41,218 nucleotides of DNA from Dehalococcoidia bacterium (GTDB taxonomy: Bacteria; Chloroflexota; Dehalococcoidia; Dehalococcoidales; JAUVZA01), in assembly GCA_030602805.1 (NCBI GenBank), contig JAUVZA010000004.1, positions 1-41,218 of the forward strand. Direction: 5' to 3'. The notes below the pieces were generated by a model. That model did no database searches. It was not told where the DNA came from and saw only the letters and a program-made list of their open reading frames with translations. The first letter of the stretch is position 1, and the number at the start of each line of letters is the position of its first letter. Position numbers and translations under genes: made by a program. Below, piece after piece: positions 1 through 41,218 of the stretch.

Positions 1-1427
1 GGCTGAAGGAAGAACTAAAACCCCGCCAGGATGTGGTCGACTTGATTTCTGAAGCTATAGAGGAGCAGCCTTCACCTAATTTAGGTGAGGGTGGCGTAGT
101 CAGGCAAGGATTTTCTGAGGAACTGGATAGCCTTCGCCTGGCATCTAAGAGTGCTAAGCAATATCTGGCTAATCTGGAGAGTCAGGAACGAGAGAAAACC
201 GGGATTAAATCGCTAAAGGTAGGCTTTAATAAGGTCTTCGGTTACTATATTGAGGTGTCCAAATCTAACCTGTCTCAGGTGCCTCAGCACTATATCAGGA
301 AGCAGACACTGGTTGGTGGTGAGCGCTTTTTCACCCCGGAGCTAAAAGAGTATGAGTCGCTGATTTTGAATGCTCAGGATAGGCTTGCTGAGCTTGAGAC
401 TGATATCTTTCGTCGGGTATGCCATCAGGTAGCCACCGCCAGCGAGCGCATTCTGGCTGTAGCCGATGCTCTGGCTAATACGGATGTTTTCTCCAGCTTG
501 GCTGAGGTAGCTATGCGCTATAGCTATGTCCGCCCCAAGTTAACTACGGATAACGAGATAATTATTAAAGAAGGACGCCACCCGGTAGTAGAGGGAAGCC
601 TGATTGATAGTAGCTTTGTGCCTAATGACACCTACTTATCTAATGATGATGCCCAGCTTATTATTCTTACTGGTCCTAATATGGCGGGAAAGTCAACCTA
701 CTTGAGGCAGGTAGCCTTGATTGTGCTTTTGGCGCAGATTGGTAGCTTTGTCCCAGCCTCCTCAGCTACTATTGGTGTAGTTGACCGTATCTTTACCCGA
801 ATTGGTGCCAGGGAGGATATAGCGGCGGGTCAATCTACCTTTATGGTGGAGATGGTGGAGGCAGCCAATATTCTGAATAATGCTACACCGCGCTCGCTAA
901 TTATCCTTGATGAGATTGGGCGGGGCACCAGCACCTACGATGGGCTGTCTATAGCCCGGGCGGTGGCTGAGTATATCCATAATTATCCCAAGCTTGGGGC
1001 AAAGACGCTGTTTGCCACTCATTTTCATGAGATGGTAGAGCTAGCTGGTTTTCTGCCCCGGGTGAAGAACTTCAATATTGCTGTAGCCGAGGAGGGTGGG
1101 GAGGTCATCTTTTTATACAGGATTGTGCCCGGCGGGGTTGATAAAAGCTACGGTATTCATGTAGCTAAGCTGGCCGGGCTGCCCAAATCGGTGGTGCATC
1201 GGGCTCAGGAGGTATTGGAAGAGCTTGAGGAGGATAGCGGTAAAGCCTTGGCTAAACGCTCACCCAAGGGCCGCCGACCCAAAGAAGCAGTGCCTCAACA
1301 ATTGCCTCTCTTAGGGCAAAAGTCACCGCTTTTAGAAGAACTGGAGAAACTTGAGATTGACTCCCTCACCCCGCTGGAAGCCCTAACCAAGCTCTACGAA
1401 TTACAAAAGAAGGCAAGGGAGGGGTAA
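1..1427 (+). CDS. mutS: DNA mismatch repair protein MutS, 3' part (5' end outside window)
   Basis: MutS recognises base mismatches in newly replicated DNA and uses ATP to recruit the rest of the repair machinery. The frame is open to the left edge (first whole codon at 3), so this is the lever/clamp and ATPase part of a protein usually near 850 residues. The conserved EGGV(V/I)R clamp-entry segment and the GIKSLKVG(F/Y)NKVFGYYIE block are present. The Walker A motif GPNMAGKST lies at 672-698, the Walker B segment LIILDEIGRGTSTYDG at about 896-943, and the ATHFHEM switch at 1014-1034. The C-terminal tail keeps the PLLGQ-like linker and the PLEALTKLYEL helix. Identification is secure. No terminator with a T-tract follows; the 259 bases to the next gene hold only a 6-bp hairpin (1440-1455). 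Confidence 0.97.
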   Translation, partial: LKEELKPRQDVVDLISEAIEEQPSPNLGEGGVVRQGFSEELDSLRLASKSAKQYLANLESQEREKTGIKSLKVGFNKVFGYYIEVSKSNLSQVPQHYIRKQTLVGGERFFTPELKEYESLILNAQDRLAELETDIFRRVCHQVATASERILAVADALANTDVFSSLAEVAMRYSYVRPKLTTDNEIIIKEGRHPVVEGSLIDSSFVPNDTYLSNDDAQLIILTGPNMAGKSTYLRQVALIVLLAQIGSFVPASSATIGVVDRIFTRIGAREDIAAGQSTFMVEMVEAANILNNATPRSLIILDEIGRGTSTYDGLSIARAVAEYIHNYPKLGAKTLFATHFHEMVELAGFLPRVKNFNIAVAEEGGEVIFLYRIVPGGVDKSYGIHVAKLAGLPKSVVHRAQEVLEELEEDSGKALAKRSPKGRRPKEAVPQQLPLLGQKSPLLEELEKLEIDSLTPLEALTKLYELQKKAREG

Positions 1428-1686
1428 GACAGACCAATCAAGTAAACGCTTACTTACACTGTCGTCAACTCGTTGATGTGGCCTCCCATGCCTTTTAACC
1501 TATTCTGCCACTAAGGCAAGCCTTTGCGACTGGACGTTTACACGGCCTTGACGATAAGGTAACATTTTTGATATAGTTCACTAAACAAGGCTACACAATG
1601 ATTCCAGAAAGGTCTTAGGCGGCAAACTTGAAAGGTGGTCGCCAGTTTATTGTTGTCATACAAACGATGAGAAAGGAGGGCAAGCA

Positions 1687-2184
1687 TTGACTGTTACAGC
1701 ATTAACAGCTCACAGGGTCCTCGACGAACTCAAGAAATGTGGCATTACCCATATCGTTTGGCTTCCCAGTAGCGAGACCCGATTCATGGATGACGCCATG
1801 ATGAGCCAACACGAACTCACCCTCGTTGGGGTATGTCGTGAGGGAGAGGCTATAGCTATCGCTGCCGGTCTCATGCTAGGGAGCAAGGAACCAGTGGTGA
1901 TGCACCAAAACACTGGCTTCTTCGAGTCGGGAGATTCGGTTAGAGGTTTAGCCTTGGGTCTCCGACTTCCCCTGCTCCTACTGATCGGCTACCGAGGTTG
2001 GCGACGCGACGCCCCTATAACCGATTCTGCTGCCATCTTCACTGAGCCGATTCTGGACACTTGGGGCATTAAACACTACTTGGTGGAGACTGACCGAGAC
2101 GTGGAAAGAATCTCAATGGGCTACAAGGAAGCGCACGAGACTAACAAGCCGGTGGCGATTCTAATTGGACGGGAGTATGAATAA
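1687..2184 (+). CDS. Split ThDP-dependent 2-oxoacid decarboxylase, PYR-domain subunit (ComD-like)
   Basis: This 165-residue protein matches the pyrimidine-binding half of thiamine-diphosphate enzymes, in the size and arrangement of sulfopyruvate decarboxylase alpha (ComD) or the N-terminal half of phosphonopyruvate decarboxylase. The activating glutamate is probably Glu52 in CREGEA, followed by an A-rich helix and the QNTGF segment typical of this branch. The TTG start is set by a strong GGAGGG site about 8 bases upstream. The PP-domain partner starts two bases after the stop, so the two are surely co-translated. The substrate cannot be read from sequence: sulfopyruvate, phosphonopyruvate or another 3-substituted pyruvate are all possible. 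No coenzyme M genes are nearby. Codon use looks richer in C-ending codons than in mutS. Confidence 0.8.
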   Translation: MTVTALTAHRVLDELKKCGITHIVWLPSSETRFMDDAMMSQHELTLVGVCREGEAIAIAAGLMLGSKEPVVMHQNTGFFESGDSVRGLALGLRLPLLLLIGYRGWRRDAPITDSAAIFTEPILDTWGIKHYLVETDRDVERISMGYKEAHETNKPVAILIGREYE

Positions 2185-2186
2185 CC

Positions 2187-2759
2187 ATGATGGAAAGCTT
2201 CGAAGCCCTAAAGGTTATTTCGCAGCATCGGGGCAACGCAATTATAGTTGCTACCATGACGGCACACCTCGAATGGCCCCAGATATCTACCAATCCAGAT
2301 CTAGACCTAATGTTTAGCGGAGCCATGGGAAAAGCCTCATCTATGGGTCTGGGATTAGCTTTGGCTCAGCCTGACAAGAAGGTCATTGTGCTGGATGGTG
2401 ATGGCAGCCTCCTGATGAACCTGGGCAGTTTAGTGACCATTGCCAACATGGCTCCTCGTAACCTGATTCACTTCGTGTTCGAGAACACTGTTTACCGTAT
2501 TACTGGGGGCCAGCCCATTCCTGCGGCTGGCAAATTCAGTTTCATAGCCCTAGCTAGAGATGCAGGGTATGCCAACGTGCATGAGTTCGAGGACTTGGAG
2601 AGCTTGGAAAACAACTTAGAAACTGTCATAAACCAAGTAGGGCCTACCTTTGTCTGTCTGAAACTTCTACCAGCTACCGAGAGGCCGCCCTTCCCATTTG
2701 TTAGAACTGCCGACATAATCTCTCGATTCAGGGCAGCCTTACAGCGCTCTTCTCACTAG
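2187..2759 (+). CDS. Split ThDP-dependent 2-oxoacid decarboxylase, PP-domain subunit (ComE-like)
   Basis: This is the diphosphate-binding partner of the preceding gene, 190 residues, matching sulfopyruvate decarboxylase beta (ComE) or the C-terminal half of phosphonopyruvate decarboxylase. The ThDP/Mg motif is clear: GDGS at residues 71-74 and the closing Asn at residue 100 (FEN), a spacing usual for the family. The GAMGKASSMGLGLALA segment is the conserved glycine-rich entry to the domain. Two adjacent ATG codons (2187, 2190) could both start; the first is taken. The two subunits should form a heteromer with active sites at their interface. After the stop, the same frame continues into a short echo of the MutS tail, described separately. 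Confidence 0.8.
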   Translation: MMESFEALKVISQHRGNAIIVATMTAHLEWPQISTNPDLDLMFSGAMGKASSMGLGLALAQPDKKVIVLDGDGSLLMNLGSLVTIANMAPRNLIHFVFENTVYRITGGQPIPAAGKFSFIALARDAGYANVHEFEDLESLENNLETVINQVGPTFVCLKLLPATERPPFPFVRTADIISRFRAALQRSSH

Positions 2760-2843
2760 CCAGCCCAGCAGCTATCCTTCTTCGGGCAAAAACCGCCACT
2801 TTTGGAGGAGGGGGTCTCAGGGGTAAGGCAAAAGCCTCACTAA
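2760..2843 (+). pseudogene. Divergent remnant of a mutS 3' end
   Basis: Right after the ComE-like stop, the same frame reads PAQQLSFFGQKPPLLEE (2760-2810). It matches the tail of the MutS in this window (QQLPLLGQKSPLLEE, 1296-1340) at 11 of 15 residues. By hand count 30 of 45 bases are identical, most differences being in third codon positions. That pattern points to shared coding ancestry rather than a recent copy. The match stops at 2810; the frame runs to a stop at 2841. It is too short to be functional. The likeliest reading is that the decarboxylase pair came in on a segment from a relative carrying its own mutS end. Confidence 0.55.
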
Positions 2844-2869
2844 ATAACTTTATTCAGGCAGAAAGCCTA

Positions 2870-3631
2870 TCAGCCGTTTTTGACTACATAATTTCTCAGT
2901 GTGCCTATCGGCTCTATCTTTATCTCTACCGTATCGCCGGGATACATCGGACCAATGCCGCTGGGGGTACCGGTAGCGATGATATCACCCGGCAGCAGAG
3001 TCATTACATGGGATATGAAATTTATCAGTTCTGGAACGGAGTAGATAAGGTCGTTAGTGTTGCCCTGCTGTTTGAGCTCCCCGTTTAGGTATGTTTCCAA
3101 GACAACACTTCCCGGGTCAAGTGCAGTCTCGATACAGGGTCCAACGGCGGCAAAGGTATTAAAACCCTTGCCTCGAGTCCACTGCTTGTCCAAGCTTTGC
3201 AGGTCACGCGCCGTAGTATCGTTAAAGCAAGTGTAGCCCAAGACATAGTCTAGTGCGCCTTCTACTGATACTCGCCATACTGGTTTCTTTATCACTACTC
3301 CCAATTCGCCTTCGTAGTCAACTCTGTGGGAGGCAGAGGGATAAGTGATATTATCCTCAGGTCCTATCACTGCCGTTGATGGTTTCAGGAAAATTAAGGG
3401 GGCGTTGGGTAATGGCATTTTGGCTTCTTCAGCGTGGGCGCGGTAGTTGAGCCCTAAAGCCACTATTTTGGAGGGTAGGCATGGGGACAGGAGTTTAACC
3501 TCGTTTAGCTGATAGTAGCGGTCAGAAGGTTTGAGGTAGCGGTAAGGCTTATCCTCAATACCCTGAATGGATCCGCCATCTAAAATGCCATACCTGACCT
3601 TATTATCAACGGAAAAACGCACAATCTTCAT
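2870..3631 (-). CDS. Fumarylacetoacetate hydrolase family protein
   Basis: The FAH fold includes fumarylpyruvate hydrolases, acylpyruvases, oxaloacetate decarboxylases and hydroxyhepta-dienedioate isomerases, all acting on 2-oxo acids with a divalent metal. The 253-residue length fits the short bacterial type. Visible landmarks are the N-terminal GLNYRAHAEE, metal ligands in DYEGE (Glu107, Glu109) and FND (Asp138), the KGFNTF segment, and the closing GDIIATGTPSGIG block. It lies downstream of, and on the same strand as, the pyruvate-kinase-C-like gene, with 147 bases between that hold a hairpin. It converges on the ComDE-like pair, which also handles 2-oxo acids; a link is possible but unproven. 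The exact substrate is not decidable. Confidence 0.9.
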   Translation of the reverse strand: MKIVRFSVDNKVRYGILDGGSIQGIEDKPYRYLKPSDRYYQLNEVKLLSPCLPSKIVALGLNYRAHAEEAKMPLPNAPLIFLKPSTAVIGPEDNITYPSASHRVDYEGELGVVIKKPVWRVSVEGALDYVLGYTCFNDTTARDLQSLDKQWTRGKGFNTFAAVGPCIETALDPGSVVLETYLNGELKQQGNTNDLIYSVPELINFISHVMTLLPGDIIATGTPSGIGPMYPGDTVEIKIEPIGTLRNYVVKNG

Positions 3632-3701
3632 GAGTTGGGAACAAGTTTACCTGCGTTGGTAATAGATTGCAAGTTTTCGCCCTTTCAAAAAACAATTTCC
3701 C

Positions 3702-3725
3702 TCCCCTCCTTGAAAAGAGAGGGGA
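3702..3725. repeat. Small hairpin repeat between two leftward genes
   Basis: The arms TCCCCTC (3702-3708) and GAGGGGA (3719-3725) pair perfectly around a 10-base loop. The C/G-run style resembles the hairpins at 4434-4623. It sits between the pyruvate-kinase-C-like gene and the FAH gene, where it could attenuate transcription, but no T-tract follows on either strand. Confidence 0.5.
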
Positions 3726-3778
3726 TTAGGGTGTCGACAGAGTCGCCTCTGACGAGGTGAGGTCACCATGTTAAAATG

Positions 3779-4342
3779 TTAAAAGTGTGGTTTGCACAAA
3801 ATCTCTTTGACCTTAAGGTCGAAAAAGTCACTGGAATTAACCGGTCTGAGCACTACCGCGGTATCGGCGCCTCGGCCGGTGCCACCGATAGCAATAACAT
3901 CTTCATCGGTGCGCACCAGACCGCCGTCAGCTGCCATCACCGCTATCTCACCAACAACCTTCATCCCCTGCCCAAAGATACGCAGAGTATTGGCGACTAT
4001 ATCTCCAATGATATAAGTATTAAATTTCTTACGCATGGCGGCACTCAATCCGCTAAAGGCGTGGGTAGTGGTAAATACTACGCCACCCTTACTCTCAACT
4101 ATTTTCCTATTCTCCTCGGTGAATTCTTGGGTATTGGGTCCACGCATGCCAGTAAAGTGGCTTACCGCAATTATTTTAAACCCACTGAAAGCCTCAGTAG
4201 CTTTTACTGCAGTATCACCTACTGTGGATGCTACCACTATAGTTTTGATACCCAGCTCCTCGGCTCGCTGTCTGGCGATACGTAGCACTTCCTCAGTATT
4301 CTCCCTACCAGGATTTTCAAAATAGGTTGTCTTTAATTCCAT
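3779..4342 (-). CDS. Standalone pyruvate kinase C-terminal (alpha/beta) domain protein
   Basis: This 187-residue protein is a free-standing version of the C-terminal domain of pyruvate kinase, which in the full enzyme binds allosteric effectors. It has no TIM-barrel catalytic domain. The core reads TIVVASTVGDTAVKATEAF, then KIIAVSHFTG, GGVVFTTTHAFSG and a final TAVVLRPVNS strand. An ATG 24 bases further upstream is possible, but its codons overlap the AAGGAGG ribosome site, so the start at 4342 (MELKTTYF) is preferred. Such proteins occur in archaea and anaerobic bacteria; to my knowledge their role is unsettled. It precedes the FAH gene on the same strand. Confidence 0.82.
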   Translation of the reverse strand: MELKTTYFENPGRENTEEVLRIARQRAEELGIKTIVVASTVGDTAVKATEAFSGFKIIAVSHFTGMRGPNTQEFTEENRKIVESKGGVVFTTTHAFSGLSAAMRKKFNTYIIGDIVANTLRIFGQGMKVVGEIAVMAADGGLVRTDEDVIAIGGTGRGADTAVVLRPVNSSDFFDLKVKEILCKPHF

Positions 4343-4433
4343 TGCCTTTAAAAACCTCCTTCTCAAATGGTTTATGATATTCTACCACTAGACGCAAGTC
4401 TTTACTACTGTCTAGTAACCCTATCCCCTGTAT

Positions 4434-4623
4434 CCCCTTCCCCTTACCAAGGGGAAGGGGAAGTAGTAGTAAGAGGGGCTAACGCCCCTCATAAACACCC
4501 CCAATATTTTGGGGAGATAAGAAAGTTTAAGAGAGGCTTCGCCTCTCTTTATATAATACCTCCCCCTCTCCTTGGTAAGGAGAGGTTCTGCCCTTAAGGG
4601 CTTGTCCCCTGCGGTGACCGCAG
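4434..4623. repeat. Cluster of about seven perfect hairpins upstream of argJ
   Basis: Successive perfect inverted repeats occupy this intergenic stretch. They are a 12-bp stem (4434-4445 / 4449-4460), GAGGGGC/GCCCCTC (4473-4490), CCCCAA/TTGGGG (4499-4514), AAGAGAGGC/GCCTCTCTT (4529-4549), CCTCTCCTT/AAGGAGAGG (4565-4585), the 12-bp palindrome GCCCTTAAGGGC (4590-4601), and CTGCGG/CCGCAG (4609-4623). All have loops of 0-4 bases. The fourth unit plus the start of the fifth recurs after argB at 6781. There are no regular spacers, so this is not a CRISPR array. It separates the divergent leftward pair from argJ. Confidence 0.85.
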
Positions 4624-4670
4624 TAGCCCAGAGGGGGGATAAAGGGGGTGAGGTTGGTACTCCAGTCTCA

Positions 4671-4700
4671 TTGCTTTGGTTATGTTCAGTATGATATAGT
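4671..4700 (+). promoter_or_regulatory. Possible promoter of argJ-argB
   Basis: TTGCTT (4671-4676) and TATAGT (4695-4700) are 18 bases apart. Transcription from here would begin within a few bases of the argJ ATG at 4711, giving an almost leaderless message. No Shine-Dalgarno sequence is visible before that ATG, which fits. The -35 match is only fair. Confidence 0.35.
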
Positions 4701-4710
4701 TTAGTCAATA

Positions 4711-5931
4711 ATGGATGCTAAGATTGAGTTTATTCCTGGGGGCACGGTTACCTCACCTAAGGGGTTTCGGGCCGGTGCTACCTGCGCTGGGATAAAGAAA
4801 GAAGCTAATCATGGTTTAGACCTGGGCATCCTTTTTTCTGAAGCGTCGTGTGTGGCTACAGCTCTATTTACTACTAATAAGGTTAAGGCGGCACCTATAG
4901 TTTTGTGTCAAGAGCGGTTACAAGGTGGGAGAGCAGTAGCTGTAGTGGTAAATAGTGGTTGTGCCAATGCGTTTACTGGTGAGCAAGGTCTTAGGGATGC
5001 TGTTGAGATGGCAGGTTTAGCCGCTGAGAGGATTGGGGTATCACCTGAGAACGTTCTAGTGGCTAGTACCGGGGTGATTGGGGAGCAGTTGCCTATGAAG
5101 CTAATAAGACCTGGCATAGAGCAGATTGTTCTTTCTACCGAGGGCGGTCATTCGCTGGTAAAAGCGATGATGACCACCGATACCGTGCCTAAGGAGGTAG
5201 CAGCTAGGGTTGGTGGCAGTGGGTGTATTATTGGTGGGGTAACCAAAGGCTCAGGGATGATTCATCCTGAGCTGGCGACTATGCTTTGTTTCTTAACTAC
5301 TGACGCCGCCGTAGACCTAGATTTTCTCAAGTTGGCGCTGCGGAAGGCGGTGGCTCTTTCCTTTAATATGGTTTCAGTTGATGGGGATACCAGTCCTAAT
5401 GATATGGTTCTAGTAATGGCTAACGGGCTGGCGGGAAATAAGTCCACTCGCCTAGGCGAGCAAGATAGCAGGCAAGCTAGTGTTTTTCAGCAAGCTCTTG
5501 GCCAGGTTTGTATCTATCTGGCTAAATCTATTGCCCGTGATGGCGAGGGGGCAAGCAAGCTTATTGAGGTTACTGTTAGCGGAGCACCTAGTGTTGCTGA
5601 AGCCAGGTTAGCTGCCAGAACAATAGTAAGTTCACCCTTGGTGAAGACAGCGGTGCATGGCAGTGACCCTAACTGGGGACGGATTATAGCCGCAGTGGGG
5701 CGGAGTGGGGTGGAGGTAGTGGAATCAAAGATTGACCTTTACATTGGGGATATCGGTGTGGTAAAGGGGGGTAGACCTTTGCCCTTTGATAAGAGGAGTG
5801 TTGTAGAGGTTTTAAGAGGAAGTGAGGTATCTATAGGCTTAAATCTTAACCTGGGCACGGCTCCAGCCACCGCTTGGGGCTGTGACCTGTCTGAGGAATA
5901 TGTAACTATTAACAGTCAGTACACAACTTGA
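4711..5931 (+). CDS. argJ: Bifunctional glutamate N-acetyltransferase / ornithine acetyltransferase ArgJ
   Basis: ArgJ moves the acetyl group from N-acetylornithine to glutamate in the cyclic arginine pathway; some forms also use acetyl-CoA. The 406 residues match the full family length. The autocleavage site is present as KGSGMIHPELATML, with Thr190 as the expected new N-terminal nucleophile. The oxyanion-hole segment STGVIGE (about 119-125) and NSGCANAFTG (81-90) are intact, and the C-terminus EYVTINSQYTT is typical. The precursor should split into alpha and beta chains. argB follows after 32 bases, so the two form an arginine operon. Whether it is mono- or bifunctional cannot be told from sequence alone. 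Confidence 0.96.
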   Translation: MDAKIEFIPGGTVTSPKGFRAGATCAGIKKEANHGLDLGILFSEASCVATALFTTNKVKAAPIVLCQERLQGGRAVAVVVNSGCANAFTGEQGLRDAVEMAGLAAERIGVSPENVLVASTGVIGEQLPMKLIRPGIEQIVLSTEGGHSLVKAMMTTDTVPKEVAARVGGSGCIIGGVTKGSGMIHPELATMLCFLTTDAAVDLDFLKLALRKAVALSFNMVSVDGDTSPNDMVLVMANGLAGNKSTRLGEQDSRQASVFQQALGQVCIYLAKSIARDGEGASKLIEVTVSGAPSVAEARLAARTIVSSPLVKTAVHGSDPNWGRIIAAVGRSGVEVVESKIDLYIGDIGVVKGGRPLPFDKRSVVEVLRGSEVSIGLNLNLGTAPATAWGCDLSEEYVTINSQYTT

Positions 5932-5963
5932 TAAATTGTTTATCAACGGAAGTTTGAAGAGGA

Positions 5964-6770
5964 TTGGGTAGTAAGTTGGATAAAATTATTGTGGTTAAGC
6001 TCGGTGGTGTTACATTAGGTAGCCAAGATACTTCTATTGAGGATGTAGTTGAGCTTCAGCGGCAGGGTAAACTATTGATTATAGTGCACGGTGGAGGCAA
6101 ATTAGTAACTGAGTGGCTTACCAAGCGAGGTATTTCCAGCCGATTTGTCCAGGGCGAACGGGTAACTGATAGAGCGACCCTTGAGGTGGTGATTTCAGTG
6201 CTAGCTGGCTTAGTCAACAAGAAGATTGTAGCTGCTATCAACAGTCTGGGAGGACAGGCGGTAGGTATTAGCGGCGTAGACGGAGCTCTTATTCAAAGTG
6301 AGGTTACGGACATAGAGCTGGGCTATGTTGGTAGAATGGTGAAGGTAAACCTTGCTCCCTTGGAAGCTCTCTTACAATCAGGTTATATCCCGGTAGTGGC
6401 TCCGCTTGGCCTCCGTTCTAGAGATAAATCAGACAAAGCACCACAGATACTTAACATTAATGCTGATGTTGTAGCTGGTGAAATCGCTGCCGTCATTGGA
6501 GCCGAAAGACTTATCTTTTTAACCGATGTGGTTGGTATCTGTAACCAGCAAGGCAGGTTGCTGCCTCAGCTATCGCCCAGTGAAGCTGAAGCTTTAATGG
6601 TTTCAGGTGTGGCTTCGGGGGGGATGATTCCCAAGATTAAAGCCTGTCTGAGAGCCTTGTCTAATACTTCAACTACCTGCATTATAGATGGTGGACAGCC
6701 CCATTCCTTGTTCAGGAATGTAGAGGAAGGTAGTGGCGGCACAACAATAAAGGCCTCTAGTCGAAGGTAA
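5964..6770 (+). CDS. argB: Acetylglutamate kinase ArgB
   Basis: ArgB phosphorylates N-acetylglutamate, the step after ArgJ's product. The amino-acid-kinase fold is clear: VKLGG near the N-terminus, VHGGGK (about 41-46), the NINADVVAGEIA block that contacts substrate, LTDVVGI, and GMIPKIKACL near the end. The usual GGNAM is GGVTL here, a variation I treat as within family range. The start is uncertain: TTG at 5964 lies almost on the AAGAGG ribosome site, while TTG at 5976 has 13 bases of spacing. Length is 268 or 264 residues. It is directly followed by a hairpin copy at 6781. Confidence 0.94.
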   Translation: MGSKLDKIIVVKLGGVTLGSQDTSIEDVVELQRQGKLLIIVHGGGKLVTEWLTKRGISSRFVQGERVTDRATLEVVISVLAGLVNKKIVAAINSLGGQAVGISGVDGALIQSEVTDIELGYVGRMVKVNLAPLEALLQSGYIPVVAPLGLRSRDKSDKAPQILNINADVVAGEIAAVIGAERLIFLTDVVGICNQQGRLLPQLSPSEAEALMVSGVASGGMIPKIKACLRALSNTSTTCIIDGGQPHSLFRNVEEGSGGTTIKASSRR

Positions 6771-6780
6771 CGGAGAGTGT

Positions 6781-6801
6781 AAGAGAGGCTTTGCCTCTCT
6801 T
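6781..6801. repeat. Second copy of the argJ-upstream hairpin
   Basis: AAGAGAGGC (6781-6789) and GCCTCTCTT (6793-6801) pair perfectly around TTT, repeating the unit at 4529-4549. It is followed, as there, by a CCCCCTCTCCTT run, but here the second hairpin lacks its right arm. It lies 10 bases after argB and may help end transcription, though no long T-tract follows. Confidence 0.75.
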
Positions 6802-6834
6802 CAGAAGACCCCCCTCTCCTTTGGCCGAGCGGTA

Positions 6835-6919
6835 TGAAAGGTATAACTTTTGTTAAGACTTTCTCCTTAGCCCAGTAAAAGCCTTTAAGACCGGGGTATT
6901 TATCCAGAAGCTTATCCAC
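6835..6919 (-). pseudogene. Unidentified 5' gene scrap
   Basis: On the minus strand a GTG at 6919 opens a plausible coding stretch (VDKLLDKYPGLKGFYWAKEK, then VLTKVIPF) that loses coding character where the hairpin repeat region begins, near 6830. Its amino-acid make-up looks like a real N-terminus, but I do not recognise the family. With the neighbouring scrap it looks like the junction of two genes from another location. Confidence 0.3.
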
Positions 6920-6922
6920 TTT

Positions 6923-7078
6923 TTACTTTTTCTCGTTGCTGAGCCTTTCCCTGCCTACCAGAAATACCTTCTTCGGTATCTGCACCTTTCTCTTTCGGTA
7001 TACATCCTGCTCTATTCTTCTAGCTTCATCTACCCTCGTATTGGAATCGGCAATCACGTGGATATCGCCGCTCCTTCG
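6923..7078 (-). pseudogene. Unidentified 3' gene scrap
   Basis: A 51-codon minus-strand frame between stops at 7079-7081 and 6923-6925 reads like the end of a protein: RRSGDIHVIADSNTRVDEAR, then a charged helix and IPKKVFLVGRERLS. I cannot name the family. It is cut off where the substrate-binding-protein fragment begins on the opposite strand. Confidence 0.35.
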
Positions 7079-8140
7079 CTAGAGAGGGGCGATATGGACC
7101 TTTACATTTATAGCCTTAAAACGATAATGGCCGAGAAGTTTAGAGATACCCCAGGGGTTCATATGTATCAGGCTCCGGCTACCTCCCTTTCCCTGGTTCT
7201 TAACCCCGCCCCGGCCCCAGAAGGACAGTTGAACCCTTTCTTCATAAAAGAGGTAAGATTTGCCCTCAACTACATAATAAATCGAGAGTTTGTAGCCCAC
7301 GAGATTTTTAAAGGCATGGCGGTGCCCATGCTTGCTCACGTAGGCCCCTTTGACTATGACTATCTTAACCTTTATCCACTGGTGCGGGAATACAATATCT
7401 CTTACCAACCTGAGCTGGCTGGCAGAATAATAAAGGAAGCGATGACAAAGGCAGGAGCGCTGCTAAAGGATGGTTATTGGCACTATAACGGCAAACGGAT
7501 TGAACTTAGGTTTATTATTCGGGTCGAGGATGAACGGCGGGAAATAGGCGACCTTATTAGAGCCGAATTGGACAAGCTGGGATTTTTTGTCATCCCAATC
7601 TATCACATGTTTGCCCCAGCCATTTTTACGGTCTATATTAGTGACCCTCAGCTATTCCAGTGGCATCTTTATACCGAGGGATGGGGTAGAGGTGCTCCGG
7701 AGCGGTATGATTTTGCCTCAATTAATCACATGTATGCTCCTTGGTTAGGCAATATGCCCAGATGGCAAGAGGTAGGCTATTGGCAGTATCAGCATCCGCA
7801 ACTGGATGAGCTAGGTAAACGTATATTTATGGGTGATTTCACCACCCGAGAGGAAAGGAACCAGCTCTACTTGAAAGCTACGGAACTGGGATTAAAAGAG
7901 GCGGTGCGCCTCTGGGTGGCTACTGTAATAAATAACTTTCCGGCAAAATTAGAGCTTGAAGGTGTAACTGAGGACGTTAGCGTCGGACCCAAGGGGTTAT
8001 GGACCCTCCGAGAAGCCTATGTCCCAGGAAAGCAAGAACTAACCATTGGACACCTATGGGTATGGACAGAAAGGACGACCTGGAACCCCGTAGGCGGCTT
8101 CGGCGATGTTTACAGTGTTGATATATGGAAGAATATTGAT
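7058..8140 (+). pseudogene. Internal fragment of a peptide-type ABC substrate-binding protein (SBP family 5)
   Basis: The first 360 or so residues of a 545-residue open frame match the middle of a periplasmic oligopeptide/nickel-type substrate-binding protein. Landmarks are FFIKEVRFALNYIINREFV (the usual F.d.rvRqAl.yaidr segment), DGYWHYNGKRIELRF, and GDLIRAELDKLGFFV. A domain of FDYDYLNLYP and ERYDFASINHMYAPW follows. The N-terminal signal peptide and lipobox, and the final lobe, are missing. The GTG at 7058 has no convincing ribosome site and lies over the leftward gene scrap. The frame continues without a stop into an integrase fragment. It is almost certainly a relic, not a working binding protein. 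Confidence 0.7.
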
Positions 8141-8695
8141 TTAGGTTTAGCTTCTTTAGGCGTTTCAGCATACTTATCTGTGGTTGAGACACTATACAAG
8201 ATAAATGGAACCTATGTAATAAAGGAGCCTAAGACTTCTAGTGGCAAACGCCGAATCGCTCTCTCACCCAGTCTGGCATTAGTGCTGCGGCAACATAGAG
8301 CTGAGCAACAGACGCAACGGGCTTTACTAGGCAAGCCATTAACTGACGAGGGTTTTGTATTTGCTCACCCGGATGGTACCCTTCTGGACCCGAGCACAGT
8401 TAGCCATGCCTTTAATAAAGTTATTCGTAGGGCAGGCCTGCCCCATATACGCCTGCATGACCTGAGACACACTCATGCCACTTTGCTGTTGCAGGCAGGT
8501 GTGCATCCCAAAGTAGTCCAGGAGAGACTGGGACACTCTAGCATTAGGGTAACGCTGGATACTTATTCTCATGTAATGGGTGGATTGCAGGAAGCAGCTG
8601 CTCAACGCTTCGATGATTTCCTGTCAGCTAGAGCCGCTGAAAGCACTGATGTTGGCAAGCCAGCCGGAAACAGATATCGGGGTGAGAGGATTTGA
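8141..8695 (+). pseudogene. Tyrosine recombinase (integrase), catalytic C-terminal fragment
   Basis: From about residue 361 the open frame becomes a phage/ICE-type tyrosine integrase, in the branch with SVVETLYKINGTYVIKEPKT. The later catalytic residues are present: His467 and Arg470 (HDLRHT), His493 (LGHSS) and the nucleophile Tyr503 (DTYSHV). The N-terminal DNA-binding domains and the first catalytic Arg are gone, so it cannot recombine DNA alone. Its stop codon (8693-8695) lies inside the tRNA-Pro gene on the other strand, the usual position of an integrase beside its attachment site. It is a remnant of an integrated element. Confidence 0.8.
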
Positions 8696-8750
8696 ACCTC
8701 CGACCACCTGAACCCCATTCAGGTGCGCTACCTGGCTGCGCTACACCCCG
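8678..8750 (-). tRNA. tRNA-Pro (anticodon GGG)
   Basis: The minus strand folds into a 73-base cloverleaf. It has acceptor CGGGGTG/CACCCCG, D-stem GCGC/GCGC, anticodon stem CCTGA/TCAGG with loop ATGGGGT (anticodon GGG), T-stem GGAGG/CCTCT with loop TTCAAAT. It reads CCC codons (and CCT by wobble). CCA is not encoded. The integrase fragment ends inside it, marking it as an integration target; no second copy of its 3' end was seen in the window. Confidence 0.95.
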
Positions 8751-8767
8751 ATACTGCCTTCTGCCAT

Positions 8768-8796
8768 ATACTAGCACAAATTCCCAAGCGCAACAA
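8768..8796 (-). promoter_or_regulatory. Probable promoter of tRNA-Pro
   Basis: On the minus strand TTGTTG (8791-8796) and TAGTAT (8768-8773) are separated by exactly 17 bases. The -10 lies 17 bases before the tRNA 5' end, a usual leader distance. Confidence 0.5.
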
Positions 8797-8875
8797 GCGT
8801 CCGAATTGACCCATAATAAAAGTTACCGAAAGTGGTATTGTTGCTTCAAAGATAGTGTTACCAAAGGGAGGCAGC

Positions 8876-9040
8876 ATGACACGAACAAGCATAGGTGAAT
8901 ACCCTGAAGCGGTGCTAGGGCGCTATCTTCGGTCTTCAAAGAAGGATAAGGGTAAGATTTGGGATGAGTTCACTAAAGTAACCGGCCACCACAGCAAAGC
9001 GGTGATTCGTTTGCTGCATCGCCAAGCTAAACCCTATGTG
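8876..9040 (+). pseudogene. Truncated IS transposase, N-terminal part
   Basis: After a GGGAGG ribosome site the frame starts MTRTSIGEYPEAVLGRYLRS and continues through KVTGHHSKAVIRLLHR. That matches the N-terminus of large integrase-core transposases (IS481/ISNCY-like proteins that begin with a similar helix-turn-helix region). Similarity ends at about 9040, where the next gene begins. The DDE catalytic domain is absent, so the element is dead. The sequence just upstream (8812-8870) may be the element's left end. Confidence 0.6.
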
Positions 9041-9068
9041 CTATCATTTAGAGCAAGGGGGAAACTCT

Positions 9069-9710
9069 ATGCTCATATTGGGACATGCCGGTATCACACT
9101 TGGTGCTGCAGTGCTGTTAAATGGCGCTTTCTCCAGAAGCCACTCTCTCCCCACCAGAGAGACCAAGCTAAAGGAGCATCTTCAGGCTTCTTGCGAATTG
9201 GTCCCCGCCCAGAACTGCACCTCCGGTAGTAGAGCATCGTGGCTTACTTCCTTGGCAAACCATATAGACATAAGGCTCCTGCTCCTAGGCTCGCTTCTCC
9301 CCGACATCATCGATAAGCCCATAGGGCAGTTCTTCTTCAGAGAAACCTTCAGCAATGGCAGGATATTTTGCCACACCCTCCTCTTTCTCATCCTTATTAC
9401 TCCTGCCGGGTATTACCTCTACCAGAACCGTGGAAAGCTCTGGCTGCTCGTCCTTTCCTTTGGCACTTTTATGCACCTCATCCAGGACCAGATGTGGCTT
9501 GAGCCCCGGACCTTGCTCTGGCCGCTTTATGGCCTTGCTTTTGAGAGGATAGACCTCACCTATTGGGCACAGAACATCCTCTATGCTCTACGCACCGACC
9601 CCGGCGTATATGTGCCTGAGCTGGTAGGAGCGGGGATACTCATTTGGTTTGCCTTGGCGCTGGTGCGCCGACGAAAGGTCCGTACCTCTATCCGAAATTG
9701 GCAAGTCTAG
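9069..9710 (+). CDS. DUF457 / YdjM-like membrane-bound metal-dependent hydrolase family protein
   Basis: A 213-residue polytopic membrane protein with the polar pattern of the DUF457 (YdjM) family. The pattern is GHAGITLG at the N-terminus, LLGSLLPDIIDKP (paired Asp), an ICHTLLF histidine, and FMHLIQDQMW near the third helix. These His/Asp residues are thought to bind metal at the membrane face. The ATG at 9069 follows a GGGGGAAA site and begins at the conserved GHAG segment, so it is preferred over the ATG at 9036 inside the transposase scrap. Residues of about 23-65 form a loop rich in Ser, Thr and Lys that looks longer than usual. Its role is unknown. It appears intact despite its damaged surroundings. 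Confidence 0.75.
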   Translation: MLILGHAGITLGAAVLLNGAFSRSHSLPTRETKLKEHLQASCELVPAQNCTSGSRASWLTSLANHIDIRLLLLGSLLPDIIDKPIGQFFFRETFSNGRIFCHTLLFLILITPAGYYLYQNRGKLWLLVLSFGTFMHLIQDQMWLEPRTLLWPLYGLAFERIDLTYWAQNILYALRTDPGVYVPELVGAGILIWFALALVRRRKVRTSIRNWQV

Positions 9711-9770
9711 TGGTTATTGCTGACGCTCGATTTACGAAGGAGCTATCTGACTTGCCGTATGACGAAATAA

Positions 9771-9799
9771 TTGACAACTGTCCGCAGATGGTTTATAAT
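9771..9799 (+). promoter_or_regulatory. Consensus sigma-70-type promoter of the XRE gene
   Basis: TTGACA (9771-9776) and TATAAT (9794-9799) with a 17-base spacer: both hexamers match the consensus exactly. Transcription would start near 9806, within the inverted repeat that follows, 45-50 bases before the XRE start codon. Confidence 0.85.
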
Positions 9800-9804
9800 T
9801 TCAA

Positions 9805-9835
9805 GTATTATGCAAGGTGAAGCGTTGCATAATAC
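9805..9835. promoter_or_regulatory. 11-bp inverted repeat, likely operator
   Basis: GTATTATGCAA (9805-9815) and TTGCATAATAC (9825-9835) are perfect inverted copies around 9 bases. The site covers the expected start of transcription of the consensus promoter and precedes the small XRE regulator, which makes it a good candidate for self-repression. A hairpin acting in the mRNA leader is the alternative. Confidence 0.65.
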
Positions 9836-9852
9836 AGCTTAAGAGAGGTATA

Positions 9853-10062
9853 ATGGAGCAACTCAGGGAAAAGGTAAAGGAGCTGCGAAGGAAAAGAGGC
9901 TGGGCACAGGAAGACATGGCACGAGAGATAGGCGTTAGCCTGTCCACCGTGCAGCGCTGGGAAAGGCAAGGTGGCAAGCCTACCCGCTTGGCTCGCCGAG
10001 AGCTTAGCAGACTGTTTAAAGAGGCAGGAATTGAATGGAATGAGACTCCGAGAGGAGACTAA
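9853..10062 (+). CDS. Small XRE-family helix-turn-helix regulator
   Basis: The 69-residue protein is little more than one Cro/C1-type helix-turn-helix: LREKVKELRRKRGWAQEDMA, then REIGVSLSTVQRWERQG, with the recognition helix in VSLSTVQRWE. The ATG at 9853 follows a GAGAGG site; an in-frame GTG at 9817 would place the start inside the inverted repeat and is rejected. It has no effector or dimerisation domain beyond the HTH. It is preceded by a perfect promoter and an 11-bp inverted repeat, so autoregulation is likely. No partner toxin or antitoxin follows; the next gene is 155 bases on and metabolic. It is probably a leftover of the mobile region or a regulator of the glycan locus. Confidence 0.85.
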   Translation: MEQLREKVKELRRKRGWAQEDMAREIGVSLSTVQRWERQGGKPTRLARRELSRLFKEAGIEWNETPRGD

Positions 10063-10160
10063 TGATTATAGCATTTTCTATATTCTTGGCTGGCTACCAA
10101 AGTAAGGAGCGAAAGGAGACTTTAAGACGAGAGTTTTCATTAACGAGCAGTCGTGACCGG

Positions 10161-10188
10161 TTCACAAATTCGAATCTTTGCTTATACG
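10161..10188 (+). promoter_or_regulatory. Possible promoter of the rightward glycan run
   Basis: TTCACA (10161-10166) and TATACG (10183-10188) are 16 bases apart, 30 bases before the first gene of the run, which has an AAGGAGG ribosome site. The match is moderate. Confidence 0.35.
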
Positions 10189-10217
10189 GGATAAAAAAAT
10201 AAAAAGGAGGCTTTAAA

Positions 10218-11420
10218 ATGAGAATTTTCATCCTAGGCGTTGACGGTTATTTAGGCTGGCCTTTAGCTCGGTATCTTGGTGCCCGTGGTCATGAAGTTGC
10301 CGGCTGTGATTTATTCCTCCGCCGTAAGTGGGTGGAGGAGATGGGTTCTCAATCAGCTACCCCTATCAGGACTATGGAAGAAAGGCTGGTGGCTTTTAAG
10401 GAGAACTTTGGCCGGGAGTTAATCTTCAAAGAAGGCGACCTTAGAGACTATGATTTCATTCTTCAATTCTTCAAATTTTTCCAGCCTGAGGCAATTGTGC
10501 ATCTTGGTGAGGTACCCTCAGCTCCTTATAGTATGATTGACGTTCATCACTGCGTTTTCACTCAAACAAATAACATCGCGAGCACCTTAAACATCCTCTA
10601 TGCTATGAAAGAAGTCTGTCCCCAGGCTCACCTGGTCAAGCTGGGCACCATGGGTGAGTACGGCACCCCTAATATAGATATCCCCGAAGGATTTTTCACC
10701 ATAGAATATCGCGGCCGAACCGATACCTTGCCTTTCCCTCGCCAGGCAGGAAGCTGGTATCACCAGACCAAAGTCCATGATTCCCATAATATTATGTTTG
10801 CCTGCAAAATCTGGGGATTGAGGTCGACCGACATTATGCAAGGGGTAGTTTTTGGCACCAGAATAAATGAGATGGGGGATGGGGATGATGACAGGCTGCT
10901 CACTCGATTTGACTTTGACCAGTGCTTTGGCACCGTGCTGAATAGGTATTGTGCTCAAGCTGTTATTGGTCACCCATTGTCTCCCTATGGTGCTGGTCAG
11001 CAAAAGAGAGGCTTTTTGCCACTGAGAGATTCTATACAGTGCCTGACCATTGCCATAAATAATCCTCCCCAAGAAGGTGAATACCGCGTCTTCAATCAAT
11101 TTGAAGAGGTATACTCGGTAACTCAACTCGCTCAAAAGGTGAAGAAGGTAGGAGATGAAATTGGACTAAATGTGGACATATCTAATTTAGAAAACCCTCG
11201 TATAGAGAAGGAGGAGCATTACTATAATCCTGACCACCGTCACCTTTTGGATTTGGGCTATAAACCCACTCACGATGTTGAGCAGGAGCTAAGGACAATA
11301 CTCGAAGACCTGCTCAAATACAGAAGCAGAATTGAAGAGAAAAAGGAAGCCCTAATCCCAGACGTCAGGTGGGACGGCACAAGAAGAAAATCAAGGTTCT
11401 TAACTGAGGTAAGGCGATAG
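10218..11420 (+). CDS. sqdB: UDP-sulfoquinovose synthase (SqdB/SQD1/Agl3 family)
   Basis: This 400-residue extended SDR matches the enzyme that makes UDP-sulfoquinovose from UDP-glucose and sulfite. Family-specific signatures include GTMGEYGTPNIDIPEGF, RTDTLPFPRQAGSWYHQTK, VHDSHNI and QKRGFLPLRDSIQCLTIAI. The NAD site is GVDGYLG. The catalytic residues fall at Thr144, Tyr181 and Lys185, nearly the same numbers as in plant SQD1. The product feeds sulfolipid (SQDG) in phototrophs and some other bacteria, or sulfonated N-glycans in Sulfolobus. No SqdX/SqdD-like lipid transferase is recognised nearby; the next gene is a polyprenol-phosphate-type glycosyltransferase, which favours a glycan use. 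It heads a long rightward gene run. Confidence 0.9.
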   Translation: MRIFILGVDGYLGWPLARYLGARGHEVAGCDLFLRRKWVEEMGSQSATPIRTMEERLVAFKENFGRELIFKEGDLRDYDFILQFFKFFQPEAIVHLGEVPSAPYSMIDVHHCVFTQTNNIASTLNILYAMKEVCPQAHLVKLGTMGEYGTPNIDIPEGFFTIEYRGRTDTLPFPRQAGSWYHQTKVHDSHNIMFACKIWGLRSTDIMQGVVFGTRINEMGDGDDDRLLTRFDFDQCFGTVLNRYCAQAVIGHPLSPYGAGQQKRGFLPLRDSIQCLTIAINNPPQEGEYRVFNQFEEVYSVTQLAQKVKKVGDEIGLNVDISNLENPRIEKEEHYYNPDHRHLLDLGYKPTHDVEQELRTILEDLLKYRSRIEEKKEALIPDVRWDGTRRKSRFLTEVRR

Positions 11421-11453
11421 TTAAAAGTCAGCACTCTGAGGAGCAAAGGCTAA

Positions 11454-12215
11454 ATGGAATGTTTTGAGAGCATTCAAGACTCAGAACTCTCGACTACTCA
11501 CAACTCTAAACGAAAAGTCATCGCTGCCATCCCCTGTTTCAACACCGAGCGCTCCATCAGAGATATAATCTCCAGAGCCAGAGGGTATGTTGACCGGGTC
11601 ATTGTCGTGGATGATGGCTCGCATGATGCTACTGCTGAAGCGGCGAAGGCTGCCGGTGCCCTGGTTATAAATCACGGGTTCAATAGAGGCTATGGAGAAG
11701 CTATAAAGTCTTGCTTCGAGGCAGCCAAGGCAAACACTGCCGATATTTTAGTTATCCTCGATGGTGATGGCCAACACAACCCGGATGAAATACCTCTGCT
11801 TCTATCTCCTATCGTTAACGGGGAGGCAGATTTAGTAATTGGCTCCAGGTTTATTAGTTATAACTATAACATGCCCAGCTATCGTAAGTTTGGCATTAGT
11901 GTTATCACTTTCCTTTGGAACTTCAGCTCGAGAGTGAAAGTTTCTGATACCCAGAGTGGTTTTAGGGCTTATAGCAAAAAGATATTTGAGACTTTTCCTC
12001 TTTCTGAGAAGGGGATGAGCATCAGCATTGAGACTCTCGAGAAAGCCAGAAGGAAAGGGGCTATTATCAAAGAAGTTCCCATATCCTGCCTCTACGTTCC
12101 TTCAACCCTTAATTTGGAGGCAATTAAGCACGGACTTAGCGTAGCTCTCTCGGTAGTCAGAATTCGCCTTAAGAACAGCTTATCCAGCCTGTTTGGAAAT
12201 AGAAGGGATGCTTAA
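11454..12215 (+). CDS. GT2 family glycosyltransferase, DPM1/polyprenol-phosphate type
   Basis: A 253-residue GT-A enzyme similar to dolichyl/polyprenyl-phosphate mannosyl- or glucosyltransferases. It has the N-terminal VIAAIPCFNTERSI, the nucleotide-binding VIVVDDGSHDAT, a metal-binding DGDGQH, and the DTQSGFRAY acceptor segment. There is no C-terminal transmembrane pair, so it is a soluble or peripheral DPM1-like form. It should move a sugar from a nucleotide carrier to a polyprenyl phosphate. It lies 33 bases after the sulfoquinovose synthase gene, so a sulfoquinovosyl-lipid product is conceivable. The sugar cannot be read from sequence. Confidence 0.85.
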   Translation: MECFESIQDSELSTTHNSKRKVIAAIPCFNTERSIRDIISRARGYVDRVIVVDDGSHDATAEAAKAAGALVINHGFNRGYGEAIKSCFEAAKANTADILVILDGDGQHNPDEIPLLLSPIVNGEADLVIGSRFISYNYNMPSYRKFGISVITFLWNFSSRVKVSDTQSGFRAYSKKIFETFPLSEKGMSISIETLEKARRKGAIIKEVPISCLYVPSTLNLEAIKHGLSVALSVVRIRLKNSLSSLFGNRRDA

Positions 12216-12246
12216 GTCAAAGTCTGCGAAATAGGTTTTAATATTA

Positions 12247-13641
12247 ATGAAGAGGGGATTGAAAGTAGTCTTAATAAACCCTCCCCAGTTTACTCGATAT
12301 CCTCAACCTCCCATGGGGATAGCCTCTATAGCTGCGGTTCTGGAAAGAGAGGGGTACCAACTGGCTGTGGTTGATGCCAATGCTTTAGGGCTTGAGCCAG
12401 AAGATATAACCTCACAGGTAAGTGATGCTGACATCGTTGGGCTTACGGCAATGACCCCTACCCTAAATGCAGCTATAAACATCGCTCGCCGGCTGAAGCA
12501 AGCCAACCCCAACCTAGTGCTTATTATAGGCGGTCCTCATGTCACACTACTCCCCGAGGAGACATTAGCTAATGCTCCCGAAATAGACATCGTGGTTAGA
12601 GGGGAGGGCGAAGAAACCATCATTGAGCTACTTCGGGCTGTGGAAGGTAATGACTCACTGGATGGTATCCCAAGCATTAGCTACAGAAGGAATGGTAATA
12701 TGGTCAGCAATCCCTCGGCGTCTAGCAAGGTGGATTTGGATTCCCTGCCCTTTCTTGCCTATCATCTACTCCCATGGCAGAGATACAAACCCCACCCTCC
12801 CCATGGACGAGCCTCTCCCTTTGCCGCCATCATAACCAGTCGAGGCTGTCCCTACCAATGTGCCTATTGCTCAAAACCTGTCTTTGGGAGTAAATTTAGA
12901 GGACAAAGCTCGGAAAGGGTGGTTGACGAGGTTGCTTATCATAGGAGGAAGTTTGGCATAAAGGAAATCGCCTTTTATGATGATGTCTTCACCTTGAATA
13001 AAAAAAGAGCCTATGCCATAGCCGACGGCATAATGAAACAGGGACTAAGGATAGACTGGACATGCGAGACGAGGGTCGATTTAGTAGATAAAGAGTTATT
13101 GCGCCACATGAAGCAGGCGGGCTGCTATGCTATTGCCTATGGCATCGAATCCGCCTCGCACGAGATACTGAACACTCTAAAAAAGGGCATAAGTCTAGAC
13201 CAAGTAGAAGAGGCGGTCCGCATCACCCGAGAGGTGGGCTTGCAAACCATAGGCTATTTTATGCTCGGCTCCCCGGGTGAGACTCCTGAGACTATTCGCA
13301 AGACGATTGACCTTGCCAAGAAGCTGAAACTCGATTTTGCCCAATTTTCTGTCACCATACCTTTTCCTGGTACCAAACTGTATGATTTATATCGGGAGCA
13401 AACCTCCGAAAGTATACCTTGGGAAAGTTTTGTCTATGATAAGGCGGGGGGAGAGGTAACCCCTATGTTTGAAAATAGCCAGCTCAGCAGAAGTGACCTT
13501 CAACGGTGGATAAGGCAAGGCTACAAAGAATTCTACTTACGCCCATCTTACCTCTGGCAACGAATTCGCAAGATTAGCTCTATAGGAGATTTGAAGGTCA
13601 ACCTTAAAGGCTTATCTATGCTTTTGGGGAATATAAAATGA
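12247..13641 (+). CDS. B12-binding radical SAM protein (class B architecture)
   Basis: A 464-residue protein with an N-terminal cobalamin-binding-type Rossmann domain (LINPPQFTRYPQPPMGIASI; GGPHVTLLPEETL; VRGEGEETI). A radical SAM domain follows, with the cluster motif CPYQCAYC (Cys201, Cys205, Cys208) and the family's YGIESASHEIL and GYFMLGSPGET segments. The DxHxxG cobalamin motif is not obvious, so B12 may be bound base-off or not at all. Such enzymes methylate unreactive carbons or rearrange lipids and sugars. Within a glycan run it may alter a sugar or the lipid carrier. The reaction is unknown. Confidence 0.85.
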   Translation: MKRGLKVVLINPPQFTRYPQPPMGIASIAAVLEREGYQLAVVDANALGLEPEDITSQVSDADIVGLTAMTPTLNAAINIARRLKQANPNLVLIIGGPHVTLLPEETLANAPEIDIVVRGEGEETIIELLRAVEGNDSLDGIPSISYRRNGNMVSNPSASSKVDLDSLPFLAYHLLPWQRYKPHPPHGRASPFAAIITSRGCPYQCAYCSKPVFGSKFRGQSSERVVDEVAYHRRKFGIKEIAFYDDVFTLNKKRAYAIADGIMKQGLRIDWTCETRVDLVDKELLRHMKQAGCYAIAYGIESASHEILNTLKKGISLDQVEEAVRITREVGLQTIGYFMLGSPGETPETIRKTIDLAKKLKLDFAQFSVTIPFPGTKLYDLYREQTSESIPWESFVYDKAGGEVTPMFENSQLSRSDLQRWIRQGYKEFYLRPSYLWQRIRKISSIGDLKVNLKGLSMLLGNIK

Positions 13642-13680
13642 ACCAAGAAAAATTAAGCTGTTTATGAGGAGATTAGCATC

Positions 13681-14481
13681 ATGCTCAAAATTTCGATTAT
13701 AATACCTAGTTATAATGCGTCTGACTTTATTGAGGAAACAATTCAAAGCATAGTTAATCAAAATTATCCAAACCTTGAATGTATAGTAATAGATGGTGGG
13801 TCAAATGATGGCACACTTGATATATTGAACAAATATAAAGGGCAGATAATGTGGATATCCGAAAAGGATAGGGGTCAATCGGATGCAATTAACAAAGGTC
13901 TCAAACTAGCCAGCGGAGATATTATTACCTATATAAATGCTGATGATGTCTACGAGAGAGGTTGCTTTCAAAAGGTAACTGCTTTTTTTGAGAAAAGCCC
14001 CACGGTTAAGTGGGTATATGGAAAGTGTAGAATTATAAACAAGGACGGGGCAGAAATACGTAGACCAATAACTTGGTACAAAAACTTTTGGCAAAAGAGA
14101 TACAGCTATAATAGGCTTTTGATTCTGGACTTTATTGCTCAACCCGCAACGTTCTGGCGCAAAGAATTAACCGATGAGATAGGACTATTTGATGTCAATC
14201 AGCACTTAGCAATGGAATATGACTACTGGTTAAGAACTGGAGCTAACTATAAACCAGGATTTATTGACGATTATCTGGCAAGCTTTCGCGTGCACCGTCA
14301 TTCAAGGAGCTCTGTGAATTATTCAAAGGCAGCTAGAGAAGCGCTAGATGTCGCTAAGAGTTACGCTAGGGTGGAAAAGCGAGATTTCCTAATCCCGCTG
14401 CAGTACCTGAATTATTGGGTTGTTATCTCTACTTACTCTATCTTAAGGATTGTCTCCCAGCTAACGAATAAGTTAGAATGA
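13681..14481 (+). CDS. GT2 family glycosyltransferase
   Basis: A 266-residue GT-A transferase of the WcaA type. It shows KISIIIPSYNASDFIEETI, then VIDGGSNDGTLDIL, SEKDRGQSDAINKG and the metal-binding INADD. Further on, QPATFWRKE and the MEYDYWLR acceptor-side motif are typical of polysaccharide transferases. It follows the radical SAM gene by 39 bases with a GAGGAG ribosome site. The donor and acceptor sugars are unknown; neighbouring gmd-fcl make GDP-fucose available. Confidence 0.9.
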   Translation: MLKISIIIPSYNASDFIEETIQSIVNQNYPNLECIVIDGGSNDGTLDILNKYKGQIMWISEKDRGQSDAINKGLKLASGDIITYINADDVYERGCFQKVTAFFEKSPTVKWVYGKCRIINKDGAEIRRPITWYKNFWQKRYSYNRLLILDFIAQPATFWRKELTDEIGLFDVNQHLAMEYDYWLRTGANYKPGFIDDYLASFRVHRHSRSSVNYSKAAREALDVAKSYARVEKRDFLIPLQYLNYWVVISTYSILRIVSQLTNKLE

Positions 14482-14567
14482 CTTATACCAAGATGCCTGT
14501 TTGTAGAATTATGTATGGGTGTATTGTATCAGGATTCATCAGAGATTAACGCAAGAGAGATTCGTAG

Positions 14568-16636
<2,069 letters not shown>

Positions 16637-16711
16637 GATTTTAAGGGAAGAGGAGCTAAATCAAGAGAATCGACTACAGCAAGGAATAATCAACATTGAG
16701 AGGAGGTTATT

Positions 16712-17404
16712 GTGAGAATGCTTCCCAGATTGAAGCTGTCTCCAAAATTAATAAAATTCGCCTATCGTTTCGTCGATATAGAGGCGTCAGGGGAAATAGA
16801 CCGCCCTGTAACACGTGTAATTGAATATTCCTTTGCCATCCAGAAATTAGGCTCAACACAAGGGAAGAAGGTACTTGATATCGGTTGTACTAGTAGGTGG
16901 AATCTCCTTCCTGCTACTTTGGTTGGGCTAGGATGGGAAGTATATGGCATAGACACCAGAGAATTAAAATTTAGGCACCACAACTTTCACTTTGTGGGTG
17001 AGGATATCAGGAATACAAGTTTTCCCGATAATTTTTTCGATTGCATATGCGCTATCTCCACCATTGAACATATAGGACTGAGCGGAAGATTTGGAGTTAC
17101 CAAAGCTGACCCTCAAGGAGATGTTAAAGCTATCAAGGAAGTACAGAGGATTATTCGCCCTAGTGGCACCTTTCTGGTTACTGTGCCCTATGGTCAGCGA
17201 GCGCTCATTCACCCCCTCCACAAGGTTTATGATAAAGTTCAGTTAAAAGAGTTATTCGGTGCTTGGAGAACCAAGCAAGAAATCTACTATGCTCGTGATG
17301 AGGAGGGTTATTGGGAAATTGTGCCTGAGGAAGTAGCAGCATTAATAGACAATAAAACTGGTGAGGAGGCTATAGCTCTATTAGAGCTGCTTTTGCTGAA
17401 ATAG
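16712..17404 (+). CDS. Class I SAM-dependent methyltransferase
   Basis: A 230-residue methyltransferase with motif I VLDIGCTSRWNLLP, an acidic ribose-binding Asp in VYGIDTRE, motif II in FDCICAISTIEHIG, and the IIRPSGTFLVTVPYG segment after it. It belongs to the broad Methyltransf_11 group often found in glycan loci, where it may cap or decorate a sugar. GTG at 16712 and ATG at 16718 are both well placed after GAGGAGG; the first is used. The 45-base gap to the next gene suggests co-transcription. The substrate is unknown. Confidence 0.87.
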   Translation: MRMLPRLKLSPKLIKFAYRFVDIEASGEIDRPVTRVIEYSFAIQKLGSTQGKKVLDIGCTSRWNLLPATLVGLGWEVYGIDTRELKFRHHNFHFVGEDIRNTSFPDNFFDCICAISTIEHIGLSGRFGVTKADPQGDVKAIKEVQRIIRPSGTFLVTVPYGQRALIHPLHKVYDKVQLKELFGAWRTKQEIYYARDEEGYWEIVPEEVAALIDNKTGEEAIALLELLLLK

Positions 17405-17449
17405 TTAAAATTTCGCTCAAAAAATCTTAGACATCGGGGTTTCTTTAAT

Positions 17450-18616
17450 ATGAGAACGGTTATAGTCAGGTCATCCCTCGAAACGCTCAGCCCCAGAGCA
17501 CTTAAAAACGCACAAACACTGGCTTCTGGAGGATACGAGGTCACAGTATTGTCCTGGGATAGGGAGGATAAAAACCCTAAAGTAGAGCGTAAAGATGGCA
17601 AAGATGGCTACGAAGCACACAGGTTTAAATTTAAAGCACCTTATGGACCAAAAGTGCTCCTTTATCTACCTATCTGGTGGTGTCTTGAATTTTGGTGGTT
17701 ACTAAGAAAGCGCTGGGATATAGTGCATGCCATGGACTTTGACACTGTGGTTCCAGCAGTGATTGCCGCTAGGATAAAAAGGAAGCCGGTGATTTACGAA
17801 TTAGGTGATATTTATGAAGATATGATACCACTACCTCAAATGTTGAGAAAGATTTGTGCGTATATAGATAAAATTTTTATGCGTCTGGCAAATGCAGTAA
17901 TTATTGCTCATGAGGCACAGGTAAAAGAGCTGAGCGGAATTCCCAACAAGAATGTAGTGGCGATTTATAACTCGCCCCCCGATTTTTTTAAAAAAATAAA
18001 TAGTGCCATCCAGAAAGACGATAAGTTTACGATATTCTATGCTGGTAAACTTTATAAAGCACGTCGGTTGAATTTAGATAAGGTATTTCAAGCCATCAAA
18101 AATATCAATATAGTGAGATTAATTATCACTGGATATGGTGATCAAGTTGACGAAATTAACACATGGGCTGATGAATTCCCCGATAAAGTGGAGTTTATCG
18201 GCAGGCTCAGCTATACTGAGGTTCTGGAGAGAACTATGATGGCTGACCTCCTAATTAACCCTCGCGAACCCACTGTGCATAATAGGTGTACCATCCCCAA
18301 TAAGCCATTTGAAGCCATGATGTGTGGTAAACCTATTCTGGTAAGCAAGGGCACAGCTATGGCAGACATGGTAGAGGAGGAAAATTGTGGCTTGGTAGTG
18401 GACTGTAATACCGCTGAAAAAATAAGGGAGGCTATAATAAGGCTAAAAGAGAGTCCTGAGCTGCGCCAGCAACTTGGAGCCAATGGCCGAAGAGCCTACG
18501 AGCAGCGATATAGTTGGGCAATTATGGAGCAACGCCTGCTGGCTCTTTACCGGGAGATAGGTAAAAAGTTAAAAGTTAATCCCCTTCTGAAAGGACCGCC
18601 AAATGACCCCGCCTAA
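17450..18616 (+). CDS. GT4 family glycosyltransferase
   Basis: A 388-residue GT-B enzyme. The N-terminal domain has RALKNAQTLASGGYEVTVLS and the WDIVHAMDFDTV acceptor-side segment; the donor domain has FTIFYAGKLYKARRL. It ends with the E-x7-E-like region PNKPFEAMMCGKPILVSKGT and a typical RYSWAIMEQRLLALY tail. It overlaps the next gene by 14 bases, so the two are coupled. The donor sugar is unknown. Confidence 0.9.
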   Translation: MRTVIVRSSLETLSPRALKNAQTLASGGYEVTVLSWDREDKNPKVERKDGKDGYEAHRFKFKAPYGPKVLLYLPIWWCLEFWWLLRKRWDIVHAMDFDTVVPAVIAARIKRKPVIYELGDIYEDMIPLPQMLRKICAYIDKIFMRLANAVIIAHEAQVKELSGIPNKNVVAIYNSPPDFFKKINSAIQKDDKFTIFYAGKLYKARRLNLDKVFQAIKNINIVRLIITGYGDQVDEINTWADEFPDKVEFIGRLSYTEVLERTMMADLLINPREPTVHNRCTIPNKPFEAMMCGKPILVSKGTAMADMVEEENCGLVVDCNTAEKIREAIIRLKESPELRQQLGANGRRAYEQRYSWAIMEQRLLALYREIGKKLKVNPLLKGPPNDPA

Positions 18617-20885
18617 CGATTGGGAAATTAAGAAATGCCTCAGTATAGTCATCGCTATCCTTTTAGCCTCGCTTGGTCTAATAGGGTTAGCTGCCTTAGG
18701 CTATGATATTCCTGGTTTAAGGCAAATTGTCGGCTTTATATACCTCACCTTTGTCCCCGGTCTCCTTATCCTCAGGATTCTCAGAATCCACGAAATAGGG
18801 GCAGTAAAAACCCTTCTGTATTCGGTTGGGTTAAGCCTTGCCTTTGTAATGTTTACCGGCTTATTTATGAATTCTATATTTCCCTATATTGGAATTTCAA
18901 AGCCGCTATCGGTCTTTCCTTTGGTAGCTACCTTAACCGCCTTTATAGCCATACTCTGCAGCATAGCCTACAAACGGGATAGGTATTCCCCAGCTTCAAC
19001 CACTGTGGAGAGAAAAGGGGGATTATTCTCACCCTCTTTATTCTTGATTTTACTTCCTCTGGTGGCAATTTTCGGGACTTATTTAATTAATTTTCATGAA
19101 AATAATATCCTTCTAATGACACTGATAGTTATTATTTCTGTTGTTATAGCTTTAGCTGCTTTTGGCAAGTTCTTTCACCCGGGCACATATGCACTGGCAA
19201 TAGTAGCCATTGCTATTGGTATTTTATACTCAAGGACAATGATATCTATGTATGTGGTGGGACAGGACATTCATCGCGAGTTCTATTTTCAGGGGCTGGT
19301 ATTAACCAACGGCTACTGGGATGCCACCATCCCCGGAACTTTGAACGCTATGCTCAGTATTGTAATGCTTTGTCCAATATATTCCATCATGCTAAATATG
19401 GACAGCGTGTGGATAGCTAAGGTTATATACCCTCTCTTTTTCAGCCTCATACCTTTAGCACTGTTTGAGGTCTACAGGGAGCAAGTTGATTCCAGGAAAG
19501 CCTTCCTGGCAGCCTTTTTCTTCATGTCAATGATTGTTTTCTTTACCTCAATCGCTACAAATCTCAGAACGGGGATTGCGGAGCTGTTTTTGGCTCTGCT
19601 GATATTGCTAATGGTGGACAGAGGGAGAACCTCAGTCCAGAAGGCAGCCCTGGCTATCATCTTTATTATGGCACTTACCGTCTCCCATTATGCATTGGCA
19701 TATATTGGTATCGCCCTTTTTATCTTGGGCTGGCTTTTATTAGTTCTTGCTAAGAACAGAATAGGAAGAGGTGTGTGGGGACGATTGGGCGCCGGGTTTA
19801 GTATCTCAGGGGCAAACACGGGCAGGGCGAATCCGACCCCCCAGACAGCCACCCCACGACCTACTATACTCAATGGTAATCTTGTTTGCCTGTTTCTGGT
19901 TTTCACCCTAGCTTGGTATATGTATACCGCCTCGGCAGCACCATTTAATGCCATTGTAGGGATTGGACATCATGTGTATAGTAGCCTCGCTGAATTCTTT
20001 TCTCCGATGGCGAGGGAAGCTATTGTAGGAACCGCTATTGGACTTGACTGGGCATCAGCATCAACATTGGGGAAAGCCTTCAGGGTGATACTATACCTTA
20101 CTCAACTGTTCATTATTGTTGGTCTGGCTAAGCTCATTCTTAAGCCCGAGGGTTTAAGGTTCAAGGCAGAGTATATTGCGCTAGCTGTGGTAAGTGGTCT
20201 AGGTCTATTAGTGGTCATGGTCTTGCCTTACGCATTTTTCGGTGTGACCAGGTTTTATCACATTACTCTAATTATCTTATCACCATTCTGTATCTTAGGT
20301 GGTGAAGTTATCTGGAAAGGTGGCCGGAGACTATTTAAATCTGTTTCATCACGCTCAAAGGGCAAATGGGTACGTCTATCTCCAGCCCAAAATAACCCAG
20401 CCTATATCAAGTTCCTGGTCTTAGCAGTATTAATCCCTTATTTCCTCTTTAACACAGGTTTTGTTTTTGAAATCACTAAGACCGAAACCAGGGGTGAGTT
20501 CCCAGCTTCAGAAGTTTTAAGCCACTATAGGCTGGATACATATGACTTTAACCAAATGGAAGCCGCTGGTGCTCAATGGTTATCAACTGTATCTGATGAT
20601 AGGTTCAAAATATACGCTGATGTGTATGGTGGAATAGTGATAAACAGTCAGCTTTATGGTCGAGCCAAGACATTCCCAGCAGATATCGAAAAAGTGCCAC
20701 AGAACTCATATATATACTTGAGGACATGGAACATAGACAGGCAAGAAGTAGTGATAGGCGTTCAGCACCAACCTGGAATATTAAAGCATGTCAGCCTTGA
20801 AGACAAACCGGCATTGCTTGATATAATTGATAGCGGGAATAAAATTTATGCTAATGGCGGTTCACAGGTATTTGTGCCAAAATAG
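18603..20885 (+). CDS. Polytopic membrane protein, DUF2206 family
   Basis: A 760-residue membrane protein with at least a dozen hydrophobic segments over residues about 10-610 and a polar C-terminal domain that ends IYANGGSQVFVPK, the closing signature of DUF2206. A Glu/Asp-bearing first loop is seen near YVVGQDIHREFYF, which resembles the catalytic loop of GT-C glycosyltransferases or O-antigen polymerase-type proteins. It could be the polymerase, ligase or a lipid-linked sugar transferase of the locus; that is inference. Residues of about 390-422 are an odd Gly/Pro/Thr-rich insertion in a cytoplasmic loop, described separately. A weak GACAAC/GTTGTC hairpin follows the stop. Confidence 0.82.
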   Translation: MTPPNDWEIKKCLSIVIAILLASLGLIGLAALGYDIPGLRQIVGFIYLTFVPGLLILRILRIHEIGAVKTLLYSVGLSLAFVMFTGLFMNSIFPYIGISKPLSVFPLVATLTAFIAILCSIAYKRDRYSPASTTVERKGGLFSPSLFLILLPLVAIFGTYLINFHENNILLMTLIVIISVVIALAAFGKFFHPGTYALAIVAIAIGILYSRTMISMYVVGQDIHREFYFQGLVLTNGYWDATIPGTLNAMLSIVMLCPIYSIMLNMDSVWIAKVIYPLFFSLIPLALFEVYREQVDSRKAFLAAFFFMSMIVFFTSIATNLRTGIAELFLALLILLMVDRGRTSVQKAALAIIFIMALTVSHYALAYIGIALFILGWLLLVLAKNRIGRGVWGRLGAGFSISGANTGRANPTPQTATPRPTILNGNLVCLFLVFTLAWYMYTASAAPFNAIVGIGHHVYSSLAEFFSPMAREAIVGTAIGLDWASASTLGKAFRVILYLTQLFIIVGLAKLILKPEGLRFKAEYIALAVVSGLGLLVVMVLPYAFFGVTRFYHITLIILSPFCILGGEVIWKGGRRLFKSVSSRSKGKWVRLSPAQNNPAYIKFLVLAVLIPYFLFNTGFVFEITKTETRGEFPASEVLSHYRLDTYDFNQMEAAGAQWLSTVSDDRFKIYADVYGGIVINSQLYGRAKTFPADIEKVPQNSYIYLRTWNIDRQEVVIGVQHQPGILKHVSLEDKPALLDIIDSGNKIYANGGSQVFVPK
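19775..19870. repeat. Probable dispersed repeat inserted in frame in the DUF2206 gene
   Basis: The stretch encodes RLGAGFSISGANTGRANPT and PQTATPRPTI, low-complexity sequence unlike the surrounding helices. At DNA level it is flanked by GTGGGG (19775-19780) and CCCCAC (19852-19857) and is rich in G- and C-runs. It resembles the short mobile palindromic repeats common in some anaerobe genomes, and falls in a loop between membrane segments so the frame survives. No second copy is in the window. Confidence 0.45.
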
Positions 20886-20955
20886 GACAACAAAGTTGTC
20901 AGAGGTTTAATTTTTCTCAGTATGGGGTGAACTTTCCTATGCCGAGGGTGTAAGA

Positions 20956-21048
20956 ATGAAGATAGGAATCATTACCGATTTAGTTGATGTCCAAAGGACT
21001 GGCATCGGAACTTACACCTGGAATCTGGTGAAAGCACTTGATAAATAA
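20956..21048 (+). pseudogene. Stub of a GT4 glycosyltransferase, N-terminus only
   Basis: A 30-residue frame starting at ATG 20956 reads MKIGIITDLVDVQRTGIGTY and then TWNLVKALDK before a TAA. This is the opening strand and glycine loop of a GT4 enzyme (the R-x-G-I-G-x-Y pattern), cut off after the first helix. It ends five bases before the UDP-GlcNAc 2-epimerase start, so it looks like the scar of a deleted glycosyltransferase gene. A functional leader peptide is less likely. Confidence 0.65.
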
Positions 21049-21053
21049 GGAAA

Positions 21054-22202
21054 ATGAAAACTACAAAACTTAAGATTCTAAGAAAAGAGGAATTAGAGGG
21101 TAAGGTCTGCGTTATTGTCGGGACAAGGCCGGGGATTATCAAAATGAGCCCAATAATAAGGAGGCTAGAGGAAACAAGGAGCAACTATTTCGTGGTTCAT
21201 ACCGGCCAGCATTATTCCCACCTGATGGACAGGAAATTCTTTGACGACATAAACTTACCAGAACCGAAATATAGGCTGAACACAGTGAAAAGATACCAAA
21301 CCCATGGCGGACAAACGGCGGAAATGCTTAAAGGTATAGAAAGGGCACTACTTGAGGAAAAGCCCAGAATAGTGCTAGCTGTTGGTGATGCCAATACCAA
21401 TCTTGCCGGAGCTTTGGCTGCCAGAAAATTGCAAATCGAGCTGGGACATGTCGAAGCTGGATTAAGGAGCGATGATTGGCAAATGCCAGAGGAGCATAAC
21501 AGGGTGATGATAGACCATATATCCGAGCTTTTGTTCGCCCCCACAGAGAGGGAAAAGGAGAATTTGATCAAGGATAATGTTAAAGGGGAGATATTTGTCG
21601 TTGGAAATACTATCGTAGATGCTGTTCATCAAAATTTGGAGGTAGCTAAGGTGAGGAGTTCTATTTTGGATAGGCTAAATTTAAGACCAAACGATTATTT
21701 TGTACTTACCCTCCATAGAGAGGAGAATGTAGATTATAGAGAAAACCTTGAGGGGATAGTGGAGAGCTTGAGGGTTATTAGTCAGAAATATGGTAACCAG
21801 ATAATCTATCCTATTCACCCGAGAACAAAGAAACGGTTGAAAGAGTTCGATTTAGAAGGAAAGGCAAGGTCCACTAAGAACTTAAGACTCATCGAGCCCC
21901 TCGGTTACTTAGATTTTCTGCTCCTGTTATCAAATGCCAGTTTGGCTTTAACCGATAGCGGTGGTATTCAAGAAGAAAGCTGCATATTGAAAGTGCCTTG
22001 CATAACATTAAGGAAAAGCACTGAACGACCTCAAACGGTTGAAGTTGGTGCTAACTTTGTCGCTGGTCTGAAGACAAGCAATATTTTACAAGGGGCAGCC
22101 AAAATGCTGAAAGCCAAAAGGGAATGGGTAAATCCCTTTGGCGATGGTCAAGCAGCAAAGAGGATAATTAATATAGTAGAAAAAGAGAGCCCAATTAAAT
22201 AA
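21054..22202 (+). CDS. wecB: UDP-N-acetylglucosamine 2-epimerase (non-hydrolysing)
   Basis: WecB interconverts UDP-GlcNAc and UDP-ManNAc. The 382-residue protein shows the opening VIVGTRPGIIKMSP, FVVHTGQHYSHLMD, VGDANTN (Asp), HVEAGLRS (Glu) and MPEEHNR (Glu). It also has TLHREENVD (catalytic His), TDSGGIQEE, and STERPQTV near the end. UDP-ManNAc is normally oxidised by WecC to UDP-ManNAcA; the only dehydrogenase in this window, at 35286-35873, is truncated, so ManNAc may be used as such or the oxidation lies elsewhere. It follows the glycosyltransferase stub and precedes a GT4 gene by 13 bases. Confidence 0.95.
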   Translation: MKTTKLKILRKEELEGKVCVIVGTRPGIIKMSPIIRRLEETRSNYFVVHTGQHYSHLMDRKFFDDINLPEPKYRLNTVKRYQTHGGQTAEMLKGIERALLEEKPRIVLAVGDANTNLAGALAARKLQIELGHVEAGLRSDDWQMPEEHNRVMIDHISELLFAPTEREKENLIKDNVKGEIFVVGNTIVDAVHQNLEVAKVRSSILDRLNLRPNDYFVLTLHREENVDYRENLEGIVESLRVISQKYGNQIIYPIHPRTKKRLKEFDLEGKARSTKNLRLIEPLGYLDFLLLLSNASLALTDSGGIQEESCILKVPCITLRKSTERPQTVEVGANFVAGLKTSNILQGAAKMLKAKREWVNPFGDGQAAKRIINIVEKESPIK

Positions 22203-22215
22203 GGTAGGTCAAAAA

Positions 22216-23313
22216 TTGAATCTACTGATAATGACAGGGGCATTCCCCCCGGATATGGGGGGGGTACCAATCTATTCCGACATCTTAGCTCGTTACCTGG
22301 CAAGGAAACCAGACATCAAAAAGATTATTATTTTGACCAGGTTCACTAAAAGAGCCCCTATCATTGAGAATAGAAATAAAATTAAAATCCTCAGGCTTCT
22401 TCCCCCTTTAATAGAGCCAAAAGTTTTCTTTCGTAAATTGATAATTGCCATTCCTCTTATCATCAATTCAGTAATTCTTTTCTTTGCTATTCACTTATCT
22501 AGAATAGACATCGTTCACATTATCTCTCCTTTCACCTTCTGGATACCGAGGCTATATAGAGTTCCCGTAATTGTAGACATCCAAGGCTACTATGAAAATG
22601 AGAGATATGAAAAATACAAAATAATGAGGATTTCCCCCGATGTGGTGCTCTCTATTTCAAAAAATGTTTCAACAAAACTATATTTGAAGAAGGGGAGAAC
22701 CAGAATAAGATATATTCCCATGGCATTTGAACCACTGAAGAAGGTGAAGCCGGAATATATACAAAAGACTAAGGAGAAGTATGGCATCCCACCGGGTAGC
22801 CCCTACCTCTGCTTTGCCTGTCCTATCCGGGCATTCAAAGGGATTTACGAACTGATAGACGCCTTTGACATCTTCTTAAGAGCTCACCCCGAGTATTACT
22901 TAATAATTGCCGGTAGAAATATAGAGGGAGAAAGGTTTGAAAAGAGAATAAAAGACAACGAGCATATAATTTATGTGGGTGGGGTGCCGCATGATGAAGC
23001 ATTGGCTATTATCCAAGGGTCTGAGATGTTGGTTCAGCCATCAGAGGAGGCAGATGCCCAAGGCTATCTCACCAGAAATTGTCTTGACGCCATTGCTTTA
23101 GGGACAAAGGTTATCCTGCCACCGAATGTGCAAGAAGCCGGAAAATATTGCCCTGATTTTGTTTTAAATGAAGTCACACCGCAAGCAATTGCCGATAAAA
23201 TAGAGGAAGTTTTGAGGCTAGATAAAAAGCCAGAATATCCTTTTGAGGAGCTTGATGCCGAGAAGGTGGTGAATGAGATTTACCAACTCTATAAAGAGTT
23301 AGTGGCAAAATAG
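22216..23313 (+). CDS. GT4 family glycosyltransferase
   Basis: A 365-residue GT-B enzyme. Landmarks are GAFPPDMGGVPIYSDILARY, DIVHIISPFTFWIPRLY, the donor-side FACPIRAFKGIYELIDAF, and IVQ-like surface helices. The usual C-terminal E-x7-E region reads EEADAQGYLTRNCLDAIALG, so the first Glu of the motif is shifted or altered. The TTG start follows GGTAGGT. It ends the rightward run; the 182 bases before the convergent gene at 24731-23496 hold no gene or clear terminator. Confidence 0.85.
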   Translation: MNLLIMTGAFPPDMGGVPIYSDILARYLARKPDIKKIIILTRFTKRAPIIENRNKIKILRLLPPLIEPKVFFRKLIIAIPLIINSVILFFAIHLSRIDIVHIISPFTFWIPRLYRVPVIVDIQGYYENERYEKYKIMRISPDVVLSISKNVSTKLYLKKGRTRIRYIPMAFEPLKKVKPEYIQKTKEKYGIPPGSPYLCFACPIRAFKGIYELIDAFDIFLRAHPEYYLIIAGRNIEGERFEKRIKDNEHIIYVGGVPHDEALAIIQGSEMLVQPSEEADAQGYLTRNCLDAIALGTKVILPPNVQEAGKYCPDFVLNEVTPQAIADKIEEVLRLDKKPEYPFEELDAEKVVNEIYQLYKELVAK

Positions 23314-23495
23314 TTTCTAAAAATCTTGAAGAGGTCTTTGCCAGAGTCCAGCCCACGCAGCACCAATAAAAGAAACGATTTGTGTCAGTTTAGATGAAAA
23401 AATGAAAAGTACCTGGGTCAATAACGTGAAAAGTGACAATCCCTTCGCTTCTCCTGTTTTAAGCCCGTTCCCATGATTTGCACCCCATACCGTGA

Positions 23496-24731
23496 TTAGC
23501 CAAGATTTCTGTTCTCGACTCGAGAAAAGTAAGTTAACTGGTCATCAATTATATCTTCCAGCTTATGAGAAACCCTGAATCCGAGCTGTTGAATCTTCCG
23601 GCAATCGCTAAACAAAATGGGGACATCTACTGGTCTAAACCTCTCTGGATTAAACTGGATAGGGATTTTCCCTTTATCAGTATAGACCCAGATACCTTTG
23701 TCCTCCAGGCTAAATTCCAATTCCTCTTGCAGCATAGCTTTGTCAACCCTAGTCTTGACGAACTTCAGCCCAAATAGCTCGGAATGGTCTCTCTGGGTAG
23801 GCTCTTCTATCACCTTCCCTCGGCGCATACTTTCAATCTTTTCCACCCCCCAGCCTCCACTTTCAAGGCTAAGTAGGATATAGCTCAGCACCGAGTTCGT
23901 CCTCATCGAACCCTGGACATAGACCTCCCCGTATTTCCCCTTCTCGGCGAGGAGGCAGTATCCTTCCACTATATCAGAAACATGCGACCAATCTCTAAAT
24001 GTGTTTACATTACCGAGCAAAATTTTGTCAGCCTCACCAAGCTTTAACTTCATCACCTGACTTGTTATTGCTGAAGTAACAAAGACAGAACCTCTACCCG
24101 CTCCCTCGTGGTTAAACGCCCGGGAAACAATTGTCCTTAGCCCATAAGAGTAATGGAAACCCCTCATCAAGTGCTCGCCATGCACCTTACTGACAGCATA
24201 AGGTGAAAGCGGTCTCAATGGATTGCCTTCGTTTATCGGCAGTTCGGGGAACCGTTCCGGAGGCGGAAATATATTCCCATATTTTTTAATGGCTAACCGG
24301 TATTGATTTTGGGTGTAAAATACTAAGCCGTATTCTTCACTGGAACCAGCGAAAACTATTATTGGGTCCAACTGTTGCAGTCTCACCGACTCAAGCAAAT
24401 TAGCCGTTCCAATGGTGTTTGTCTCCAGAGTGGCTAGTGGGTTACTGAAAGAGGGCGGCACAAAAGACTGGGCAGCCAGGTGAAAAATTATATCTGGATT
24501 AGACTCCCTCAGGGCAGAACCGACCGCCGTGATATCAGTTATGTCCCCTTCCATTAGCTTTACTTCATTGAAGATTCCTTTGTCTACCAAGTTCTTTGGT
24601 CTTGAACCATCGGCTCTCCTTCTCACTAGACCAAAGACGGTTGCCTTTCTATCCAGTAGGAATTTCGCCAGGTGCGAGCCAACAAAGCCACTAATCCCGG
24701 TTATCAACACACTCTTATTCTCCAATGCCAC
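23496..24731 (-). CDS. Extended SDR, GDP-mannose 4,6-dehydratase-like
   Basis: A 411-residue nucleotide-sugar dehydratase/epimerase. The NAD(P) site is TGISGFVGSHLA. The catalytic pair is SSEEYG and YAVSK. FNHEGAGRGSVFVTSAI and FRDWSHVSDIVEGY match the Gmd/RMD branch. It is longer than Gmd: an insert of about 25 residues after SSEEYGL and a C-terminal extension with IWVYTDKG. It may be a GDP-sugar dehydratase with a special product, or work with the C-methyltransferase just upstream. The GTG start is fixed by GGAGG six bases before it. It is the last gene of the leftward run. Confidence 0.85.
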   Translation of the reverse strand: MALENKSVLITGISGFVGSHLAKFLLDRKATVFGLVRRRADGSRPKNLVDKGIFNEVKLMEGDITDITAVGSALRESNPDIIFHLAAQSFVPPSFSNPLATLETNTIGTANLLESVRLQQLDPIIVFAGSSEEYGLVFYTQNQYRLAIKKYGNIFPPPERFPELPINEGNPLRPLSPYAVSKVHGEHLMRGFHYSYGLRTIVSRAFNHEGAGRGSVFVTSAITSQVMKLKLGEADKILLGNVNTFRDWSHVSDIVEGYCLLAEKGKYGEVYVQGSMRTNSVLSYILLSLESGGWGVEKIESMRRGKVIEEPTQRDHSELFGLKFVKTRVDKAMLQEELEFSLEDKGIWVYTDKGKIPIQFNPERFRPVDVPILFSDCRKIQQLGFRVSHKLEDIIDDQLTYFSRVENRNLG

Positions 24732-24801
24732 TTTTAACCTCCTTCACCTAGTTTTTTTCCCTTTGAGACGGTGACAAAATCCCGGACAGCTTACACTGTC
24801 A

Positions 24802-26073
24802 TCATTTACTTATGACCTCAATGTGTGGCAAATGAAATAAAAACTTCCCACCATCTTCCAGATACTGCTTTTCTCTTTGTATGAATTCATCCTTAAAATG
24901 CCACGGCAAAGGCAAAAGGTAATCAGGCTTCCTTCGCCGTGCTTCTTCTTCAGGTATGATTGGAATCATTGTCCCCGGGGTAAAACAACCATGTTTTTCC
25001 GGGTTGCGGTCGGCAATGGCTGGTATATCCGTTTCGTCAAAACCGCAGAATTGTAACACAACATTGCCTTTCGTAGACGCTCCATAGCCTAAAATGGTTT
25101 GATTGGCTTTTTTTACTTCTTTGACAAATTTAATAAGTTCTTCTCTGTGCCTAAATACACGGTCTTTAAAATCATTGTAAGGCTTTAATGTATTTAATCC
25201 CTTACTTTTCTCGTGTTGTAAGAGAGCTTGTATTGGTCTAAAACTTGGTTCATAAGTTGAATTTTGTTTGGCAACGGTAACACAAAAACTACCTCCGTTT
25301 ATATCATTTAATTCAACAGCTAATATTTTGAATCCAATCCGGTCAGTCATCCATTTGATTTGACGAAGCCCGTAGTATTCCAAGTGTTCATGACAAATTG
25401 TATCGTAAGCATTTTGCTCAAGCATGGTGGGCATATAACTTTGCTCAAACACCCACACCCCATCTTCAGCTAAAATCTCCTTGACATCCCGCATGAATTT
25501 GAGTGGTGATTCCAAGTCATAAAACATGGCAATAGAGGTAACTATTCCCGCTTTTTTATCTCCATATACCGCCTGAAAAGTGGCAGCACTAAAATAATCA
25601 ACGATAAGCTTGATATACTCAGGGTAGTATTTTCTAAACTTTGAGCCACTTGGGTCAATACCAACCAGTAAAGTATCATCATGAGGATAAGCCTTTAACA
25701 AGGTGGCATCATTACTGCCAATATCTACAACTAGAGCGCCAGGGGGTAATTCGATAAAGGTTAAGATGTTTTGCACTATGGACTGTAAATGGAGGGTCAT
25801 CGTCTGATTGACCCCAGACCGGTAACTATAATTCTCCCCATACGTTTCATCCGGATTGAAAGAATGTTTTAGCTGAAGCAATCCACAGGTTTTATCTGTC
25901 CCGTCCTCCACGCATTTTACCAACTCTAATGGTCCCGAAGAGACTTGCTGATCTCGGCTTTTGAGAAACACCCCGGTTAAATATTGATTTCCTAGGTGAA
26001 GAATTGATACCAAATTTGTGTTGCCGCAAATTCGACACTTATGAATTTCTTTGAACATTCCCCCCCCATCCAT
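24802..26073 (-). CDS. Sugar C-methyltransferase (TylC3/NovU-type)
   Basis: The 423-residue protein has the three-part layout of NDP-sugar C-methyltransferases. An N-terminal zinc-binding part (CRICGN, with Cys near KCVEDGTDKTCGL) comes first, then a Rossmann SAM domain (VVDIGSNDATLLKAY) and the signature CHEHLEYY. A C-terminal domain with GYGASTKGNVVLQF follows. These enzymes add a methyl group at C3 of 4-keto-6-deoxy sugars, giving branched sugars. It sits next to an SDR of the GDP-sugar dehydratase type that could supply the substrate. Its ATG directly abuts the upstream stop; an internal ATG at codon 6 is an alternative. Confidence 0.88.
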   Translation of the reverse strand: MDGGGMFKEIHKCRICGNTNLVSILHLGNQYLTGVFLKSRDQQVSSGPLELVKCVEDGTDKTCGLLQLKHSFNPDETYGENYSYRSGVNQTMTLHLQSIVQNILTFIELPPGALVVDIGSNDATLLKAYPHDDTLLVGIDPSGSKFRKYYPEYIKLIVDYFSAATFQAVYGDKKAGIVTSIAMFYDLESPLKFMRDVKEILAEDGVWVFEQSYMPTMLEQNAYDTICHEHLEYYGLRQIKWMTDRIGFKILAVELNDINGGSFCVTVAKQNSTYEPSFRPIQALLQHEKSKGLNTLKPYNDFKDRVFRHREELIKFVKEVKKANQTILGYGASTKGNVVLQFCGFDETDIPAIADRNPEKHGCFTPGTMIPIIPEEEARRRKPDYLLPLPWHFKDEFIQREKQYLEDGGKFLFHLPHIEVISK

Positions 26074-27261
26074 TTATTCTATATCATCAACAATGGCTCG
26101 CAATTTTGGCGCTAGCACCTGCGGTTCAAACATCTTACGTCCCTGAAGTATATTCTCACATTGTCGCTTATAGCGAACAAGAGGGAATTCTTTTAGGATA
26201 GACAGCATTACAGAGCGCATTTCCTGGTAACTATCGCACAGATATCCGATATCACCCATTTTCCCGAAGCAATACTCTATATACGGATTCCTGAGGTAGA
26301 TACCGGGTTTAACATAGGACAGGGCATCAAGAAACGAGGTGCTGGCTCCAAAATTATATATTTTAGGACTTGCCATTACCACCGCATAGGTTAAACTAGA
26401 TGCCCGCCGGGCATACTCTTCAATAGATAGCGGGGTGTAAGACACACCCTTAACCGCATCTTGCCCCGATATAGGATAACCGCCCCGCTGCTTCAAAAAA
26501 CCTACCATGACAAACTCGCCAAGCTTCTGGCTGACCTCCCTTTGAATTTCTGCGGCAAGACGGGAGAAAACATCAAATCCCCCTTTGGTACTCACCCCGA
26601 TATAGCCGAAGCGAACTATTTGACCACAGCCTATATCAATTGAAGTGTTGTTGTGAGTCCAAAAGCAAGGAATATCTAATGTCCGAAAATTAGGTGCTAC
26701 GTTGGGCATAACATCGAGGAGAGCACGATAGATTGACCCGCTAAGTGCTATGTACCGCAACCGTTTGGGATGGGGCAGTCTGAGCACCTGACGAAGGCTA
26801 AACAGCCATCTCCAGGGCTTTCTGGGTTGTCTATCCGATATCGAATTTAGTATCCCATGAGGTATAACCAGTATCGGTACTCGCCTGTCCTTCAAGTGCA
26901 TCAACACCTTAAGAAAAAACAAGCCGGTACTTGTAATCGAGCAGAGGATGAGAAACCGAAGGTTAGGAGTAGAAGCCACACGGAGCACATAACGACACCA
27001 GGTCAGTTCACTACCCAGACGTTTTCTAGGGCTGATTTCCAGCGGCGGAATAACAATTTCTTGCCACTTGACTCGCCCTTCATCTACTTCTACTTCTCGG
27101 GCTAAGACCTTACCCACCCATACCAGATGTTCTCTCTCTCCCATGAAGGTTACTTGGGCATCTGGATAGGCTAGTAAAACGGTATATAGAAGCGCTGCGT
27201 TTAACCTGGAATGTTCAAACCCAAAACACTGTGGTTCGCACAAGATGACTTGTTCGTTCAT
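26074..27261 (-). CDS. Putative GT-B glycosyltransferase
   Basis: A 395-residue protein with a weak GT-B look: LCEPQCFGFEHSRLNAALLY at the start and PHGILNSISDR in the first domain. IVRFGYIGVSTKGGFDVF at the second domain is like donor-site loops. It ends with SFLDALSYVKPGIYLRNPYI, resembling the GT4 C-terminal glycine region. I do not recognise a defined family. The ATG at 27261 has a GGTGA site five bases before it; an upstream TTG at 27300 has none, so the shorter form is preferred. It lies directly before the C-methyltransferase gene. Confidence 0.6.
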   Translation of the reverse strand: MNEQVILCEPQCFGFEHSRLNAALLYTVLLAYPDAQVTFMGEREHLVWVGKVLAREVEVDEGRVKWQEIVIPPLEISPRKRLGSELTWCRYVLRVASTPNLRFLILCSITSTGLFFLKVLMHLKDRRVPILVIPHGILNSISDRQPRKPWRWLFSLRQVLRLPHPKRLRYIALSGSIYRALLDVMPNVAPNFRTLDIPCFWTHNNTSIDIGCGQIVRFGYIGVSTKGGFDVFSRLAAEIQREVSQKLGEFVMVGFLKQRGGYPISGQDAVKGVSYTPLSIEEYARRASSLTYAVVMASPKIYNFGASTSFLDALSYVKPGIYLRNPYIEYCFGKMGDIGYLCDSYQEMRSVMLSILKEFPLVRYKRQCENILQGRKMFEPQVLAPKLRAIVDDIE

Positions 27262-27307
27262 ATTTTCACCGGCTTTCGGTATAACGAGGTCGTTTAGCAA
27301 CTCAAAC

Positions 27308-27441
27308 TGTCATTGCGAGGCACAAAGTGCCGAAGCAATCTCTGAAAGCAATAGCGAGATTGCTTCGCGGAGCCTGTCCTGAGCAGCACGAGATTCTTCG
27401 CTCCGCTCAGAATGACAGGAAGCGAAGGGCTCGCAATGACA
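27308..27441. repeat. MITE-like element with 12-bp terminal inverted repeats
   Basis: TGTCATTGCGAG (27308-27319) and CTCGCAATGACA (27430-27441) are perfect inverted ends of a 134-bp element. Inside are further paired blocks (GAAGCAATC / GAGATTGCTTC, and TTCGCTCCGCTCAGAATGACA). Elements with this TCATTGCGAGG core are widespread in anaerobic bacterial genomes. A partial second copy lies at 37331. The rest of the gap between the flanking genes (27442-27550) shows nothing else. Confidence 0.8.
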
Positions 27442-27550
27442 ACTAAACACCCAGTATAACTCTGTTTGTATTTTTGTTCCAGCGCATTAAGATATCCCTT
27501 AGCAGACCACCCCCACGCAGATTAAAGGGACCTTCATAATTTAGACATCC

Positions 27551-28375
27551 TCACCTACATTTCCTAATGACCAAAAATTCACCCGCTGGAATCCTATATA
27601 TATATCCAAAGAGTCTGTCTAGCTTATCTAAAAGATTCGCCCCCCCATTTTTTGCAAGTCTATGAAGGGGCACACTAGCCAACCCTACCACATGTATGTA
27701 ATGTACCGGGATTCTTTCCAGCAATTTGCACTTATTGGTATTACCTACCATTCCCTTTACATTCCCGAAGGTGTAGAATTTGTAGTATTTTGCCTTTTCC
27801 CAGATTTTGAAACTTCTCTTTCCAGTTCCCCAATCCCTGGGATTCCGTCCGAAAAGCATAAATGTAATGTGAGCTAAGCTCCATTTTTGGGGAACATTAA
27901 GAATGATTATTCCATTATCCTTACATACCCTAACAAGTTCTCCAATAACTTTTTGAGGATTATCTAGATGTTCTAAAACACCAAAGAGGTAAACAACATC
28001 AAAGATTCCATCCTTGAATCCCGTACTTTCTAAATTAGCTCTCACTAATCTTATCCTAGCTTCATAGCCTTTTTTCTTGGCACGTTCTTTGGCAACTTTC
28101 AGCATATTTTCTGAAAAATCAACGCCTATTACTTTTTTAATATCTAAACTCTTAATAAACATTTCGGTAAATTGCCCATTACCACAACCCGCATCAAGAA
28201 GAATACCATCAACATTACTGTAGGATGTCAGTATATGCTTTAATATTTTTTGTATTATGTTTATGCTCCAATATGAAAATGAATTTGGCTTCAGCTCCCT
28301 AAAGATACCCCCTGCCCATGTTTCAGCCAGTCTATCATGTGCTTCCATTATCTCTTGTGCTATGCTATCTTTCAT
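27551..28375 (-). CDS. Class I SAM-dependent methyltransferase
   Basis: A 274-residue methyltransferase with motif I LLDAGCGNGQFTEMF, the acidic VIGVDFSENMLKVAK, motif II FDVVYLFGVLEHLDNPQKVI and NGIIILNVPQKWS. A C-terminal half that is probably a substrate lid carries RNPRDWGTGKRSFKIW. The ATG at 28375 overlaps the stop of the upstream GT4 gene as ATGA, so the pair is coupled; a GTG five codons earlier is possible but less likely. Substrate is unknown; O-methylation of a glycan end is one possibility. Confidence 0.85.
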   Translation of the reverse strand: MKDSIAQEIMEAHDRLAETWAGGIFRELKPNSFSYWSINIIQKILKHILTSYSNVDGILLDAGCGNGQFTEMFIKSLDIKKVIGVDFSENMLKVAKERAKKKGYEARIRLVRANLESTGFKDGIFDVVYLFGVLEHLDNPQKVIGELVRVCKDNGIIILNVPQKWSLAHITFMLFGRNPRDWGTGKRSFKIWEKAKYYKFYTFGNVKGMVGNTNKCKLLERIPVHYIHVVGLASVPLHRLAKNGGANLLDKLDRLFGYIYRIPAGEFLVIRKCR

Positions 28376-29550
28376 AGTCTTTCCATCCACAATCTTAGAT
28401 AGGTATTAGCAACCTTTTCCCAGGTATAATCCTTTTCTACAATCTTTCTTCCTGTATCCCCAAATTTTTGGCATAAACTTCTATCTTTATACAATAAACC
28501 TATCTTCTCTGATAATTGCTCGACAGAGCCGACATCAAATAAAAATCCATTTCTCCCCTCTTGTATTACCTCGGCAATCCCCCCAGTCCTTGAGCCGATT
28601 ACCGGTTTGCTGCAAGCCATCGCTTCGGCAAGCACAATCCCAAAGGCTTCCCCACCATATGACGGTAGGACAGATATATCACAGCTTTTAATTAGGGTAC
28701 AGAATTTTCTTCTCTCTAAAGCTCCGGTAAAAGTAACCCTATCGGCTAAATCCAGGTTTTGGCTAAGTTCCTGTAGTTCAGTTAATGCCCCAAAATCGGG
28801 ACCAGCAATGGTTAGCCTTATATTGGTGTTATCTAATTTGGAGATGGCTTTTATTAGTATATCAAGTCCCTTTATTTTGGCTACTCGACCAGCATATAGC
28901 ACATTAAATGGTTTTTCAAGATTATATTGCTTCCTAATTTCATATATTTCTTCACTTGTTATCAAATCGAACTCTTCCAGGTTGACACCAGCCGGCACTA
29001 CAAAAACCTTATGTTCACTAAATTTAAGATTATTTATATAAAATTCCCGCTCTCTCCTCGTATCTGCAGTTAAATAGATATTGTCCTTTCTATGGACAAA
29101 ATACCTCAAAACCCTAAAAGCTAATTTCCTAAAGAAACGAGAAGTAGATTTTTCTAAACCATTGACATCGCAATGAGGGGTTATGGTAACCTTTCTAAAC
29201 TTTTGGTGAAAAAACAAGGCAAGATAGGAATGAAATGATGGGAAAGAGTGGGAATGAGCTACCATGTCGGCTCTTTTCAGTTTTAAAAACTCAAGGAACA
29301 TCGGCGGATAAATAAACGGATACATGAAAGGCAACCTCGGGATTTTAAACGAATGAACTTTTTTAACTTCAATTCCATCTACCATTCTTTCAAGTTGACT
29401 ATCCCTTTCTCCTTTGAAGTCCAATAAGTCTGTTGACCAGATTTCAACCTCATATCCTTTACTTTTGAACTGCTTTGAGATTTCAAATACAAGCGTTTCC
29501 ACACCGCCAAGGGATGGTGGTCCCCTGTATTCAAGTTCTAATATCTTCAT
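28372..29550 (-). CDS. GT4 family glycosyltransferase
   Basis: A complete 392-residue GT-B enzyme of the PimA/WaaG type. It has LEYRGPPSLGGVETLVFEIS, then ADMVAHSHSFPSFH and TPHCDVNGLEKS. In the donor domain it has VLYAGRVAKIKGLDILIKAI, and a full E-x7-E motif in GEAFGIVLAEAMACSKPVI. The donor sugar is unknown. Its first 75 codons and about 15 bases upstream have a near-identical truncated twin at 32834-33058. Confidence 0.92.
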   Translation of the reverse strand: MKILELEYRGPPSLGGVETLVFEISKQFKSKGYEVEIWSTDLLDFKGERDSQLERMVDGIEVKKVHSFKIPRLPFMYPFIYPPMFLEFLKLKRADMVAHSHSFPSFHSYLALFFHQKFRKVTITPHCDVNGLEKSTSRFFRKLAFRVLRYFVHRKDNIYLTADTRREREFYINNLKFSEHKVFVVPAGVNLEEFDLITSEEIYEIRKQYNLEKPFNVLYAGRVAKIKGLDILIKAISKLDNTNIRLTIAGPDFGALTELQELSQNLDLADRVTFTGALERRKFCTLIKSCDISVLPSYGGEAFGIVLAEAMACSKPVIGSRTGGIAEVIQEGRNGFLFDVGSVEQLSEKIGLLYKDRSLCQKFGDTGRKIVEKDYTWEKVANTYLRLWMERL

Positions 29551-29553
29551 TGC

Positions 29554-29673
29554 TTAAGCCCCCATACCTCGTGATTTAGCAACTCCATAAATTTCATAAG
29601 CAGTTATCAGTTTTGTTGATAAATTATCCCAAAAGAGTATAATGTTTTTTATAACTGGTAAAGCGGCATATCT
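29554..29673 (-). pseudogene. Possible 3' scrap of a glycosyltransferase
   Basis: On the minus strand a 39-codon frame ends WDNLSTKLITAYEIYGVAKS, then RGMGA and a stop. The W-x-x-L-x-x-K-L-x-x-A-Y pattern is that of GT4 C-terminal helices. It lies in the otherwise empty gap between the nucleotidyltransferase and GT4 genes, just before the duplicated segment. The match is short and a chance reading is possible. Confidence 0.25.
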
Positions 29674-29704
29674 TCATTCGGAACACATCTGTAAAAATTA
29701 ATTA

Positions 29705-30421
29705 CTACTTAAAAAGAATCTCTTCTGCTCTCTGTAAGTCCTCAGGATAAGTTATATTTAAATAATCTCCCTGAAAGTGAACCGGCATGATCTCTTCTCC
29801 AGCATTAATCATATTCTGTATCACATCGGTAATCTCTACTTCATTTCGCAATTTGGATGGCTTGGTCATTTTGATGTATCGAAATATCCTTTTATCAAAA
29901 AAGTAAAGCCCCATGCCGCATAGGTTATTCAACACCTTTTTTGGTTTTTCTTCTACTCTACATACGAGGTTATTCTTGATTTCTACCGAATAGCTCAGTT
30001 TGATATCTTCCACATTATTTGTTTCCCATACTCCGACTCCTTGTTCCATATTCTGTGGGAAACAAAACTCACCTTGGCAAATACAATCTCCAAGCACTAC
30101 TGTGAAGCGGTCTGAAACAAACTCTTTGGCACACAGGATAGCATCTCCAATACCCCTCAGCTCCTTTTGCTCCACAAAGCGAGAATTTATGGGCAATTGG
30201 CTGACAAACTCGATAATCTGTTCCTTTTCGTATTGCACAACAAAAATAAAATCATTGGTATACCTTTTCCAATACCCTATAACATGACTCAAGATGGGCT
30301 TATTCTTTACCTCAACCATAACCTTGGCTTTTTCTGAAGAACAAGGGAGAATCCTTGTCCCCTGACCAGCACAAAGAACCACGCATTTTAATCCCTTATA
30401 GTCAAACCATTGCTTTCCCAC
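29705..30421 (-). CDS. Sugar-phosphate nucleotidyltransferase
   Basis: A 238-residue NTP-transferase that joins a sugar 1-phosphate to a nucleotide. The signature reads LCAGQGTRILPCSSEKAKVM, a variant of GxGTRLxPxTxxxPK with Ser-Ser-Glu before the Lys region. The metal-binding loop is VVLGDCICQG, with VEEKPKK later, as in glucose-1-phosphate thymidylyltransferases and GDP-mannose pyrophosphorylases. It has no C-terminal beta-helix. The GTG start is fixed by AAGGAGG five bases before it. Base and sugar specificity cannot be read from sequence. Confidence 0.85.
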   Translation of the reverse strand: MGKQWFDYKGLKCVVLCAGQGTRILPCSSEKAKVMVEVKNKPILSHVIGYWKRYTNDFIFVVQYEKEQIIEFVSQLPINSRFVEQKELRGIGDAILCAKEFVSDRFTVVLGDCICQGEFCFPQNMEQGVGVWETNNVEDIKLSYSVEIKNNLVCRVEEKPKKVLNNLCGMGLYFFDKRIFRYIKMTKPSKLRNEVEITDVIQNMINAGEEIMPVHFQGDYLNITYPEDLQRAEEILFK

Positions 30422-30441
30422 TTTATCCTCCTTGGCAGCGA

Positions 30442-31707
30442 TTAGCTGATTCCCCCTTTCCTCTTTTTCAGCGCAATGACAGAGTGATACAGATTGATAA
30501 TCTCCTTAATTGGTTCGTTGTTGTATAGAAACTCGGCTGACTTCCTGGCGTTCTCACCCATCACTCGTGCCTCTTCTTTATGTCGAAGTATCCAAACCAC
30601 TTTATCGGCAAATTGCTGTGGCTGATCGGGGGTCACGCAAAAGCCGCTTACGCCCTCCTGAATGAATTCAGAGACAGCCCCAACCTTACTTGCTACAATC
30701 GGTTTGGCTAACCCCATAGCCTCCACTAGTACCATTGGTCCAAAATCCATTACTGGCACTTGCTCAGGAACAACGATTACATCACTTCTAGTCATCAATT
30801 GCAGAACCTCTTCATTTTTTCTCTTGCCCAAGAACAGAATATTTTCTTTGAGTTCCAAATTCTCAACCATATCCACTATTTTAGCCTCATATTTATCATA
30901 TCCTGAGCCTACTACCATTAATTCTGCGTCTGGTACCTCTCTAACTATATATGACATTGCTTGGATAAGAATGTGCAACCCCTTATTCTCGTGTATTGCC
31001 CCGACGAAGAGAATCGTGGGTCTTTGAAAGGAGCTGGCAGGAGCTTTCGGTTCGCCTATTTGGGTATCAAGTTGGTAATGGTAAATGACATGGATTTTGC
31101 TAGACGGCAACCCGTATTGCTCCAATCGAGCCTTTGATGTTTTGGAGAGGACAATTATCGCATCCAGCTTTCGTAAGACATAATCAAAAGCCATAGACCT
31201 AGAATAGGAGAATATTTTGTTAAAAAAAGGTAACCTTCTAAGTTTTGGTAGCGAGATACATTTAGCACACTGTATACCGTGAAAGGTTGTACATATCTGT
31301 CCATTGGGACTCTTTAATATAGTATTCGGGCAAACAAACCAGTAGCCGACCACCGTTAGGACTAGGGGAATTTTCAGGATGATGCTAGCCATAGCGACAG
31401 GTAAGAAAAGAGTATGTGTGTGGAGATGAACAATATCAGGTCTTAATTTTTTATGGGCTAAAATGGAATATAATAGCGCAGGAAGGTCAAGAGGAAGATT
31501 TACCAAAACGGCAGAGATTTTGTTCAAGCAGGTTGGAACCTGATAAATTTCTTGGGACGGCTTTCCCCCCCAGGACTTTGTGGTTATGAAGGTGACGCTG
31601 TGCCCCTCCTTCCGAAGCATTTGTGATAGCCGCCAGCAGAGCTGTTCTGCACCACTCCAAGCTTTATGAGAGCCTGGTAAGGTGTCCGCCGCCAGACATA
31701 TTCTCAT
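30442..31707 (-). CDS. GT4 family glycosyltransferase
   Basis: A 421-residue GT-B enzyme. Key parts are GAEQLCWRLSQMLRKEGHSV, DIVHLHTHTLFLPVAMA, and a Cys-rich patch (CPNTILKSPNGQICTTFHG, CAKC) found in one branch of GT4 enzymes. LFVGAIHENKGLHILIQAM follows in the donor domain and DFGPMVLVEAMGLAKPIVA as the E-x7-E equivalent. Its ATG overlaps the stop of the upstream epimerase gene (ATGA). The four cysteines could bind a metal, which is inference. Confidence 0.9.
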   Translation of the reverse strand: MRICLAADTLPGSHKAWSGAEQLCWRLSQMLRKEGHSVTFITTKSWGGKPSQEIYQVPTCLNKISAVLVNLPLDLPALLYSILAHKKLRPDIVHLHTHTLFLPVAMASIILKIPLVLTVVGYWFVCPNTILKSPNGQICTTFHGIQCAKCISLPKLRRLPFFNKIFSYSRSMAFDYVLRKLDAIIVLSKTSKARLEQYGLPSSKIHVIYHYQLDTQIGEPKAPASSFQRPTILFVGAIHENKGLHILIQAMSYIVREVPDAELMVVGSGYDKYEAKIVDMVENLELKENILFLGKRKNEEVLQLMTRSDVIVVPEQVPVMDFGPMVLVEAMGLAKPIVASKVGAVSEFIQEGVSGFCVTPDQPQQFADKVVWILRHKEEARVMGENARKSAEFLYNNEPIKEIINLYHSVIALKKRKGGIS

Positions 31708-32747
31708 TTTGCTCTCAGCCCCCTGCGAAATATGCTTTCACTTTCCTTCACCCAGTCGATTAGCCTTGACACCCCTTCTTTTGTTGAAACCGTGGGTTCC
31801 CAGCCTAGCTCTCGCTTCGCCTTCGAAATATCGCAGACAAAGTATTGCAAATCCCCTAATCTAGAAGCTCCATATTCGGTCGTTAGTTTCTTTCCCGTAA
31901 TTTCTTCTATAAGCTTAATGCATTCCAGTAGAGACACGGAGTGGTCGGTTCCCCCTCCTATATTATAAATGCCCGGTTTCCTTTTTCTATAAAAAGCATC
32001 AAACGCTTCGGCAACATCGGAAGCGTAGAGAATGTCTCTTACTTGCTTCCCCGTTCCATAAATCCTGATTGGCATCTCCAAAATAGTTCGTATAACAAAA
32101 TTAGCCACCCAGCCATGGTCTTCTCCACCAAACTGCCGGGGTCCATAGAGGCCTGTGAGGCGAAAACTCGCCGCTTCTAACCCGTAAGTTTCTATATAGG
32201 TCTGCACATAAAGCTCGGCAGCCCTTTTGGAGACATGTAGAGGGGTAAGTGTCCCTTCCATTGTAGGATGGTTTTCATCTATTACTGCTGGGCAACGGAT
32301 ATATCTAGTAGGTTCTTCCTTAAGAGTTTCGTTGATTTTGTTTCCGTAAACATGAATAGTGGCGCAGTTAACTACTGGTATTTTTAGTCTTCTTGCAATC
32401 TCTAAGACATTGAAGGTGCCCAAGACATTGGTTGAGAAATCGAGCGCTGGTGATTCCATGCTGATGGTCATAGCTGGCTGGGCGGCAGTGTGAATTATGA
32501 AATGACACCCATCGGCTGCTTTCATTAACTTATCAAGGTTGCACACATCTCCCTTGATCAGGGCGACTCCTATTTTCCTTAAGAATTCCCAATTATAGTT
32601 TCGGGCGGCATCTGTAGCATAACCTGTGCGCATAAGTTCATGTTTCGTCATATTATCATAAGCGACAACATCAATTCCTTTTTTAACATAATATTCACAA
32701 GCGTGAGAGCCAATAAACCCGCATCCTCCTGTTATCAATACCTTCAT
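31704..32747 (-). CDS. NDP-sugar epimerase/dehydratase, CDP-paratose 2-epimerase-like SDR
   Basis: A 347-residue extended SDR with the NAD site TGGCGFIGSHACEYY, HTAAQPAMTISMESP, and CATIHVYGNKINETLKEEP. The N-K-region is like that of CDP-tyvelose/paratose 2-epimerases. YGTGKQVRDILYASDVAEAF and YNIGGGTDHSVSLLE are typical of the branch. The usual catalytic Y-x-x-x-K reads LHVSK: the Lys is kept but the Tyr position is Leu. The start at 32747 has GGGGGA before it and begins at the Rossmann strand; an earlier in-frame start is rejected. Substrate nucleotide is uncertain. Confidence 0.82.
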   Translation of the reverse strand: MKVLITGGCGFIGSHACEYYVKKGIDVVAYDNMTKHELMRTGYATDAARNYNWEFLRKIGVALIKGDVCNLDKLMKAADGCHFIIHTAAQPAMTISMESPALDFSTNVLGTFNVLEIARRLKIPVVNCATIHVYGNKINETLKEEPTRYIRCPAVIDENHPTMEGTLTPLHVSKRAAELYVQTYIETYGLEAASFRLTGLYGPRQFGGEDHGWVANFVIRTILEMPIRIYGTGKQVRDILYASDVAEAFDAFYRKRKPGIYNIGGGTDHSVSLLECIKLIEEITGKKLTTEYGASRLGDLQYFVCDISKAKRELGWEPTVSTKEGVSRLIDWVKESESIFRRGLRAK

Positions 32748-32761
32748 AGCATTCCCCCTTT

Positions 32762-33058
32762 TTAGTTGAATGTAATTTTCTCTCTCCAAGGAGTTGTATC
32801 TCGACTCTGGATATTTAAGACTTCCGCAATAAAGAAGGGGAATCTCGGGATTTTAAACGAGCGGAATTTTCTCACACTGATTCCGTCCACAACCCTTTCA
32901 AGTTGGCTATCCCTTTCTCCTTTGAAGTCCAATAAGTCTGTTGACCAGATTTCAACCTCATATCCTTTACTTTTGAACTGCTTTGAGATTTCAACTACAA
33001 GCGTCTCCACACCGCCAAGTGATGGTGGTCCTCTATACTCAAGTTCTAATATCTTCAT
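32762..33058 (-). pseudogene. Truncated duplicate of the GT4 gene at 28372-29550
   Basis: The first 75 residues match the intact GT4 protein at about 68 positions (MKILELEYRGPPSLGGVETL onward), then the frame runs into unrelated sequence and stops at 98 residues. The catalytic half is absent, so it is non-functional. The shared block includes about 15 bases before the ATG (TATGGGGGCTTAAG). Its ATG overlaps the stop of the upstream methyltransferase (TAATG). Confidence 0.9.
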
Positions 33059-33774
33059 TACTTAAGCCCCCATATACAAATATCCAAACCTACTAATGAC
33101 TTAATGATTCCAAACCTTGTAGAATCTTCTATAGGATTAAAAGCCTTTTGAAGGATATACGTTATTATGCCAGTTTTTGGCACTATGAAGCTGGGAGCGG
33201 GATGAATATGAACCCCAGAGACCTTTATATTTTTAAGTCCATTTGCCTTAAACAGCTTTTTCAATTTAAAAATAGAATAGGCTCGCTCAAATTCGTATTG
33301 CCTATTCTTTGCCATCTTTAGGTGTATTTGATACCAAAAATAGAGTTTATTTGGAACAAAAACCAGGATTATTCCACTTTTTTTGGTAACTCTGACCATC
33401 TCTTTAAAAACCTTTCCTAACTCATAGTCATTAAAATGTTCTAATACACCAGCGTTCCAACTTAAATCGAAATAACCATCGCCAAACGGTAAATTCATAA
33501 TATCAGTCCTAATGGTAATAATCGAATGCCCTAACTCTGAGTAAATTCTTTTGGCATTTTTCAAAGCATTTTCTGATAGATCCACAGCAGTAACATTCGC
33601 TCCATTTTCGGCAAATATTATTGAATCGTGTGCCGGACCGCTTCCCGCTTCCAAAACCTTCATCCCTTGTTTCATCGGAATATTCTTTTTAATAAAATTC
33701 CGCCTCAACCAATATATTGGAAAAGAGTGGAGATATTCCAGAGATACTTCTTCTTTCCAAGGCTCACTAGTCAA
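33058..33774 (-). CDS. Class I SAM-dependent methyltransferase
   Basis: A 238-residue methyltransferase with motif I VLEAGSGPAHDSIIFAENGA, VTAVDLSENALKNAK and motif II FDLSWNAGVLEHFNDYELGK, then KKSGIILVFVPNKLYFWYQI. It belongs to the same broad group as the gene at 27551-28375 but is only distantly alike. The start is TTG, overlapping the flippase stop as TTGA, so it is coupled to it. The substrate is unknown. Confidence 0.85.
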   Translation of the reverse strand: MTSEPWKEEVSLEYLHSFPIYWLRRNFIKKNIPMKQGMKVLEAGSGPAHDSIIFAENGANVTAVDLSENALKNAKRIYSELGHSIITIRTDIMNLPFGDGYFDLSWNAGVLEHFNDYELGKVFKEMVRVTKKSGIILVFVPNKLYFWYQIHLKMAKNRQYEFERAYSIFKLKKLFKANGLKNIKVSGVHIHPAPSFIVPKTGIITYILQKAFNPIEDSTRFGIIKSLVGLDICIWGLK

Positions 33775-35066
33775 TTATTAGCATCCTTCCTTTTTAAATA
33801 GTATAACAAATATAATCCCCCCAAAGCTATACCGACAACATTGGTAGCCAATGTAACTATCGCCGCGCCGACAGCACCATAAATGGGAATTAGCATATAA
33901 TTCCCGGCAAAATTAAGGGATAACTGAGCTATGTTAGCAAAAGCGGCAATTTGTGGTTTGTTAATAGGATACAGGAACAATCCGATGGGACTGAAGGCTA
34001 ACATTATTAATTGGTTGACCAGTAGAATTCTAAATAAAACCACCGACATTATATAGTCAACACCGTAAAGTGTCAAAATTATAGGACTGGCCAGGAAAAA
34101 TAGCGGTGATAGAAATATCGCTATTATCCCGGCAATAGGTATATACCTTTTGAGATAGTGTCTTATTTCCTCCTTGGTTACTAACTTTGAAACTTCTGGG
34201 AACAAGACGGTAGCAAATGCTCCGGTTATTAGTGCAAGAGCAAGTGCCAAATTATAGGCAGCAGCATAATATCCCACCTCTTGTGGAAGTCTAAAGTAAC
34301 CTAACATCAAGATATCAAGGCGGGTGAATATCATCCCACAGAGAACCGAAACCATTATCCACTTGCTAAAATGAACTAGCTCTTTGAGACTTTCTTTCTC
34401 ATCTCCTTTTGCCTTCAAGAAGCCCTTGGGTATGATTAAAGAGCCAATTAAGAAGGCTATAAAAGGAATGGTAATAACGGTGGTGAGGGCACTGAAGAGG
34501 TTAAGCTGTAGAGCCAGGAATAATAATCCAATTACACTTATCTTTACCACAGGGTTAATTAGATGAAAGAGCGTGAACTTCTTAAAGGATTGTCTGGCTT
34601 GCAGTGTTGCCGCTATATAACCTACCAACGACATCCCAAAGGCACCGATGAAAGCAAGCTTCAAGGGGAATATTAAATCCGGACTTCCGAAGAGCTGAGT
34701 GGCTAACGATTCTGAGGCTAAAAATCCAATCAAGAATACCATCGCCGCTATAATTAACCTGACCTTCAGCGACACCTTAAACATCAGGTCGGCTTTTGGT
34801 TTGTCATTCTTGAGATATAAAGAGGCAAATCTGACCAAGCCAGTGCCTATGCCAAAATCTGAGAATTGACTAGCTATACCCATAACTGCTAAGGCAACCG
34901 AAAATAAACCGAATTCTGCCGGACCTAATGTCCTAATGATTAAGACGGTGGCAACAAAACCAAGCCCAGCGCTGAGGACATTCCCGGTGAGGACAATTGC
35001 TGAATCTTTAGCAATCCTTGATTTTGATAATTGGATAGCTTGTGAAATAATGCTTGTTATGTTCAT
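33771..35066 (-). CDS. Polysaccharide flippase (Wzx/MATE-like, PST family)
   Basis: A 431-residue protein with 12-14 transmembrane helices. The N-terminal segment AIVLTGNVLSAGLGFVATVL followed by RTLGPAEFGLFSVALAVMG is the hallmark of the polysaccharide biosynthesis flippases. It should move a polyprenyl-linked oligosaccharide to the outer face of the membrane. It has the family's usual length and looks intact. Its ATG overlaps the stop of the preceding glycosyltransferase scrap (ATGA). Confidence 0.92.
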   Translation of the reverse strand: MNITSIISQAIQLSKSRIAKDSAIVLTGNVLSAGLGFVATVLIIRTLGPAEFGLFSVALAVMGIASQFSDFGIGTGLVRFASLYLKNDKPKADLMFKVSLKVRLIIAAMVFLIGFLASESLATQLFGSPDLIFPLKLAFIGAFGMSLVGYIAATLQARQSFKKFTLFHLINPVVKISVIGLLFLALQLNLFSALTTVITIPFIAFLIGSLIIPKGFLKAKGDEKESLKELVHFSKWIMVSVLCGMIFTRLDILMLGYFRLPQEVGYYAAAYNLALALALITGAFATVLFPEVSKLVTKEEIRHYLKRYIPIAGIIAIFLSPLFFLASPIILTLYGVDYIMSVVLFRILLVNQLIMLAFSPIGLFLYPINKPQIAAFANIAQLSLNFAGNYMLIPIYGAVGAAIVTLATNVVGIALGGLYLLYYLKRKDANN

Positions 35067-35305
35067 CTAAATTTAGAGGCCATTCGGAATTCTTCCCTCT
35101 GGCTATTACCATTATTAAAGTCAGCTCTTTTCAGCACATATCTGGCTATCAGCCACGATGCCCTGGATTCCTGAGGCGTTATCAAAACGTCAGAGCCCCA
35201 GGCAGTAACCACGAACGGGTGAAAGCCGCTGGCCGCACCCAGCAAGCTTATATCCATGATGCAATGGGCGTGAATAACGTCAGGTTTAATGTTCTTGAGC
35301 AGTCT
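35063..35305 (-). pseudogene. Internal fragment of a GT4 glycosyltransferase
   Basis: The minus strand reads LLKNIKPDVIHAHCIMDISL, then LGAASGFHPFVVTAWGSDVL and RYVLKRAD. This is the end of the N-terminal domain of a GT4 enzyme. The start (about 80 residues) and the whole donor domain are missing. After KRAD the sequence FNNGNSQREEFRMASKFR does not look like a GT4 and is probably the tail of another gene. The left boundary lies inside the dehydrogenase frame, so two deletions meet here. Confidence 0.85.
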
Positions 35306-35873
35306 TTATATTCTTTGCTTTGAAAACTTTAGGGCATATCTTACTATATAATTCAGCTACGAGCTCAGTAATGCCTTCGTCCGTCCCGCTGACTACTTTA
35401 GTAACCCTCTCTATGGTATGCTCATCATCTCCAGGGTTTATTCTTTCTGGACAGTAGGCTATTTTGAAGTCTTCACCACATTTGAACCCTGACTCCTTCT
35501 CCAGAATCGGCTTTACTATCTCCTCGGTAACACCGGGGTAGACGGTTGATTCCAGGATTACAGTGCAGCCTGCTTTCATATTCTGGCTGATAATCCTAGA
35601 GGCGCTTTCAATATGGGATAAGTCTGGTTCCTTTGATTTGGTTACCGGGGTAGGGACAGTAATTATTATGAAATCAGCCTGCTTTATCAGCTGAGGGCTA
35701 TCGGTAATAGTGAGGTTTTGATTATTGTTACCGAGGTTCAGCCCTTTTACCAGCTTAACGTTGGTATCAAAGCCGATTACCTTGAAGTGCCGGGAAAATT
35801 CCTTAGCTAGCGGTAGCCCAACATAACCCAAACCAATTACACAAACAATTGGTTGTTCTGATTTAGCTGGCAC
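35286..35873 (-). pseudogene. UDP-N-acetyl-hexosamine 6-dehydrogenase, truncated to the NAD-binding domain
   Basis: The 195 residues match the first half of WecC/TviB-type dehydrogenases: VCVIGLGYVGLPLAKEFSRH, FIIITVPTPV, SRIISQNMKAGCTVILESTV, and YCPERINPGDDEH. The frame ends at KVFKAKNIKTAQEH, where the family continues for over 200 residues. The catalytic Lys/Asn helix and the Cys-bearing C-terminal domain are missing, so it should be inactive. It joins the glycosyltransferase fragment at about 35300-35306, with CTGCT common to both frames. The GTG start has GGAGG before it and overlaps the epimerase stop by 11 bases. Confidence 0.9.
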
Positions 35874-36795
35874 TTGTGAGCCTCCGTATGGTCTCCCTTA
35901 ATCCACTATCCAGGCTATATTGAGGTTCATAACCAATAGCTCTGGCTCTGGAGATATCGGCTAAACTGTGTCTTATATCTCCGGGTCTCGGTTCACCGTG
36001 AATTGGTTGGACATCGTTCCCTATGAGGCTGATAATGAGCTCGGCCAGGCGATTTATGGTGACGTTCTCCTCCCTCCCGATATTAAAAACTCCACTGGCA
36101 TTGCTCTCGGCTGCCAAAATGTTGGCTTCTACTACATCTTTGACAAAGGTGAAGTCCCGGCTTTGCTCACCATCACCAAAGATAATAGGCGGATTCCCTT
36201 CAGAAACCCTCGTGATAAACTTAGGGATTACGGTAGCATATTGAGAGTTTGGGTCCTGCCTTTGTCCATAGACATTGAAATACCGGAGACAAACCGTAGC
36301 AAGTCCATAGACCTCCTGAAAGACGCGGCAATAATATTCTCCGGCAAGCTTGGTTACGGCATAAGGGGATTTGGGGTTGGGGGTCATATCCTCCCTTTTG
36401 GGAAGGGTTGGGGTATCGCCGTAAACTGCTGCTGATGAGGCGTAGACCACCTTCTTCACACCATTATCCTTGGCAGCCAAAAGCACATTCAGAGTTCCAG
36501 TTATATTGGTTTCATGAGAGACTTGGGGATTCTCTATACTGCGGGGGACGCTGGGGATAGCCGCCTGATGGAAGACATAGTCAACACTCTGAAAAAGCTT
36601 TTCAAGTAGCGGAAGCTCAGTGACGCTACCCTGGATAAACTCAATTTTGTCCTTCTTCAGTAGCTCTTCTATATTTTCCATCCTCCCGGTGGAGAGGTCA
36701 TCTAGGATAATAACATAATAATCTCGTCTCGCTAGTTCCTCAGCAAGATGGGAGCCAATAAACCCAGCCCCACCAGTGATAGCTACTCTTTTCAT
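35863..36795 (-). CDS. UDP-GlcNAc/UDP-glucose 4-epimerase (WbpP/Gne-like)
   Basis: A 310-residue extended SDR with TGGAGFIGSHLAEELARR, HQAAIPSVPRSIENP, catalytic SSAAVYG and YAVTK, and RYFNVYGQRQDPNSQYATVI. FGDGEQSRDFTFVKDV is typical of WbpP-like C4-epimerases that use UDP-GlcNAc. It would make UDP-GalNAc or UDP-galactose for the glycan. It is the first gene of the leftward run and has a good promoter 48 bases upstream. Confidence 0.9.
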   Translation of the reverse strand: MKRVAITGGAGFIGSHLAEELARRDYYVIILDDLSTGRMENIEELLKKDKIEFIQGSVTELPLLEKLFQSVDYVFHQAAIPSVPRSIENPQVSHETNITGTLNVLLAAKDNGVKKVVYASSAAVYGDTPTLPKREDMTPNPKSPYAVTKLAGEYYCRVFQEVYGLATVCLRYFNVYGQRQDPNSQYATVIPKFITRVSEGNPPIIFGDGEQSRDFTFVKDVVEANILAAESNASGVFNIGREENVTINRLAELIISLIGNDVQPIHGEPRPGDIRHSLADISRARAIGYEPQYSLDSGLRETIRRLTSAS

Positions 36796-36842
36796 AATAT
36801 CTTCATTCTAGAATATTAGGCAAGAAGAGTCTGTATCACCTA

Positions 36843-36871
36843 ATTATACATGGTTAGTGGACAAGTGGCAA
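36843..36871 (-). promoter_or_regulatory. Promoter of the leftward glycan run
   Basis: On the minus strand TTGCCA (36866-36871) and TATAAT (36843-36848) are separated by exactly 17 bases. It lies 48 bases before the 4-epimerase start. The genes that follow, down to 23496, mostly overlap or nearly touch, so this may drive much of a 13-kb run, though gaps at 27301-27550 and 29551-29704 may hold other signals. Confidence 0.75.
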
Positions 36872-37330
36872 TATCATTGACCAATAAATGCCATATGTCT
36901 CAACAAGGCACTCCGGCATTGGCACACTAAATTAGATATCATTTGCCTACAAATCACGTATGTATTATGTGGAGATTAGGGTTGACGAAAAGATTGCACC
37001 CCTTAATGCACGAGTTTGTACTATCAGTGTTATGAAAGATATTGTTCTCACCGATTTTATTATCCACCGTCGTCCCCTGCTGTGTCAAATAACAGGTTAA
37101 TTAGCGCTTTAAGTGCTGTAATCTAATAGAAATAAAGCAATTCATCAGTGTTTTGCTTAATCGTTCTCATTTTAAGTACTTTCCAGATGATAAAGCACCA
37201 TGGGCTACTTTCCGGTAAGCTACACGGCTATCAGGATTTCCTTGGTTGGCTGACATCTTACATACATTATTGATAAAGCGGTAGGGCTTTTATTTTTAGA
37301 GGCTGTCCAGAAATTAGCGTGTTTCTCTTT
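36872..37330. other. Gene-free stretch
   Basis: No convincing coding frame, RNA gene or strong hairpin was seen. The base composition is A+T richer than the flanks. A TTGACG at about 36982 has no good -10 partner at 16-18 bases. Confidence 0.5.
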
Positions 37331-37434
37331 CGTCATTGCGAGGGGTGAAACCCCGAAGCAATCACAAAAAGCTTAGTGAGATTGCCACGCTTCGCTCGCC
37401 CCGTTGGTTTACCCCGTTAGGCACGCTAACGGGG
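37331..37434. repeat. Partial MITE-like copy plus a 9-bp hairpin
   Basis: CGTCATTGCGAGG at 37331-37343, then GAAGCAATC and GAGATTGCC, repeat the left half of the element at 27308. The right end is not preserved. A perfect hairpin CCCCGTTAG (37412-37420) / CTAACGGGG (37426-37434) follows. The rest up to 37640 is repeat-like and carries no recognisable gene. Confidence 0.7.
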
Positions 37435-37668
37435 GTTACTCCTACGGGGCTCACCCCCTTAATCTCCTCTCCGAGTCGAGTCTGCGACCTCTCCTCAAAG
37501 GCAAAGAGGAGGTTAGCGTCTCGGTTAAACGCCCTTGGGGTTTGCTTTCTTAATGCGGGCTGTTTAAAATTAGATAGCCTCTTTTTAAGAGACAAAGCCT
37601 CTTTAAGCTTTCCTTAATAAATAACCAATAAATTTTAAGCCGCAAAATGTTTTAGGAGAGTGGGTCCG

Positions 37669-38811
37669 ATGCCAAAAAAAATAAAAATTATAGTGATAAC
37701 CCTATTATTAGTGGTGAGCTTTGCCCTATCATTTGGAGCTGGCTGTGCCCTAGGTGACAGAACTCCCCTAAGCCTGGGTGAGGGTCTGGATACCGTGGCG
37801 CAAGCCTGGAACATCATCGTCAATGATTATGTAGACAAGGACAGGCTTGATACTGATACCTTGAGTCAGGCAGCTATCAAGGGCATGCTGGAGGCACTGG
37901 ATGACCCCTATAGCGCCTACTTAGATGCTGAAACCTACCAACTGATCTTGAGCGACCTGGCAGGGAAATTTGAGGGTATCGGCGCCTATGTAGCAGTCCA
38001 AGATGAACAGATAATAATTATCGCTCCTATTGCTGATTCACCGGCGGCTAAGGCAGGAATTAAAGCCGGTGATATAATTTTGGAAATCGATGACAGGTCT
38101 GCTTCAGAGATGAGCCTGGTTGAGGTGTTGCTTTACATCCGTGGACCCAAGGGGACATCGGTTAGGCTCCTTATTCTTCACCAGGGTGAGACTAAACCTG
38201 AGGAGATTGAGATAGTTAGAGCTGAAATTGAGGTGCCTAGTGTTCACTTTGAGATGAAAGGAGACATCGCTTATATTAATATCACCGACTTTTCTGAGCG
38301 CACCAATGAAGAGCTATCCCCGGTGCTACAGAGCATAACCCAGGAAGCAGCTACGGGCATCATCCTTGACCTACGCAGTAACCCTGGTGGCTTATTGCAA
38401 ACAGTAGTTGATGTAGCTAGCCGATTCTTGACGGAGGGCGTAGTCGTCGATGTGGTGGATAATCAAGGGAGGCATACTACTTCAACAGTTAAGCCAAAAG
38501 AAACCACTACCGACCTGCCCTTGGTTGTTCTAGTAGATAGCTACAGTGCTAGTGGCAGCGAGGTATTGGCTGGAGCCCTGCAAGATTATGCTCGCGCCAC
38601 CATTGCTGGCACCAGAACCTATGGTAAGGGCAGTGTCAATATTCTGCACCAGCTTAAAGACGGCTCAGGATTATATATTACCACTGCTCGCTGGCTCACC
38701 CCCGATGGTCGCCCCATAGAAGGTGAAGGAATAGACCCCGACTATGAGCTTGAGCTTGAGGGAGAGGACGCCATCCAATGGGCTATAGACTACCTGAAAG
38801 GCAATGAATGA
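37669..38811 (+). CDS. S41 family C-terminal processing peptidase (CtpA-like)
   Basis: A 380-residue envelope protease that trims or degrades proteins from the C-terminus. An N-terminal hydrophobic anchor (residues about 4-28, ending GAGCALG) is followed by a PDZ domain (about 95-185, with APIADSPAAKAGIKAGDII). The tail-protease domain includes GIILDLRSNPGGLL. The catalytic pair is Ser295 (SASGSE) and Lys320 (TYGKGS), 25 residues apart as in plant D1 protease. The ATG at 37669 has AGGAG ten bases before it; a GTG at 37660 is too near. It overlaps the next gene by 8 bases. Confidence 0.95.
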   Translation: MPKKIKIIVITLLLVVSFALSFGAGCALGDRTPLSLGEGLDTVAQAWNIIVNDYVDKDRLDTDTLSQAAIKGMLEALDDPYSAYLDAETYQLILSDLAGKFEGIGAYVAVQDEQIIIIAPIADSPAAKAGIKAGDIILEIDDRSASEMSLVEVLLYIRGPKGTSVRLLILHQGETKPEEIEIVRAEIEVPSVHFEMKGDIAYINITDFSERTNEELSPVLQSITQEAATGIILDLRSNPGGLLQTVVDVASRFLTEGVVVDVVDNQGRHTTSTVKPKETTTDLPLVVLVDSYSASGSEVLAGALQDYARATIAGTRTYGKGSVNILHQLKDGSGLYITTARWLTPDGRPIEGEGIDPDYELELEGEDAIQWAIDYLKGNE

Positions 38812-39226
38812 TATGAAGAGTCACTTACCGCTTAGGATATGGTTCATGGCGAGCATTACGCCGGCTATTGGTGCAGTGATTGTCCGCCTGGTATGGGAGC
38901 TCACCACTGCCACTGCGGTGGGCACCTGGGTAATAGTAATCCTGCTTATACTGGTAACTCTTAGCATCTACACCTTTCTCCTCTACTTCACCATTAAGCC
39001 CGGGATAAAAAGGCTAACCAGCCGACCTATTAGAATATGGATTACAGCCATAGCTACTGCGGCTATTATTAGTGCCATCATCCACTTCATTCGCTTTGTT
39101 CCTTCGCCTGAGGCTGCCTCACCCCTTAGCGTGATAATAGCTACCCTGCTCCTTATGGCGAGTGTTAGTGCCTATCTACTGGTAGTCTGGGTCATTTGGT
39201 CTATTCGGAAGGCCAGGGAAAGCTGA
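38804..39226 (+). CDS. Small four-helix membrane protein, unknown function
   Basis: A 140-residue protein with four predicted transmembrane segments (about 11-30, 42-62, 77-97, 110-132) separated by short loops carrying Arg and Lys. No conserved catalytic motif or known family was recognised. It overlaps the S41 protease gene and is probably co-expressed, so it may be a partner or anchor of that protease, which is inference. A second ATG three codons in is equally possible. Confidence 0.7.
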   Translation: MNDMKSHLPLRIWFMASITPAIGAVIVRLVWELTTATAVGTWVIVILLILVTLSIYTFLLYFTIKPGIKRLTSRPIRIWITAIATAAIISAIIHFIRFVPSPEAASPLSVIIATLLLMASVSAYLLVVWVIWSIRKARES

Positions 39227-39254
39227 TTTAGCATATCCTCTCACCGGGGAGGAA

Positions 39255-39283
39255 TTGTGTGATATTTCCGGTTGTGGTAGAAT
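39255..39283 (+). promoter_or_regulatory. Probable promoter of the sppA-type gene
   Basis: TTGTGT (39255-39260) and TAGAAT (39278-39283) are 17 bases apart, 34 bases before the start codon, which has AGGAGG as ribosome site. Confidence 0.5.
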
Positions 39284-39316
39284 GCTCATACTAACTGGCT
39301 AGGAGGAAGGATAGTC

Positions 39317-40162
39317 ATGTCTAGACTGGAATCGGCCAAGAGGTTAATGCGGCGTTGGCTTTGGTCTATTCCCTTTTTTGTCGTGCTCGGCCTGGTTTTG
39401 GGAGCGCTAATTTCTATCCCGGTAATACCTAAGCCAGAAATCGCTACCATAACCATCTCCGGTGTAATTCTGGAGCAAGCCCATGCTAATGATATTGTGA
39501 AGATGCTGAGATATGCAGCGAGCGAAGATTCCATAAAGGCGGTTGTTTTGCAGATAAATAGCCCTGGGGGGGCGGCTTTTGTTTTTGAGCAGATATACCT
39601 GGATGTGCTTCGACTGAGACAGCAGATGCCAGTGGTGGCTTCCATAGGGGCGGTGGGGGCCAGTGGCGGCTATTATATTGCGGTAGCTTCAAACTTTATC
39701 TATGCTGAACCAAGCTCCATAGTTGGCAGCGTCGGCGCCGGGGTTCTCTTGCCCACTTCTGAAGAACTAGACGAGGATATTATACGCACTGGTCCATTTA
39801 AGGCTACTGGTGGCTCGAGGAGAAAAGCCATAGGTAGTCTGGAGACGCTGAAGCAAGAATTTGTCACTGCGGTGACAACCCAGAGGGGAGACCGATTAAA
39901 CATATCTGAGGAGGAATTGTCCCGAGCTGATGTCTATTCGGGTAGCCAATGCCTTAGGTATGGTCTTATTGATGATATTGGAACCAGGACAGCGGCGATA
40001 GAAAAAGCAGCCAAGCTGGCAGGCATCAGGAATTATGATGTGGTAGAGCTCCATACTTGGCTCACCTATTTGTCTTGGTTTTTTGGGTCTTCAGATATGG
40101 AAGAGCTGAAATCACAAACTAGGGTGCCCATCTACTACTACCTATATATTGAGCAGGAGTGA
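39317..40162 (+). CDS. sppA: Signal peptide peptidase SppA-type protease (S49)
   Basis: A 281-residue single-span membrane protease that degrades cleaved signal peptides. It has one N-terminal anchor (about 17-37), INSPGGAAFVFEQIY, the nucleophile Ser116 in GASGGYYIA and the general base Lys162 in GPFKATGGSRR. LINE-like oxyanion region SIVGSVGAG is present. The short form suggests a homo-oligomeric bowl as in Bacillus SppA. It overlaps or nearly touches the next gene, which may therefore act with it. Confidence 0.92.
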   Translation: MSRLESAKRLMRRWLWSIPFFVVLGLVLGALISIPVIPKPEIATITISGVILEQAHANDIVKMLRYAASEDSIKAVVLQINSPGGAAFVFEQIYLDVLRLRQQMPVVASIGAVGASGGYYIAVASNFIYAEPSSIVGSVGAGVLLPTSEELDEDIIRTGPFKATGGSRRKAIGSLETLKQEFVTAVTTQRGDRLNISEEELSRADVYSGSQCLRYGLIDDIGTRTAAIEKAAKLAGIRNYDVVELHTWLTYLSWFFGSSDMEELKSQTRVPIYYYLYIEQE

Positions 40163-40166
40163 ATTG

Positions 40167-41129
40167 GTGATAAAGTCAATAATAATAAGGATTGCCATTG
40201 TCTTTATCTTGATACTGATTGTCCTGGTGGGACGGGGGCTTTATTATTACCGCGGGTTCTATAGTCCCCCTCTTATTGAGATGCCTACCTATGAACAGAT
40301 TGTTATTCCTGAGGCAGCCTCAACCGAGTTTACCGATGTCTATGAAGAGGGGGAGGGGATTATCCTGATTGATTTAGCCCATGATAACGCCTTTGATATA
40401 GAGGAGCTCAATGTTCTGACATTGCGACTTATTTCCCGAGGCTTGACCATTGAGTTCTTTGGTGTGGAGGATGACCTAGAAAGAGAGCTTCTAGGTAAGG
40501 AGGAGCTGGAAGAGGAGCTTCCGGTGGAGGAGGAGCCTTTAGATGAGGAAGAAGAGGAGCTACCGGTGGAGGAGGAGCCTTTAGATGATGAGGAGGAGCT
40601 TCCGGTGCCAGGTGCTTTCATTATAGTTTGTCCCCAATCAGAGTTCTCTAAAGATGAGAGAGAGACTATAGGTGAGTTTGTCAACAATGGCGGCAAGTTG
40701 CTGCTAATTGCTGACCCGACCAGGCGTGGTGAGATGAACAGCTTATCCCTTGACTTTGGGCTGATATTTGAGCCTGACTACCTGTATAACATGACGGAAC
40801 ACGATGCCAACTATAGAAATATATTCGTTAGCGACTTTAAGGAAAAGCCAATTTCCAAGAACCTAGAAAAGATAGTCCTTTATACTGTCGGTTCTATCTC
40901 TTCTGCTGACGATGGGATTGCTTTTGGTGACGAGAATACCTTCTCCTCACTGATAGAGACAAGGCAGAGACTATCCCCCATAGCCCTAGCTCAGGAATCT
41001 AAGGTTCTGGCAATTTATGACCTCACCTTTATCACCGAGCCTCATAATGGTATCCTTGATAATAACCAGCTCATATCCAATAGAGCCGATTGGCTGGCAA
41101 GCCCCACTGAGGAAGAGGTAGCTGAGTAA
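40167..41129 (+). CDS. Membrane-anchored protein with acidic tandem repeats, DUF4350-like
   Basis: A 320-residue protein with one N-terminal transmembrane segment and a long outer domain. That domain resembles the glutamine-amidotransferase-like fold of DUF4350 proteins: GIILIDLAHDNAFDIEEL, FIIVCPQSEFSKDERETIGE, then FVNNGGKLLLIADPT. Between the two strands lies an acidic tandem repeat (see 40512-40607). The GTG at 40167 follows AGGAG by seven bases; a TTG 18 bases earlier, inside sppA, is less likely. It directly follows the SppA gene. Its function is unknown; no catalytic Cys or metal site is evident. Confidence 0.65.
   Translation: MIKSIIIRIAIVFILILIVLVGRGLYYYRGFYSPPLIEMPTYEQIVIPEAASTEFTDVYEEGEGIILIDLAHDNAFDIEELNVLTLRLISRGLTIEFFGVEDDLERELLGKEELEEELPVEEEPLDEEEEELPVEEEPLDDEEELPVPGAFIIVCPQSEFSKDERETIGEFVNNGGKLLLIADPTRRGEMNSLSLDFGLIFEPDYLYNMTEHDANYRNIFVSDFKEKPISKNLEKIVLYTVGSISSADDGIAFGDENTFSSLIETRQRLSPIALAQESKVLAIYDLTFITEPHNGILDNNQLISNRADWLASPTEEEVAE
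40512..40607 (+). repeat. Tandem repeat encoding acidic EELPVEEEPLD units
   Basis: Units of 42 and 39 bases start at 40512 and 40554, with a partial third at 40593. They encode EELPVEEEPLDEEE, EELPVEEEPLDDE and EELPV. The DNA copies are nearly identical, showing recent slippage or selection for sameness. The minus strand gives a long Ser-rich frame that is only its shadow. Confidence 0.9.
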
Positions 41130-41181
41130 GCAAAGCCAGCCATTGGAAGACCAGTAGGTCTCCATAAATGGTCAGAAAGGC

Positions 41182-41195
41182 ACCGGTATACCGGT
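41182..41195. promoter_or_regulatory. 14-bp perfect palindrome
   Basis: ACCGGTATACCGGT is fully self-complementary and is also a direct repeat of CCGGTATA. It lies 53 bases after the last stop codon, close to the window edge, and may be an operator for a gene beyond it. Chance is not excluded. Confidence 0.3.
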
Positions 41196-41218
41196 ATATT
41201 GGAGAAAACAGCCCAAAG

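Follow-up and report, generated by a model that had tools for sequence, protein, structure and literature searches.

Gene organization of the locus

The window, the whole 41,218-nt stretch of DNA analysed here, comes as a contig from a draft genome of 1.5 Mb, 93% complete. It contains a 26-kb glycan island in which a plus-strand run of genes, reaching to 23313, meets a minus-strand block (36795–23496). An SQD1/SqdB-like gene and a glycosyltransferase gene stand together at the head of the island, the GC content of which is 0.37–0.45 as against 0.47–0.50 for the flanking genes. The features are:

9771–9799, plus strand: putative sigma-70-type promoter, TTGACA-17-TATAAT, identified by consensus match only (12/12 positions), before the HTH and sqdB-like genes
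9817–10062, plus: small HTH_3 protein (PF01381, 7e-10), upstream of the sqdB-like gene
10218–11420, plus: SQD1/SqdB-family SDR, Pro100 variant, 400 aa (from PDB and NCBIfam matches, alignment and model)
10506–10526, plus: codons 97–103 of that gene (GEVPSAP), with Val99-Pro100 in place of the Gln-Arg of SQD1 and Agl3
11454–12215, plus: GT2, putative PpgS/AglJ/DPM1-like polyprenyl-phosphate glycosyltransferase, 253 aa (PF00535, 1.8e-23)
12247–13641, plus: B12-binding radical SAM protein; in two genomes of the order its relative is found near the DPM1-like GT2
13681–14481, plus: GT2 glycosyltransferase
14568–15659, plus: GDP-mannose 4,6-dehydratase, Gmd (TIGR01472, 525.6 bits, cut-off 415)
15656–16636, plus: GDP-L-fucose-synthase-like SDR (NF047922, 291 bits, under the equivalog cut-off of 500)
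16712–17404, plus: methyltransferase
17450–18616, plus: GT4 glycosyltransferase
18603–20885, plus: DUF2206 predicted membrane protein (PF09971, 2.8e-59)
21054–22202, plus: UDP-GlcNAc 2-epimerase WecB (TIGR00236, 416 bits, cut-off 210)
22216–23313, plus: GT4 glycosyltransferase
23496–36795, minus: second, convergent half of the island, with SDRs, a C-methyltransferase, GT4s, a nucleotidyltransferase, a flippase, a truncated UDP-sugar dehydrogenase and a 4-epimerase-like SDR
33771–35066, minus: Wzx-type flippase (PF01943, 3e-29)

An earlier note on this DNA had described a locus with a flippase and many transferases, and the flippase and several GT2 and GT4 genes were indeed found. The DUF2206 protein may have a GT-C-like role; a search of the PDB gave no sequence relative for it. 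The gene at 26074–27300 (minus) encodes a 408-aa protein that matched no Pfam or NCBIfam model. A 241-nt sequence is directly repeated, at 89% identity, at 29326–29566 and 32834–33074; one copy lies over the beginning of a GT4 gene, the other between two other genes. The truncated UDP-sugar dehydrogenase (35286–35873, minus) consists of the N-terminal 195 aa only.

Contamination of the contig was considered and is unlikely. For its argJ the best matches come from the same order (69, 61, and 58%), from a member of the class (60%) and from a Chloroflexi MAG (58%), and other named genomes reach at most 50%.

An SQD1-like protein with Pro in place of an Arg essential in Agl3

A phmmer search of the PDB with the product of 10218–11420 aligned residues 2–394 with 1i24 at E 1.5e-128. 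Both SQD1 entries, 1qrr and 1i24, matched at ∼1e-128, and the next best match was at 1e-6. The protein is 47% identical to Arabidopsis SQD1. Its AlphaFold model (pLDDT 90) has a TM-score of 0.92 to 1qrr, compared with 0.70 or less for other SDRs, which shows the full-length SQD1 fold. It resembles SQD1 (1qrr/1i24/1i2b) also in length and in the GxxGxxG, TMGEYG, YHxxK and NPR motifs, but differs in having Val99-Pro100 where SQD1 has Gln100-Arg101 and in lying outside any sulfolipid context. The score against the NCBIfam model for UDP-sulfoquinovose synthase, NF041015, was 580.7 bits (580.5 in a repeat), which narrowly passes the cut-off of 575. Since the sqdB genes of Alicyclobacillus and Sinorhizobium meliloti, found in sulfolipid-type settings, score below this cut-off, it discriminates poorly. 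At E 1e-40 the model found matches in only 2 of 14 control genomes, Sulfolobus acidocaldarius and Synechococcus.

The ORF is intact and conserved at invariant columns, and the Thr144, Tyr181, and Lys185 that the earlier note named in its clear SqdB homologue are exactly at those positions. Thr, Tyr, and Lys form the general SDR triad and are no marker of sulfoquinovose synthases. The active-site Tyr-xxx-Lys, Thr, Met, Glu, Tyr, and His are all retained, a set that is partly generic to SDRs.

A change that the earlier note missed lies in the motif EQR-SAPYS of known UDP-sulfoquinovose synthases, which reads EVP-SAPYS in the window protein. In Agl3, the UDP-sulfoquinovose synthase for the N-glycan of S. 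acidocaldarius, substitution of Ala for His95, Arg101, Met145, Tyr182, or Lys186 gives inactive enzyme, while T144A is fully active (PMC4388408). The primer printed for the Arg mutant encodes Ala-Glu-Gln-[Ala]-Ser-Ala-Pro (PMC4388408), and the essential Arg is therefore that of EQR-SAP (AEQRSAP). The window protein keeps all the other residues reported to be needed in Agl3 (His95, Met145, Glu147, Tyr148, Tyr182, and Lys186), but the Arg expected of a UDP-sulfoquinovose synthase is Pro100. This Arg may be needed for sulfoquinovose synthesis, as one mutant study, that of Agl3, suggests.

Distribution and genomic settings of the Pro form

Among 91 sampled family members, position 101 was Arg in 36 and Pro in 55, with nothing else seen. 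Arg is carried by SQD1, Agl3, Thermoplasmata, Acidobacteria, and Alicyclobacillus, in several of which sqdB precedes a GT4 gene. At ∼36–39% identity to the window protein it is still present in alphaproteobacterial sqdB-sqdD operons, and in the plasmid-borne sqdB of Marinovum, Loktanella, and S. meliloti, where the neighbor is a glycogenin-like transferase or another transferase. The Arg was seen in every sulfolipid-type sqdB gene that was checked, in sqdB-sqdD and sqdB-GT4 loci alike. The sampled Pro forms span some ten phyla and mostly belong to glycan loci. They include the window protein, every bacterial relative at 61–79% identity, Bathyarchaeota and some Anaerolineae; two haloarchaea, Natrinema and Haladaptatus, have Pro as well. 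On trees built without that column, which were quick, unrooted and made without bootstraps, the trait changes only three times. The Arg-type Thermoplasmata fall closest to, or nested beside, the Pro-type Bathyarchaeota, so that Arg and Pro enzymes may make a common product, and one Pro gene (L061) is placed within the Arg clade.

The earlier note expected a bacterial polymer with sulfoquinovose to be unusual. SQD1-family genes in bacterial glycan loci are not, as dozens exist. The polysaccharide-like loci that house the Pro-type genes are variable and include flippases, GT2, GT4, Wzi and sulfotransferases, and also NeuB with a cytidylyltransferase and a DegT aminotransferase. As genes in the fetched loci were called mechanically as longest ORFs, neighbor counts are approximate. 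Of 40 dereplicated Pro loci, 11 had a GT2-DUF2304 neighbor, as did one of the 23 Arg loci, by a weak, short partial match (one-sided Fisher test, p = 0.022, kinship ignored). The Natrinema gene (35–41% identity) is also beside GT2-DUF2304. Members of one SDR subfamily, mostly 42–70% identical, stand beside Pro-type genes in nine loci, L061 among them, and such a partner would fit a keto-sugar in need of a reductase or epimerase. The relatives in a Nitrospirae genome (L037, 79%), a Deltaproteobacteria genome (L002, 74%) and NaphS2 (L023, 69%) belong to the same subfamily, with Pro and similar settings. Pro-type relatives often adjoin GT2-DUF2304 or the SDR module, however, and the window locus has neither.

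In three Anaerolineae loci (L018, L022, L038) the Pro-type gene is part of a conserved operon and not of a glycan locus, together with genes for prephenate dehydratase, a semialdehyde dehydrogenase, histidinol dehydrogenase and an APH-type kinase.

The adjacent glycosyltransferase

The GT2 ORF starts 33 nt past the end of the SqdB-like gene. Its product has archaeal dolichol-phosphate-mannose synthase 5mlz as best PDB match (4.3e-16), which, with the GT2 domain, bears out the DPM1-like transferase that the earlier note placed directly after sqdB. The best NCBIfam matches are PpgS (Rv3631) and AglJ, at 123 bits and far below the cut-offs of 370 and 325, so the protein probably belongs to the PpgS/AglJ/DPM1 group by best match but not by equivalog score. 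Unlike the recurrent neighbor described above, it has no fused DUF2304. A pairing akin to GT2-DUF2304 is that of mycobacterial PpgS, whose partner is a small membrane protein (PMC3485146).

Within this order, sequence comparison shows no conservation of the sqdB-DPM1 pair that was proposed, and the idea is rejected there; the related GT2-DUF2304 pairing recurs elsewhere. Close relatives of the DPM1-like GT2 (56–61% identity, three genomes of the order) occur without sqdB. Relatives of this GT2 and of the B12-radical-SAM gene lie near one another in two genomes, at 56% and 60% with two other genes between them (L137) and at 47% and 57% as adjacent genes (L140). As neither includes sqdB, the latter appears to be a later addition, placed upstream of a unit that was already there.

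Sulfolipid, N-glycan and sulfite-supply genes in the host genome

No close relative of the sqdB-like gene was found in 100 relatives, and a relative at E 1e-60 was present in only 9 of 392 other genomes of the class. The genome was found to contain seven GT4s, of which the window holds four. The seven are 21–33% identical to SqdX-like GT4s and include no close relative of these or of the GT4s that come after sqdB in Alicyclobacillus; nor was an SqdD gene found adjacent to the SqdB-like gene. These results are for a genome that is 93% complete. The analogy with the N-glycan role of Agl3 lacks its oligosaccharyltransferase. The two proteins share family and, probably, glycan use, but the genome had no match to PF02516 (STT3), for which four archaeal controls gave matches. 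An initiating transferase of the PF02397 type was not found in the genome either.

We recognised no sulfite source of the APS/PAPS-reductase type in the genome; its sole PAPS_reduct-family match is unlike CysH judged by sequence and neighbors.

A proposed function and its alternatives

Because of the position of the gene in the island and the lack of a close SqdX relative, we favor a glycan role over a sulfolipid role, as far as sequence comparison can indicate. Sulfoquinovose as the product has against it the loss of the Arg, a residue consistently kept by enzymes of known product or sulfolipid context, and in its favor the other retained residues and the overall similarity. The earlier reading, a possible sulfonated glycan in place of a lipid, stands in part: there is no close SqdX relative and the subfamily occupies surface-glycan loci across phyla, but sulfoquinovose itself is not secured with the essential Arg replaced by Pro. 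We would class the protein with the SQD1-family SDRs, in a subfamily of its own, and would not call it a UDP-sulfoquinovose synthase; the variant appears new and the island is of an ordinary surface-glycan type.

We lean, with modest confidence, towards a distinct Pro-subfamily SDR that supplies a C6-modified or 6-deoxy sugar, which need not be UDP-sulfoquinovose, for a Wzx-exported surface glycan. The protein would be an NAD-dependent nucleotide-sugar SDR with the SQD1 fold. It would most likely oxidise an NDP-hexose at C4 and eliminate water across C5–C6, as in SQD1 and Agl3, and its pocket, without the Gln-Arg pair, may then yield a C6-modified or 6-deoxy activated sugar. The later steps would presumably run in this order: the adjacent PpgS/AglJ-like GT2 possibly loads the sugar on polyprenyl phosphate, the island transferases use it, and the surface glycan is exported by the Wzx flippase. 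Points that weigh against this reading are the retention of every other residue needed in Agl3, the NF041015 cut-off just passed, the closeness of Thermoplasmata and Bathyarchaeota in the tree, and the lack of both recurrent partners in the window.

That the enzyme is instead a true UDP-sulfoquinovose synthase, its Pro form binding sulfite by other residues and the island making a sulfoquinovose-bearing surface glycan, is a serious possibility if a somewhat doubtful one. It accords with the 47% identity to SQD1, the retained catalytic residues and the passed NCBIfam cut-off, with a glycan locus in a genome where no close SqdX relative was found, and with the closeness of Arg-type Thermoplasmata to Pro-type Bathyarchaeota. 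It has to contend with an Arg that is essential in Agl3 but Pro across the whole subfamily, with the sulfite supply described above, and with the organisms reported to make a sulfoquinovose glycan, as no Pro-type enzyme was found there. The glycan of Haloferax volcanii contains methyl-sulfoquinovose, and this was considered as proof for the Pro enzymes. It was rejected, since no SQD1-family member was found in H. volcanii at E 1e-40 and its methyl-sulfoquinovose therefore does not vouch for the Pro form.

It is improbable that the gene serves SQDG-like sulfolipid synthesis, its lipid glycosyltransferase being encoded in another part of the genome and unrecognised. The genome is only 93% complete, which leaves some room for such a gene, and one GT4 (L109; genome G000, contig C79) aligns over its full length, at 25–27%, with GT4s encoded after sqdB in Alicyclobacillus; but this similarity is at the general GT4 level, L109 scores higher to other GT4 models, no GT4 gene adjoins the sqdB-like gene, and all sulfolipid-type sqdB genes checked carry Arg. 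Least probable of all is that the island is decaying and the gene a recent acquisition without function or use, an idea that draws on the truncated dehydrogenase (195 aa), the 241-nt repeat, a nearby integrase-SBP fusion ORF and the lack of a close sqdB relative among 100 relatives, but sits poorly with an intact ORF, conserved invariant columns and a perfect consensus promoter upstream.

For the preferred reading of a distinct Pro subfamily, it is conceivable, and only a little short of probable, that a widespread branch of the SQD1 family provides many bacterial phyla and some archaea with a different C6-modified nucleotide sugar for their surface glycans. Where its members are named at all, they are annotated as UDP-sulfoquinovose synthase. 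If the subfamily does not make sulfoquinovose, automatic annotation is wrong in many genomes and another activated sugar is to be identified. If it does, sulfonated surface glycans would be common in bacteria of sediment, soil, and groundwater, a hidden source of sulfosugars besides photosynthetic lipids.

Three side observations may be added. At 7058–8695 (plus) a single ORF joins part of an extracellular SBP_bac_5 solute-binding protein to the catalytic domain of a phage integrase and extends into tRNA-Pro (8676–8751, minus), an arrangement that integration and deletion might leave. Two adjoining genes at 1687–2759 (plus) resemble those for sulfopyruvate decarboxylase subunits alpha and beta, with scores under the NCBIfam cut-offs. 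On a Rhodobacteraceae plasmid (L135, 5340–7764), an Arg-type sqdB-like gene is followed by genes for a sulfotransferase and a PAPS reductase, the latter a possible source of sulfite.
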